This document shows positions 1-51,363 of a stretch of DNA of 51,363 nucleotides, one piece after another. Every line of letters begins with the position of its first letter. Position 1 is the stretch's first letter. The notes below the pieces were generated by a model, which saw nothing but the letters and a program-made list of their open reading frames with translations, was not told the DNA's origin and made no database searches. Origin of the DNA: Planctomycetota bacterium (GTDB lineage: Bacteria; Planctomycetota; Planctomycetia; Pirellulales; Pirellulaceae). A program made the position numbers and the translations under genes. The DNA lies in assembly GCA_029259935.1 (NCBI GenBank), contig JAJDEH010000300.1, positions 1 through 51,363 on the forward strand. Reading direction: 5' to 3'.

Positions 1-700
1 CACCACAAGCGAGCGCCGGTATGACCGTCGCTTGGGACTGCTTCAACAGTTGGAGTCTGATTACGAGCAAGGTGCCGGAAAAAAAGTGGTAAAAGACCAT
101 CGTGAGCTTTATCAAAAGACGGCCCGCATGCTGAAGAGTCCGAAAATGGCCGCCTTCGATCTCGGCCAGGAATCGCGGTCCGTTCGCGACGCGTACGGTT
201 CGTCGCAGTTTGGCAGCGGATGTTTGCTCGCACGGCGATTGGTGGAATCGGGAGTGACGTTCGTCGAAGTGTCGGCTGGCAATTGGGACACGCATCAAGA
301 CAACTTTGAACGGACAAGCCAGTTGTGTCAGCAAGTCGATCAGCCATTCGCGCAGTTGCTTCACGACTTGCGTGAACGAGGCATGTTGGATGACACGTTG
401 GTAGTTTGGATGGGCGAGTTCGGCCGCACGCCGCGCATTAATCCTCGCGGTGGCCGGGATCATTACCCCCGAGCCTTCAATGTTGCGTTGGCGGGCGGTG
501 GAGTGAAGGGCGGCCAAGTCGTTGGCCGAACGGATCCCAGCGGCCAGAATATTCAGGCTGGAAAAATCGGAGTGCCGGACCTGTTCCGAACGGTCTTCAC
601 CGCGTTGGATATTGATCCCGATCACGAAAACATGAGCGGCATTGGCCGTCCCATCAAAGTCGTCGACGGCGGCAAAACCGTGGATGCCGTTTTTGGATAG
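1..700 (+). CDS. DUF1501 family protein, C-terminal part (5' end outside window)
   Basis: The reading frame is open from the first bases of the window, so this is the last ~232 residues of a longer gene. DUF1501 proteins are secreted, often Tat-exported, sulfatase-fold-related proteins that are very numerous in planctomycetes and usually paired with DUF1549/DUF1553 proteins; their biochemical role is not established. The family is recognised from the segment reading GSGCLLARRLVESGVTFVEV, the later WMGEFGRTPRIN stretch, the GRDHYPRAFN motif and the AGGGVKGG turn, all in family order; a complete paralogue lies at 21251-22720. It ends in TAG shortly before a convergent mgtE. Confidence 0.9.
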   Translation, partial: TTSERRYDRRLGLLQQLESDYEQGAGKKVVKDHRELYQKTARMLKSPKMAAFDLGQESRSVRDAYGSSQFGSGCLLARRLVESGVTFVEVSAGNWDTHQDNFERTSQLCQQVDQPFAQLLHDLRERGMLDDTLVVWMGEFGRTPRINPRGGRDHYPRAFNVALAGGGVKGGQVVGRTDPSGQNIQAGKIGVPDLFRTVFTALDIDPDHENMSGIGRPIKVVDGGKTVDAVFG

Positions 701-741
701 GCAAGGAACTGGTCACCGCCGCTAAAAGGTGTAGATCGCGG

Positions 742-2094
742 TCAGAGCAACAGCAGGGCGATGTTCATGTAGATCACAATGCCCAGAATGTCGATGATCC
801 CGGCCACGAAAGGATTGCTCATCAGTACCGGATCCCAGCCGATCCCCTTAAAGATTATGGGCAACAGCGAACCCGACAGCGTACCCGTGATGACGACAAG
901 CAGCAGCGTGATGGGTACTACCAGCGCATTTTTGTACACAGGCGGATCGGCGAAGAAGATGGCAATCGCATAGCCTATCGTGGCTAGAAATCCACCCAAC
1001 ACCAACCCCTGCGCCAATTCTCGCTGAACGACTTTGGTCCAATCGCTCAATTTGATCTCGCCGCGGGTGAGCGCCGTGATGATGAGCGTCGCCGACTGAT
1101 TTCCCGAGTTCCCGCCCGTTGAAATCACGAGCGGAATAAACGGGATAAGCCACGTCCATTCCGCGAGCTGTTCATCGTAATTGCGCAAGGCCACTGCCGT
1201 CAGCAGCGCCGCGCCGAACAGGATGGTGAGCCAGATCCCGCGTTTCCAGCTAAGCGTCAAGACCGACGTTCGCATGTAGCTCACATCGAGCGGATCGACG
1301 CCGGCCATTTGATGTGCATCCTCGGCCGCTTCTTCACGGACGACATCGATCACGTCGTCGTGCGTGATGATCCCCAGCATGTGGTGTTCGTCGTCCACCA
1401 CCGGAATCGCCAGCAGGTCCATGCGGGCCACCTTATTGGCGACGTCTTCCTGATCGTCCAGCACGTGCACGGTAACAATCTCGGTTTCCATCAATTCCGA
1501 GAGTTGCAAGTCGGGCTTGTTCATCGAGGCAAGCAGTTGACGGGCGGAAACGATCCCCCGCAACTGCTCATTTTCATCGACGACGTAAAGGTAATAAATC
1601 GTCTCCGCTTCTTCCGCCTGCCTCTGTAATTCAGCAATCGCTTCCCGGACGTTGTAGGTTTCCTTGAGCCGCGCGACTTCCGTGGTCATCACCGCGCCGG
1701 CGGTATCTTCGGGATACGAACTTAAGCGCAAGATATCCCGCCGTTCGTCCGTCGGCACTCGCGCCAACAGATCGTCGACCACCGAATCCTCGACGCCGGC
1801 CAAAATGTCGACGCGATCATCGGGAGGAAGCTCGGCAATCAATTCGGCGATCTGATCGCGATCCTCATCTTCCATGATGCCGATTTGCTTATCGTGATCC
1901 AAAAAACTGAAGATCTCGGCCCGCAACGGCATTTCGGCATGCATCAAGACCCGCCACGACTCGCTATCGGTCAGCCCCTGCATGAAGTCGGCAGTCCGCG
2001 AGGGGTGCAGTGCGGTGCAGAATTCGCTCAGCAGATGATCGTCGTTGGCATCAAGCATCTCCCGCAATTCAGGCAGATAAAGCGTATTGATCAT
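742..2094 (-). CDS. mgtE: Magnesium transporter MgtE
   Basis: Inner-membrane Mg2+ channel/transporter of 450 aa, the usual family length. Domain order matches MgtE: an acidic helical N domain (about 1-130) with the DDRVDILAGV and RRDILRLSSYPEDTAGAVM segments, a CBS pair (about 135-255) that senses Mg2+, a plug helix, and a membrane domain (about 285-450) carrying the conserved SGGNSGNQSATLII pore segment. It is transcribed convergently with the DUF1501 gene and divergently from the secreted glycosidase-like gene. No Mg-sensing leader (M-box) was recognised upstream. Identification is secure; gating and ion preference are inferred from the family. Confidence 0.95.
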   Translation of the reverse strand: MINTLYLPELREMLDANDDHLLSEFCTALHPSRTADFMQGLTDSESWRVLMHAEMPLRAEIFSFLDHDKQIGIMEDEDRDQIAELIAELPPDDRVDILAGVEDSVVDDLLARVPTDERRDILRLSSYPEDTAGAVMTTEVARLKETYNVREAIAELQRQAEEAETIYYLYVVDENEQLRGIVSARQLLASMNKPDLQLSELMETEIVTVHVLDDQEDVANKVARMDLLAIPVVDDEHHMLGIITHDDVIDVVREEAAEDAHQMAGVDPLDVSYMRTSVLTLSWKRGIWLTILFGAALLTAVALRNYDEQLAEWTWLIPFIPLVISTGGNSGNQSATLIITALTRGEIKLSDWTKVVQRELAQGLVLGGFLATIGYAIAIFFADPPVYKNALVVPITLLLVVITGTLSGSLLPIIFKGIGWDPVLMSNPFVAGIIDILGIVIYMNIALLLL

Positions 2095-2430
2095 GGTCGC
2101 TTCATCCCCTTGGGTGCGGCAAGAAACCGCGAATCTGATTCCGTGAGCGAAATTCCGTGAGAGATACGAGGCCGGCTAAAAAGAAAGCCCGATAGACTGG
2201 CGGAAAGAAGGGGGAGAAAGTTGATGGCTTCCTGAGTATTGAATCTAGTGACGGTGATGTCAATGGGACCCTTTTTCGCCGGCGGCGAGCGTGCCGAAAC
2301 CGTCCGCCACACGGAGCGGTGGTGACGGTCATGCATGGTACACTGAGAATGGCTGGCCAGTGGCAAGGCCTCGGCCAGAATCCGATTCTTGGCGCGACAT
2401 TCACGCATTGCATACAGAAGAAGAGCATTA
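2095..2430. other. Divergent intergenic region with one clear hairpin
   Basis: This 336-base gap separates mgtE (minus) from the secreted glycosidase-like gene (plus) and must hold both promoters. An inverted repeat ACCGTC (2299-2304) / GACGGT (2324-2329) with inner complementarity CCAC/GTGG could form a hairpin. No T run follows it on the plus strand, so it is more likely an operator or leader structure than a terminator. No convincing -35/-10 pair was identified. Confidence 0.35.
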
Positions 2431-4458
2431 ATGAGCAGAAGAATTTTATTTGTTCTGTTGCTGCATGCGGCGGCGATGGCCAGTACGGGGTCAATCGTGG
2501 CCGCGGGTGACGACGCCAGTGCCAAAGCAAGTGGCCGCGCGCTACGAACGCTTTTCGTCACGCGTTCGTTGAATCACGAGCGGCTGATTCCCTATCTTGA
2601 AGAGGCGCGGCCGAGCATTGTGCAAGTCGGCAACTATGGAGCCATGTTCCACGGTTACGCGGACCACGAAAAGTCGACGGGTTGGCCGATGATGCTGCCA
2701 GTCCGGGGCGAACGCGCGGCGTTGGAATTTCAGCGAAAACTGAACGCGCAAATTCACGAATTAGGTCTGAAAGCCGTGGGGCATTTCCGGCTTGTTAAAG
2801 TGATGGGCCATTGGGACGAGCAGAGCGGTTTCGTTGAGTACTACAATCGAAACTGGCCCACGGACCTGCTCGGCCCCAAGCCGCACGCCGAAGTGGTCGA
2901 ATTGCTGCAACGGGGCCCCGACGGAAAACCGATCCAACTAGGCCGTTACAATCAGAGCCAACTGGCACTTTGCTTGTCGAGCCCGCACACGCGGCAGATG
3001 CTCAAGCAGATGCTGAAGGTCGCCGTCGAGCAGGGATTGGACGGCGTCAACACGAATTTCAACTACCACTTCGGTTGCGTGTGCCCCTATTGCCAGCAAG
3101 CCTTCAAAACGTGGCTGCGGAAAAATCGTTCGCCCCGGCAACTGCGGGCCGACCTGGGTATCGACAGTGTTGACGCACTGGAGCAACACGTGTTTCCGGC
3201 AATTCCTGGCCGCATTCCTGGCTATCCCGATGCGGAGAGTTCGACGGAACTGGACTGGCTCGCCGCACGCTGGGCCGCTGAGCATTTCAAGCAGATGTTT
3301 GACGAGATCTTCGTGGATTATGGAAGGTCTTTAAAAGAGGACTTGATCATCGCCCAATGGAATCACCTCGGACACGTGGGGATTGCCGAAGAGCGGGCGT
3401 TTCTGCCGCTGGACATGTGGGGCCGCGACGAAGATTATTTTTGGTACTCAGGCGGGGCGTCGTTTGTCGGCAAGAATCTCAATCTGGCCGAAGGCAAGGC
3501 GGGAGATGCGTGGCTGAGTTGCCTGTACGTGCGCGAACTTTCGGCCGGCAAGCCGTTTGTCATGGGTAAGTACGACCGCAGCCGTATGGCCGTTAGCATG
3601 GCCGAGGGATTTGCCAACGGCGGCCTGGGAATGGGAAGATACATGCGATTCGAAGATCCAGTCGGATTCAAAGTATTGGCCCGTTATACGAAATTCGCCA
3701 ATCGCCACGCCGGGTTGCTGGATTCTTCAACGCCGCTTGCCGACGTCGCCTTGGTGTTGCCGCGACAAAGCGTACTCCATCGCCGGCCTGAGTCCTTGCA
3801 GGTCTTTCGCCATCTCGGTCAGGCGCTGGTCGAACGCCAAGTACTGCTCGATGTCCTGGCCGACGAAAAGATAACGTCCCAGCGGCTGGCACAATATCAG
3901 GCGGTCATTCTTCCGCATGTCGTGTCCCTCTCGAATAAACAATTAACCGCAATACGCGATTACGCGGACGGCGGGGGTCAACTTCTAATACATGGCGAAT
4001 TTGCCAGCGTGGACGATCGAGGGCACGACCGCCCCGCAGCGGACGTTTCCGCCGCTGTCCGTATCATCGCGAAAACGCCGAACGATGCCGCGACCGAAAT
4101 TCAGAAACGATTGCTGAAAGGCGGAGCGACGTCGATCGAAAGTCCTTGGACCGTGCGGGTCGCCGCCTACCAGCATGCCGACCAAATTGTGTTGCATCTG
4201 GTCAATTACGATCGCGAGGAAGGCGCCCCCGAGGACAATCGCACGGGGCCTTCGTCGGAACGGCCGCGAGCGGTCGGCGAAATTCCAGTCAACTTGCGCT
4301 TGCCGGACGGATACAAAGCTCACGAAATTAGGCTTTACGCGCCGGACGGCCGTCAGTCCGCCGTTGTTGGATTCCGGGAAGAAGCGGGTCGAGTTAAGTT
4401 CACTATTTCACACCTGCGCGTATATGGCGTGTGCGCTGTCAAACTCAACAAGCGGTAG
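2431..4458 (+). CDS. Secreted glycoside-hydrolase-like protein (TIM barrel plus GATase-like domain)
   Basis: A 675-aa protein with an N-terminal signal peptide (MSRRILFVLLLHAAAMAS, then a small-residue cleavage region). The ATG at 2431 is preferred over an in-frame ATG 14 codons upstream because the signal peptide starts there and a purine-rich AGAAGAAGAG lies just before it. The first ~420 residues look like a (beta/alpha)8 glycosidase-type barrel (GLKAVGHFRLVKVMGHW, QGLDGVNTNFNYHFGCVCPY, HLGHVG). Residues ~430-560 resemble the class-I-amidotransferase-like trimerisation domain of GH42-type enzymes (YQAVILPHVVSLSNKQ, YADGGGQLLIHGE). A small beta domain ends the protein. Substrate and catalytic residues could not be fixed; GH42- or fucosidase-like is inference. 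Confidence 0.65.
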   Translation: MSRRILFVLLLHAAAMASTGSIVAAGDDASAKASGRALRTLFVTRSLNHERLIPYLEEARPSIVQVGNYGAMFHGYADHEKSTGWPMMLPVRGERAALEFQRKLNAQIHELGLKAVGHFRLVKVMGHWDEQSGFVEYYNRNWPTDLLGPKPHAEVVELLQRGPDGKPIQLGRYNQSQLALCLSSPHTRQMLKQMLKVAVEQGLDGVNTNFNYHFGCVCPYCQQAFKTWLRKNRSPRQLRADLGIDSVDALEQHVFPAIPGRIPGYPDAESSTELDWLAARWAAEHFKQMFDEIFVDYGRSLKEDLIIAQWNHLGHVGIAEERAFLPLDMWGRDEDYFWYSGGASFVGKNLNLAEGKAGDAWLSCLYVRELSAGKPFVMGKYDRSRMAVSMAEGFANGGLGMGRYMRFEDPVGFKVLARYTKFANRHAGLLDSSTPLADVALVLPRQSVLHRRPESLQVFRHLGQALVERQVLLDVLADEKITSQRLAQYQAVILPHVVSLSNKQLTAIRDYADGGGQLLIHGEFASVDDRGHDRPAADVSAAVRIIAKTPNDAATEIQKRLLKGGATSIESPWTVRVAAYQHADQIVLHLVNYDREEGAPEDNRTGPSSERPRAVGEIPVNLRLPDGYKAHEIRLYAPDGRQSAVVGFREEAGRVKFTISHLRVYGVCAVKLNKR

Positions 4459-4488
4459 GCACGAATACTTTCCCCGCCAGGAAATGTT

Positions 4489-5409
4489 GTGACCATTTCG
4501 TCTCGAACACCTGAGGGACTGCCCAGCCGTTGCCCCCTTTGTGGCGCTGCGACGAAGCTCGAATTCTCGCTGCCGTCGGGTGACGCGCCGTGTCCGAATT
4601 GCGGGCATCTTCTCTGGTCCTCCGCCGAGTTGCTCTCGTCATTTCAAAATCGATTTGCCGAGACGCTGGGCGTCGCCACCGACCGCATCACGCCGGATAC
4701 GACCTTTGCCGAACTGGGCGCGGATTCGCTGGACACGGTGGAATTGGTCATGGAGCTGGAAGAAGAATTCGACATTTCCATCCCCGACGACGCCGCGGAA
4801 CGGATTCAAAACGTGGGAGACTTGATCCGGTACGTCTCTCGGCAACAAACAACGCAGCAACCTCATTCGGAGCCGGCATCAATGAGCGAGCCTTTTAAAG
4901 ACGCACTTGTCCAGCAGTTTCACGCGGCGCTGTCGATGCTTCGGGCGAGTGTCGTTGCCTGCCCCGACAACCGCTGGGAAGCGAACGTCGGCACGTTTCC
5001 GTTTTGGCACGTCGCCTACCACACGCTGTACATTACGGATCTTTATCTCTCGCCGAACCTCGGTGCCTTCGCGCCCCGAAGCTTTCATCGCGAGCATTAC
5101 GAATTCTTCGGCCGCCTGCCATGGCCGCCGTTCGAAGAGGTCGTCGCGGACAATCCGTTCGACAAGCGGCTGATTTTGGATTACGTGCAGCTATGCCGAG
5201 AAAAAGCATCGGCCTCGGTCGCGGCTGAAACCGACACGTCGCTGAGTGGCCCCTCGGGATTCGACTGGTACAAGATCCCCCGCGGCGAATTTCATCTGAA
5301 CAACATTCGGCACATCCAGCACCACGCCGCTCAGATGAGCCTGGCACTAAGAAGGTCGGATGACATCGAAATTGGCTGGGTAGGGTTTGCTGGACCTGCA
5401 GATTCTTGA
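4489..5409 (+). CDS. Zinc ribbon - acyl carrier protein - DinB-like fusion protein
   Basis: A 306-aa protein starting at GTG 4489 behind CCAGGAAATG. Residues 15-40 hold a zinc ribbon (CPLC ... CPNC). Residues ~50-125 are a typical acyl carrier protein: the ELGADSLDTVELVMELEEEF stretch contains the GADSLD phosphopantetheine-attachment motif, with Ser as the likely attachment site. From residue ~132 the frame continues into a DinB/YfiT-like four-helix domain with His residues at the usual places (FWHVAYHTLY and IRHIQHHAAQM). An in-frame ATG at 4882, with GGAG about 11 bases upstream, begins exactly at the DinB part and could be a second, internal start. No neighbour is a fatty acid or polyketide gene. 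ACP and DinB calls are good; a functional link between them is unknown. Confidence 0.75.
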   Translation: MTISSRTPEGLPSRCPLCGAATKLEFSLPSGDAPCPNCGHLLWSSAELLSSFQNRFAETLGVATDRITPDTTFAELGADSLDTVELVMELEEEFDISIPDDAAERIQNVGDLIRYVSRQQTTQQPHSEPASMSEPFKDALVQQFHAALSMLRASVVACPDNRWEANVGTFPFWHVAYHTLYITDLYLSPNLGAFAPRSFHREHYEFFGRLPWPPFEEVVADNPFDKRLILDYVQLCREKASASVAAETDTSLSGPSGFDWYKIPRGEFHLNNIRHIQHHAAQMSLALRRSDDIEIGWVGFAGPADS

Positions 5410-5484
5410 TCTGGGACGAGTGTTTGACGACGGCGCTGTGCCGGCTGGGTTTGTTGGCGGCCTATTGTGTCGATGTATGGCAGT

Positions 5485-5505
5485 TGGTCAAATCTCGGTT
5501 GACCA
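5485..5505. promoter_or_regulatory. Dyad upstream of ABC transporter operon (possible operator)
   Basis: A perfect 7-base inverted repeat, TGGTCAA (5485-5491) and TTGACCA (5499-5505), is separated by 7 bases and ends 34 bases before the permease start codon. Spacing and symmetry are those expected of a dimeric repressor site such as LacI or GntR type. No regulator gene is adjacent, so the protein is unknown. Confidence 0.4.
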
Positions 5506-5539
5506 GAATACTGCCTAAGATCTTCAGAATCGCAACTCC

Positions 5540-6511
5540 ATGTCATCCGCCCGGCCACCACAATCTAGCTCACCGGTCCTGAAACAGGCATCCGTGGGTC
5601 TGGCCTTTATCGCGCCGTGGATTGTCGGTTTTTGCGTTTTGATTGCTTTTCCCTTTGGGGCGTCGTTGTATTGGAGCTTCTGCCGATACGACTTGCTGTC
5701 GTCGCCCGAATGGATTGGCACGGAGAACTACCAGCGGCTGGCCGGCGAGATGCTGTCCGGTCGTGATTTTGGCAAGGCGATTTGGAATACGGCCTACTAC
5801 TCGCTGTTGTCGGTGCCTCTGTCGATTGTGTTGGGCGTGTCGTTGGCGGTCATGCTGTCGTGGAAAGTTCGCGGCCAGGCCGTTTATCGATCGATCGTCT
5901 TTCTGCCGTCGGTAGTGCCGGTGGTCGCTTCTTCGGTGCTGTGGCTGTGGCTGCTGGACCCGCAGGACGGCTTCGTGAATTACGTATTGGATTTGTCGCC
6001 TACTGGCGCTCCCTGGTTCAAAGGGCCTCACGAAGCGGCTTGGATTCCGGGTTGGTTTGAAAACGGCATCCGGTTTGGTTCGAAAGACGCCTTGGTGCTG
6101 ATGAGCCTGTGGGGTGTGGGCAACTTCATGATTATCTACTTGGCGGCGATCGGCGATATTCCGGTGCAACTCTACGAAGCCGCCGAGCTGGATGGAGCCG
6201 GCCCGATTCGGCGGTTCGTCAGAATCACGCTGCCCATGCTGACGCCGGTCATTTTTTTCAATTTGGTCATGGGACTGATTCAGTCGGTGCAAGCCTTCAC
6301 GCAGATCTACATCGTTAGTGAGGGAACCGGCGAACCGGGCGGCTCGACGCTGGTTCTGTCGTTGCATTTGTTTTTGTCCGCGTTTCAGGACTTGGATATG
6401 GGTTACGCCTCGGCCATGGCTTGGCTGTTGTTCGTTATCTTGCTGGTATGCACCGGCCTGCTGTTTCGATCGTCGCGACGTTGGGTCCATTACCAAGGAG
6501 CCCGCGTATGA
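5540..6511 (+). CDS. Sugar-type ABC transporter permease (MalF-like)
   Basis: A 323-aa inner-membrane permease of a binding-protein-dependent importer, with about six hydrophobic segments; the first runs through GLAFIAPWIVGFCVLIAFPF. The cytoplasmic EAA loop that docks on the ATPase is clear: YEAAELDGAGPIRRFVRITL at about residues 212-231. This places it in the carbohydrate family 1 (MalF/UgpA) permeases. Its stop codon overlaps the start of the binding-protein gene (ATGA, 6508-6511), so the genes are translationally coupled. It is the first gene of a four-gene operon and lies just behind a dyad at 5485-5505. Substrate is not determinable from sequence alone. Confidence 0.9.
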   Translation: MSSARPPQSSSPVLKQASVGLAFIAPWIVGFCVLIAFPFGASLYWSFCRYDLLSSPEWIGTENYQRLAGEMLSGRDFGKAIWNTAYYSLLSVPLSIVLGVSLAVMLSWKVRGQAVYRSIVFLPSVVPVVASSVLWLWLLDPQDGFVNYVLDLSPTGAPWFKGPHEAAWIPGWFENGIRFGSKDALVLMSLWGVGNFMIIYLAAIGDIPVQLYEAAELDGAGPIRRFVRITLPMLTPVIFFNLVMGLIQSVQAFTQIYIVSEGTGEPGGSTLVLSLHLFLSAFQDLDMGYASAMAWLLFVILLVCTGLLFRSSRRWVHYQGARV

Positions 6512-7884
6512 AAGCGAGCCGAGTTGCGTTGGGATTGTTGCTGTTGCTTTCGCTGAGTGTCGTACTCTACGACGCCTACGGGCGGCGGGTCGAAAAGGAC
6601 ATCGCCGGCCAAGGCCGCGAAGAAGTCGTGTTCTGGCACTTTTGGGGCGGCGAAGACCTGGCCGTGGTCGAAGATGTGGTCGAGCGGTTCAATGCATCTC
6701 AAGAAAAATATTTCGTCCGCGCGATTGCAATGCCGGGCAACAACCTGGACGTCAAGCTGTTTCTGGCGGTGACCGGCGGCGATCCGCCCGATGTGATCAA
6801 CCAAGACGATCCCATTGTTGCCGACTGGGCCCATCGGGGCGCGCTAACGCCGCTCGACGAATTGGCGTCGCCCGAAGAGATGGCTGAACTGAACGCGTGG
6901 CTGTTTCCGGCAGCGAAGCGGCTTTGCCAGTACGACGGACGACTGTACGGCTTGTGCAACGGGCTCGACATCCGCGCGCTCTACTACAACAAGACGTTGT
7001 TCGACGAGCATCCCGATCTTCCGTTGCCCAAAACGCCCGACGATCTTATGACCGTTGCCGAGCGGCTAGCCGTCGTGGATGAATCCGGCAGGCGAGTTCG
7101 CTTTGGTTATCTTCCCGATTCCCGGCGGCTGTGGGCCTGGGGCATCGCGTTCGGCGGCACTTTCCACGACCCGCAGACCGGCGCGACCGCCAACGACCCA
7201 GCCTTGGCCGACGCCTTAAGCTGGATGCAACGCTTCAGCCGAAAATTCGGCGCGGACGAAGTAGCCATATTTCGCCAAGGCGACCTGTCGCTGCCGGGCA
7301 AGACCTTTCCGTTGTTGCCGGTGTCGACCGACACGCCCCATGGCCGCTATGGCATGATCCTCGATGGACAATGGCGAGTGCGTGACATTAACCGCTCGCG
7401 CGAGGCCCGGCTGGCCGAAGGGTTGCCGGTTGCCGAATATGGTGTCTTGCCGTTACCTGCTCCGCCGGGTGGACGACAGCGAGCTGGCTGGGTCAACGGC
7501 AACTTCTTTGTGGTCCCGCGCGGCGCTCGCAATCGCGACGGAGCCTGGCAGTTCATGAAGTTCTGGAGCGGTTTTGAAAACCATGAAGGCGAAGCCGCCA
7601 AGACGTGCGCGGCGGGCGGCTGGATTCCTGTTTCGCAACAAGTGGTCGACCGGCCCGAGTTTCAACAGTACCTCCAGCAGCAGCCGCTGTTCGCCGAGTT
7701 CGTCGATTTGGCGGGCAGTCCGAATCAGTTCCCCATACCGGTCATCCCCGGCGCGCAGTATTTCAATCGCGAGATAAAAGGCGTGGGCGGAGCGGCGATG
7801 CAGGATGTCGATGCCTCGGCTGCCGAGTTGCTCGACGATGCCAATCAACACATTCAGTCACACTTGGAACGAGTACGGAAATAG
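6508..7884 (+). CDS. Extracellular solute-binding protein, family 1 (sugar ABC importer)
   Basis: A 458-aa protein with an N-terminal hydrophobic stretch (VALGLLLLLSLSVVLYDAYG) serving as signal peptide or anchor; no lipobox Cys is visible. The start at ATG 6508 overlaps the permease stop and follows AAGGAG. Features of family-1 binding proteins are the early VVFWHFWGGED strand, the DPPDVINQDDPIVADWAHRG segment, the GLCNGLDIRALYYNKTLFDE hinge region and WVNGNFFVVPRGARN near residue 330. It should capture a carbohydrate or polyol outside the membrane and deliver it to the flanking permeases. Confidence 0.88.
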   Translation: MKASRVALGLLLLLSLSVVLYDAYGRRVEKDIAGQGREEVVFWHFWGGEDLAVVEDVVERFNASQEKYFVRAIAMPGNNLDVKLFLAVTGGDPPDVINQDDPIVADWAHRGALTPLDELASPEEMAELNAWLFPAAKRLCQYDGRLYGLCNGLDIRALYYNKTLFDEHPDLPLPKTPDDLMTVAERLAVVDESGRRVRFGYLPDSRRLWAWGIAFGGTFHDPQTGATANDPALADALSWMQRFSRKFGADEVAIFRQGDLSLPGKTFPLLPVSTDTPHGRYGMILDGQWRVRDINRSREARLAEGLPVAEYGVLPLPAPPGGRQRAGWVNGNFFVVPRGARNRDGAWQFMKFWSGFENHEGEAAKTCAAGGWIPVSQQVVDRPEFQQYLQQQPLFAEFVDLAGSPNQFPIPVIPGAQYFNREIKGVGGAAMQDVDASAAELLDDANQHIQSHLERVRK

Positions 7885-7886
7885 TC

Positions 7887-8711
7887 GTGGCGCGAGCGAA
7901 ACCACATCCCACCGCCTCCCTACTGCTGTTGGCAGCCGCAGTCGTTTTCGCCACTCCGCTGGCGTGGATGGTACTCTCGTCGCTCAAGTCGGCCGCCGAG
8001 TTGGCCGAAAATCCGCATTCGATCTTGCCGCGCCATTGGTCTTGGGAGAATTATCCTCAGGCCGTGTCCTCGATGCCTTACCTGCGGTATCTGAGCAATT
8101 CGTTGATCTTGTGCGCCGGCAGCGTCATCGGCACGGTCTTTTCCTGTTCGCTAGTCGCTTATGGGTTTGCCCGACTGCGCTGGCCCGGTCGTCGAATCGT
8201 GTTTGCGATGGTCATCGCCACGATGCTGCTGCCCTGGCATGTCACGATGATTCCGCGATTCCTGCTGCTACGCGAAATCGGATTGTATAATTCATTATGG
8301 GCGTTGATTTTGCCGACATTTCTCGGGGAAGCGTTTTACATTTTCCTGCTGCGGCAGTTTTTCATGACCATCCCCGAGGAACTGAGCGAAGCCGCTCGGC
8401 TGGACGGATTGGGAGAATGGGGGATTTATTGGCGAATTATTTTGCCGCTCAGCAAACCGGCGCTGGCGACGGTGGCTCTGTTTCAATTCATCCATTCTTG
8501 GAACGATTTTAATGGGCCGCTGTTGTATCTGAGCGACCCGGACAAATTCCCGCTAGCGTACGGGCTGGAGCGGTTCATCAGCTCTTATTCCGATCAGACC
8601 CACTTGCTGCTGGCCGCCGCTGTATTGTTTACTTTACCGATTCTGATTCTGTTTTTTCTCACACAACGGACATTCATCCGTGGCATCGCGACCACGGGAT
8701 TGAAAGGCTGA
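7887..8711 (+). CDS. Sugar-type ABC transporter permease (MalG-like)
   Basis: A 274-aa second permease. The GTG at 7887, two bases after the binding-protein stop, is chosen because the first membrane segment begins right after it; a longer in-frame reading upstream overlaps the binding-protein gene and is not plausible. The EAA loop EAARLDGLGEWGIYWRIILP is intact, as is the preceding FLLRQFFMTIPEELS typical of MalG/UgpE proteins. With the 5540 permease it would form the membrane channel. No ABC ATPase is encoded anywhere in the window, so a shared multitask ATPase elsewhere in the genome is inferred. Confidence 0.9.
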   Translation: MARAKPHPTASLLLLAAAVVFATPLAWMVLSSLKSAAELAENPHSILPRHWSWENYPQAVSSMPYLRYLSNSLILCAGSVIGTVFSCSLVAYGFARLRWPGRRIVFAMVIATMLLPWHVTMIPRFLLLREIGLYNSLWALILPTFLGEAFYIFLLRQFFMTIPEELSEAARLDGLGEWGIYWRIILPLSKPALATVALFQFIHSWNDFNGPLLYLSDPDKFPLAYGLERFISSYSDQTHLLLAAAVLFTLPILILFFLTQRTFIRGIATTGLKG

Positions 8712-8720
8712 TAATTCGAC

Positions 8721-10346
8721 ATGGCCCGTAACAGGAAGTACGACTGCATTGTCATTGGTGGTGGACACAACGGTTTGGTCACGGCGGCCTATCTTGCCAA
8801 GGCGGGCAAGACGGTTTGTGTGTTGGAACGGCGAGATGTGCTGGGCGGCTGCGCGACGACCGAGGAACTATGGCCCGGCTACAAAGTCTCGACGGCCGCC
8901 TATGTCATCAGTCTGTTTCTGCCAGAGATCATTCGCGATTTGCGGCTGAAGCATTATGGGCTCAACATTCTGCCGCGCAATCCTTCGTCGTTCACGCCGA
9001 TGATCGACGGCCGGTCGTTGCTGCTGGGTCCGGACGAATCGTCCAACCAGCGCGAAATTTCCAAGTTCAGCGAGAAAGATGCCGAAGCATTTCCCCGCTA
9101 TGAGGCACTTTTGGAACGGGTCGCCGCGGTCCTCGAACCGACCTTGTCCCGCGCCGCGCCCGATCCGTTACCGCTGCCGTCTTCGAACCGCTCGATCGGC
9201 CTGGGCAAACGCCTGCGGGATGCTGGGAAAATGTGGGACATGTACAAGTCGGTCAAGGAGCTAGGGGACGACCTGCCCGACGCGATTGAATTGCTGACCG
9301 GGGCCGCGCGGCCCATTCTGGAACGTTGGTTCGAATCGGAAATCCTGCGCACGACCTTAGCCACCGACGCCATCATAGGCGCGTTTGCCTCGATCTCGTC
9401 GCCGGGAACCGCCTATGTTCTGTTGCACCATGTGATGGGCGAGGCGGGCGGTGCTCGCGGCGTGTGGGGATTCGTGCAAGGCGGGATGGGCGGATTGGCC
9501 GACGCGTTGGAGAAAGCTTGTAACGACTTGCATGTCGACATCCGCCGTGAAGCGGCCGTGAAGAAGATCGTCGCCGAGAACGGAAGAGTCAAAGCGGTCT
9601 GCCTCGAAGACAGTTCGGTCTTGGAAGCGGATGTCGTGGCGTCGAGCGTCGACGCCCATTTAACGTTCGAGGCATTCCTGCAACCGGGCGATCTGCCTGA
9701 ACAATTCAGTAAAGCGATCTCGCAAATCGACTATTCGTCGGCGTCGATGAAGATCAACGTCGCGTTGTCCGAGCCGCCGAACTTCAAGTGCATGCCGTCC
9801 AGCGGCATCGCGCCCCATCATCATGGCACGATGCACATCGGCGAAACACTCAATTTTCTCGAGCGCGCCTACGACGACGCCAAGTACGGCTTTCCCAGCA
9901 CCGAGCCCATTTTGGAAATCACGTTGCCAACCAGCGTGGACGACACGATTGCTCCGGCGGGCAAGCACATCATGTCGATGTTCGTGCAGTACGCACCGTA
10001 TAAACTGGCCGACGGCAAGAACTGGGACGACATCAAGGAAGATTTTGCCGACCGCTGCATCGAACTGCTCGCCCGTTATGCTCCCAACGTGCCCGACGCG
10101 ATCGAACATCGCCAAGTACTCAGCCCGATGGACATCGAGCGCGTCTACGGCCTCACCGGCGGCAACATCATGCAAGGCTCGATGAACTTCAACCAATTGT
10201 TCTTCATGCGGCCCGTCCCGGGCTGGGCCGACCATCGCACGCCGATCAAGGGCCTGTATCTGTGCGGCGCGGCCAGCCATCCAGGTGGCGGCGTTATGGG
10301 CGCATGCGGCAAGAACGCAGCCGAAGAAATCCTGCGGGACATTTGA
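8721..10346 (+). CDS. Phytoene-dehydrogenase-like FAD-dependent oxidoreductase (PYROXD2-like)
   Basis: A 541-aa flavoprotein. The FAD/NAD-binding Rossmann motif is at the N terminus (IVIGGGHNGLVTAAYLAKAG), followed by the second-strand LERRDVLGGCATTEE. The C terminus has the FAD-contacting GLYLCGAASHPGGGVMGACG. The family is that of CrtI-like enzymes, and the HNG variant and overall length fit the PYROXD2/COG1233 branch rather than true carotenoid desaturases. It begins 9 bases after the second permease and probably belongs to the transporter operon, so it may act on an imported compound; that link is inference. No other carotenoid gene is nearby. Confidence 0.85.
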   Translation: MARNRKYDCIVIGGGHNGLVTAAYLAKAGKTVCVLERRDVLGGCATTEELWPGYKVSTAAYVISLFLPEIIRDLRLKHYGLNILPRNPSSFTPMIDGRSLLLGPDESSNQREISKFSEKDAEAFPRYEALLERVAAVLEPTLSRAAPDPLPLPSSNRSIGLGKRLRDAGKMWDMYKSVKELGDDLPDAIELLTGAARPILERWFESEILRTTLATDAIIGAFASISSPGTAYVLLHHVMGEAGGARGVWGFVQGGMGGLADALEKACNDLHVDIRREAAVKKIVAENGRVKAVCLEDSSVLEADVVASSVDAHLTFEAFLQPGDLPEQFSKAISQIDYSSASMKINVALSEPPNFKCMPSSGIAPHHHGTMHIGETLNFLERAYDDAKYGFPSTEPILEITLPTSVDDTIAPAGKHIMSMFVQYAPYKLADGKNWDDIKEDFADRCIELLARYAPNVPDAIEHRQVLSPMDIERVYGLTGGNIMQGSMNFNQLFFMRPVPGWADHRTPIKGLYLCGAASHPGGGVMGACGKNAAEEILRDI

Positions 10347-10363
10347 GAGTTGGAGTTCAGGCT

Positions 10364-12157
10364 CTACGTCGTGTCGATGAAGTATACGGCTATCATGCCC
10401 AAAATGCCGATCACGACCAGGTAGTAGATCGTTGGCAGAATTGTCTTGCGGAGCGTCGCGCCTTCCCGACCGAGCAGCCCCACGGTCGCGGAAGCGGCCA
10501 CCACGTTGTGAATGGCGATCATGTTGCCCGCGGCGGCCCCGACGGCTTGCAGGGCGACAACCATCGATCGCGAAACTCCCAACTTTCCGGCCACGCCGTC
10601 TTGAAACTCCGACAGCATCAGATTGCTGACGGTGTTGCTGCCGGCAATGAAGGCACCCAAAGCACCGATCAGTCCGGCGAAAGCGGGCCAGATGGAACCC
10701 ACGTGCGTCGAAACCCAGTCGGCTAGGGCGACCGGCATTCTGGGCAAACTCTCACCCACGAAATCGACCGCCCCGTTCACATCCGAGTTGATGTAGACCC
10801 GTACCATCGGAACCGTGAACACCAATACAAACCCCGCACCGACCAGCACTCGCGTTGCGTCAAACACCGCTCGTTTGGCAGCATAGAAACTCATGCGATG
10901 CAGAAAGATTGTTATCAAGACGACCACTAGCAGCGTGAAGGCCGGCAGATACAGTGGCACGGTCTTTCCAGCTACAAGATTGGCGGCTTTCCTTGCCTCT
11001 TTGCCTGCCGGGATGCTTTCCCGCGAGTTGTCGAAGTAGTGCAACGTCAACGTGCCATCCGGGTCGACATGCTGACTTCGTACGAACCGATCCTGCTTCG
11101 CCAGCACGCGCTCGAATTTCACGGACTTCAGCAAGTTCCCTATGGGAAGTTTCACATCCGTGCCCGGTACCGTCTGCAATCGCGTGACAACCAGCAGCAA
11201 CGCGACAAGAACGTAGGGCGTCCAAGCCAGCCAAGTCGACATCGTGGAGGTTGTCCGCTCGGATTCACTTTTTTGTTCAAAGGTGCTCAGCCATTCCGAG
11301 GGCCACTGTTGTTGCTTGGGGAATTGCCAGCGGTCCTTGGGGATCAGCCACCCGGCCCGCGCGGCGCTGGTCATGATCACCAGCCCGACCATGCCACCCA
11401 ACAGCGACGGAAACTGCGGCCCCAGAAAAACGGCGGTCAGTATATAGGGAATCGTGAATGCCAAACCGCCCAGCAAAGTAAATGGCAAGACCGACAACCC
11501 CTCGGTCCAGCTTTTCCGCTCGCCAAAAAAACGTGTCATCATGACGACCATCAAAGTGGGGATTAACGTGCCGGTGATGGCGTGCAAACTGGCCGCTCGG
11601 ATCGTGACTTGCTGGATAAATTGCGCGTCCGCCCCGCTTAGCCCATCACCGACCCCGACGACAATCGGCGTGCCAACCGCTCCGAAAGTGACCGCCGTAC
11701 TCTGAATCATCATGCCAATCATCACGGCGCAGGCGGGAGGAAACCGCAAGGCTACCAGCAGGGGAGCCGCGATGGCGGCCGGCGTGCCAAAGCCCGAGGC
11801 TCCCTCGATGAACGAGCCAAACAGCCAGGCCACGATCACAATTTGGATCCGCGGATCGTCGCTGATATCCCGAAAGCTGCGACGGATCGCGTCCATGGCT
11901 CCGGAATGTTCCAGGGTCTTCAGCAGCAGAATTGCGGCGAAAATGATCAGCAACAGGTCGAAACTCATAAACAATCCCTGGATCGATGCCGCCGCCACGC
12001 GCCCCATGCTCACCTGCCAACCAAACAGGGCCACCAAGACCGCCATCGCATACACGACCGGCATCGACCACTTTGCGGGCAGCCGAAAACCGACCAGCAA
12101 CACGGCCGCCAAGAGAATCGGGAGAAGCGCGAGCAATGCCTGAACGTGCAACGTCAT
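10364..12157 (-). CDS. lldP: L-lactate permease family transporter
   Basis: A 597-aa polytopic inner-membrane protein of the LctP/LldP family that imports lactate or glycolate with protons. Family hallmarks are the [20 protein letters not shown] segment at about residues 115-135, the later [21 protein letters not shown] segment near the C terminus, and more than ten hydrophobic helices. A hydrophilic loop of ~100 residues (about 310-400) separates the two membrane halves. It converges on the flavoprotein gene with only 17 bases between stops, and no lactate dehydrogenase is beside it. Exact substrate is inferred. Confidence 0.88.
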
Positions 12158-12434
12158 GGCCGAGAAGACCTCAATTCTTGATGGTTGGTCCTGTTTTCGT
12201 AACGCAGGAAAGCGGCTATTCTAAGCAGTGGCGCCCCGGTTGTGTGTTGGCCCCTTTCATCCATCGTGGGATTGCATAAACTGGGACGTCTGGGGGGTGC
12301 ATGTCCATTCATGGCGCTTCGTCGTGATTTGCGTTTGTGGCACCTCCCTGACCTGATTAGAATAACGCACTTCGATCCTGGATGCGTTCCACCGACCGCA
12401 CCCAGTTCAAGTTCGGCACGAAGGAGAACCGTCG

Positions 12435-12779
12435 GTGCAGATAAACATATCCGCCAGGCATGGCGATTTGAGTTCCGCTTCGCAGGAGAAAATTACGGAA
12501 AAGGTGAAAAAGCTTACTCGGCTTTTCGATCGCCTTACCGCCATTCATGTCACGGCCGACCTTGGGAATCGAGATGCTCCCACCGCCGAGATCAGAGCTT
12601 CGGCCGAGCACACCAAGGACTTCGTGGCGACCGCTTCCGCCGGCGAGCTGATGGCTGCACTGGACGGGGCCGTGCATAAGATTGAACAACAGTTACGTAA
12701 ACATAAAGAGAAGTTGACAGGACATAAGGCGACGGGACTGAAACACTTCGAGGCGGAGCCGCCAACTGAAGTTGAATGA
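12435..12779 (+). CDS. hpf: Ribosome hibernation promoting factor (HPF/RaiA family, short form)
   Basis: A 114-aa protein starting at GTG 12435 behind AAGGAG (12421-12426). It has the family start MQINISARHGDLS, the VTADLG...TAEIRASAEH core and the basic KIEQQLRKHKEKL helix that contacts 16S rRNA. It binds the decoding region of 70S ribosomes and stabilises inactive ribosomes in slow growth. At this length it lacks the C-terminal dimerisation domain of long HPF. It heads an hpf-ptsN-ptsH cluster, a common arrangement in which hibernation and PTS-Ntr genes travel together. Confidence 0.9.
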   Translation: MQINISARHGDLSSASQEKITEKVKKLTRLFDRLTAIHVTADLGNRDAPTAEIRASAEHTKDFVATASAGELMAALDGAVHKIEQQLRKHKEKLTGHKATGLKHFEAEPPTEVE

Positions 12780-12851
12780 GGTTGGCGATAGGTTGATGAC
12801 GACGACGTGCGATGTGTTCCGGTCTGGCCGCTGTAACGCGAGGAAACTCTG

Positions 12852-13328
12852 ATGAAGTTCAGTGATTTTGTTAGTCTGCAAGCGATCCGGGCTGATTTAA
12901 GCGCGGATGACAAAGAAGACGTGATAAGCGAATTGGTGGCCGCGCTGGTCGAATCCAGCCAATTGAGCGGAGACGAGCAAGATAGCATCATCAAAGCCAT
13001 CATGAAGCGTGAGGAACTGGGCAGCACCGGGATTGGACGAGGGGTGGCGGTTCCGCATACCAAGCACCCCAGCGTGGATAAACTGATTGGGACCGTGGGT
13101 GTCAGTTCGCAGGGCGTCGACTTCGACAGTCTTGATGGCGAAAAGGTGCAACTGTTCTTTCTGCTGATTTCACCGCCTGATCGCCCTGGAGATCATCTGC
13201 GAGCGCTGGAGAACATTTCTCGTCAACTTCGCGACGAGACGTTCTGCCGGTTTCTCAAACAATCGAAAACCGCGGAGGACATTCAGCAGTTGCTCGAAGA
13301 AGCGGACAACAACCATTTCGTTTCCTAG
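12852..13328 (+). CDS. ptsN: PTS system EIIA, nitrogen-regulatory type (PtsN-like)
   Basis: A 158-aa stand-alone PTS EIIA domain of the fructose/mannitol/Ntr family. The phosphoryl-accepting His is in the conserved GRGVAVPHTKHP motif (His69); FFLLISPPDRPGDHLRALENIS is the usual second hallmark. Such proteins take phosphate from an HPr-type carrier and act as regulators rather than sugar transporters; no EIIB or EIIC is nearby. The HPr gene follows 112 bases downstream. The regulatory target cannot be read from the sequence. Confidence 0.9.
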   Translation: MKFSDFVSLQAIRADLSADDKEDVISELVAALVESSQLSGDEQDSIIKAIMKREELGSTGIGRGVAVPHTKHPSVDKLIGTVGVSSQGVDFDSLDGEKVQLFFLLISPPDRPGDHLRALENISRQLRDETFCRFLKQSKTAEDIQQLLEEADNNHFVS

Positions 13329-13440
13329 AGCCAAACTTTCGAAACTGCCGGAAACGCGAAATGCGTTCACGCGGACAACGCGATGCGACGCTGTCATTTC
13401 AAACAACAAACATTGCCGTGATTGGCCGAAATCGATTGCC

Positions 13441-13740
13441 ATGTCGGAAGCCCACGCAAGACGAAGCGTCACCGTGCAAAATGCACAGGGTCTGCACGCG
13501 CGTCCCGCGTACATGCTGGCCGAACTGGCGGGCAAATATGAATCCAAAGTAGAACTAGTAAAGGATGGTGAACGTGTCGACGGGAAGAGTATCCTGTCGA
13601 TCCTGACTCTTGGTGCCAAGCAAGGAACCGAACTTGTCTTGGAAGCGGTCGGCAGTGATGCCGAAGCAGCCCTGGACGCCCTTGCTGAATTGGAATTTCT
13701 GGGCACCGAGGAAAATCAGGTCACCGAAGAAAACACTTAA
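13441..13740 (+). CDS. ptsH: Phosphocarrier protein HPr
   Basis: A 99-aa HPr. The phosphorylated His is in QNAQGLHARPAYMLAELA (His19). The GKSILSILTLGAKQG segment holds the site equivalent to the regulatory Ser46 of Gram-positive HPr (Ser50 here), so HPr-kinase control is possible. An N-terminal extension of ~8 residues precedes the core, and an acidic tail ends it. It should pass phosphate to the EIIA encoded just upstream. The gene for enzyme I, often next in such clusters, is absent: the next gene is the unrelated TIGR03936 protein. Confidence 0.93.
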   Translation: MSEAHARRSVTVQNAQGLHARPAYMLAELAGKYESKVELVKDGERVDGKSILSILTLGAKQGTELVLEAVGSDAEAALDALAELEFLGTEENQVTEENT

Positions 13741-13799
13741 CGAATAGAAGACAACGGCGTTTGGGATCGCACTTTTGATAAATCAGGTGAATCTTACCG

Positions 13800-13852
13800 A
13801 CAAGCTTCGACCCCTGGCGGCTTAGTCCCAGGCGATGCGAGCTTGTGTTTGT
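13800..13852 (+). terminator. Possible terminator of the hpf-ptsN-ptsH cluster
   Basis: Nested inverted repeats ACAAGCT (13800-13806) / AGCTTGT (13840-13846) and CCTGG (13813-13817) / CCAGG (13828-13832) form a stem-loop 60 bases after the HPr stop, followed by a short T-rich GTTTG. The T run is weak, so termination efficiency is uncertain. The rest of the 345-base gap 13741-14085 shows no convincing gene; open frames there extend the next gene upstream without a start signal. Confidence 0.4.
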
Positions 13853-14085
13853 CGAGCGATCCGCGCCAACTGCCCGATGCTATACTTGGACCGCATCGCA
13901 TGGCCGCCCGGCGCGGCTATGAACGCCCCTCACCGAGGAATTTTGTTCCTCGCCCTCTCTCACTGCGCGGATTCCGTGGCCACGGTTGCCACGTCATGGA
14001 TCGCGAGTTGTCTTTTCCAACGTCAGGCGGCGGTAGCTGCCGCGAAGGCTCGCGCCGCCATGCATGGGATACTAAGAACTTGCTC

Positions 14086-14760
14086 ATGAAACATCGCGTC
14101 CGAATTCGGTTTGGCAAAACTGGCGATCTTCGATGGATCAGCCACCGAGATTTGGCGCGAGCCTTCGAGCGGCTCTTTCGTCGATCGGGCTTGGAACTGG
14201 GGATGAGCGAAGGCTTTCACCCCAAAGCCAAGCTTAGCTTCCCTTCGGCGCTGGCCTTGGGAATCGGCGGACAAGACGAACTGCTCGATATCGAACTGGC
14301 GGAAGAATTGCCGGAAGATGAAGTCGCCCAGCGGCTTCGATCGAGCGCGGTCCCGGGTCTGGAGATTCATACAGTCAAGCGGCTGGATGAGAAGACTCGG
14401 AAAGCCCGCGTGGAACGGCTCACGTATGAGGTGCCGGTGCCCCCGCTCCGACGGGCTAAGGCACGGCAAGCTATCACACATTTGTTAGGCCAAACGTCCC
14501 ACCTAGTCGAGCGCGCGGGTCGCAATGACCCGATCGACGTTCGCGCTGGCCTGGAGCTTTTGGAAATGACCGAGACGGCGCTGCGTTTTTGCCTGTCGGT
14601 CGGTTCCAAAGTAAGCGTCCGACCGCGCGAGGTCTTAATCGCGTTGGGGCTATCCGACTTGGAAGACGAAGGCTTTTATCTGACACGGACCGCGGTGGAG
14701 ATTTCACCGCCGAGCGAACAAGAAAGCACCACTCTCCATGAAGAAGGAAATGCTGATTAA
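14086..14760 (+). CDS. TIGR03936 family protein (DUF2344)
   Basis: A 224-aa protein of the family that is often encoded beside, or fused to, a radical-SAM protein (TIGR03960) and next to RNase E/G. The diagnostic N terminus RIRFGKTGDLRWISHRDL is followed by GMSEGFHPKAKLSFPSALALG; these are the conserved blocks of DUF2344. The start at ATG 14086 is chosen because the conserved block begins immediately after it, although the frame is open 81 codons further upstream. The 3' end overlaps the start of the RNase G gene by 23 bases, showing translational coupling. The radical-SAM partner is not in the window. Molecular function is unknown. Confidence 0.85.
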   Translation: MKHRVRIRFGKTGDLRWISHRDLARAFERLFRRSGLELGMSEGFHPKAKLSFPSALALGIGGQDELLDIELAEELPEDEVAQRLRSSAVPGLEIHTVKRLDEKTRKARVERLTYEVPVPPLRRAKARQAITHLLGQTSHLVERAGRNDPIDVRAGLELLEMTETALRFCLSVGSKVSVRPREVLIALGLSDLEDEGFYLTRTAVEISPPSEQESTTLHEEGNAD

Positions 14761-16354
14761 TGTTTCGCAACCGGAAGAATGCCGGATCGCGATCGTTGAG
14801 GACAATCTGCTTGAGGAACTTTATATAGAACGAGCAAGCCAAGATAACTACGTTGGCAACATCTACAAAGGGAAGGTCGTCAACCTGGAACCCAGTATTC
14901 AAGCTGCTTTCGTTGATTTTGGCGTCGGGCGAAACGGCTTTTTGCACATCAGCGACGTGGAGGCCGAATATTTTCGCCAAGGGGGCATCGACCCGGAAAC
15001 CGCCAAGGAGGACGGTCGTCCCGGCAGCGAAGACTTCGACGTGGACGACGATGGCGACAACAGCAAAGGCCGCCGGCCACGACGACGGCCTCGCAATGGC
15101 GGCCGGCCGCGAGTCAAACCGCCCATCCAAGACCTGTTCAAGCGGGGCGACGACGTAGTGGTGCAGGTGATCAAAGAAGGGATCGGCACCAAGGGCCCCA
15201 CGCTGTCGACTTACGCCAGCATCCCCGGCCGATACTTGGTGTTAATGCCGGCGCTGGGACGCGTCGGGGTTTCGCGCAAGATCGAAGACGACGACGCGCG
15301 GCGCAAACTGCGATCGACCATGCTGGAATTGAATCCGCCCAAAGGCTTGGGATTCATTGTCCGCACGGCGGGGCAAGAGCGTACCAAGAAGGAGTTGTCG
15401 CGCGACTTGGCCTATCTGTTGCGATTATGGAAAGTCCTCGTGCGGCGGATCAAGAAACAACCCGGTCCGTGCGAGATCTATGAAGAAAGCGACATGATCG
15501 TTCGCACGATTCGCGACATCCTGACCACCGACGTCGACGCGATCTACATTGACGAGGAACAAGCCTTCAACCGCGCCAAGGAGTTTCTGCAACTGGTGAT
15601 GCCGCGCCACGTCAGCAAACTCCATCACTACGAAGGCAAGGAGCCGCTGTTCCACAGATATAAGTTGGAAGAGGAAATCACGCGGATTCACAATCGCAAA
15701 GTGCCGCTCAAGGAAGGCGGCTCGATCGTTATCGATCAAACCGAAGCGCTGGTGGCCATCGACGTCAACAGCGGCAGTTTTCGCATCGACGACTCGGCGG
15801 AAGAGACGGCCTATCGAGTGAACGTCGCTGCCTCCAAGGAGATTTCCAGGCAGCTTCGGCTGCGTGACTTGGGGGGCGTGATCGTGAACGACTTTATCGA
15901 TATGCGACGAGAAAAACATCGCCGCGGTCTGGAACGGTCGCTGCGCGATGCCATGAAACGCGATCGAGCGCGGACGAAAATCCTTCGCACCAGCCCGTTT
16001 GGCCTGGTCGAGATGACTCGTCAGCGAATTCGGCCGAGCCTGAAGCGCAGCGTGTACGCCGATTGCCCCTGTTGCGACGGCCGCGCCGTAGTAAAAACGG
16101 CGGAAAGCATGGCCATTGAGGTCGTACGCATGTTGATGCTCGCTAGCCAGCAAGAGAAATGCACCCGAGTGACAGTTCGCGTGAACGATGAGGTTTCCTC
16201 CTATCTAAACAACAAAAAGCGAAAAGAGTTGTCGCTGCTGGAAGACGAAGGCGACATGGTCGTCCAGATTCTGGGCAGCGAAGCGCTCTACCCGGAACAT
16301 CTGGAACTCGATTGCCGCGACAAAGACGGAAATGAAGTTGTACTTCCAGTCTAG
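14738..16354 (+). CDS. rng: Ribonuclease E/G family endoribonuclease
   Basis: A 538-aa protein that cleaves single-stranded RNA (rRNA maturation, mRNA decay). An S1 domain (about 36-150) begins NYVGNIYKGKVVNLEPSIQA and is interrupted at about 88-130 by an acidic then Arg-rich insertion (RRPRRRPRNGGRPR) likely to contact RNA. The catalytic Mg-binding aspartates are in VAIDVNSG and NDFIDM, and the zinc-link cysteines in DCPCCDGRA. The ~540-aa length without a long C-terminal scaffold is closer to RNase G. It is coupled to the upstream TIGR03936 gene. Confidence 0.93.
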   Translation: MKKEMLINVSQPEECRIAIVEDNLLEELYIERASQDNYVGNIYKGKVVNLEPSIQAAFVDFGVGRNGFLHISDVEAEYFRQGGIDPETAKEDGRPGSEDFDVDDDGDNSKGRRPRRRPRNGGRPRVKPPIQDLFKRGDDVVVQVIKEGIGTKGPTLSTYASIPGRYLVLMPALGRVGVSRKIEDDDARRKLRSTMLELNPPKGLGFIVRTAGQERTKKELSRDLAYLLRLWKVLVRRIKKQPGPCEIYEESDMIVRTIRDILTTDVDAIYIDEEQAFNRAKEFLQLVMPRHVSKLHHYEGKEPLFHRYKLEEEITRIHNRKVPLKEGGSIVIDQTEALVAIDVNSGSFRIDDSAEETAYRVNVAASKEISRQLRLRDLGGVIVNDFIDMRREKHRRGLERSLRDAMKRDRARTKILRTSPFGLVEMTRQRIRPSLKRSVYADCPCCDGRAVVKTAESMAIEVVRMLMLASQQEKCTRVTVRVNDEVSSYLNNKKRKELSLLEDEGDMVVQILGSEALYPEHLELDCRDKDGNEVVLPV

Positions 16355-16355
16355 A

Positions 16356-16410
16356 TAGTCGCTGTCCGCAGCGAACATGGCTTAGTCGCTGTTCGCTCCG
16401 CGAACATGGC
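16356..16410. repeat. Two tandem imperfect repeats, each forming a hairpin
   Basis: Between rng and moeA two related units begin TAGTCGCTGT and end CGAACATGGC (16356-16381 and 16383-16410). The first contains TCGCTG/CAGCGA, the second GTTCGC/GCGAAC, so each can fold. They lie directly after the rng stop and resemble short extragenic palindromic units. They could stabilise or terminate the rng transcript, though there is no T run. Confidence 0.5.
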
Positions 16411-16457
16411 GTCGGCTGCCTTGACGAAGCGATTGGTCGGTTCGGACTGATGCCGTA

Positions 16458-17711
16458 ATGAAAGACTCTCGTAAGTCGATTCTGCCGTCGCAAGACGTGC
16501 GCATGCGAGGATTTTCGCGGCGCGTCACGGTCGATGAGACACTCGCTTGGCTCGACCAGCAACTCGGCGTGCTTGCGGGCGAGAGCATTTCGCTTTTGCA
16601 GGCCTCCGGCCGCGTGTTGACGGGCGATGTCGTCAGCCCGGTGAACGTGCCGGATTTTGAACGCGCGATGATGGACGGCTACGCGCTGCGTGCCGCCGAC
16701 ACCCAAGGAGCCACCGCCTACAACCGCTTGCGGCTATCGATCATTGGCGAGGTCTTGCCGGGGCGCGAGTTTGCAGGCCAGGTCGGCCCCGGTCAGGCCG
16801 TGCGAATCATGACGGGCGCGCCGGTTCCGATCGGCGCGGATGCGGTCTTGCCCGCGGAAAACGTCGAAGTGGAAGCCGACGAACTGCTTGCACTGGGCGA
16901 GGTTTCTCCGCAAAAACACATTGGACGTCGAGCGGAAGATATTGCGGCCGGCACTACGGTACTGAGCGCCGGCCGACGGTTGCGGCCCCAAGATATCGGA
17001 GTCTTGTCGTCGATCGGCCTCGCGCAAGTCGAAGTCGTGCGCCGTCCTCGCGTGCGGATCGTCGTCACGGGCAGCGAACTGCTGGCGCCGGGTTCCGTGC
17101 CCGAAGGACCCCGCATCGTCGATGCCAACAGCCCCATGCTGGCCGCCCTGATTCAGCGCGATGGCGGCCTGCCCATCAACCCTGGAATTGTGGCCGACGA
17201 TCCCCGGGAAATTCTTGAGGCAATGCGTGACGACGCCGATGTGATCGTCGTTTCGGGCGGGTCGAGCGTCGGACAGGAAGATCATGCGCCGACATTGCTG
17301 GCCCAACACGGCCAATTGGCGATTCACGGCGTGGCGATGCGGCCCAGCAGCCCGGCAGGCATGGGACGGCTAGACCAGCGGCTCGTATTTCTGCTGCCGG
17401 GCAATCCGGTGTCTTGCCTTTGTGCTTACGACTTTTTCGCCGGCCGCGCGATCCGAGCGCTCGGCGGACGTCACACCGGCTGGCCTTATGCCAAACAGCA
17501 TCTGCCGCTACGGCGTAAACTCGTATCGACCGTGGGACGCGTCGATTATGCCCGGGTTAAGCTTGTCGACGGCGAGGTCGAACCGTTGGCCATCAGCGGC
17601 GCTTCGGTGCTTAGTTCCACCACGCGGGCCGACGGATTCGTCATCATTCCAGGGGACAGCGAAGGAATGGGTGAAGGAGAACGGGTCGAAGTATTCTTGT
17701 ACGACGATTGA
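16458..17711 (+). CDS. moeA: Molybdopterin molybdenumtransferase MoeA
   Basis: A 417-aa enzyme that inserts molybdate into adenylated molybdopterin. Recognisable blocks are the FERAMMDGYALRAADT motif near residue 75, IMTGAPVPIGADAV, VTGSELLAPG, DANSPMLAALI, VVSGGSSVGQEDH (the MoCF-like domain loop) and FLLPGNPVSCLCAYDFF. Alternative in-frame start ATG 16506 (MRGFSRRVTV) would drop 16 residues and fits the family N terminus equally well. The next gene is a second, fused MoeA 13 bases downstream. No other molybdenum-cofactor gene lies in the window. Confidence 0.93.
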   Translation: MKDSRKSILPSQDVRMRGFSRRVTVDETLAWLDQQLGVLAGESISLLQASGRVLTGDVVSPVNVPDFERAMMDGYALRAADTQGATAYNRLRLSIIGEVLPGREFAGQVGPGQAVRIMTGAPVPIGADAVLPAENVEVEADELLALGEVSPQKHIGRRAEDIAAGTTVLSAGRRLRPQDIGVLSSIGLAQVEVVRRPRVRIVVTGSELLAPGSVPEGPRIVDANSPMLAALIQRDGGLPINPGIVADDPREILEAMRDDADVIVVSGGSSVGQEDHAPTLLAQHGQLAIHGVAMRPSSPAGMGRLDQRLVFLLPGNPVSCLCAYDFFAGRAIRALGGRHTGWPYAKQHLPLRRKLVSTVGRVDYARVKLVDGEVEPLAISGASVLSSTTRADGFVIIPGDSEGMGEGERVEVFLYDD

Positions 17712-17724
17712 GGCAACGCGTTTA

Positions 17725-19692
17725 ATGCGACAGGACCAGTTCTTAAACGTAATCGATCGCGACGAGGCCCAGCGACGGTTTCATGCGGCCATCGCGCTCG
17801 ACCCGCTGGGCGCGGAACTGGTCGCCTTGGACACTGCCTGGGGACGAGTTCTGTCCGAGGACGTGATTGCTCAGGTCGATGTTCCGTCGTTCGACCGCTC
17901 GAACCTCGACGGCTTCGCCATTCAGGCCGCCGATTCTTTCGGAGCGAAGGAAGAAGATCCGCGCCAGTTGCGGTTACTGCCCGAAGTGATATCGACCGCG
18001 GTCGTGCCGCAAACCGAGATCGAACCGGGCACCGCGATGGCGATCGCCACGGGTGGCATGCTGCCGCGCGGCGCGGATGCCGTCGTCATGGTGGAGCACG
18101 CCGACGCGGACGGCAATCAGGTCTTCGTTCGCAAAGCCGTGACGCCGGGATTCGGCGTATCGTTCGCGGGAACGGACATCGCTCGCGGCGAAACCGTCCT
18201 CCGTCGCGGCGAATTGCTGACCAGCCGGGAAACGGGCGTGCTGGCCGCGATCGGGGTCGCGAAGGTTGCCGTGTGGCGCAGGCCGCGCGTGGCGATCCTA
18301 TCCACCGGCGACGAAATGATCGCGCCTGGCGAAGAAATGAAACCGGGGCTCGTCTACGATTCCAATGCCCGCATCATCGCCGACGCGGTGCGTGAACTGG
18401 GCGGAGAGCCGCTGTGCATGGGCATCGTTCAAGACGATACGGATCAACTGCGCCAGCGGGTGAATGAAGCGATCGCCAAGGCGGACGTTGTGCTGTTATC
18501 GGGCGGCACCAGCAAGGGGCATGGTGACCTGTGCTATCGAGTCGTTAGTGAATTGAAGAATCCGGGAATCGTTGCCCACGGCGTCGCCCTCAAGCCCGGC
18601 AAACCGATCTGCCTGGCCGTCAGCGACGGCAAACCGATCGTGATCCTGCCAGGATTTCCCACGTCAGCAATTTTCACGTTTCACGAATTCGTCTCGCCGG
18701 TTATTCGTCGCCTGGGCGGTCGCCCGGCGGAAAGCCGTTCGACAACGCAAGCGCGGATGGCCGTGAAGGTGAACTCGGAGATTGGCCGCACCGAGTACTT
18801 GTTGGTCGGCCTCGTCGAATCCGCCCAGCCATCGACGGATGCAAACAAGACATCCGCCGCTGTTCCGCTGGTCGCCTATCCGATGGGCAAGGGCTCTGGT
18901 AGTGTCACGACCTTTAGCCGCGCGGACGGTTTCGTTACGATCGATCGCAATGAAGAAATCGTCGACGCGGAGGCGGTCGTCAATATTCAGTTGTTGGGAC
19001 GCGACATTCGCGTCGCGGATCTCGTCGTGATCGGCAGCCACTGTGTCGGCTTGGACTACTTGTTGAGCCAGTTGCAAGAGCAAGGATTTCATACGAAGTT
19101 CTTGATGGTCGGATCGACCGCCGGACTGGACGCGGCCAGGCGCGGCGAGTGCGATGTGGCGGGCATCCACCTGATGGATCCGAAAACAGGCCGCTATAAC
19201 TCGCCATTTCTTGACGATCGACTGACGCTCTTGCCAGGCTATGGTCGCGTGCAGGGCGTGGTCTTTCGTGCCGGCGACAAGCGATTCGAGGGCTGCGGCG
19301 CGGAACAAGCCATCACCACGGTGAAGGACGACAAGAATTGCATCATGGTCAATCGCAATCAAGGCAGCGGCACGCGCATCTTGATCGACCAATTGCTAGA
19401 GGGAACCAAGCCCGCCGGCTATGCGGTTCAAGCCAGCAACCACAATGCCGTCGCCGCGGCCGTAGCGCAAGGACGAGCCGACTGGGGGATTGCCATCGGC
19501 AGTCTCGTCGCCAGTTCGCAATTGTATCGGCAGTCTGAACTAGGCTTTCTGCCACTGACCGACGAACAGTATGACTTCGTCGTTCCGCAAGCGCGCGAGC
19601 ATCGTCCCGCCGTTCAAGCTTTTGAAGCTTTGCTTCGCGAGACCGAGACTCGAAACAAGCTGGCGGCCATGGGATTTAAACTACCGAATTGA
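17725..19692 (+). CDS. MoeA-like protein fused to a periplasmic-binding-like domain
   Basis: A 655-aa protein starting at ATG 17725, 13 bases after the first moeA; upstream extension overlaps moeA and is rejected. Residues 1-~425 are MoeA-like (SFDRSNLDGFAIQAAD, GMLPRGADAVVMVEHAD, STGDEMIAPGEE, LLSGGTSKGHGDL, ILPGFPTSAIFTFHEF). Residues ~435-655 form a substrate-binding-protein-like domain (VVIGSHCVGLDYLLSQL, VNRNQGSGTRILIDQLL, ASNHNAVAAAVAQGRADWGIAIG), the COG1910-type domain known in MoeA fusions from archaea and bacteria. The binding domain may sense molybdate or tungstate or a cofactor form. A cytoplasmic location is expected since no signal peptide is seen. Confidence 0.88.
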   Translation: MRQDQFLNVIDRDEAQRRFHAAIALDPLGAELVALDTAWGRVLSEDVIAQVDVPSFDRSNLDGFAIQAADSFGAKEEDPRQLRLLPEVISTAVVPQTEIEPGTAMAIATGGMLPRGADAVVMVEHADADGNQVFVRKAVTPGFGVSFAGTDIARGETVLRRGELLTSRETGVLAAIGVAKVAVWRRPRVAILSTGDEMIAPGEEMKPGLVYDSNARIIADAVRELGGEPLCMGIVQDDTDQLRQRVNEAIAKADVVLLSGGTSKGHGDLCYRVVSELKNPGIVAHGVALKPGKPICLAVSDGKPIVILPGFPTSAIFTFHEFVSPVIRRLGGRPAESRSTTQARMAVKVNSEIGRTEYLLVGLVESAQPSTDANKTSAAVPLVAYPMGKGSGSVTTFSRADGFVTIDRNEEIVDAEAVVNIQLLGRDIRVADLVVIGSHCVGLDYLLSQLQEQGFHTKFLMVGSTAGLDAARRGECDVAGIHLMDPKTGRYNSPFLDDRLTLLPGYGRVQGVVFRAGDKRFEGCGAEQAITTVKDDKNCIMVNRNQGSGTRILIDQLLEGTKPAGYAVQASNHNAVAAAVAQGRADWGIAIGSLVASSQLYRQSELGFLPLTDEQYDFVVPQAREHRPAVQAFEALLRETETRNKLAAMGFKLPN

Positions 19693-19717
19693 CAACAATT
19701 CTAAGAGTCGCGAAACG

Positions 19718-20527
19718 TCAGGGAGCGGGATCTTCCGTGATGATCTTGGCTTTGGGCAAGGCCCGCCTCAGCGCCGCCGCGCCGGCTGGTGTAACTCTCG
19801 TTGAATTCAAATGAACTAGTTTCAGTTCCTTTAGCTTGCTCAAATGTTCGATTGCTTCGTCGCCCACATTGGTGTTCGATAGCCCCAAGATCCGCAGCGA
19901 CGAAAACGATCCGAGCACTGCCGCGCCACCGTCATCGATCGCGCCGCCGGAGAGATTCAGTTCACGCAGAGTATGCGCGAGTGCCATATTCGCGGTCAGT
20001 GGCTGCATTCCTTTTTCAGAGATTTTGAAGCCACGTAGATCCAGTTTTTTTAGATGCTTGCAATGTGCCAAATGTTTCAGTCCACGCTCGGTAACTAACG
20101 TTCCCGCCAAGGCAAGTTCTTCTAATTCCTGCAACTCGGCAAGATGCACCATGCCTTGATCCGTGATTTTCTTGTCGTCCATGGCAAGGGATTTGAGGTG
20201 AGGGAATGATTTGATAACGGCCAGCGTTTGGTCCGTCACGGTCGGTTCCGTTACTTGGTTCGGGGCACCCACGACAAAGATCTCTTCCGTCACAAAAAGA
20301 AGTCCCTGCACTTGGCCGTCGACAACATGCACATAGCCACCAAGCTGTTTCACTAGAGCGATTGCCTCGGCATCGGTAAGCCGCTTGGCCGGCGTCGCGG
20401 AATCACGCGGTTTGTCACTTCCTCGGACCGCGGGCGTGTCCCGGGTAAAAACCATCAACAGAACCACCAGCAGGGGCAATTGCCAGCGGGCGTCATGTTG
20501 GTTGGACATTGTTCGTGGGTAGGACAT
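19718..20527 (-). CDS. Secreted leucine-rich-repeat protein
   Basis: A 269-aa protein with an N-terminal hydrophobic segment (LPLLVVLLMVFTRDTPA) acting as signal peptide; ATG 20509, six codons in, is an equally good start. From about residue 105 onward come ~24-residue leucine-rich repeats of the planctomycete type with the ITDQGMVHLAELQELEELAL pattern (T/KxxGLKHLxxLxxLxxLdL). The repeats continue almost to the C terminus. Such proteins are abundant in planctomycetes and presumed to bind proteins; no partner is suggested here. It converges with the MoeA fusion, 25 bases between stops. Confidence 0.75.
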   Translation of the reverse strand: MSYPRTMSNQHDARWQLPLLVVLLMVFTRDTPAVRGSDKPRDSATPAKRLTDAEAIALVKQLGGYVHVVDGQVQGLLFVTEEIFVVGAPNQVTEPTVTDQTLAVIKSFPHLKSLAMDDKKITDQGMVHLAELQELEELALAGTLVTERGLKHLAHCKHLKKLDLRGFKISEKGMQPLTANMALAHTLRELNLSGGAIDDGGAAVLGSFSSLRILGLSNTNVGDEAIEHLSKLKELKLVHLNSTRVTPAGAAALRRALPKAKIITEDPAP

Positions 20528-20836
20528 TGTTCTGGCCTCGATGAGTGAGTTGCCGCTTGTGCCTCTTTAGACTCGAAAAATCGCGTTGGAATCTCCGCTT
20601 TGCCTGTTTTCTGAGCCTAAAAGCTGGGCATCAACCAGGCTAGACGGTCCCCACTTTCTATCAGATTAGGCATCGTTGCGGCGGTTTTCCAGTCGTTTTG
20701 GCCCGTTCCAAAAAATCCTTTTTCATCGCGCGCAGGCTCGCCTCAAGATCTCGGTACTTATGGGCAAAGAGAAAGCGGCCTGACAAAGGGCCGCGAGGTT
20801 ACCAACTTTCAACCCACTTGCCCAAGGAGATCTACT
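20528..20836 (+). promoter_or_regulatory. Divergent promoter region with 5'-leader hairpin
   Basis: This 309-base gap lies between the LRR gene (minus) and the small secreted protein (plus). A GCGGCC (20775-20780) / GGCCGC (20789-20794) hairpin sits about 45 bases before the start codon and may be in the mRNA leader. A strong ribosome-binding site AAGGAG is at 20824-20829, 7 bases before ATG 20837. No clear -35/-10 hexamers were recognised. Confidence 0.4.
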
Positions 20837-21163
20837 ATGATCCGCACACTCTCAATTCTGCTCGTCGCCGCCATGGCCGTCACCTTCACCGCGAACTGCC
20901 AGGCTCAAGCCACGAATCAATTCACCGTGCAAGATCCCGACTACAACCCCAAGAATCCGGATGACGCTCTGGACGTGAGCAACTTCATCCAGTTCCAGGG
21001 AGGCTACGAGGTGAAATTCACGGGACGACGGGCGACCTATACGATGGCCAATGACGCCATCTTGAATAAACTCGTGGAAGCCTGCCGGCGGGGAGCCAAG
21101 CGAGTCGTGATTGCCTACGTCAAAGTCAACGGAAAACGAGTCATCCGAGGCGTGGCCTTTTAG
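20837..21163 (+). CDS. Small secreted protein of unknown function
   Basis: A 108-aa protein with a clear signal peptide (MIRTLSILLVAAMAVTFTANCQAQA) whose cleavage after AQA leaves ~84 mature residues. The mature part is basic toward the end (RRGAKRVVIAYVKVNGKRVI) and looks like a small mixed alpha/beta domain. It has the best ribosome-binding site in its neighbourhood, its own leader hairpin and a strong downstream terminator, so it is probably an independent, well-expressed gene. I do not recognise the family. Confidence 0.75.
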   Translation: MIRTLSILLVAAMAVTFTANCQAQATNQFTVQDPDYNPKNPDDALDVSNFIQFQGGYEVKFTGRRATYTMANDAILNKLVEACRRGAKRVVIAYVKVNGKRVIRGVAF

Positions 21164-21182
21164 GTTGATTGGAATTCTCGCA

Positions 21183-21216
21183 AGCCTCGTACCGTGATTC
21201 GGTGCGGGGCTTTTTT
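21183..21216 (+). terminator. Rho-independent terminator after the small secreted protein
   Basis: A 12-base stem AGCCTCGTACCG (21183-21194) pairs with CGGTGCGGGGCT (21200-21211) using two G-T wobbles, with loop TGATT, and is followed directly by a run of T. It lies 20 bases after the stop codon. It also separates the gene from the convergent DUF1501 gene. Confidence 0.88.
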
Positions 21217-21250
21217 GTGTCGCGAAATTCGGAATCCGCTCGTCGACGGG

Positions 21251-22720
21251 TTACGACCGTTCGAGTACGCCCTTCACGATCTTGCCCGGCTGGCCGTCAA
21301 GAAGAGTCAATTCGCGGTTGTCACGTTTGTACACGAGCTTGTCGGGATCCAGGCCAAACAGGTGCAATAGCGTGGCGTGATAGTCGTAATGGTTGACCAC
21401 GTTCTCGACGGCCTTATGGCCAAACTCGTCCGTCGCGCCGTATGTCGCCCCGCGTTTGAATCCACCGCCGGCGACCCACATGCTGAAGCCGTGAGTATTG
21501 TGGTCGCGGCCGATATTCTTCTCGTTCTGCACAACCGGCAGGCGTCCCATCTCGCCGCCCCAATGGACAATCGTCGAATCGAGCAACCCGCGTTGGCGCA
21601 GATCGCGAACCAATGCGGCCGATGGCTTATCGACTTTCTTACACGACGTCGGCAGACTTTTGCGAATGCCGCCGTGATGATCCCAGAACTGATTTTGAGT
21701 GAAGACCTGGACGAAGCGGACGCCCCGTTCGATGAGCCTGCGGGCCAGCAAACAACGGCTGCCGAAATCGGCCGTCGTCGGATCGTCCATGCCGTATAGT
21801 TTCTGCGTTGCCGCGGTCTCTTGAGAAAGATCGAGCGCATCGGCAGCGGCCGTTTGCATCCGTGCGGCCAATTCATAACTGGCGATGCGGGCCTGCAAAT
21901 CGAGATAGCCGGGCCGCTGCTGGAGGTGACGCGCGTTGATACGGCTCAGGTAGTCCAGCGCCCGCCGCTGCGGCTCGCCTTGCAAGAAAGCGGGAGCATC
22001 CAGGTTGAGGATCCGCGGTTCGCGGGGCCGGATCACGGTTCCTTGGTAGAGAGCCGGCAGGTAGCCATTCGACCAATTCTCGACACCCAGCACCGGCAAC
22101 TGGCCCGGATCGATCAGCGCCATGTACGCGGGCAGATCCTGTGTCTCGGCCCCCAAGCCATAGGTCAGCCAACTGCCAAGCACCGGCCGTCCCGACAGAA
22201 TGCGGCCGCTGTTGAGTGCTTGAATTGACTGGCCATGGTTATTCACGCCGGTGTGCATCGACCGAATGACGGTAACTTCGTCGGCGACGTCGCCCAGATG
22301 GGGCACCAGTTCCGAAAGTTCCGTTCCGCACTCGCCACGTTTGCTGAACTTCCAAGGGCTGGCCAGCACCTTGGAACTAGCTTGAGCCGCGTTGTCGTAC
22401 TTCACCTTGCCGGGAAAACTCTTGCCGTCCCACTTCTTCATCGCCGGCTTGGGATCAAATAGGTCGAGGTGGCTCGGCCCGCCCTGCATCCACAACGAGA
22501 TCATCGCCTTGGCTTGCGGCTCTTGTGGCGGTGGTTTTGGAGTCAGGTCGAATGTTTTGGGCACCAAATCCGGCTTGGACGGTTCCGCCAGCAAGTTCTC
22601 CTGTTTCAACAGCCACGCCAGCGCCACACCGCCCACCTGCAACGCACTGGAAGCCAAAAAGTGCCGCCGCGATGAATCGCAGGTGTGGCATTGGTTAGAG
22701 TCGGAGTTACTAGGTGACAT
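21251..22720 (-). CDS. DUF1501 family protein (Tat-exported, sulfatase-like)
   Basis: A 489-aa full-length member. The N terminus carries a twin-arginine signal (SRRHFLASSALQVGGVALAW) behind a CHTC pair. Family motifs are MISLWMQGGPSHLDLFDPKP, the HTGVNNHG and GSWLTYGLGAE blocks, SRCLLARRLIERGVRFVQVF and GRDHNTHGFSMWVAGGGFK. It is the downstream partner of the DUF1549/DUF1553 gene (25 bases apart, same strand), the standard planctomycete pairing. The fold is related to alkaline-phosphatase/sulfatase enzymes, but activity is not established. Confidence 0.93.
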   Translation of the reverse strand: MSPSNSDSNQCHTCDSSRRHFLASSALQVGGVALAWLLKQENLLAEPSKPDLVPKTFDLTPKPPPQEPQAKAMISLWMQGGPSHLDLFDPKPAMKKWDGKSFPGKVKYDNAAQASSKVLASPWKFSKRGECGTELSELVPHLGDVADEVTVIRSMHTGVNNHGQSIQALNSGRILSGRPVLGSWLTYGLGAETQDLPAYMALIDPGQLPVLGVENWSNGYLPALYQGTVIRPREPRILNLDAPAFLQGEPQRRALDYLSRINARHLQQRPGYLDLQARIASYELAARMQTAAADALDLSQETAATQKLYGMDDPTTADFGSRCLLARRLIERGVRFVQVFTQNQFWDHHGGIRKSLPTSCKKVDKPSAALVRDLRQRGLLDSTIVHWGGEMGRLPVVQNEKNIGRDHNTHGFSMWVAGGGFKRGATYGATDEFGHKAVENVVNHYDYHATLLHLFGLDPDKLVYKRDNRELTLLDGQPGKIVKGVLERS

Positions 22721-22745
22721 GGCGCTCGATCCACGTTTGTTTCAT

Positions 22746-25394
22746 TTAGTCGACGTACAAGAACTCATTGGAGCTGATCAGGATCTGGCAAAAGCTGGCC
22801 AGCGCTTGCGTCTTCGGATTCAACAGACCGGGCTGATAAAGATTCTTGTCCACCGATTTGTTTGCTTTCCGCTGCTCCTTGTTCGCCTCGAAATAGGCCG
22901 TCTGTTCAGCGAGGAAAGCGTTGGCCTCGGCAACCTGTTCGGCGGTCGGCGGTTGATGAAATGCCAGCCGCCAAGCGCGCTCCATGCTCGCCTGACCGTC
23001 ATCTCCCGCTTCTTGCTGGACGCGTTTCGCGAAGTGTTCGGCCTGTTCAAGTACGAAATCGTTATTCATCAGCAGCAGCGACTGCGGAGCAACCGTCGAC
23101 GAGGCGCGCGATTCGCAGTTCGGATCCATGCGCGGCAAGTCGAAAGTATCGAGCATCGCCAGTGGCCGGCTGCGCCGCGCTTGAACGTATACACTACGTC
23201 GAAACTCTTCGCCCTTCAGCGGGATGATCGGTCCCGGCCGACCGGCGTTGAGATTCTCGATGCCAACCACATATTGTCCGACGCGATCGGACATGACCGG
23301 CACTGGTTCGCCAAACGGTTTGAGGTTCAACTTGCCGCTCACCGCCAAAATCGCGTCGCGGACCACCTCGGCCTCGAGCCTTCGCAGACGCATGCCGCCG
23401 TACAATGTGTTGTCGGGATCCATCTCGTCCTGGGCCGCGTCGTTTCGCAACTGCTGCCGATACGCAGTCGAGGTCATTAGCAGTTTATGGAATCGTTTTA
23501 GCTTCCAGCCGCCCGCGGCTAACTCACTGGCCAACCAGTCGAGCAGTTCGGGATGCGTGGGACGCGCTCCCAAGGCGCCGAAGTCGCCCGGCGTGGCAAC
23601 AATTCCCCGTCCAAAGTGATGTAACCAAAAACGATTGACGAGTACGCGAGCAGTCAAGGGATGCTTGCCATCGGTCAGCCGCTTCGCGTAGGCGAGTCGC
23701 CGCCCGCTTGTCGCGAGTGATTCATCATTGTGCGGCAACCGCCGTTCGGAAGACTCGTCGCATAGAACCGTCAGCCCCGCCGGTTCGAGTTCCTCGCGCG
23801 GCTGAGTAGGATCACCGCGATAGAACAATGCGGTCGCTGGGACTTTGCCGGGAACCTCGCTTAGCGCCCGAACGTACTGCTTGAGCGGTTTCGTCTTGCG
23901 GATCGCGGCCGCCTTGTCCGCAATCTTCTTTACTTCTTCGGCGGCCTTGCGGTCGTACAATCGCAATTGCCCAACGCGAATATTCACGCTGGGGAATTTC
24001 TTTAGCAAAGCCAGATGCTCCTTGGTCCGTTCTTTTTCAGCCGTTTCATAGGCGGTTCGCGCCTCACCGCGAACGTCCTCGGGCAACTTGGCCAACTCCC
24101 GCTCGAAAACCTTCGCCACGGCCTCGTCTTGTTTCTTGGTTCGCTGTTGGTCGATCTTCCGCGCCTCGGCTTCAATTTCATCGGCCCGCTTACGATGCTC
24201 GTCGGTGTACAGCGAAACAAGCCGCGCATTGGGAACTCGCCAATTCTTCCAGTCGAAGGCGGGCTCGAAAATAGCGCGGAAGTGATAGTAATCGGTTTGT
24301 GGAATGGGGTCGTAACGATGATCGTGGCATTGGGCACAACCAACCGTTAAACCCAGCAGCGACGTCGACACAATTTGAATCGTGTTAGCGACAACTTCAT
24401 TGCGGGCCGCGGTTTGCTCGACGCCCTTCTCACCGGTTCCGTCGGCGGCCATTCGCAAGAACCCGGTCGCGATCAGCTTCTCCGCGTCAGCGGGCGCAAG
24501 ATTCTTATACGGCTGCGCGACCATCTCGTCGCCGGCCAACTGTTCTTGGATGAACTGGTCGAGTGGCTTGTCGGCGTTGAACGAGCGAATGACATAGTCT
24601 CGATATTTGTACGCCCATTTACGAACCGGGTCGACTTCCGTGTATCCCTCGGAATCGGCGTAGCCTGCCACGTCTAGCCAATGCCGTCCCCACCGCTCGC
24701 CATACCGTGGGGAATCGAGCAGTCGATCGATCAACTTCTCCCATGCGCTTGGCGATTCATCGGCAATAAAAGCCTCGACCTCCTCCGGAGTCGGTGGCAG
24801 GCCGGTCAGATCGAAGCAGGCCCGACGAATCAGCGTCCGCTTGTTCGCTTCCGGAGAAAACGACAGCCCTTTGGCTGCTAGTTTTTCCAGTAGGAATGCG
24901 TCGACCGGGCTTTTTACAAGTTCCGGCTGCTTGACCGCGGGCACGGCCGGCCGACGAATCGGTTGAAACGACCAGAAGGCGCGCTCCTCTTGGGTAATGA
25001 TCGGACCGTCGATCGTTTCCGGCTCGGGACGCGCCGTTTTCGCTCCCTCGGCAATCCAACGTTGCAACCTTTCAATCTCGCTCGCCGACAGCTTGATATC
25101 GCCCGGCGGCATTTCTCCGGCGACGATCCGCTCGAGCAGCAAACTTTCGTCCGGTTTGCCGGGAACGAGTACCGGCCCCGAATCGCCCCCCTTCACCAGC
25201 AACCGTCGCAGGCGAACATCCAGATTCCCTTCCATCTCTCCCGCTTCGCCATGACACTGAAAGCAATGCGCCTTGAGGATCGACCGAACATGCTTTTCAA
25301 AAACGAGATTCCCTTGGGTGGCGGCTTCATCGGCGAAGAGCGAATTGACGCCGAACAGCAGCAGCGCGAAAATATTGACACTCGATTGCTTCAC
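22746..25394 (-). CDS. PSCyt1/DUF1549/DUF1553 secreted cytochrome-like protein
   Basis: An 882-aa protein with signal peptide (MKQSSVNIFALLLFGVNSLFA). Next comes a planctomycete cytochrome C domain (PSCyt1) with one heme motif CFQCHG (Cys44, Cys47, His48) and PDESLLLERIVAGEMPPGD. DUF1549 follows (DLTGLPPTPEEVEAFIAD, YGERWGRHWLDVAGYADSEG, VGCAQCHDHRYDPI). DUF1553 fills the C-terminal half (LLMTSTAYRQ, LRRLEAEVVRDAIL, FDLPRMDPNCESRASS). It sits upstream of the DUF1501 gene, probably as one transcript. A role in surface polysaccharide or electron transfer chemistry has been suggested for such pairs; the reaction is unknown. Confidence 0.93.
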   Translation of the reverse strand: MKQSSVNIFALLLFGVNSLFADEAATQGNLVFEKHVRSILKAHCFQCHGEAGEMEGNLDVRLRRLLVKGGDSGPVLVPGKPDESLLLERIVAGEMPPGDIKLSASEIERLQRWIAEGAKTARPEPETIDGPIITQEERAFWSFQPIRRPAVPAVKQPELVKSPVDAFLLEKLAAKGLSFSPEANKRTLIRRACFDLTGLPPTPEEVEAFIADESPSAWEKLIDRLLDSPRYGERWGRHWLDVAGYADSEGYTEVDPVRKWAYKYRDYVIRSFNADKPLDQFIQEQLAGDEMVAQPYKNLAPADAEKLIATGFLRMAADGTGEKGVEQTAARNEVVANTIQIVSTSLLGLTVGCAQCHDHRYDPIPQTDYYHFRAIFEPAFDWKNWRVPNARLVSLYTDEHRKRADEIEAEARKIDQQRTKKQDEAVAKVFERELAKLPEDVRGEARTAYETAEKERTKEHLALLKKFPSVNIRVGQLRLYDRKAAEEVKKIADKAAAIRKTKPLKQYVRALSEVPGKVPATALFYRGDPTQPREELEPAGLTVLCDESSERRLPHNDESLATSGRRLAYAKRLTDGKHPLTARVLVNRFWLHHFGRGIVATPGDFGALGARPTHPELLDWLASELAAGGWKLKRFHKLLMTSTAYRQQLRNDAAQDEMDPDNTLYGGMRLRRLEAEVVRDAILAVSGKLNLKPFGEPVPVMSDRVGQYVVGIENLNAGRPGPIIPLKGEEFRRSVYVQARRSRPLAMLDTFDLPRMDPNCESRASSTVAPQSLLLMNNDFVLEQAEHFAKRVQQEAGDDGQASMERAWRLAFHQPPTAEQVAEANAFLAEQTAYFEANKEQRKANKSVDKNLYQPGLLNPKTQALASFCQILISSNEFLYVD

Positions 25395-25614
25395 GGCTCA
25401 AGTTCCGAATGGTGGGACCGCCCGGCCAGGCGGCGGGAATCTTGGTAAAATTTGGCGAGATCCTTATTATCCTCTCCTTGCACTCGCTAATTCAAGTGGG
25501 ATCTTGTTCCGTGCGAGGCCAGATTTTCTGGCCCGACCAATAATTGCCTTAAAGCAAGGGATCATGCCGCAATTTCCAGGGCCGATCGTGGGCCACCACG
25601 CGGTCGAATCGCAA

Positions 25615-27432
25615 TTAGACCGACTCGGCGAATGCCGCCAGGTCAGTCTCGATGCCGCGGATCAGTTCGTCCGTCCGGGCGCGTACTTGCTCCAGGCCAG
25701 CTTCACCCGGCGGTACGTACATCAGCGAATAAAACTTGACCTTGGGCTCGGTGCCCGAAGGACGCACGGCGACATAACTGCCTGTTTCGCTTAAATCAAA
25801 GATCAGCATGTTGCCCACCGGAGCGTCCAGCGGGCGGTTGCCGTCAGGGCTGAGGATCGTCTGATTTTGAAAATCGCGGACACATTCTACCTGGACGCCG
25901 CCCAACGTGGCTGGCGGATCGGTGCGAAACTTCTCCATGAGCGTTTTCATCCGCTGCATGCCGTCCGAACCCTCCATGCGGACGTTCAGCAAATGCTCGG
26001 CATGGTATCCGTGTTGGCGATAAAGTTCGTCAAGCTTTTGGTGCGGCGACTTGCCTTCCGATTTGCACTTCGCGGCCACCTCCGCCATCAGCATGCACGC
26101 CACCGCGCCATCTTTGTCACGGGCGTATTGCCCGACCAAGTAGCCGTGCGATTCCTCGGCGGCGAACACGAACTTGTCGGTGCCAACTTGGTCAATAATT
26201 TCGACGATCCACTTATATCCCACATGAACGTTGCCCAGGCACTTCACGCCGTACGACTCGGCGATACGTCGCACCAGGTCACTTGTCACCAGGGTTTTGA
26301 CGACATAGTGATCGGCCGACAGAGTGCCGGCCGCCTGTCGCATCGAAAGAACATAGTCGGCCAGCAATGCGCCGAGTTGATTGCCGTTAAAGGTCTTCCA
26401 TTCCGCGCCCGCTTGCGTGTTGAGCCGTGCCGCCGCGCCCATCCGGTCGCAATCGGGATCGGTGGCCAAAATTAGATCCGCGCCCGTTTGCTCAGCCCGC
26501 TCGATGATCGGAACAAATACTTCCGGGTTTTCCGGATTGGATACGTGGCCGGCCACGTTCGGGAAATCGCCATTGGGCTGGCGATGCAGTTCGAAGATTT
26601 CGACCTCTTGAAAACCCGCGCCGTGCAAAGCGGGCCGCACCGAGGATTCGCCGACACCATGCAGCGGCGAATAGACGACGCTCAATTCTCGTGGTCCAGG
26701 ATAACTTTGCTCCGTCACTTCGCGGATATAAGCGGTGTCGATTTCTTCGGTGCAAGCAACCACTTGGCCATCCTCGACCGCTTGGTCAAAATCCGCGACG
26801 GTGATTTCCGCCACTCGGCCGACGCGGTCAATCACGCCCTTGTCGTGGGGCGGGACAAGCTGGCCGCCATTGGATCCATACACTTTGACGGCATTGTCAC
26901 TGGGCGGATTATGACTGGCGGTTACCATGATGCCGCAAGTGCAGGCTTTGAACCGCACCAAATAAGAAAGCTCCGGAGTACTGCGATAATCGTCCAGAAA
27001 AAAGACCTTCAACCCGTTGCCGACCATGATCGAGGCACACAATTCGGCGAAGTGCCGTGAACGATGGCGAGTATCGTAGGCAATCGCGCAGGAAAGCTCG
27101 CCCGCATGGGTCTCCTTCATATAATCGGCCAGCCCCTGGGCGCTCTCGCCAATCGTCCGGTCGTTGATCGCATTCGATCCGATCGGGTACATACGCCCGC
27201 GCCGCCCGCCAGTTCCGAACGGAATCACGGTCCAAAACGCATCGTCAAGCTGCTGCCATTTGCCCTCGGCCAAGTGCTCGGCAACCTGCGGAGCGTACCG
27301 TGAATAGCGGGGTTCGGTCAGCCATTTGCGGATGTTTTCCACCGCGCCGGCCGACAATTTCCCCGCGCCCGCCCCAGTTTCAAGTTGCGACAACGAAGTG
27401 TCCAAATCTATGTGCGTAACCGAGTCGGGCAT
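25615..27432 (-). CDS. Phosphoglucomutase/phosphomannomutase (alpha-D-phosphohexomutase, long form)
   Basis: A 605-aa cytoplasmic enzyme of the PgcA-like phosphohexomutase branch that interconverts hexose 1- and 6-phosphates. The phosphoserine loop is GIMVTASHNPPSDNAVKVYG; the metal loop is ATDPDCDRMGAA; the sugar loop holds VFAAEESHGYLVG; the phosphate-binding loop is VRPSGTEPKVKFY. The start is taken at ATG 27432, since AAAGGATG lies just before it; an in-frame ATG nine codons upstream has no such site. It is divergent from a second, shorter phosphohexomutase at 27657. Confidence 0.92.
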   Translation of the reverse strand: MPDSVTHIDLDTSLSQLETGAGAGKLSAGAVENIRKWLTEPRYSRYAPQVAEHLAEGKWQQLDDAFWTVIPFGTGGRRGRMYPIGSNAINDRTIGESAQGLADYMKETHAGELSCAIAYDTRHRSRHFAELCASIMVGNGLKVFFLDDYRSTPELSYLVRFKACTCGIMVTASHNPPSDNAVKVYGSNGGQLVPPHDKGVIDRVGRVAEITVADFDQAVEDGQVVACTEEIDTAYIREVTEQSYPGPRELSVVYSPLHGVGESSVRPALHGAGFQEVEIFELHRQPNGDFPNVAGHVSNPENPEVFVPIIERAEQTGADLILATDPDCDRMGAAARLNTQAGAEWKTFNGNQLGALLADYVLSMRQAAGTLSADHYVVKTLVTSDLVRRIAESYGVKCLGNVHVGYKWIVEIIDQVGTDKFVFAAEESHGYLVGQYARDKDGAVACMLMAEVAAKCKSEGKSPHQKLDELYRQHGYHAEHLLNVRMEGSDGMQRMKTLMEKFRTDPPATLGGVQVECVRDFQNQTILSPDGNRPLDAPVGNMLIFDLSETGSYVAVRPSGTEPKVKFYSLMYVPPGEAGLEQVRARTDELIRGIETDLAAFAESV

Positions 27433-27656
27433 GAGAAAAACATCCTTTCGTCGCCACAATCGAACCTAGCTGGGGACCGGCAAGTGCTGGGAATTCTACG
27501 ATGCCATGCCGCTTCGTATCAACCAGCCTCACGGGGGCATCCGTGCCGGCACCGGCGGGCAAACGGGATCCGCAACGGAAGTCAGGCTAGCGGAGTTCAG
27601 CGGGCTGCCGATATATTCAGGCGCAGTTTCTCGTAGCAAGCGGAGTCATATCCAAC

Positions 27657-29024
27657 GTGTCTGAACTGATCATCAGTGTTTCCGGTTTACGCGGCGTTAT
27701 CGGCGAAACGCTGACTCCCGATGTTGCGATTCGCTACGCAGCGGCATTCTGCCAGACCTTGCCGCCTGGCCCTTTGGTGTTGTCTCGCGACGGCCGAGCC
27801 ACGGGCAGCATGGTTGCCGATGCTGTACGGAGCGCGGTTCAAGCGATGGGGCACGACGTGGTGGACGCCGGAGTCGCCGCCACTCCCACAACTGGGGTGT
27901 TGGTGCGCACGCTTTCGGCGGTCGGCGGGATTCAGGTGTCAGCCAGCCACAACCCGCCGGAATTCAACGGCATGAAACTCTTCGACGGCCACGGCCGAGT
28001 GCTGACGTCCGCGGCGGGACAACCGGTTGTCGATCATTACAGGCGTGGGGACTTTCAGTGGTCGCCGCACGATGGCATTGGCCAACGGGTCGCTTGCGAA
28101 GCACCGACGAGCGAGCATCTCTCGCTTGTGCTGAGGACGGTCGATGTCGATCAAATCAGGAAGCGGCGGTTTCGGGTGTTGTTGGATTCCAACCATGGCG
28201 CCGGAAGCTTGCTTGGCAAACAGCTTTTGGAGGAACTGGGTTGTGAACTGAAATTGGTCGGCGGCACTCCCGATGGGCAGTTTGCCCATTCGCCCGAACC
28301 GATCGACGAGAATCTCGGCGGAATTTGCAAGCTCGTGGAGTCCGAACCGCTGGCGATTGGCTTTTGCCAGGATCCGGATGCGGATCGACTGGCGATTATC
28401 GATGAAAACGGACGATATCTGGGCGAAGAATACACGTTGGCCCTCTGTCTCGATCACATCTTGCGGAACAAGCCGGAATCCGTCGTCACCACGGGATCCG
28501 TCGTCACCAATTGTGCAACAAGCCGAATGGCGGACGATCTCGCGAGTCGGCACGGTGCCACCTTGTTTCGTTCCGCCGTGGGAGAAGCCAACGTCGTTGA
28601 ATTGATGTTGCAACAGCAGGCCGTCTTCGGGGGAGAAGGAAACGGCGGACCGATCGATCCGCGAGTGGGCTACGTGCGGGACAGTTTTGTAGGGATGGCT
28701 CAAGTGCTGGACGCGATGGCGGCTCGAGAGTTGCCAATAAGCCGATTGGCGGACGAGATTCCACGCTACGAGATTCTCAAGCGGAAGGTTTCGCTTGATC
28801 CCAACGAGATTCCCGCCGCGCTCGATCGGCTCGAGAGGCACTTTTCGGACGCCAAGGCGGATCGACTGGACGGGCTGCGGCTCGATTGGGATGACCGCTG
28901 GCTGCTGATCCGCGCCAGCAACACGGAAGCGATCGTCCGCACGATCGCCGAGGCCCAGACAATGGAAATGGCCGCCGCCCTTTGTGACGAAGCACGTGGC
29001 GTCATTGAGCGGCCCGGTGTTTAG
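27657..29024 (+). CDS. glmM: Phosphoglucosamine mutase / phosphomannomutase (short form)
   Basis: A 455-aa phosphohexomutase beginning at GTG 27657. The active-site serine is in GIQVSASHNPPEFNGMKLFD, the metal loop is CQDPDADRLAIID, and the sugar/phosphate loops are EGNGGPIDPRV and IRASNTEAIVRTIAE. Length and the ELIISVSGLRGVIGETL start fit the GlmM/archaeal PMM group, so conversion of glucosamine-6-P to glucosamine-1-P for peptidoglycan and UDP-GlcNAc supply is likely, but mannose specificity cannot be excluded. Only 224 bases separate it from the divergent 605-aa paralogue. Confidence 0.88.
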   Translation: MSELIISVSGLRGVIGETLTPDVAIRYAAAFCQTLPPGPLVLSRDGRATGSMVADAVRSAVQAMGHDVVDAGVAATPTTGVLVRTLSAVGGIQVSASHNPPEFNGMKLFDGHGRVLTSAAGQPVVDHYRRGDFQWSPHDGIGQRVACEAPTSEHLSLVLRTVDVDQIRKRRFRVLLDSNHGAGSLLGKQLLEELGCELKLVGGTPDGQFAHSPEPIDENLGGICKLVESEPLAIGFCQDPDADRLAIIDENGRYLGEEYTLALCLDHILRNKPESVVTTGSVVTNCATSRMADDLASRHGATLFRSAVGEANVVELMLQQQAVFGGEGNGGPIDPRVGYVRDSFVGMAQVLDAMAARELPISRLADEIPRYEILKRKVSLDPNEIPAALDRLERHFSDAKADRLDGLRLDWDDRWLLIRASNTEAIVRTIAEAQTMEMAAALCDEARGVIERPGV

Positions 29025-29200
29025 GTTGAGTCGTGGCCTTTGGCGTTCCGTTCTTCTATGCAAGCATAGCCAAATTCACATCGACAGCCGCCGCCGCGTG
29101 GACTCCTAGGCGAACCGTCCCTATCCTTCAAGTGTCTGTTGATTGCGATCTTCCGAAGCGGGCGCTCACTCGAACGCCCCAAGAGACCAGCGAGGGATAC

Positions 29201-29605
29201 ATGCTCTCTAGTTCACGGCCCCATGATGATGAGTTTCTTAGTCGAGCGTTGCAGAAGATTGCTCAACGGGCCGGAATGTCCTCGGGAAGTATTCGAATTG
29301 CGCTTCACGATGGACAGGTGTGTCTTGTCGTCATTCAACCAAGACATCAGCTATCGAAGAACTGCGGCCTAGACACTTGGCCCGAACCGAACATTGAAAC
29401 AGAAACAATAAATCTGGATGGGCTCGGCGCATTTGTCCAGTCGCTTGTCGAAGAACCGATTCGAACCAAGATCGGACCGTTCGCGGCGGTTAAGGCAAGA
29501 ATCGAATCCGGGTCTGTTTCGCACTGGCGGATTTCCCGCCTTTACAGAAAACGGAAATGCAAACGCCGACGCCACGGCGTCGAAAATGGCAGCAGCAGCG
29601 CATGA
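29201..29605 (+). CDS. Hypothetical protein, 134 aa
   Basis: An open frame starting at ATG 29201 (MLSSSRPHDDEFLSRALQKI) after AGCGAGGG. The central part looks like a real soluble domain (SGSIRIALHDGQVCLVVIQP, INLDGLGAFVQSLVEEPI), while the tail is unusually basic (RLYRKRKCKRRRHG). The frame is open further upstream to 29033 but that part has no protein character. No family recognised. It may be a small accessory gene or a partly decayed one; a terminator follows at 29718. Confidence 0.4.
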   Translation: MLSSSRPHDDEFLSRALQKIAQRAGMSSGSIRIALHDGQVCLVVIQPRHQLSKNCGLDTWPEPNIETETINLDGLGAFVQSLVEEPIRTKIGPFAAVKARIESGSVSHWRISRLYRKRKCKRRRHGVENGSSSA

Positions 29606-29717
29606 CATCAATGTTTAAAAACTTGCCTTTAGAAGGGTGAAATCTAAAATCTAGGGCAAAGAAAACAACTCAAACAATTTAGCTATACGGCTGACGGCCG
29701 ACGTTACTGAAATTACG

Positions 29718-29778
29718 AGGCTGTCTCGACCCGAGTGGTGCATTCCATGCCGCTCTCGGGCCGAGGCAGCCTTTTTTT
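29718..29778 (+). terminator. Strong rho-independent terminator before the Ub-like operon
   Basis: A long stem pairs 29718-29735 (AGGCTGTCTCGACCCGAG) with 29753-29772 (CTCTCGGG then CCGAGGCAGCCT), with two mismatches or bulges and a 17-base loop that can itself fold (GGTGCAT/ATGCC). Seven T follow at 29772-29778. It ends 43 bases before the RING-like gene and so insulates the operon from upstream reading, or, if the promoter lies before it, could act as an attenuator. Confidence 0.85.
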
Positions 29779-29821
29779 ATTGGATTTTCGCGCCCAGATT
29801 TCGCGAGTGCAGGAGTCGACG

Positions 29822-30478
29822 ATGGCACAAGGGAGTCAATTTGAACTTCATTCCTTCCGTGGTGAAGACGACTGGTCGGACGGCTCGTCGAGCCTGCAGG
29901 CCGAGATCGACAGGTTGGATTGGAACGAACACGAGTTGCCGACAGCCAGCGTGTTGGTTGTCGATGAAGATGCGCCGGAAGCGGATGCCTTGTTCGTCGG
30001 AATCGCGGAAGACACTAAGTGTCCGGTCCGTGTCGCCGCCGATGAGCAACCGGTTGCCGAGTTCCGAACGGTGCAACGTCGGCTAGGTCCGGCGCTGGCG
30101 ATGTTCCCCTGTCACGATGGAGTTTTGGTGAACGGATTGCCCGCGCTCGCGTTGACGGTGTTAGCGCCGCGCGACGCGCTGGTACTCGCGCCGGGCTTGC
30201 AGACTTATGTCACGCAACGCATTCGTCCTTATGTCGGCAAGGCCACGGAGGAAATGATCGGAAAGAAGTGTCCTTTCTGCCGCATCCCGATTGACCGAGA
30301 CACACGAGTCGTCACTTGCCGTTGCGGCGTCGTGTACCACCTGGAGACGGACGAGAGCCATCCGGACGTCGACGAGTCGGATCGGCTGGCCTGCTTCAAC
30401 AAGGTACGCAAATGCCTGTCGTGCAGCCGCGAAGTGACGTTTGAAGAATCGCTGGTCTGGGGTCCGGCGGGACTCTGA
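29822..30478 (+). CDS. RING-finger-type zinc-binding protein (putative E3-like)
   Basis: A 218-aa protein; the ATG at 29822 is used since the terminator at 29718-29778 makes a start further upstream unlikely. Residues 150-201 match the prokaryotic RING pattern: Cys150, Cys153, Cys166, Cys168, His173, Cys191, Cys198, Cys201, including KCPFCRIPI, TCRCGVVYH and CLSC. The preceding ~95-140 region (HDGVLVNGLPALALTVLAPRDALVL) is beta-rich and resembles an FHA-like sandwich. Prokaryotic RING proteins of this sort are known from predicted Ub-like operons, where they are proposed E3 ligases. It is the first gene of the operon, followed by E1 and E2 genes. Ligase activity is inferred. Confidence 0.75.
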   Translation: MAQGSQFELHSFRGEDDWSDGSSSLQAEIDRLDWNEHELPTASVLVVDEDAPEADALFVGIAEDTKCPVRVAADEQPVAEFRTVQRRLGPALAMFPCHDGVLVNGLPALALTVLAPRDALVLAPGLQTYVTQRIRPYVGKATEEMIGKKCPFCRIPIDRDTRVVTCRCGVVYHLETDESHPDVDESDRLACFNKVRKCLSCSREVTFEESLVWGPAGL

Positions 30479-30522
30479 GATTAGACGTTTGAAATGGATT
30501 TGAAATTGAAACGCTGTTGAAC

Positions 30523-31815
30523 ATGAAGACTTTGGCACATCCGGAATCAGTTGCACCGACCGCCAGCGGTTGGCTGGAGCTGCGCGAGTCGAGCCGCGAT
30601 GCGGCGTCGGTGACCGAGGCGGAGATTGCGCTGGCGCGAACGGCGCTGAAAGGCCTGCCCGTGGGAGGCCGTCCGTTGTCGGACAGCCGAGTCTTCATGG
30701 CCGGGCTGGGAGCCGCCGGTGGCGTTGCCTATCGCCTGCTGGTGCAGTCGGGTGTTGGCGCGATCGACGCCGTCGATCCGGACAGCTATGGATCGGATTC
30801 ATTCCTGACACAGACTTCGACTTGGAAGGACGCGGGACAACCGAAAGCGATCGTACAACGTAATAACGCCGCCGATTTAAATCCGGCGGTGCGAATCAGA
30901 ACAGCAGTGGGGCCGGCCCAACATGTTCGCCTGCGAGATTTGAGACTAGCCGACCTGTTTCTGATTGCTGGCGACAACTTGGCAGTTGCCCTGTGGTGTG
31001 GAAGCCGGGCCGCCGGGCTCGGCAAACCGATGGTTCAAGCGGCCGTGCATGGCGAAACGGCCAGCGCGATTGTTCGCGGATATGATCTGCGAGACGGCGA
31101 GGGTGCTTGTCCCCGATGCGGGTTGAGCCAACAGGAGCTACAGCATCAATCCGTGCGGCATGGCTGCGATGTCGGTGCCACGGTACCGTTGGCCAAGGAG
31201 TCGACGCGGACGCAACCGACGATTTGCAATGTTGCCGGCGCGATGGCGGCCAGTGAGGCGATCAAATGGCTGACAGGCAACGAAGATCTGGCACTGCGTG
31301 GTGAAGAGGCGCTCGTTTCGACTTTGGCTTTTCAGTCTTGGCGGACGGCCTTGCGTCGCGACAGCCAATGTGCTCAGCCACACCGCAAATGGGAACTCGT
31401 TGACCTTGAAACGGAAGCCCACGAGACGTCGTTGCGAGACATTGTCGAACACGACGGACCGCGGCCTGACGAGATTCCACAAATTCGTTCGGAGTTGGAT
31501 TGGATCAGTTTCACATTTTGTTCGGCTTGCCAGCAACGGGCCGATGTGCGTCGTTTCGCCCGGTTGGACGCCGTGGTCGGACGTTGCGACTGTGGCGAGC
31601 CATTGAAGCCGGTTCCGCAAGGCGCTCATTCGATCGTGCCCCCGCAAGATCTGCGGGCGTGCTGGGAGAAGCCGCTTAGCGAAATCGGGATCACCGCCGG
31701 CGAAGCGGTCGGCCTGAGGCGAGATGAGACGTGGCACTACTTTTTCACGAATGATCAGAACTGGCGGAAGATCGAACCGACGGTCAGGAGAGAAACAAAT
31801 GTCGACGGCAAGTGA
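30523..31815 (+). CDS. E1-like ThiF/MoeB-family activating enzyme, first copy
   Basis: A 430-aa protein; TTG 30517 is an alternative start two codons upstream. The nucleotide-binding Rossmann motif is VFMAGLGAAGGVAYRLLVQSG with the acidic strand IDAVDPDSYGSDSF. Next come the CPRCG zinc pair, Cys in HGCDVGA and the late helix NVAGAMAASEAIKWLTG, as in ThiF/E1 adenylation domains. The C-terminal ~130 residues carry a zinc ribbon-like FCSACQ ... RCDCGEPL and are not part of plain ThiF. It should adenylate the C-terminal Gly of a Ub-like protein and pass it to the E2 whose gene overlaps its 3' end by 17 bases. Confidence 0.8.
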   Translation: MKTLAHPESVAPTASGWLELRESSRDAASVTEAEIALARTALKGLPVGGRPLSDSRVFMAGLGAAGGVAYRLLVQSGVGAIDAVDPDSYGSDSFLTQTSTWKDAGQPKAIVQRNNAADLNPAVRIRTAVGPAQHVRLRDLRLADLFLIAGDNLAVALWCGSRAAGLGKPMVQAAVHGETASAIVRGYDLRDGEGACPRCGLSQQELQHQSVRHGCDVGATVPLAKESTRTQPTICNVAGAMAASEAIKWLTGNEDLALRGEEALVSTLAFQSWRTALRRDSQCAQPHRKWELVDLETEAHETSLRDIVEHDGPRPDEIPQIRSELDWISFTFCSACQQRADVRRFARLDAVVGRCDCGEPLKPVPQGAHSIVPPQDLRACWEKPLSEIGITAGEAVGLRRDETWHYFFTNDQNWRKIEPTVRRETNVDGK

Positions 31816-32407
31816 ACCGAAGAAGTCGGATCGTGTCAAGAAACATGAAGAGCTTCGTGACGCGGCCCTCAAACAAAATGGCGGCGGCCGCAGCTTCTCG
31901 CAATGGAAAGCAGCCGCGGTTGATGAAGTCGTGGATTTGGCTAACCAAGCACCGCGCATGCAACTGTTGGAAATCAACCTGCACGGCGACTTGGACCTCG
32001 TCTATGGGATCCGGATGCCGGTGCCGCGGTGGCCGCACGGCGACGAGTTAGTGATTGCCGACCATGCGATTTTCCATCTCGTTTATCGAGACGAGTGGCG
32101 CGTCGACGCGCCGCCGGGATGGGCGCCGCTGGGCGTGTTCGCTCCCTTGGACATTTTTCATCCGAACTCGAAACCGGCGCTGCGTGGCGCGCTTTGTTTA
32201 GGAAACTTGGCGGCCGGTATTGCCCCGAAAGAGCTGATTTTGCTGGGTTACTACTTGGCATCGTTGCAAGATTACACCTTGGACGAATCCGATCCCGACG
32301 GAGTGCTGAACCCGGAAGCTTGTGAGTGGTATCGCTGCCATCCGCAATACTTGCCATTGACGCGGGCTGGACTATTTGACGACTGGAAACCAGAAGGAGT
32401 TGCTTAA
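31799..32407 (+). CDS. E2-like ubiquitin-conjugating-fold protein with catalytic Cys
   Basis: A 202-aa protein, ATG 31799 behind CAGGAGAG. Residues ~45-180 show the E2 hallmarks in order: the beta-sheet ending FHLVYRDEWRVDAPP, the IFHPN motif (121-123, with the Asn that stabilises the oxyanion), the active Cys133 in GALCLGN about ten residues later, PKELILLGYYLASLQDY, and the late NPEACEWYR helix. This is closer to the canonical eukaryote-like E2 than most bacterial relatives. It overlaps E1 upstream and the next gene by one base (TAATG), so all three are coupled. It should receive the Ub-like protein from E1 as a thioester. Confidence 0.85.
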   Translation: MSTASEPKKSDRVKKHEELRDAALKQNGGGRSFSQWKAAAVDEVVDLANQAPRMQLLEINLHGDLDLVYGIRMPVPRWPHGDELVIADHAIFHLVYRDEWRVDAPPGWAPLGVFAPLDIFHPNSKPALRGALCLGNLAAGIAPKELILLGYYLASLQDYTLDESDPDGVLNPEACEWYRCHPQYLPLTRAGLFDDWKPEGVA

Positions 32408-33282
32408 TGAGCGTCGCGATCCCCAAAGACCGCGCCAAGAACCGACCGCTGCTTGAAGCCGGCAACGGACTGCGATTCAAGACAGGCCGCGGCCGGAAAG
32501 GCGCTCCCGTGATTTGGGAGCACCAAGGTTGGCTGCGGCAAAAGCAACGGCACGGCTCGATTCAGAGCATGGCCGATTGCCTGGCGGCGCACGCCGATTG
32601 GGCCGGTCCGTCGAAACTTGTTTGGACGGATGAAGCCTGCTGGAAGATCACGGAAGTCTATCTCTCCCACGCCGACTTTGGCGACGAGTTGCTAGATGAC
32701 GAGTCCTCGCAAGAAAACAACTTGCTGATGTCCGAGTTGATCGAGGAGACGTTTAAGAGAAAGCCGAAAGACAAGGCCGCCGGATGGGAACCGCCCTCGA
32801 CTAGCGAGTTGGCCGGCTGGCTTGAAGCCACCGGACACACGGCCACGGTCGATGAAGACGAGAATTTGCGGCTGACGTTGAAGAGCCGCGGATGTGACGG
32901 CCAAGTTCGCGTCACTAGCGAATCGGGTCGGCTGCGGTTGGCAATGCGGCTGGGTTCATGGTCCAAGCTCGACCCCGCGGCGGAGGAGGCCATTTTGCAT
33001 CTGTCAAACGAAGCGAACGCTCGCGGCCGGATGTTTCGGATTGCCTGGCTGGCGGAAAAGGAACAACGAAAGTGCGAAGCACAAGTCGACTTAACCGGGT
33101 TGCCGACGGCGGGGCACGTCGAGCGGTTGTGGCCCGACGTGATTCGGACTTCCGTCGCCAGCTTGGAACTAGCTTTGCGTTGGCTGGGCCGCGAACTCGA
33201 AGTACTCGCGGACGGTAAGAATCTGGAATTGGCCCGCGAACTTTTGCAGACGGCCGACGGCCGACCGCGACAGCCCCGCTAA
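32407..33282 (+). CDS. Unknown protein of the Ub-like operon (C-terminal half YbjN/CesT-like)
   Basis: A 291-aa protein translationally coupled to the E2 gene by TAATG. The N-terminal third is basic (AKNRPLLEAGNGLRFKTGRG) and the middle acidic (DFGDELLDDESSQENN). The C-terminal ~140 residues alternate strands and helices (RVTSESGRLRLAMRLGSWSK, EEAILHLSNEANARGRMFRIA, WPDVIRTSVASLELALRWLG) in a way that resembles the YbjN or type-III-chaperone CesT fold; this is a weak, shape-based comparison. No catalytic motif is visible. An adaptor or chaperone for the conjugation enzymes would fit its place. Confidence 0.7.
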   Translation: MSVAIPKDRAKNRPLLEAGNGLRFKTGRGRKGAPVIWEHQGWLRQKQRHGSIQSMADCLAAHADWAGPSKLVWTDEACWKITEVYLSHADFGDELLDDESSQENNLLMSELIEETFKRKPKDKAAGWEPPSTSELAGWLEATGHTATVDEDENLRLTLKSRGCDGQVRVTSESGRLRLAMRLGSWSKLDPAAEEAILHLSNEANARGRMFRIAWLAEKEQRKCEAQVDLTGLPTAGHVERLWPDVIRTSVASLELALRWLGRELEVLADGKNLELARELLQTADGRPRQPR

Positions 33283-33298
33283 GTGGGGCAACTGATTG

Positions 33299-33324
33299 GC
33301 CGGCAACGTTGCCGGCGCGTTTTT
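33299..33324 (+). terminator. Short hairpin with T run before the first Ub-like gene
   Basis: An 18-base perfect palindrome GCCGGCAACGTTGCCGGC (33299-33316) is followed three bases later by TTTTT (33320-33324). A second hairpin GCCCC (33273-33277) / GGGGC (33285-33289) overlaps the preceding stop codon. Together they may partly terminate or process the transcript upstream of the Ub-like gene. Confidence 0.5.
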
Positions 33325-33351
33325 CCAAAACCTTTTCAAAGAGGAGTGCTT

Positions 33352-33630
33352 ATGGTTACCGCGACAACCAGTTCGGTCGTCGATCCGCTGCAGTTTGTGG
33401 CGACCGACGTTACCGGATTGCGGCGTCTCGAGTTCGACGCTGTCGACGGCCACCGATCAGCCGGCGAGGTGGCGCTTAGCGTTGCTTCGGCGATGGATCT
33501 TCCGACCAATGTGCCCTGGTCTCTGCGCGATCAGCAACGAGCCCGCATGTTGGAACAGGAAGCTCCGCTGGGGGGCCAAATCGACACCGGCTCCGAACTC
33601 GTCGTGATCCCGCGAAGCCACTTGGGCTAG
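33352..33630 (+). CDS. Small Ub-like (beta-grasp) protein ending in Gly, first copy
   Basis: A 92-aa protein with ATG 33352 behind a strong AAAGAGGAG. Predicted order of two strands (LQFVATDVTG, RRLEFDAV), a helix (SAGEVALSVASAMDL) and further strands (ARMLEQEAPLG, GSELVVIP) fits a ubiquitin/YukD-type fold. The chain ends SRSHLG-type with Gly92 as the last residue, so it would be ready for E1 without trimming. It is placed between E1/E2 and a JAB protease gene and is flanked by hairpins that may set its level apart from the enzymes. Fold assignment rests on pattern and context. Confidence 0.7.
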   Translation: MVTATTSSVVDPLQFVATDVTGLRRLEFDAVDGHRSAGEVALSVASAMDLPTNVPWSLRDQQRARMLEQEAPLGGQIDTGSELVVIPRSHLG

Positions 33631-33642
33631 CGTGATTAAAAA

Positions 33643-33694
33643 CACTTGGCGGGTCCTTGGCCATTCGGACCAGGCCCGCTAAGTGCGATTTTTC
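33643..33694 (+). terminator. Hairpin with T run after the first Ub-like gene
   Basis: CACTTGGCGGG (33643-33653) pairs with CCCGCTAAGTG (33675-33685) with one mismatch, and inner GGTCC/GGACC extends it; GCGATTTTT follows. A further GCGCGG/CCGCGC hairpin is at 33724-33738. The structure would end a short transcript of the Ub-like gene, leaving read-through to the JAB gene. Confidence 0.6.
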
Positions 33695-33785
33695 GTATTT
33701 CAAAAAAGGTGCTGAACAGCGCGGCGCGGATGCCGCGCGCCGACAGAATGCAATTCCGCCTTAGGTCGCTCTTGGAGTCAAACTG

Positions 33786-34913
33786 GTGAAAAATTTCCTC
33801 ATCGAAGACGGCAAACAATTGGTACTCGACATCGTCGACAAGGTCAGCGCCGAAACGGACGGCAAGGAAACGACGCTGACGGCCCAATTGGTTTCCCGCG
33901 TGCCGCTGACCTATTCGGACTTTCAACTGGCACGCGACGAAACCTGGTGGCTGGGAGTCCGCAACGGGTCGTTGGAGCCGGATTTGGAATCGCACGAGAT
34001 GCGCGTCATTCCGGGCGGCGACGCCGGCGACGGGATGGTGGATGGCTACACGATTCGGCTGAGCCGCGACGGTTCGAGCTACAGCCGCAAGTTTTCGATC
34101 CGCAGCATGAGCAATGTGGCCCAACGCGAAATCACGCGACTGTTCAAGGACGACGATACCGAGATCAGTTTGGATGACAACTACTCCTACTACCTCAGTT
34201 CCATCGCGGCGGACGAACAAGAGGCGGACCCCGCGCCGGAAATGCGCGTCAAGTCGTGCCGCGAGCCGTTGCTGTTTGATGAAGGGCGGCTGGCCGATTA
34301 CATGAGAGTCAGCGAAACGCTGGTGGGAGTTTCCGAGCCTCCGCCGAAAACCAAGACACCTCCCATGCAGATCTTTGTCACGCAAGACGTATGGGACGAA
34401 TCCAAAGAGCACGCGCATCGAGGCGGCGAGCAAGAATCGGCGGCCTTGTTCAGCGGCCGGCTGTTTCGCGACACAGACTCGCCGGAAGTATTTGTACGGA
34501 TCGATGCCTGCCTGGAAGCCGCACACGCGGTCGAAGAGAAGCTTTCGGTGACCTTCACCGGCGACACTTGGGCTCATGCCCGCGAGTTGCTGGAGATGCG
34601 CAGAAAGCGGCTCGGTAGGCCGCAAGAGATTATCGTTGGGTCGGTCCACCGGCATCCGTTCATGCCGTCGGCCGACGCCAACGGCCAGCGAAAATGTGAG
34701 ATCTGCGAAGTCGCCGAATACTGCACCCGGTCGACGGCGGTGCCCAGCGGAGATGACTTTGAGTGGCATCGTTCGGTGTTCGCCGGACAGCCATATACCA
34801 CATTGCTGATTTGGGGCTACAACGCCCGCGAGGAAGAGGACTTTCGTTTGTATGGTCTGCACAACGCAACCTTCAGTAACCGCACGCTTCGTTTGCTGAG
34901 GCAGGAACCCTAG
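33786..34913 (+). CDS. JAB/JAMM metalloprotease-like protein, first copy
   Basis: A 375-aa protein starting at GTG 33786. The N-terminal ~190 residues are a beta-rich domain without a recognised family. The C-terminal part is a JAB domain: likely catalytic Glu217 in GGEQESAALFSG, zinc ligands His288 and His290 in VGSVHRHPFMPS, and Ser321/Asp324 in VPSGDD. Between HxHP and SxxD lies an insertion with Cys304, Cys307 and Cys313 (KCEICEVAEYC) that could hold its own zinc or iron. Such enzymes remove or mature Ub-like proteins by cutting after Gly. It precedes the AAA gene by 8 bases. Confidence 0.8.
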   Translation: MKNFLIEDGKQLVLDIVDKVSAETDGKETTLTAQLVSRVPLTYSDFQLARDETWWLGVRNGSLEPDLESHEMRVIPGGDAGDGMVDGYTIRLSRDGSSYSRKFSIRSMSNVAQREITRLFKDDDTEISLDDNYSYYLSSIAADEQEADPAPEMRVKSCREPLLFDEGRLADYMRVSETLVGVSEPPPKTKTPPMQIFVTQDVWDESKEHAHRGGEQESAALFSGRLFRDTDSPEVFVRIDACLEAAHAVEEKLSVTFTGDTWAHARELLEMRRKRLGRPQEIIVGSVHRHPFMPSADANGQRKCEICEVAEYCTRSTAVPSGDDFEWHRSVFAGQPYTTLLIWGYNAREEEDFRLYGLHNATFSNRTLRLLRQEP

Positions 34914-34921
34914 GAGAAATC

Positions 34922-36697
34922 ATGCCCCCAACACCCAACGATTACAGCAAGATGGTAGCCCTGGTGCTGAACGACAAAAAGCCCGTCGAGCAGCGTGCCC
35001 AGATGTTGATGGGCGCGTTCCACAGCGGCGACCCTGTCACCATGCAAGCCTTCGCGAAAGACCTGCTCGGCAAGATGGTCAATGCCAAGCCCGCCGCCGA
35101 ACTCGAGGAAGCAAAAAAGACTTACGAGCAGGCGATTGAGGAACTGAGAAACGGCGGCGTGCGGCCGGCCACCTTCATTGGCGTGGCCAACGTCGACATG
35201 CCTGGGCCCAAACCGCGCGCTCACGTCGTCACGCCCGATGGCCAGGAACGTTTTCCTTTTTTCTACGAAGACGTCTCGAGTGAAGACATGGACGCGGGCC
35301 AAACAGTCTACCTGGATCCGCAAGGTGCCATGATTCTGGGCAAGAGCTCGCTTGTTCAGAAAGTCGGCCCCGAAGCCAAGTTCGTGCGGCGTCTTCCCGA
35401 CACGGATCAAGTCGAAGTCGGCATCCGCGAAGAGACCATCACCCTGTACGCTTCCCGGGAATTGCTGGAAACGCACGAGGAGGGTGAACTGACGCGCGGA
35501 GACCAGGTGCTGATTTGCCCGGCACGTCAATTTGCGTTCCGCAAGATTCCCACGAATCAAGATCGGCGGCACCGCTTTGTCGATAGCAGCAAGTTGCCCA
35601 ACATCTTGCCCGGACGTGATATCGGCCGCCCGCACCCTTGCTTGGGCTGGTTGGTTCGCCGCACGCGAATTCTGATGTTCCGCGACGACCTGCGCAAAAA
35701 GTACGACCAGCGGCCACGCGTTTCGCTGCTGATGACCGGACCTTCGGGCACCGGAAAAACGCTGACTATCAAGTCGTATCTGACCCTGTTTGGCAAGATG
35801 CTGGCCGAGCGGACGGGGCGGGACGATCTGGAGAGCCGCGTTATTCGCGTAAAAATGTCCGAACAGCTTTCCGAGTGGCTGGGCCGTTCGGATAAAAATT
35901 TCGAGGCCCTGTTCGACGACATCCAGTACTTGGCCAGCCAGAAGGTGCAAACGGCCAGCGGTGAATGGATTCACTTACCGATTGTCGGCATCTTGGAAGA
36001 GGTCGACGGCATCGCCAGGCGGCGGTCGAATGGCGAACAAGACGGGTCCGGTGGCGCGATGGATCGCATCATGAGCACGCTGCTGCAGCGGCTCGACGAT
36101 CCGATGGACGAAATGTCCAAGCTTCCGCTGGTACTAATTTCAACAACCAACCGTCCGGCGATGGTCGATGTCGCCATGCATCGCCGGCTGGGTGCCAAGG
36201 TCGCCAGGTTCACCCGATTGGGCCGCGACGGGCTGGCGGCGGTGCTGTCGAAGAAGATCAAGACCAGCTACCCCTTTGAGAAAAGTAACGGCACTTCGAC
36301 CGAGGTGCTGCGAACGCAACTGATCGACCAAGTGGTTGGCAACTTCTTTAGTCCTGTCAACGACGAGCCGCAATTGGAATTGACGCTACGAGACGGAGTG
36401 AAACTGAAAAAGTACGCCCGCGACTTTTTGACCGGAGCGCTAATCGAACAGTCGATTTCCGACACGATCGACCAACTGATCTTCTACGCCGAGCAATCGG
36501 GCCGCGAAGACGTTGGGCTGGACGCGGCGACGGTGATTTCCGCTCTGCGGCGGCAAATCGAAACTCTGGCTGAAAACGTCAGTGCGTTCAACGCCGCCGA
36601 CTATGTGGACATCCCCGAGCACACGCAAGTAGCGAACGTCCGCCGCTTTCAGTCGGCCAACGGACATTTGAATGAACTTGTTGTCAACGAAGCATAA
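34922..36697 (+). CDS. AAA+ ATPase resembling proteasomal ATPases (ARC/Mpa/PAN-like)
   Basis: A 591-aa protein with ATG 34922 behind TAGGAGAAAT. Residues ~57-78 look coiled-coil (AELEEAKKTYEQAIEELR). Residues ~85-210 are beta-rich and resemble the OB domains of Mpa/ARC. The AAA module has Walker A GPSGTGKT (273-280), a Walker B at 355-360 reading VGILEE where the first acidic residue is Glu rather than Asp, sensor 1 STTNRP (407-412) and Arg residues in AMHRRLG (418-424). Proteasomal ATPases unfold tagged proteins for a 20S core; no core subunit is in the window and no C-terminal HbYX motif is seen (it ends VVNEA). Confidence 0.8.
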   Translation: MPPTPNDYSKMVALVLNDKKPVEQRAQMLMGAFHSGDPVTMQAFAKDLLGKMVNAKPAAELEEAKKTYEQAIEELRNGGVRPATFIGVANVDMPGPKPRAHVVTPDGQERFPFFYEDVSSEDMDAGQTVYLDPQGAMILGKSSLVQKVGPEAKFVRRLPDTDQVEVGIREETITLYASRELLETHEEGELTRGDQVLICPARQFAFRKIPTNQDRRHRFVDSSKLPNILPGRDIGRPHPCLGWLVRRTRILMFRDDLRKKYDQRPRVSLLMTGPSGTGKTLTIKSYLTLFGKMLAERTGRDDLESRVIRVKMSEQLSEWLGRSDKNFEALFDDIQYLASQKVQTASGEWIHLPIVGILEEVDGIARRRSNGEQDGSGGAMDRIMSTLLQRLDDPMDEMSKLPLVLISTTNRPAMVDVAMHRRLGAKVARFTRLGRDGLAAVLSKKIKTSYPFEKSNGTSTEVLRTQLIDQVVGNFFSPVNDEPQLELTLRDGVKLKKYARDFLTGALIEQSISDTIDQLIFYAEQSGREDVGLDAATVISALRRQIETLAENVSAFNAADYVDIPEHTQVANVRRFQSANGHLNELVVNEA

Positions 36698-36714
36698 GGG
36701 AGGCAATGCCTCGC

Positions 36715-37896
36715 ATGAAAATCGACACATTAACAAAGCAGCTCAACGGCCAACTTGGCCGGCTGCTGAAGGTGAACAGCGTCACCTGTTCGCAACCCAA
36801 AGAACGCATGCTGCAACTCGACGAAGTGCCCGTCGGCGCGGCGTTCAATCATGGGTCGACGAATGTACTCCTGTGCGAGGACGCCAAGAGCGGGCGATGG
36901 GACGTCTATGTGGACGAGGATCTCGTCTACACGGGGGACAATCCGAAACGGCAAAAAGTGTTTCAGGGAATTCGGAGCCGAGGTTGGCGGCTGCTGTTTG
37001 TCGACACCAAGCTGCCTCCAGACATCAACGTCGTGATTGTGTGGGTGCTGCAGCAGTTGGAAAGTAAATTGCGGCGACTCGCGCCGGAGGCCTTGTCCTG
37101 CAGTTTCGAGGCGTTGGCCGGACAGTTTGATGACGGCCTCGGCGCAGCGCTTGATAAACGGACCTGTCGTCTGCTTCATCCCCATGAGCTAGTGCCAAGC
37201 GGATTGGAACCGACGCTTTCTCAGGTCGACCTGAATGAGCGGGCGGCGGAAACCGTCCTGCGCGGCGTCGCGCCGAACGGCCCGCTGTTAATGGGTCCCG
37301 CCGGGGTCGGCAAGACGACAGGCGCGCGGCTTGCGGCGAGTGAACTTTGCCGGCGGGAAATTGTCCAAACAGTCATCGAAGTCCGCGGTTCGGCGATCTG
37401 TGCCGGAGCCGTTTCTCAGCCGGAACGTGATGAACGCCTACGTACGATTCTCGAAACCTATGTGGACGAACCCACGACTCTGCTGATTGTCGAGCAACTG
37501 GATTTGGCCCTGATGCGTTCGGCGGTGGCGGCATCCTTGGTCGCGGAAAGATTGGACCAGGGATTGAAGATGATCGCCGTTGCCAGCCCGCAGTACAACC
37601 CTCGGGCGCTGCGGCTGGGCGGCCAATTGCAGCGGCGCGTCGAACCGTGCCACTTGGCACCGCCGGACCATGGAGAACTGACCGACATACTCAGGCAGTG
37701 GATGCGCCGAAACCGGCTGGCCGCCGACCTGGAAATGTCGGTCGACGTGTTGCCGCTGGTCGCGCGGCTGTCGTCGCGCCGGGCTGGAGCCAACCCGGCG
37801 GCCGCGGTGGGCCTGTTGGCGGCGGTCATGAATCGGGCCGTGTTTTCCGGCGGGCGGTGCGTCGGGCCCGACGACGTTTTTCACTTAGTCAATTGA
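36715..37896 (+). CDS. Second AAA/P-loop ATPase of the operon
   Basis: A protein of 393 aa from ATG 36715; ATG 36706 would add three residues, but GGGAGG at 36698-36703 is well spaced only for the later start. Residues 1-~130 form a domain with VFQGIRSRGWRLLFVDTKLP that is not recognised. The P-loop is MGPAGVGKTTGARLAASEL. The Walker B position reads TTLLIVEQLDLAL with Glu but no preceding Asp, and a possible sensor 1 is IAVASPQYNP. Downstream helices resemble the lid of AAA+ proteins of the MoxR/GvpN or DnaC type. It may assist or regulate the proteasomal-like ATPase encoded just upstream. Confidence 0.75.
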   Translation: MKIDTLTKQLNGQLGRLLKVNSVTCSQPKERMLQLDEVPVGAAFNHGSTNVLLCEDAKSGRWDVYVDEDLVYTGDNPKRQKVFQGIRSRGWRLLFVDTKLPPDINVVIVWVLQQLESKLRRLAPEALSCSFEALAGQFDDGLGAALDKRTCRLLHPHELVPSGLEPTLSQVDLNERAAETVLRGVAPNGPLLMGPAGVGKTTGARLAASELCRREIVQTVIEVRGSAICAGAVSQPERDERLRTILETYVDEPTTLLIVEQLDLALMRSAVAASLVAERLDQGLKMIAVASPQYNPRALRLGGQLQRRVEPCHLAPPDHGELTDILRQWMRRNRLAADLEMSVDVLPLVARLSSRRAGANPAAAVGLLAAVMNRAVFSGGRCVGPDDVFHLVN

Positions 37897-37933
37897 CTTC
37901 GGTATTTTGATTCAACTTCCAAGGAGACTGTAA

Positions 37934-38236
37934 ATGAGCAACGAACGACAAAGAGACGAAGCACTGGGCACGGGCCCGGATGCGTTCAGTGATGAATTTG
38001 GAGGAAACACGGCGGTTGCCGAAGGCAGCGTGGAAGTGGTCCACGGCGTCTACGCGCACCGCTTTCCGCTCGGCGGAATGACCGTTGGCCAAGCGCGCAC
38101 CGAGTTGGCGGATCGAATGAATTTGGATCCGGACTCGATCGCCGTGGTCGATGGAAATGAGGTGGGAGACGACACCGTGCTGGGAGAAGGACAAGTGTTG
38201 AACTTCGTCAAGCACGCGGGTGAAAAAGGTGCGTAG
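37934..38236 (+). CDS. Ub-like (ThiS/MoaD/PRTRC-C-like) beta-grasp protein, second copy
   Basis: A 100-aa protein with a strong ribosome-binding site (AAGGAGACTGTAA before ATG). After a ~30-residue acidic, Gly-containing N-terminal tail, the core reads VEVVHGVYAHRFPLGG, TVGQARTELADRMNL, SIAVVDGNEVGDDTVLGEG, VLNFVKHAG, which is the strand-strand-helix-strand order of ThiS-like proteins and of the Ub-like protein C of PRTRC cassettes. The chain ends HAGEKGA, so exposing Gly96 or Gly99 would need trimming, possibly by a JAB protease of the operon. It begins the second module of the system. Confidence 0.75.
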   Translation: MSNERQRDEALGTGPDAFSDEFGGNTAVAEGSVEVVHGVYAHRFPLGGMTVGQARTELADRMNLDPDSIAVVDGNEVGDDTVLGEGQVLNFVKHAGEKGA

Positions 38237-38419
38237 TGTGCGACAACCTCCCCCAACCCCTCCTTGTAAAGAAGGGGAGCCTGGTTCTCCCCCTTGCCAA
38301 GGGGGAGTTAGAGGGGGTCGGAATATCGAATATCGAACACGGAATGTCGAAAGAAGAAAGCAGAAGAACCTTCCCTAACCCCTCCTGGTAAAGGAGGGGA
38401 AGTTCCGCGGAATTTAAAC
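38237..38419. repeat. Cluster of dispersed palindromic repeats
   Basis: The gap holds three related palindromes: AACCCCTCCTTG...AAGGGGAG near 38256-38280, CTCCCCCTTGCCAAGGGGGAG (first 20 bases from 38287; ends 38307) followed by TTAGAGGGGGT, and a third CCCCTCCTGGTAAAGGAGGGG-type unit near 38378-38401. Between them lies an AT-rich spacer with ATATCGAATATCGAA. The CTCCCCCTT...GTTAGAGGGGGT form recurs at 48234-48266. These look like extragenic repeats, not a CRISPR array, since unit spacing is irregular. Confidence 0.75.
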
Positions 38420-38617
38420 ATGGCCGAAAAACTACCCATTGAAAATTCGAAAGAGCGCTCGCTCAAATCGCCGCGCTCGATTACGCAGCCGCAAGTTCCC
38501 GACGGCGTGAAGTTCATGGCATGGCAAGAGCCTGTCGTCTGTCTCGTGGAACTCTCGCCGCAAGTGCGAAGAGTTCGCTGGATCGAGGACGATTCGTACA
38601 ACAATTTTCAGCGTTAG
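38420..38617 (+). CDS. Small paralogue of the next gene (truncated tandem copy)
   Basis: A 65-aa frame whose start context (TAAACATGGCCGA) and N terminus MAEKLPIE copy those of the gene at 38640 (MADKLSIE). The core VPDGVKFMAWQEPVVCLVEL and the VRRVRWIEDDS end match IPDGVKFVQWQKPFLCVVHQ and VRKVRWIAADS of that protein, residues ~47-82. The copy then stops, lacking the remaining ~200 residues. It may be a functional mini-domain, or the remains of a duplication. It begins right after a repeat cluster. Confidence 0.65.
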   Translation: MAEKLPIENSKERSLKSPRSITQPQVPDGVKFMAWQEPVVCLVELSPQVRRVRWIEDDSYNNFQR

Positions 38618-38639
38618 GTCAAAATCACGGAGTCTAAAC

Positions 38640-39500
38640 ATGGCCGACAAACTTTCGATTGAAAAGGCAAAGATCGTGCTTGAGACCGACGAAGGTCGCA
38701 AGATGAAAATGCCGGAAGAGCGATTGGTTGAAATGTTTCGCTCGGAAATGGAACTGCCCATCAACGGAGTGGCCATTCCCGACGGCGTGAAGTTCGTGCA
38801 ATGGCAAAAGCCGTTCCTGTGCGTTGTGCATCAGTTGCCGCCGCTGGTGCGGAAGGTCCGCTGGATCGCCGCTGATTCGCCGGTTCCGTTCGGCGACGGG
38901 GCAAAATTCAAATCGCGGCGTTTGAGCATGCCCTATGCAGTTACGTTTGCCATTTATTGCGCACGTGGCGACCACTTTCAATTGGTCGGCAACAACGAAC
39001 TCTACTTCCGCAACGAGCCGCTACGGTCGAAGGCCGACCAGTTGGGATTTCCCGCTTTGTTAAACGTGTCGCGCATTGTTAGCGAAGAGCGCGAGCGGTC
39101 TTGGATTTGTACTCAATATTTGGGAGACGTGTCGAAAGTCGACTGGGGCGGCCAGCTTGCCCATCTGCTAAATCACACCTGGAATGGATCGTTCAACTTG
39201 TCGTCGGAACATCATGAAGGTGCCAGTTGGTATGGCGAGTCGCAGGACGTTCACGCCGACTTGCATCCGATCGAACGGTGGGAAAAGGCCTCCAAGAAAA
39301 ACGACGCCTTCGCGCTGGGCATCGCCTGGAAACCCGCACCGCTGAACGTGGGCCAGATCATGGAAGCCTTGCTCCAGGAATCGGGGGAATGCGTGGAGGG
39401 ACTGCCAGGCCATCTGCAACAAGCGAGGCCCCGTTCGACACCAGACATTCCCACGCGTTTGTTGAATTTCGTTCAGGCAACGGATGAAGTGGCGTTTTGA
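38640..39500 (+). CDS. Unknown protein of the second module (PRTRC-B / Prok-E2-like position)
   Basis: A 286-aa protein. N-terminal ~80 residues include the IPDGVKFVQWQKPFLCVVHQ unit duplicated upstream. The middle, MPYAVTFAIYCARGDHFQLV then NNELYFRNEPLRSKADQLGF, and the WICTQYLGDVSKVDWGGQLA segment, resemble in layout the PRTRC protein B family, which has been related to the E2 fold; this is a weak comparison, and a catalytic Cys (WICTQ, Cys161 region) is only possible. Its place between a Ub-like protein and a JAB plus ThiF pair fits. Otherwise unknown. Confidence 0.65.
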   Translation: MADKLSIEKAKIVLETDEGRKMKMPEERLVEMFRSEMELPINGVAIPDGVKFVQWQKPFLCVVHQLPPLVRKVRWIAADSPVPFGDGAKFKSRRLSMPYAVTFAIYCARGDHFQLVGNNELYFRNEPLRSKADQLGFPALLNVSRIVSEERERSWICTQYLGDVSKVDWGGQLAHLLNHTWNGSFNLSSEHHEGASWYGESQDVHADLHPIERWEKASKKNDAFALGIAWKPAPLNVGQIMEALLQESGECVEGLPGHLQQARPRSTPDIPTRLLNFVQATDEVAF

Positions 39501-39535
39501 CGTTGTCGCCATGGTTCAAGCACTAGGAGACTGAG

Positions 39536-40315
39536 GTGAAGCAAGTTCCAATTTACCTGAAGACCAGCGAGGATATGCCACGCCCCAAGGACGAGATGTT
39601 CTATTGGATGACCTCCAATGGACTGTTCATGGGACGCAATCACCCGTTCTTCTCCAGCGACGTGCCCGCGCCCCGCGCGCCGCGTTACCTGGCGGAACAT
39701 CGGTCGGCCTGTCAGATTCGCTATCCCAAGCTGGGGGTCGCGGCGCTGGAGTATATCGTCGGTTTCTTTGACCGTGTCTATCAAGATCACGGTTCCGAAT
39801 CGATCGTGCTGCTGTTTTGGAATCAGAGCCGCCAGCGCTACAAGCTGTGGGTGCCCGAGCAAGAGGCCACGGTGTGGGAATCACGGTCGGGTGTGCGTTC
39901 GGCGCTGGACGTAACCTACGAGTTGCCGATTCCGATGCCTCGCGATCACTTGCTGATTGCCGACATTCATTGCCATTGCGACTTTGGCGCGTACACCTCA
40001 TTCACGGACGAACACGACGAAAAATACCGCGATGGTGTGCATGCCGTGGTGGGCCACATCGAGCGCGAGGCACCCGACTTTCACGTGGAAGTCTCCGTCG
40101 ACGGGACTCGTTTCCGCATGCAGTTCGACCAACTGTTTCGCGGCTACCGTCAGCGCCGAACCGAAATTCCCGAGAAATGGCTGAAGCAAGTCAAAGTCAA
40201 GGTGAATCGCTCCCGCGGCTTTTCCTGGAGTGACTCGGCGGGAAGTAACGACACGTGGGGCACCGGCGGCTCGAACAGCGGTGGCTCGAACGGCGGCGGC
40301 TGGTACGGTGCCTAG
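39536..40315 (+). CDS. JAB/JAMM metalloprotease-like protein, second copy (PRTRC-A-like)
   Basis: A 259-aa protein; GTG 39536 follows TAGGAGACTGAG. The JAMM signature is exact: ADIHCHCDFGAYTSFTDEHD gives His145, His147, Ser155 and Asp158 (HxH-x7-SxxD), as in PRTRC protein A where the stretch reads HxH...FSxxD. The upstream half (LGVAALEYIVGFFDRVYQ, IVLLFWNQSRQRYKLWVPEQ) supplies the first JAB strands and helix. The last ~30 residues are Gly/Ser rich (GTGGSNSGGSNGGGWYGA) and probably disordered. It could trim the second Ub-like protein, whose tail extends beyond Gly. Confidence 0.85.
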   Translation: MKQVPIYLKTSEDMPRPKDEMFYWMTSNGLFMGRNHPFFSSDVPAPRAPRYLAEHRSACQIRYPKLGVAALEYIVGFFDRVYQDHGSESIVLLFWNQSRQRYKLWVPEQEATVWESRSGVRSALDVTYELPIPMPRDHLLIADIHCHCDFGAYTSFTDEHDEKYRDGVHAVVGHIEREAPDFHVEVSVDGTRFRMQFDQLFRGYRQRRTEIPEKWLKQVKVKVNRSRGFSWSDSAGSNDTWGTGGSNSGGSNGGGWYGA

Positions 40316-40331
40316 GTCAGAGGCGGTGAAC

Positions 40332-41099
40332 ATGAGAGCAAAAGAAATGATCAAAGACCAACAAGCGACTGAAGGGCTCAAATGTCAAATCGAGGATGGC
40401 GCGCGATTCGTCGTGGTGGGCCTGGGCGGCATTGGTACGGCACTGGTCCATCCGCTGGCGATGTTTCTGCACAGCATGGGCGGTTCGTATCGGCTGGTGC
40501 TGGTGGATGGCGACAAATACGAACCGGAAAATGCCCAACGGCAAATGTTCCGCAACCTGGGAAACAAGGCGGACGTGAAAGCCAAGGAGGTTTTGGACCT
40601 GCTGGGGCCAACCAACCTGACGGTCGTTTCCATCCCCGAGTTTCTTCAACCCGAAAATATTTCGAAATTGCTGAAACCGGGCGACTATTCTTTTGTCTGC
40701 GTCGACAACCACCCGACTCGAAAACTGGTCTCGCAGCGCTGGCAGCAATTGTCCGATGCCACGCTGATCAGCGGCGGCAACGAAGGCGTCAATCCGCCGA
40801 AGGAATTGGGAACCTACGGAAACGTGCAAGTGGCCCTTCGCCGCGGCGGGGAAGACCACACCGTCCCCATCACGCGCTATCACCCGGAAATCACGGCGAC
40901 CAAGGAAAAATTACCTCATGAACTGAGTTGCGGCGAATTGGTAAAGTCGACGCCGCAAATTCTGTTCACCAACATGGCCGTCGCCAGCGCCATGCTCAAC
41001 GCATTCTTCGCGGTGGTCTGCGACAGGCTGGACTATCAAGAGGTGAAACTGGATATCCTGGAAGCCCGCATGCTGCCCCAGTTTCCGATCAAGCCGTAG
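40332..41099 (+). CDS. E1-like ThiF-family protein, second copy (PRTRC-ThiF-like)
   Basis: A 255-aa protein from ATG 40332; a longer frame upstream overlaps the JAB gene. The Rossmann motif is FVVVGLGGIGTALVHPLAMF with LVLVDGDKYEPENAQRQ, the acidic and Arg residues placing ATP as in ThiF/MoeB. Near the end LSCGELVKSTPQILFTNMAV supplies the conserved SC...Q...N block of PRTRC ThiF proteins, its Cys being a candidate thioester or catalytic residue. It is last in the operon. It probably activates the second Ub-like protein. No zinc ribbon is present, unlike the first E1. Confidence 0.85.
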   Translation: MRAKEMIKDQQATEGLKCQIEDGARFVVVGLGGIGTALVHPLAMFLHSMGGSYRLVLVDGDKYEPENAQRQMFRNLGNKADVKAKEVLDLLGPTNLTVVSIPEFLQPENISKLLKPGDYSFVCVDNHPTRKLVSQRWQQLSDATLISGGNEGVNPPKELGTYGNVQVALRRGGEDHTVPITRYHPEITATKEKLPHELSCGELVKSTPQILFTNMAVASAMLNAFFAVVCDRLDYQEVKLDILEARMLPQFPIKP

Positions 41100-41200
41100 C
41101 GTCTCTCGGATGCACATCGCGGCGATCGAACCGACTTTTCGTCGTGTGGCTACTTGAACTGCGTTATCTGGCGCGGGATTATTCGTGCTGCTCGTTGAAA

Positions 41201-42829
41201 ATGCAGTACGGCCCCGCGAGTCAGAAAGGCAAGGTACAGCCCGTGTTAGTTGGATATGTGAGCGACGAACGTTACGTCGCGTTGCCGGATGTGCAGGTGG
41301 AATTTGAGTCGGACTCGGTATCGCTTGAAGTGCGTTCGCGGGCATCGGGAGCGGTTCACGCCGATCTAGAGCCCGGTTCTTATCGCGTGACGTTGGCCAA
41401 GGCGGGCTACGGCAGCAAACGCATGGAACTAGACATCGGCGGGCCGACGCCGCATCACTTTCGCCTGTTGAAGGACTGCCTGCTGGGCTACGCCTGGCCC
41501 AAGTGGGTCAAATCGGGCGAGAAAGCGGAATTTCGCGTCCATTCCCACGAAGCTTACAAGCTCGATTTGTGGCGCTACGGTTGGAAGAAGGAACTGGTCC
41601 GACCCATCGGTTGGTTCGACGAGCACGGACCGCGCGCGACCGTGCAAATCACTCCTGACGGCGACTATACGCAAACCGGTGTCCAGTGGAACAAGTTCGG
41701 TTACGCCAGTCCTCATCACAAGCAATACGTGGTCGCTCCCGAAAAGTCCGGGCTCTACTACTTTCATGCCAAGACCGAATCGGGCCAGTTCTTTTCCTTC
41801 CCCTGGATTGTCGCCCCGGCGAGGCCATGCTCCAAAGTAGCCGTGTTGGCATCGAATATCACTTGGAATGCGTACAACAACTTTGGCGGTCGCAGCAACT
41901 ATATTCATCCCGACCAGTTGCCCGCGACGCCGACCGTGAACGCCCGCTTGGATCTCGATCGTTACACGAATCGTGATCATACGGTCTATCGCACTCAAGA
42001 CTACGATCCGCTGTCGTTCGATCGTCCCGAGCCGATCTGCCATGTCCCTGAAAATGACGAGGCGACCGATCCGATCGAAGGCCGCGCGGCTTGTCACATC
42101 GCGCCGGCCGAATGGCGCTTCTTGGCCTGGCTGGAGCGAGAAGGATTCGATTACGACCTGTACGCCGAAACCCAATTTCACTTCGACGCCTTGAGGCTGG
42201 ACGACTACCAAGTGCTGGTAATCACAACGCATCCGGAATACTGGTCCAGCGAGATGTATTTCAAATTAAAGAGTTGGGTCTTCGAGCGGGGTGGCCGGCT
42301 GATGTATTTGGGAGGCAACGGCCTGAATTGCGATGTTGAGTTCCTTGACGAGCAAACTTGTATCTACCGCAACGACGATGTCCGCCGCTTGCAACAACCC
42401 GACAACAAGGCCGAAAGCCGTTTTCATCTGCGACACGAATCCGAAGCGAATCTGCTGGGTGTGGCCTACGACGATCGGGCGATCATGACGGCCGCGCCCT
42501 ATCGTGTGATCGACAGTTCGCACTGGATCTTCGAAGGCACGGCGTTGGAAAACGGCAGTATCTTTGGCAAGCCGAGCCAGCATCAGCGCATTCCCGGTGG
42601 GGCATCGGGTCACGAGACCGATAAGATCACTCCTAGCTCGCCGGCCAATACCAAGCTGCTCGCCAAGGGCCTCAATCCGGACGAAGGCGGCGGCGAGATC
42701 GTGATCCATGAACCGGGCGGCGGCGGGGCTGTGTTCTCCGTGGGCTCGATCTGTTGGCCAAGTTCGCTGTTGGTGGACGAGGCCGTGTCCAAAATTACTT
42801 CCAATGTCCTCCATCGATTTCAGCAATAA
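41201..42829 (+). CDS. N,N-dimethylformamidase beta-subunit-like protein
   Basis: A 542-aa protein taken from ATG 41201; the frame is open 91 codons upstream but overlaps the ThiF gene, and no good ribosome-binding site is seen. The N-terminal ~85 residues form a carboxypeptidase-regulatory-like beta domain (VALPDVQVEFES, LEPGSYRVTLAKAGYGSK). The rest matches the C-terminal domain of DMFase large subunits: WNAYNNFGGRSNYI, AEWRFLAWLEREGFDYDLYA, VLVITTHPEYWSSEMYF, FERGGRLMYLGGNGLN, with the conserved His/Glu. The small subunit of true DMFase is not seen, and many relatives have unknown substrates, so amide hydrolysis is a family-based guess. Confidence 0.75.
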   Translation: MQYGPASQKGKVQPVLVGYVSDERYVALPDVQVEFESDSVSLEVRSRASGAVHADLEPGSYRVTLAKAGYGSKRMELDIGGPTPHHFRLLKDCLLGYAWPKWVKSGEKAEFRVHSHEAYKLDLWRYGWKKELVRPIGWFDEHGPRATVQITPDGDYTQTGVQWNKFGYASPHHKQYVVAPEKSGLYYFHAKTESGQFFSFPWIVAPARPCSKVAVLASNITWNAYNNFGGRSNYIHPDQLPATPTVNARLDLDRYTNRDHTVYRTQDYDPLSFDRPEPICHVPENDEATDPIEGRAACHIAPAEWRFLAWLEREGFDYDLYAETQFHFDALRLDDYQVLVITTHPEYWSSEMYFKLKSWVFERGGRLMYLGGNGLNCDVEFLDEQTCIYRNDDVRRLQQPDNKAESRFHLRHESEANLLGVAYDDRAIMTAAPYRVIDSSHWIFEGTALENGSIFGKPSQHQRIPGGASGHETDKITPSSPANTKLLAKGLNPDEGGGEIVIHEPGGGGAVFSVGSICWPSSLLVDEAVSKITSNVLHRFQQ

Positions 42830-42836
42830 AAAAACC

Positions 42837-43958
42837 ATGAAGATTACATCCATTGAAACGTTCGCCGTTCGCATTCCCTTGAAACCCGAGTATCTGATGA
42901 TCACGGCGCTCGGCCGCCACGACGTGTCGGAGTATGTACTCGTCCGCGTGACCACCGACGACGGATGCGAAGGCGTCGGCGAGGCGACGGTGTCGGAACG
43001 TTGGAGCGGCGAGACAGTGTGGGGCTGCCAGGCATTGATCGAGAAGATCTTCGCGCCCTTGCTTATCGGACTGGATCCGACCGATCTGGCTCAAGTTCAT
43101 GCCAAGATGGATGCCGCCGCCCGCCACAATTGGTTTGCCAAATCGGCGATCGACATGGCATGCTGGGACATCCGCGGTAAAGTCGAAGGTAAACCGGTCT
43201 ACGAATTGCTTGGGGGCGCCTGCCGCGATCCGTCAATTCGCAGCCGCTTTTCAATGGGCGCTTATGATCCCGAGCGCGCTGCGAAACGGGCGGCCGAGCT
43301 AATCGAACAAGGTTTCACCACCATCAAAGTCAAAGTTGGCGGAAAAGCGGAAGACGATATCGCTCGCGTTCGCGCGGTCCGCGAAGTGATCGGTCCGGAC
43401 AAGGCGTTGGTGCTCGACGCCAACTGCGGGTGGCAAGCCGATACGGCCATTCATTGCCTGCACGAACTTGAGGCCTGCAATGTCGCCCTGATGGAACAGC
43501 CGACGCCGGATGGTGATTACGGAGCGATGGCACACGTCCGCCGCGAAGTGACGCCCAAGATCATGGCCGATGACATTTGCTTTGACTTGGTGCACGCCCA
43601 AGAGTTGATCCGCAACGACTGCTGCGACGTAATCAGCCTCTACCCAGGCAAGAACGGCGGCATCTTGAAGTCGAAGCAGATTGCCGAGTTCGCGGCCCAG
43701 CATGGAGTGGCTTGTTCGATCGGTTCCAACTTGGAGTACGAGCCGGCCACCGCGGCCATGTGCCATTTGATCGTCGCCACACAGAACATGCGAATCGAAG
43801 ATTATCCCGGCGATGTGTTGGGCCCGGCCTATCACGAATTCAGCATCGCCAAGAATCCGATTCACATCGAAGGACCGATCACGACCATCACGGACCAACC
43901 GGGATTGGGGGTCGACATCGATTGGTCGTTGGTCAAGCAGCATCTCGTTTCCAACTGA
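42837..43958 (+). CDS. Enolase-superfamily enzyme (mandelate racemase / muconate lactonising type)
   Basis: A 373-aa enzyme from ATG 42837, 7 bases after the previous stop. It has the N-terminal capping domain (MKITSIETFAVRIPLKPEYL) and the TIM barrel with TTIKVKVGG (catalytic Lys pair), VLDANCGWQ (first metal Asp), LMEQPTP (Glu), KIMADDICF (Asp) and a later SIGSNLEYEP. These place it in the MR/MLE subgroup, probably MLE-like from the KxK arrangement. Substrate, probably a hydroxy- or amino acid derivative or a dipeptide, cannot be read. It shares an apparent operon with the DMFase-like and dehydrogenase genes. Confidence 0.88.
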   Translation: MKITSIETFAVRIPLKPEYLMITALGRHDVSEYVLVRVTTDDGCEGVGEATVSERWSGETVWGCQALIEKIFAPLLIGLDPTDLAQVHAKMDAAARHNWFAKSAIDMACWDIRGKVEGKPVYELLGGACRDPSIRSRFSMGAYDPERAAKRAAELIEQGFTTIKVKVGGKAEDDIARVRAVREVIGPDKALVLDANCGWQADTAIHCLHELEACNVALMEQPTPDGDYGAMAHVRREVTPKIMADDICFDLVHAQELIRNDCCDVISLYPGKNGGILKSKQIAEFAAQHGVACSIGSNLEYEPATAAMCHLIVATQNMRIEDYPGDVLGPAYHEFSIAKNPIHIEGPITTITDQPGLGVDIDWSLVKQHLVSN

Positions 43959-43981
43959 AATTAGGGAAGTCGCGGCTCGTC

Positions 43982-44875
43982 ATGCCAGAAACCGTGGGAT
44001 TGATCGGCGTTGGCCTGCTGGGAACGGCCCTCGCGGAACGTCTGCTGCAGGGCGGTTTTCGGGTGATCGGCCACGACGTGGATTCGACGCGAGGCGCGGC
44101 CCTGCGCGAATCAGGCGGCCGATTTTCTGAATCGCCCAGCGAGGTATTTCAGAATTGTCGGCGGGTCCTGTTGAGCTTACCTCACTCCGATGTCGTGGCC
44201 CGTGTGATTCAGCAATGCGGCGACGATTTGAAATCGGGAGCGATCGTCGTTGATACCACCACGGGAAGCCCCGACGCAACCGAAACAATCGGTCGGGACT
44301 TGTCGATTCGCGATATTGAATATCTCGATGCGACGGTCGCCGGGTCGAGCCAGATGGTTCGCGAAGGCCAAGCCATTGTCATGGTCGGCGGAAGTGAAGC
44401 GGCCTACGAAGCTGTTGGTGATTTGTTGCGAACGTTCGCCAAACGCTCGTTTTACATAGGCGGTTGTGGCAACGGGGCGCGAATGAAACTAGTTGTCAAT
44501 CTTGCATTGGGACTCAACCGTGCCGTCCTGGCGGAAGCGCTTTCTTTCGCCCGCAAGTCTGGCATCGACGCCGATACCGCGCTCGATGTGTTGCAAAGCG
44601 GTCCGGCCCACTCGCGCGCCATGGATCACAAAGGCCGGAAAATGATCGACGAGGATTTTGAGCCACAGGCCCGTTTGGCCCAGCACCTTAAAGACGTGCG
44701 ATTGATTCTAGAGAGCGGGCGAAAGTCGGGCGCGAGTCTGCCGCTTTCGGAACTTCACGCCCAACTGCTGGACGCGCTAGTTGAGCAGGGATTCGGCCAA
44801 CTAGATAATTCCGCCGTCATCAAGGCTTTTCAATCGGCGGACCCTCCAACCGAACGGCCTGGTGGGCGTTCATGA
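43982..44875 (+). CDS. NAD-dependent beta-hydroxyacid dehydrogenase (3-hydroxyisobutyrate dehydrogenase family)
   Basis: A 297-aa enzyme; ATG 43982 is 23 bases after the enolase-type gene. The cofactor motif is VGLIGVGLLGTALAERLLQGG with HDVDSTRG, the acidic residue favouring NAD. The substrate motif DATVAGSSQMVREGQAIVMVGG and the catalytic Lys in GNGARMKLVVNLALG define the family. It would oxidise a beta-hydroxyacid, perhaps a product of the two preceding enzymes. It ends within 47 bases of a pseudogene. Confidence 0.9.
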   Translation: MPETVGLIGVGLLGTALAERLLQGGFRVIGHDVDSTRGAALRESGGRFSESPSEVFQNCRRVLLSLPHSDVVARVIQQCGDDLKSGAIVVDTTTGSPDATETIGRDLSIRDIEYLDATVAGSSQMVREGQAIVMVGGSEAAYEAVGDLLRTFAKRSFYIGGCGNGARMKLVVNLALGLNRAVLAEALSFARKSGIDADTALDVLQSGPAHSRAMDHKGRKMIDEDFEPQARLAQHLKDVRLILESGRKSGASLPLSELHAQLLDALVEQGFGQLDNSAVIKAFQSADPPTERPGGRS

Positions 44876-44921
44876 AAACTTGGGCGCGCCTTGCGTTTCG
44901 GTTTCCAATCGCCGGTTAAGC

Positions 44922-45122
44922 ATGACTACTGAGTGGCAAACAGTCCGCGTCTTTATTTCTTCCACGTTTCGGGACATGCAGGCCGAACGCGACCACCTGG
45001 TTCGATTTGTGCGAGGAGCTGTTGCCGCGTCGCATTTGAATCTTGGACGTGAATCTCAAACTCGTGGTCCAACGCTGGATAGATTATCTTGCGCCAATAT
45101 AGAAGAACTCGCGTTGGCTTGA
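44922..45122 (+). pseudogene. Remnant of a DUF4062-containing protein
   Basis: From ATG 44922 the frame reads TVRVFISSTFRDMQAERDHL, the highly conserved start of DUF4062, a domain found at the N terminus of large NACHT/WD40 or TPR proteins often linked with defence or signalling. After DHLVRFV the frame changes: the expected EELLPRRI then appears in another frame (45013-45036), followed at once by a stop. So a small deletion and further mutations have ended the gene; the large C-terminal part is missing. It is a dead fragment. Confidence 0.8.
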
Positions 45123-45138
45123 TGTTCTTCAACGCGGA

Positions 45139-45600
45139 TTAAAATTCCGGCTCGCCAACCAAGGTCACTTCGTCACCCGAGTCTGTTTCTAGTTTCGCCC
45201 AAATGATTTCGAGTTCATCAGTGATGCTTGTTTCGGAACTGACCGTGATTTTGCCGGAGCCTTTACTGCCGCGGACGTCGAAGACTTCAATAGAGTCTTC
45301 TTCCGCGTATTTGACATAGGTGTCGTTGAAGTTGTAACTCAGATCTTCCAGTTCACCGATGTGTTCAACCAACGCCGGATTGTCGCGTAGTTCGGCCGCC
45401 ACTTCATTTTCAATCTCGGATCCGCCAAGGTACAGGATCCCCCCACAAACTCCACAGCAAGCAAGAACCGCCATGCCCCCGGCTCCCATCAATACCCAGA
45501 CCCACCAGGGGATGCCACCGCGGCGGGTGGGCCTGCTGGGTCCCGACTGCAGGTAAGGATTGGGGTTATAGGGGCCGGTCGGAGGTTGGCCGTAAGACAT
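45139..45600 (-). CDS. Membrane-anchored protein with Coa1-like domain
   Basis: A 153-aa protein. A Pro/Gly/Tyr-rich N terminus (QPPTGPYNPNPYLQSGPS) precedes one membrane helix (WWVWVLMGAGGMAVLACCGVCGG). The rest (~50-153) resembles the Coa1/Tim21-like domain: LRDNPALVEHIGELEDLSYN, then the FDVRGSKGSGKITVSSE strand turn. Such small anchored proteins are frequent in planctomycetes, and Coa1 refers only to fold, not to cytochrome oxidase assembly here. It is divergent from rsfS and has 212 bases upstream. Confidence 0.65.
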   Translation of the reverse strand: MSYGQPPTGPYNPNPYLQSGPSRPTRRGGIPWWVWVLMGAGGMAVLACCGVCGGILYLGGSEIENEVAAELRDNPALVEHIGELEDLSYNFNDTYVKYAEEDSIEVFDVRGSKGSGKITVSSETSITDELEIIWAKLETDSGDEVTLVGEPEF

Positions 45601-45756
45601 GAATACAACCTGCGCGAAAATGGATAGGTAGCGGAAAGGAAATCAGCGTATCGGGTGGCGTCGGACGAGAAAAGCCCCCGAATCGAATTCGCGCGGAAAC
45701 CACGAGCGGTGTGCGCGGGTTGGTCGTCGCCGTGAACCTTCCCGGTGGCAAGATAG

Positions 45757-45771
45757 TCTAACGAGGTTAGA
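45757..45771. promoter_or_regulatory. Small dyad upstream of rsfS-argS
   Basis: TCTAAC (45757-45762) and GTTAGA (45766-45771) form a perfect 6-base inverted repeat with 3-base spacer, about 40 bases before the rsfS start. It could be a repressor site but is short; it may be chance. Confidence 0.2.
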
Positions 45772-45812
45772 ATAGGTGGAAGTTTGGAATAGATCATTCT
45801 CAAGGAGCATTC

Positions 45813-46223
45813 GTGGACTCTTCCTCAGAATCTTATGCAGCCATTTCGCGGGCCAATCCCCAGCGCAGCCTGCAGCTTGCGCTGGCGGCGGCCCGTACGG
45901 CGGCCGAAAACCGCGGGCAGGACGTCGTCGTACTGGACATGGCCCGGCACACGGCATTGTTTGATTATTTCGTCCTCGCCACCGGGACTAGCCGGCGGCA
46001 ACTGCATGCGATGAGCGAAGAGATCGATCACAAGCTGGAAGACGACTTGAGCGACAAGCGGATGAACATCGAAGGATACAGCGAAAGCCGCTGGATCGTA
46101 CTCGATTATGGCACCGTCGTGATTCATCTGTTTGACGAAGAGACGCGCGCCTTCTACAGCTTGGAAAATCTCTGGGCCGACGCCGACCGCGTGGACCTCA
46201 CGGACGTGCTACGCGATATCTAA
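45813..46223 (+). CDS. rsfS: Ribosomal silencing factor RsfS
   Basis: A 136-aa protein of the RsfS/Iojap family that binds L14 on the 50S subunit and blocks subunit joining. It starts at GTG 45813 behind CAAGGAGCATTC. Family blocks are GQDVVVLDMARHTALFDYFVLATGTSRRQ (first 20 are diagnostic) and WIVLDYGTVVIHLFDEETRAFY with its EDLW-like SLENLWADA end. An N-terminal extension of ~15 residues is present. The stop overlaps the argS start (TAATG, 46221-46225), so the two are translated together. Confidence 0.95.
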   Translation: MDSSSESYAAISRANPQRSLQLALAAARTAAENRGQDVVVLDMARHTALFDYFVLATGTSRRQLHAMSEEIDHKLEDDLSDKRMNIEGYSESRWIVLDYGTVVIHLFDEETRAFYSLENLWADADRVDLTDVLRDI

Positions 46224-48205
46224 TGAACATTCTCACGAAACTCAAGAGCCGTTTCCGGCCGGTGCTGGCCAAATTGGTGGACGACCCCAGCGACTTGCTG
46301 CAGATGATCCGATCCGCGCAGGATTCGAAGTTTGGCGATTACCAAGCCAACTTTGCGATGCCCTTGAGCAAGCGGCTTGGGAAGACCCCCAAGGATTCAC
46401 CGGAAGTTGCCGCTCAGGTGGTTAACGACGTGGATGTCAATGATTTCTGTGATCCGCCCGAAGTCGCGGGCCCCGGCTTCATCAATCTACGATTGCGTGA
46501 TGATTGGATCACGAGCCAATTGGCGGAAATGCTCGCCGACGATCGCCTCGGCATCGCGCGAGTTGAAGAGCCGAAAACGTATGTAGTTGACTATTCATCG
46601 CCCAATGTCGCCAAGCCGATGCACGTCGGGCACATTCGGTCGACGGTGATCGGCGATGCGCTGGCGCGAACGCTACGGTTTCTGGGCCACCAAGTGATCA
46701 CCGACAATCACTTGGGCGACTGGGGCACGCAGTTTGGGATGATCATCTACGGCTATAAGCACTTCGTCGACCCCAGCGCCTACGAAGAATCGCCGGTGGC
46801 CGAACTAGGGCGGCTCTACAAATTCGTGAATCGACTCGTCGATTATCACAAAGCCAAACAACGAATTCCGATTCTTGAGGCAGAAATCGCCCAGCAGGAA
46901 AAGACTGTGGCCGACTCCAAGTCGCAGGCCGAAGTCGGCGACAAATCGGCTCAGAAAAAGGCGCGAAAGGATTTGCGAAGGCTTGAGGAAAAACTGTTCG
47001 AATCTTGCGCCGATTGCAACGGGCTCAAGAGCATGATTGCTCAGGTCGAAGCAGAGCCTGAACTGTTTGCCATTGCAAAACAGCACAGCGACATTCCAGA
47101 CGCCGTCCTGAAAGAAACCGCCAAGCTGCACGCTGGCGACGCCGAAAACAACAAACTGTGGCATGACTTCTTGCCGAACTGTCGCGATGAAATCCAAATC
47201 GTTTACAAGCGGCTGGATATTCAATTCGACCACGAGCATGGCGAGAGTTTTTACCACGATCAGCTTGGCGCGGTGGTTGACGATTTCGAAAGTCGCGGCC
47301 TCGCCGAAACCAGCGACGGGGCGATTTGTGTGTTCATGGACGGCTTTGAAACGCCGATGCTGATCCGCAAACAAGACGGTGCCTTCCTGTATGCGACCAC
47401 CGATCTGGCGACGATTCGCTATCGAATGGCAAACTGGAAGCCGGATGCGATTTTGTATGTGGTCGATCATCGGCAGAGCGAACATTTCGAAAAGCTGTTT
47501 GCCGCCGTCCGACTTTGGGGATACGACCAAGTCGAGCTGCAACACATCAGCTTTGGCACGGTACTTGGCAACGACGGTAAGCCGTACAAGACACGGTCGG
47601 GAGATACCGTGGGACTGGAAGGGCTGCTCGACGAAGCGGTAGCCCGAGCCCATAAGGTCGTCTCGGACAACGACGAAGCGAAGCTCGACGGCGGTGAGTT
47701 GTCGGAAGAACAGCGAAATCGAATCGCGAACGTCGTGGGCCACGCGGCCATCAAGTACGCCGACTTGTCGCACAACCGCACCAACGATTATGTGTTCAGC
47801 TACGACAAGATGGTCGCCCTCAATGGGAACACGGCGACCTATATGCAGTACTCCTACGCCCGGACTCGAGGAATCTTTGAGCGAGGAAAGATCGACATCG
47901 AAAAGGTCCGTTCAGCCGGCGACAGTATTTCCATAGCCGAGCCCGCCGAACGGGAGCTCGCCGTGGAACTGCTGCGGTTTGAACAGGCACTTCACGACGC
48001 CGTCGAGGATTTTCGGCCCAATCAACTGACGGCCTACTTGTTCGATCTGGCAAAGCAGTTTTCGAAGTTTTTCGATCAGTGTCATGTTCTCAAGGCCGAA
48101 TCGGACGAACTCCGCAATAGCCGTTTGCTACTGTGCGATTTAACGGGTCGAACGATCAAGCAAGGACTTTCGCTGCTGGGAATCGACGTCATCGACAAAA
48201 TGTAA
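46223..48205 (+). CDS. argS: Arginyl-tRNA synthetase
   Basis: A 660-aa class I synthetase that charges tRNA-Arg. The N-terminal domain is followed by the ATP site VVDYSSPNVAKPMHVGHIRS, containing the HIGH variant HVGH. KMSKS-equivalent residues lie in YKTRSGDTVGLEGLLDEA, and the C-terminal anticodon-binding domain includes MQYSYARTRGIFERG and AYLFDLAKQFSKFFDQCHVL. A ~60-residue charged coiled-coil insertion (about 215-275, AEIAQQEKTVADSKSQAE ... KKARKDLRRLEEKLFE) makes it longer than E. coli ArgS (577 aa). It is coupled to rsfS. Confidence 0.96.
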   Translation: MNILTKLKSRFRPVLAKLVDDPSDLLQMIRSAQDSKFGDYQANFAMPLSKRLGKTPKDSPEVAAQVVNDVDVNDFCDPPEVAGPGFINLRLRDDWITSQLAEMLADDRLGIARVEEPKTYVVDYSSPNVAKPMHVGHIRSTVIGDALARTLRFLGHQVITDNHLGDWGTQFGMIIYGYKHFVDPSAYEESPVAELGRLYKFVNRLVDYHKAKQRIPILEAEIAQQEKTVADSKSQAEVGDKSAQKKARKDLRRLEEKLFESCADCNGLKSMIAQVEAEPELFAIAKQHSDIPDAVLKETAKLHAGDAENNKLWHDFLPNCRDEIQIVYKRLDIQFDHEHGESFYHDQLGAVVDDFESRGLAETSDGAICVFMDGFETPMLIRKQDGAFLYATTDLATIRYRMANWKPDAILYVVDHRQSEHFEKLFAAVRLWGYDQVELQHISFGTVLGNDGKPYKTRSGDTVGLEGLLDEAVARAHKVVSDNDEAKLDGGELSEEQRNRIANVVGHAAIKYADLSHNRTNDYVFSYDKMVALNGNTATYMQYSYARTRGIFERGKIDIEKVRSAGDSISIAEPAERELAVELLRFEQALHDAVEDFRPNQLTAYLFDLAKQFSKFFDQCHVLKAESDELRNSRLLLCDLTGRTIKQGLSLLGIDVIDKM

Positions 48206-48218
48206 TCCTCCGTCTTAC

Positions 48219-48266
48219 CAAGGGGAATCCAGTCCTCCCCCTTTTTCAAGGGGAGTTAGAGGGGGT
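48219..48266. repeat. Second copy of the dispersed palindromic repeat
   Basis: Directly after argS, CCTCCCCCTTTTT (from 48234) and AAGGGGAGTTAGAGGGGGT (ending 48266) repeat the unit found at 38287-38318. The palindrome may act as a hairpin at the argS 3' end. Confidence 0.65.
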
Positions 48267-48323
48267 CATCTGCCGCACCATCACTGAGGCTGAAACCGAC
48301 ACGGACTATAGACGGAAACACGG

Positions 48324-49214
48324 ATGCCAACCAAACCCAAATCAGACGGCAAATTCGTAAATCAAATTCACTGCGGCGACGCGCTGACGAAGCTGAGTGA
48401 ATTTCCCGAATCCCTGGTCGATTGCATTGTGACCAGTCCCCCTTATTACCGGCAGCGGGACTATACGGGTGTCGATCAGGTGGGCATCGAGCCAACCGCC
48501 GAGGAGTATGTCACACGGCTGGTCGACATCTTTCGCCAGGCGCATCGCGTCACCAAAGACTCGGGGTCAATGTGGGTCGTGCTGGGAGACAAATACCTGG
48601 ACGGCGAACTGCTGGGCATGCCGTGGCGGGTCGCCTTGGCACTCAAAGACATCGGCTGGATTTTGCGCAGCGACGTGGTGTGGCACAAGCCGAACGCGAT
48701 GCCGTCGTCGGTCAAGACGCGGCCCACGACGGATCACGAATATGTCTTCTTCTTTTCCAAAACGAAGGACTATTACTACGACGCCGACGCGATACGCGAG
48801 CCGCACGTGACGTTTAGCGAAAAGAGCCGCATGAAGGGCGGGCGCGGGCACTTCGGCAAGCGCGGCGGCACACCCGAAAGCGGCAAGAACGGCGGAGACA
48901 CGAACTTGCACAACGGCCGTTGGGACCAAGCGTTTCATCCGAAAGGCCGCAACAAGCGAACCGTATGGTCCATTCCCTTATCGAAATTTCGAGAAGCCCA
49001 TTTCGCGGTGTTTCCTGAATCGCTGGTGGAAACTTGCATTCGGGCGGCCTGCCCGGAAGGCGGCGTCGTCCTCGATCCGTTCTCCGGGAGCGGAACAACC
49101 TCGTTGGTGGCGCAGCGTCTGGGCAGGAAATATCTTGGCATCGATTGCGTGCCGGAGTACTGCGAAATGGCACGCCAGCGACTGGAACAAGCGGGCCAAG
49201 TTCTGTTCACGTAG
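48324..49214 (+). CDS. DNA methyltransferase, amino-type (N4-cytosine or N6-adenine)
   Basis: A 296-aa SAM-dependent DNA methyltransferase of the beta class: the catalytic TSPPY (37-41) comes first, and the SAM-binding DPFSGSGTTSLVAQRLGRKYLG comes near the C terminus. The SPPY form is commonest in N4-cytosine enzymes, so m4C is more likely than m6A. A variable Gly/Lys-rich loop in the middle (KGGRGHFGKRGGTPESGKNG) probably reads the target. No restriction enzyme gene is adjacent, so it looks like an orphan methylase, which may be regulatory or prophage/element derived. It follows the repeat unit after argS. Confidence 0.88.
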   Translation: MPTKPKSDGKFVNQIHCGDALTKLSEFPESLVDCIVTSPPYYRQRDYTGVDQVGIEPTAEEYVTRLVDIFRQAHRVTKDSGSMWVVLGDKYLDGELLGMPWRVALALKDIGWILRSDVVWHKPNAMPSSVKTRPTTDHEYVFFFSKTKDYYYDADAIREPHVTFSEKSRMKGGRGHFGKRGGTPESGKNGGDTNLHNGRWDQAFHPKGRNKRTVWSIPLSKFREAHFAVFPESLVETCIRAACPEGGVVLDPFSGSGTTSLVAQRLGRKYLGIDCVPEYCEMARQRLEQAGQVLFT

Positions 49215-49341
49215 ATCGACGCTCGAACCAAGAAGACTCATTATCACAAACGCCAATTTCAGAGTTTGGCAAACGGACTAGAAGCCTTTCGCGGCCGAGC
49301 ATGGCTCATGAGCCGTCGCGGACCAAATGAGCGCATAAGAA

Positions 49342-49389
49342 AGCCGCCGAAGTTTCGATTCTCGAAATCTCCGGCGGCTGACTTTTATC
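49342..49389 (+). terminator. Likely terminator of the methyltransferase gene
   Basis: AGCCGCCG (49342-49349) pairs with CGGCGGCT (49372-49379), and inner TTTCGA/TCGAAA extends the stem; GACTTTTATC follows. It is 127 bases after the stop. The T run is short but the stem is strong. Confidence 0.55.
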
Positions 49390-49532
49390 AAAAACTCCCG
49401 ACTGATTTGCAGCGAGTGGAGCTGCTGGGAGACAGACGAAGGTCGGGCGTGCTTTGCACTAGCCACTAAGTTGACCTTGGCCTACCCAAAAATATTGGTC
49501 CCTCTGCCGAAATTCCAGACCGGGAGTTTTTT
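49390..49532 (+). ncRNA. Candidate structured small RNA (about 143 nt)
   Basis: The two ends are a perfect 11-base inverted repeat, AAAAACTCCCG (49390-49400) and CGGGAGTTTTT (49521-49531), ending in a T run. Nested inside are GCAGC/GCTGC around 49410-49426, AAGGTC (49439-49444) / GACCTT (49473-49478), and GTGC (49449-49452) / GCAC (49456-49459). A closing stem around inner hairpins with a terminator-like 3' end suggests an independent RNA, of 6S-like outline, but no known family consensus was recognised. A terminal hairpin of another gene is an alternative. Confidence 0.35.
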
Positions 49533-50081
49533 ATGCATTCAAATTCTGAGCAAAGTAGTGTCTACGTTAATTGTAGTTCAATTATCGACCGCAGGCAGTC
49601 CATGGCCGCGATATAGCATTTTCGGCTGTCCCATCCTGGTGATGTCTGGCGAACAGCCATCTCACAACTAGCAAGATAGATCGGCACAATGGCCGGATTG
49701 ATTCGGTCGAATTGCGGATTTTCTACGATGCCGCGAATCGCTTGTTGCGGAGGGCAACTGTGCCGCGAAATTCGGCCGCCCTCCTTATTTCCGCCAACCC
49801 ATCGTCTTGGAAGGGCAAGTCCCCAGGACTACCTAGACGACCATGAGGAATGTCGTGGTTATGCGGGGACACGGCAAGATTCTAGGCACGCAAATGCGGC
49901 CCCGCGTCGCCCAGTCCGTCTTGAATTCCCTGCCAAAAGGCTTATTCTTTAATTCCTACGTAAGTTCTCTCGGCTTCAGGGTTTGAGGTCGTTCGATGTG
50001 ATCCGTAACGGTTGAGCGTCGGCCAGACCACTCTATCATGGTAAGGACAGCCCCGTCGGCCCGTCTCCTAGTTGACTTTCA
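49533..50081. other. Non-coding region with further inverted repeats
   Basis: No convincing gene is seen in these ~550 bases; open frames here have no protein character. Several inverted repeats are present: GGAGGGC (49749-49755) / GCCCTCC (49778-49784) with inner GCCG/CGGC and TTATTT after, GTCCCC (49819-49824) / GGGGAC (49865-49870) enclosing ACGAC/GTCGT, and CCTAGA (49832-49837) / TCTAGG (49881-49886). Some are mutually exclusive. They could be a leader of the following membrane-protein gene or another RNA. RNase P, SRP and tmRNA signatures were looked for and not found. Confidence 0.4.
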
Positions 50082-51311
50082 ATGAGCGAATTCCCGCTTG
50101 GATATGAAAAAATCGCCCCGGTAACTTGGGCGTACCTTTCCTCGCTGCTGATGATCGGCTTGTACTTCAAGTTCAACCGAACCTTCAGCGTGCGCAACGT
50201 CGACTTGATCTTGATTGTGCTGTTGGCACCCGGCATGTTGCTGGTCGTGCAATCCGATGGGCGGATGCGAAACCAGCCTGTGCAGGTCCCGACCGTCGAA
50301 GGGCCGTCGTCGGAGGAGGCGATCGACGCGGACCAGAACGCAAACGATCTGTTAAGCGCGACCTCCCAGGATGTTGACAATCCAATAGGACCAGACGCGG
50401 AACCACCCTTCGTGGCAACCGATGCCGCCACCGAAAGCGAGGCGTCGGAGAATCCCGATTTATCGAATGCTGAATTATCGAATGCTGAATTAACACAACG
50501 CGAAAAGTTGCGAGACTCAAGAAAACTGCGCCAGCGGCTGAAACTAACGGGGTACATCTGGCTGTTCGTGGTCGGCGTGTTGTTTTTAATTCGCATGTTG
50601 TTCGACGCACTGATGACGCGCCGCCCGCTGCTTGAACCGAATTTGTCGGCCGGCGGCCTGACCTTCTTGGGCTGTTCGTTGCTGGTATTCTTGTTGGCGA
50701 ATGTGATCATGAGTCCGCCGACGCGGGCCGATTTGGAAGGTCCCCAGGGTGGACAACGCCTGGCCAAGGGAACTCCCATTCCCGCGGATGATGTTCACTT
50801 TTCTCGGCACGGTCCTGGTTTCCCGTTGATCTTCTGGCTGCCCAGTATTCCCACCGTCGGCATGGCGGGCGACGAGGACATTCTGAATCTTAGAATGTGG
50901 AATCGCAAAGACGACAAGCCGGTCGAAGGACAGTTCGTGCGGTCCGACGAGGAAAAGGTTTATCTGCTCAAGGAAGGCCAACTCTTTTCGATCAACAAGA
51001 AGTCGTTTGCCTCCAAGGATCAGATTTATATCGAACAATTGGATGCTTACATCGTCATCGCCAAGCTGATGGCGATCTTGGCGCATCTGGCCGTAGTCTT
51101 GGGCATCGTGATGATTGGCTACCATCATTTCGGCAACGTTAAGATGGGTGTCGGCGTCGCGACCTTGTACCTGATGCTGCCCTACACCGCGCAGATGACG
51201 GGCCGTGTCGAGCATGTGATTCCGGCCGCGCTGCTGATTTGGGCCATATATTTTTATCGACGTCCCTTGGCCGCCGGCATGTTTATCGGGCTTGCATCCG
51301 GAGTCGTTTAA
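50082..51311 (+). CDS. Multi-pass membrane protein, C terminus apparently truncated
   Basis: A 409-aa frame from ATG 50082. Membrane segments occur near residues 14-30, 42-58, 155-172, 188-212, 325-350 and 360-395, with an acidic, Glu/Asp/Asn-rich loop between (about 65-150) that includes LSNAELSNAEL encoded by a 15-base tandem repeat (50460-50489). No known family motif was found; proteins of this layout occur in other planctomycetes. The frame ends TAA 51309-51311, only 52 bases before the window edge. The next in-frame residues, read past the stop, look like a continuation of the membrane helix and hold a second TAA, so this end may be damaged sequence or a real truncation. Confidence 0.6.
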   Translation: MSEFPLGYEKIAPVTWAYLSSLLMIGLYFKFNRTFSVRNVDLILIVLLAPGMLLVVQSDGRMRNQPVQVPTVEGPSSEEAIDADQNANDLLSATSQDVDNPIGPDAEPPFVATDAATESEASENPDLSNAELSNAELTQREKLRDSRKLRQRLKLTGYIWLFVVGVLFLIRMLFDALMTRRPLLEPNLSAGGLTFLGCSLLVFLLANVIMSPPTRADLEGPQGGQRLAKGTPIPADDVHFSRHGPGFPLIFWLPSIPTVGMAGDEDILNLRMWNRKDDKPVEGQFVRSDEEKVYLLKEGQLFSINKKSFASKDQIYIEQLDAYIVIAKLMAILAHLAVVLGIVMIGYHHFGNVKMGVGVATLYLMLPYTAQMTGRVEHVIPAALLIWAIYFYRRPLAAGMFIGLASGVV

Positions 51312-51363
51312 TATACCATGTTTCTTCAGCCCCGAAGGATAAGTTTATAATGGCAACCAGGGG

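Follow-up and report, generated by a model that had tools for sequence, protein, structure and literature searches.

A planctomycete operon with the parts of a ubiquitin-like conjugation system, an Mpa/ARC-like ATPase and an exchangeable second module

Within a 51,363-nucleotide stretch from a Planctomycetota bacterium (here called the window), positions 29822-41099 hold 12 intact same-strand genes and one truncated gene copy (Table 1), and their parts, their conserved residues, their order and two alternative fillings of the slot behind the ATPase genes were observed directly. The original prediction was of a complete ubiquitin-like conjugation system plus an unfoldase, which is well supported for the parts and their conserved order, although one of its thirteen co-directional genes is the truncated copy. 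The same parts and order were taken to form one pathway, a view that is partly supported, since the operon comprises two modules, a conserved seven-gene core (RING-E1-E2-YbjN-Ubl1-JAB1-AAA1) and an exchangeable module of Ubl2, a 286-aa protein, JAB2 and E1b. We lean, by a modest degree, towards a reading in which a ubiquitin-like cascade would lead to an Mpa/ARC-like unfoldase, the same motor being fed by a second tagging arm that can be exchanged.

Table 1. Features of the operon in the window, in gene order.
Feature	Position	Strand	Basis
RING/PHD-like binuclear zinc protein, predicted E3, core gene 1	29822..30478	+	conserved Cys/His ligands; Prok-RING_1 below cut-off
E1a, ThiF-family adenylating enzyme, core gene 2	30517..31815	+	Pfam ThiF E 2.6e-24
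E2 (predicted UBC fold), HPN + Cys134, core gene 3	31799..32407	+	motif, model, context
YbjN-like protein, core gene 4	32407..33282	+	Pfam YbjN 25.6 bits
Ubl1, beta-grasp modifier with Gly end, core gene 5	33346..33630	+	AlphaFold2, Foldseek
JAB1, JAMM metalloprotease with 3-Cys insert, core gene 6	33786..34913	+	conserved residues
AAA1, Mpa/ARC-like ring ATPase, core gene 7	34922..36697	+	PDB match to Mpa, then ARC
AAA2, second AAA-type ATPase	36706..37896	+	Pfam AAA 25.6 bits
Ubl2, predicted small modifier, second module	37934..38236	+	conserved Gly near end
Truncated copy of next gene's start, 65 codons	38420..38617	+	sequence comparison with next gene
286-aa protein with invariant C157 + H179, second module	38640..39500	+	alignment of 28 rows
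JAB2, PRTRC_A-like JAMM protein, second module	39536..40315	+	match to PRTRC_A under cut-off (E 3e-7)
E1b, ThiF-family enzyme, second module	40230..41099	+	Pfam ThiF E 1e-15

The true start of E1b may lie near 40332, and promoter and terminator scans gave results at chance level. The truncated gene was discarded as a Ubl candidate because it copies the start of the gene that follows; it had no Pfam match and no counterpart in the related loci L003, L004 and L021, and is probably a remnant of that gene's start.

The protein predicted to be of RING type retains its zinc ligands, with C150, C153, C166, H173, C191, C198 and C201 invariant in all 32 rows of an alignment (23 of 84 database matches plus nine loci) and C168 present in at least 90%, but Prok-RING_1 scored below cut-off for it (E 3.8e-4), as for its relative in L022 (E 3.7e-6), and its PDB profile matches were a mixture of PHD and RING. 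An FHA-like N-terminal part ('VNG...RDE') was considered and rejected, there being no FHA match in Pfam or the PDB list; the PDB row covering this part was EssC (5fwh, E 0.14). Both E1-like proteins scored above the curated Pfam ThiF cut-off, as the prediction of two ThiF proteins required, and E1a contains one ThiF stretch, residues G63, G65, G68, D87, K110 and C217 that are invariant in 13/13, a CxxC, C285/H289 and a Cys-rich C-terminal part. The YbjN match of the fourth core product exceeded the Pfam cut-off of 22 bits, as did that of its relative in L004 (25.2 bits).

An E2 with HPN plus Cys was likewise borne out, H122 and C134 being invariant in 44/44. Among 18 locus rows, the catalytic Cys was present in 17 and HPN in 16; the HPN His is absent from the E2 of L001 and L020, and that of L025 has Ser in place of Cys. 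A PDB search with the single sequence returned nothing useful and Foldseek gave no significant PDB match for the model, while the E2 profile lined up HPN..C with Ubc9 (E 0.7) and E2s were listed for the model by a VIA-align second look only. We assign it a predicted UBC fold from that listing together with the motif and the gene context.

Ubl1 gave a confident AlphaFold2 model (pLDDT 91) with 337 Foldseek matches in the PDB at E<=0.001, the best of which was Caldiarchaeum ubiquitin. Its C-terminal Gly is invariant in 14/14, and six of these have 1 to 7 residues beyond the Gly, as a precursor would, while the window copy already terminates at Gly. Among PDB sequences its profile found only weak beta-grasp rows (E 0.75 and up), and VIA-align ranked monooxygenase small subunits and talin equal with ubiquitin-like folds; since such non-conjugating beta-grasp chains score as high, the fold of Ubl1 alone does not show conjugation. 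Of the two Ub-like proteins expected, Ubl1 is thus backed by a beta-grasp model and an invariant Gly, whereas Ubl2 stays a predicted modifier, family searches having returned no match above cut-off; AGE[KR]G occurs in 4/5 copies of Ubl2 and the Gly in 5/5, with 0 to 36 residues beyond it. The two JAB proteins expected were borne out by their JAMM residues. In JAB1, E217, H288, H290, S321 and D324 are invariant in 8/8, as are C304, C307 and C313; no JAB match was found for the window protein in Pfam and none for the JAB1 profile among PDB sequences, and Prok-JAB scored below cut-off against the relative in L024 (E 6.5e-5). In JAB2, H145, H147, S155 and D158 (HxH and SxxD) are invariant in 4/4, the upstream Glu was not placed, and the Pfam JAB score was below cut-off.

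The core is rare and was found in MAGs of Planctomycetota, Acidobacteria and Verrucomicrobiota, the last of these with no JAB visible (phylum was assigned for L001-L005), and in L005 no JAB1 was visible between Ubl1 and AAA1. Its order recurred elsewhere: at least three further core genes lay beside E2 in 13 of 17 loci from 17 genomes (a set excluding the E2 matches L032 and L033), two in L029 (a 2.4-kb stretch) and none in L019, L025 and L031, all short stretches. Behind the ATPase, the slot is filled in one of two ways. In type B (the window, L003, L004 and L021) it holds the genes for Ubl2, the 286-aa protein, JAB2 and E1b; in type P (L022, L023, L024, L040, L041 and L042) it holds two Pup_ligase-family genes, which in 6/6 operons flank a Pup-like ORF. 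These ORFs resemble Pup in position, in length (62-73) and in ending with RQx[GS]G[QE], a type of ending found 0 times in 2.17 Mb of base-shuffled sequence, but at E<=1 the Pup model of Pfam matched 0/6. The second Pup_ligase-family gene begins with RLFGxETEY, which we take to be a PafA-like start, in 4/6, with a variant in L022 and none in L041. A PafA-like assignment of this gene throughout was rejected, as Dop scores better in L024 and L042; depupylases outscore PafA for both genes of L024 and the second of L042, and the ligase among these genes is therefore a putative one.

The AAA1 tree parts the two types with 100/100 support, the type-B side taking in L020, whose second arm is missing from the contig that holds the core; in the E1a tree, type-B L021 falls among type P on a long branch. 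PF03136 (Pup ligase) had no match among the window's 12 intact genes. In the type-B genomes G004 and G311 a Pup_ligase gene is present on a different contig, and the two arms therefore need not exclude each other within a genome. Because the second module occupies the slot of the Dop/PafA-family and Pup-like genes, it is likely, on gene order, to be a functional stand-in for pupylation.

We considered it rather unlikely that two independent Ubl systems merely share the operon, the core conjugating Ubl1 through E2 and the zinc protein while a PRTRC-like module does other work (such as cofactor or peptide chemistry), with just one of the two served by AAA1. JAB2 does resemble PRTRC_A (30.2 bits against an NCBIfam cut-off of 101.8) and its relative in L021 scored above cut-off for DUF2016, which are families of separate cassettes, and genomes G063 and G150 carry the 286-aa gene and E2 on different contigs, of which the E2 contigs are short. 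However, the module sits behind the ATPases in all four type-B loci, and the 286-aa gene was found in at least four of 392 genomes (sampled from the phylum of G004), each of them among the at least eight that have the core E2 (hypergeometric 7e-8, or 2e-4 without G004 and G311, the suppliers of query rows); these counts are lower bounds, each genome having been scored on its top first-look candidates (8 for E2, 6 for the 286-aa gene). Within the module, C157 and H179 of the 286-aa protein are invariant in 28/28 (24 database matches plus four loci), and C157 and C234 of E1b in 4/4. The 286-aa protein had no Pfam match in the window or in three relatives, and found no support as a second E2, hhalign to the E2 alignment giving a probability of 0.3; a PF14460 (Prok-E2_D) search was uninformative, with no signal anywhere, controls included. 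Row 6d of the 2006 survey by Iyer is presumably the PRTRC system. The cassette in that row shares with the window, in the portion of the paper available, a Ubl, a JAB with an extra N-terminal domain, an E1 and a protein in which a conserved Cys is followed downstream by a His (Iyer 2006, PMC1779556), but the window's PRTRC_A score is far under cut-off, other PRTRC parts were not seen there, and its module is joined to the RING/E1/E2/Mpa core.

The two AAA ATPases predicted were both recovered. AAA1 had as its best PDB match Mpa (5kwa, E 1.4e-18), with ARC next, and its Walker A, E360 and R421/R422 are invariant in 8/8; AAA2 exceeded the Pfam AAA cut-off of 21.2 bits and occurs also in L004, with an AAA2-like gene in L042, and was not seen in L003 or L021. 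True degradation, in which AAA1 would hand its tagged substrates to HslV, to some other peptidase or to a 20S-like chamber that escaped recognition, appears somewhat unlikely to us. Besides the proteasomal affinity of AAA1, proteasomal-ATPase OB domains scored above cut-off on two of four relatives (L024 and L022; below it in L021 and the window, with none in L003), and PF00227 proteins, HslV-like by eye, are present in single copy in eight of 15 relatives. Yet PF00227 is absent from the other seven, the only peptidase genes of the operon are those of the JAB proteins, and an HbYX end was found on none of 11 AAA1 proteins. A 20S proteasome (more than one PF00227 protein per genome) was found in 0/15 relatives, whose MAGs may be incomplete. 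Given the lack of both 20S and HbYX, degradation is not implied, and the simple protein turnover offered as one purpose in the original prediction is, with no 20S partner in these relatives, not established.

Defence, another purpose offered, gained no positive support. A Bil/Bub/CBASS-like anti-phage role, with infection blocked by conjugating a Ubl to phage parts, would suit the rare and sporadic distribution across three phyla and the defence function of known E1-E2-protease systems (PMC12687455, available in part). A PADLOC run on 10 of the 13 products (all except AAA2, Ubl2 and the remnant) matched generic models only, E1-E2/BilD to the two E1s (BilD to E1b only, partially, E 1.9e-6) and IetA/TRIP13 to AAA1, whereas the zinc protein, E2, YbjN-like protein, Ubl1, JAB1, 286-aa protein and JAB2 had no PADLOC match at E<=0.1. 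Moreover, ten flanking products resemble, by Pfam, housekeeping or planctomycete families or are unassigned, and the Mpa-like ATPase and Dop/PafA-family genes indicate proteostasis; we regard this explanation as quite improbable. Bil/Bub systems, in the parts available of PMC12687455 and PMC11354881, likewise combine Ubl, E1, E2 and protease in one operon, but in the window E1 and Ubl each occur twice and are joined by ATPases and a RING-like protein. For BilABCD the latter source gives an E1 with two adenylation domains and an E2 of the CEHH type; neither was found in the window cluster, whose E2 has HPN-Cys rather than the CEHH motif of BilB.

In the favoured reading, of a cascade leading to the unfoldase, we infer the reactions, the sharing of one motor and what becomes of the targets as follows. 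JAB1 would trim Ubl1 tails, E1a would adenylate the Ubl1 Gly and hand Ubl1 to Cys134 of E2, and the zinc protein may aid transfer onto target lysines. AAA1 would then unfold the tagged proteins while JAB1 recycled Ubl1, and the second module would supply another tag to AAA1.

Burroughs, Iyer and Aravind reportedly predicted prokaryotic RING/E1/E2/JAB/Ubl operons in 2011, planctomycetes included. These RING-E1-E2-JAB operons have the same kinds of parts as the window cluster, and a partly available source places related operons in Actinobacteria, Planctomycetes and Acidobacteria (PMC4197634). The Caldiarchaeum subterraneum operon also has ubiquitin, E1, E2, a small RING and Rpn11/JAMM (PMC5654768, PMC6043591), but it is archaeal, its RING is smaller than the window's C4HC3-like zinc protein, and the sections available mention neither an Mpa-like ATPase nor a second arm for tagging. 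Pup-Dop-PafA-Mpa pupylation is approached by AAA1, nearest Mpa/ARC, and by the Pup_ligase-family pair and Pup-like ORF of six sister operons (compared with the accessible part of PMC2588565); it differs in the Pup ligase, which the window's intact genes lack, and in the 20S missing from the 15 relatives.

What is new is the Pup/Ubl exchange in the slot behind the ATPase, which did not appear in the literature searched, where Burroughs 2011 was represented by PMC4197634 and sources were partial. Ubiquitin-like and Pup tagging usually count as convergent alternatives, as they do in Iyer 2008 as far as available, and in the main text of that paper JAB, E1-like and YukD have 0 occurrences (PMC2588565). 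A bolder proposal, which we advance tentatively, is that ubiquitin and Pup are joined in one operon family, with the RING/E1/E2/Ubl/JAB core locked to an Mpa-like unfoldase, the second arm swapped wholesale between Dop-Pup-PafA and Ubl2-E1b-JAB2, and one bacterial motor reading two tags of unrelated chemistry with no 20S involved. With both slot fillings occurring around one proteasomal-type ATPase, bacteria would offer a direct test of tag exchange, the compact E1-E2-RING-JAB-unfoldase sets would serve reconstitution, and the operons would inform the question of how proteasomal ATPases and ubiquitin were brought together.

The complete ubiquitin-like conjugation operon put forward in the original prediction is real as regards its parts and their order, and richer than it was described there, with an Mpa-like ATPase and a second arm that is exchangeable among relatives. 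The co-directionality of the gene run held, but the count of thirteen genes resolved into 12 intact genes and a 65-codon remnant, and the "many start-stop overlaps" came down to a few true ones, between genes 2 and 3 (17 nt) and genes 3 and 4 (1 nt). The flanks of the operon encode, among others, DUF1501, PSCyt1/PSCyt2 and PSD1, families typical of planctomycetes, which makes a planctomycete the likely host. The ORF directly upstream of the operon matched no family above cut-off. Two 9-mers from the palindromic stretches reappear once each in the window (2208 and 48235), which is roughly chance level.

Coordinates of features in the window and in relative loci that carry the E2 gene
Feature	Sequence	Positions	Remarks
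MoeA + periplasmic-binding-like domain fusion	window	17422-19692	single 756-aa ORF
ORF directly upstream of operon	window	29033-29605	190 aa, same strand as operon
Co-directional gene run	window	29822 to 41099	12 intact genes + one remnant
JAB1	window	33786-34913	
Palindromic G+C-rich stretches	window	38237-38419	separate Ubl2 from truncated gene copy
65-codon remnant	window	38420-38617	copy of following gene's beginning
E2 relative	L001	2693-3346	Cys kept, HPN His missing
JAB1 relative	L001	4769-6417	split over two frames
AAA1 relative	L001	6421-8227	split over two frames
E2 relative	L020	4178-5155	Cys kept, HPN His missing
E2 relative	L025	2873-3421	Ser replaces catalytic Cys
AAA2-like gene	L042	10157-11341	between Pup-like ORF and second Pup_ligase-family gene

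Two operon types were apparent from the slot behind AAA1. In the window and in L003, L004 and L021, the loci of its style (type-B) that reach far enough, this slot is occupied by Ubl2, a 286-aa protein, JAB2 and E1b, with AAA2 preceding the module in the window and L004; in L001, Ubl2 is present behind AAA1 and the locus then ends. The type-P loci (L022, L023, L024, L040, L041 and L042) have two Pup_ligase-family genes in the slot. The first of these in L024 is nearest to depupylase (E 5e-66), and since the second is also nearer to depupylase, both in L024 (1e-39 versus 1e-32 for PafA) and in L042, where depupylase outscores PafA, no ligase is singled out within the pair. Between the two genes lies an ORF of 62-73 codons ending in RQx[GS]G[QE] (6/6 loci), an ending that occurs once per locus on the operon strand and not at all in 2.17 Mb of base-shuffled sequence. 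A G[EQ] ending is the Pup signature in Iyer 2008 (PMC2588565). As the Pfam Pup model did not match the type-P small ORFs, they are termed only Pup-like here. The AAA2-like gene of L042 indicates that AAA2 also occurs outside the window type. The two types split with full support in the AAA1 tree; for E1a, type-P loci likewise form a group in the tree (96/94), but type-B L021, on a long branch, falls on their side. A Pup_ligase gene is present on another contig in two type-B genomes (G004 and G311), and thus the exchange concerns operon content and not strict genome-level exclusion.

The second module of the window resembles the fourth operon type (row 6d) of Iyer 2006 (PMC1779556). In the five copies of Ubl2, 0 to 36 residues lie beyond a conserved Gly, and C157 and H179 of the 286-aa protein are invariant (28/28). 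An assignment of the latter as an E2 was unsupported (hhalign to the E2 alignment, probability 0.3). JAB2 matched PRTRC_A at E 3e-7, yet with 30 of 102 bits, and its relative in L021 matched DUF2016 above cut-off.

Among the core proteins, the product of gene 1 had been called RING-type. Its zinc ligands are indeed conserved, with seven invariant Cys/His in 32/32 rows (one row being a duplicate), and Prok-RING_1 matched it below threshold in both the window and L022 (E 3.7e-6); its profile matched both PHD and RING domains in the PDB, and it is predicted from sequence to be a binuclear treble-clef-type protein, RING or PHD. E1a retains GxGxxG, D87, K110, CxxC, C217, C285 and H289 in 13/13 sequences, C217 lying at the position of the reactive Cys of ThiF and Uba4. 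The L025 E2 relative is possibly an inactive variant. In JAB1 the JAMM residues are kept (8/8), and three further Cys (C304, C307 and C313), invariant in it and its relatives between HxH and SxxD, perhaps form a second zinc site. The split JAB1 and AAA1 frames of L001, a metagenome-assembled genome (MAG), represent frameshifts or assembly errors. AAA1 is closest to Mpa and ARC (5kwa, E 1.4e-18); matches to proteasomal-ATPase OB domains exceeded the cut-off for L024 and L022 and fell short of it for L021 and the window, and AAA1 of L003 gave none.

We propose that E1a would activate Ubl1, which would be carried on C134 of E2 and transferred with the assistance of the zinc protein, while JAB1 may both mature Ubl1 and remove it again, and AAA1 would unfold the tagged proteins. 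Ubl2/JAB2/E1b in the window would supply this ATPase with a second tag, a role that would fall in the sister operons to the Pup-like protein and its Dop/PafA-family pair. A PF00227 search of 15 relatives, in which MAG gaps are possible, identified one protein in eight, all HslV-like by eye, and none in seven. No HbYX motif was found at the AAA1 C-termini (0/11).

In named genomes, E2 was identified in two Planctomycetota, two Acidobacteria and one Verrucomicrobiota MAG. It is rare in the samples, with counts that are lower bounds and include the centre genomes: 8/392 genomes of the G004 phylum, 6/296 of the G004 order and 3/199 of the G003 phylum. The search for conserved gene order suggested in the original prediction showed three or more other core genes beside E2 in 13 of 17 loci (17 genomes) and two in L029; L019, L025 and L031 have E2 without adjoining core genes. 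In L005, Ubl1 stands immediately before the AAA1 fragment with which the contig ends, with no JAB1 between them. The 286-aa gene was found in 4/392 genomes, all within the eight that have E2 (hypergeometric 7e-8; 2e-4 without G004 and G311, which supplied query rows). In a wider protein database it had 478 matches (best 120 of 478 listed) versus 56 for E2, numbers that say nothing on independence because the searches differ (alignment against single sequence).

Related operons in Actinobacteria, Planctomycetes and Acidobacteria are attributed to Burroughs 2011 in PMC4197634, and Pup and PafA were described in planctomycetes in Iyer 2008 (PMC2588565), the main text of which has no occurrence of JAB, E1-like or YukD. 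Hybrid pupylation and E1/E2/JAB/RING operons were not described in the titles and abstract beginnings surveyed, a scope that covers few subscription papers. By the account in PMC4197634, the core was already foreseen by the 2011 Burroughs prediction, and the Pup/Ubl exchange is the part worth taking forward: a conserved ubiquitin-like core is tied to an Mpa-like ATPase and accompanied by an exchangeable second tagging arm.
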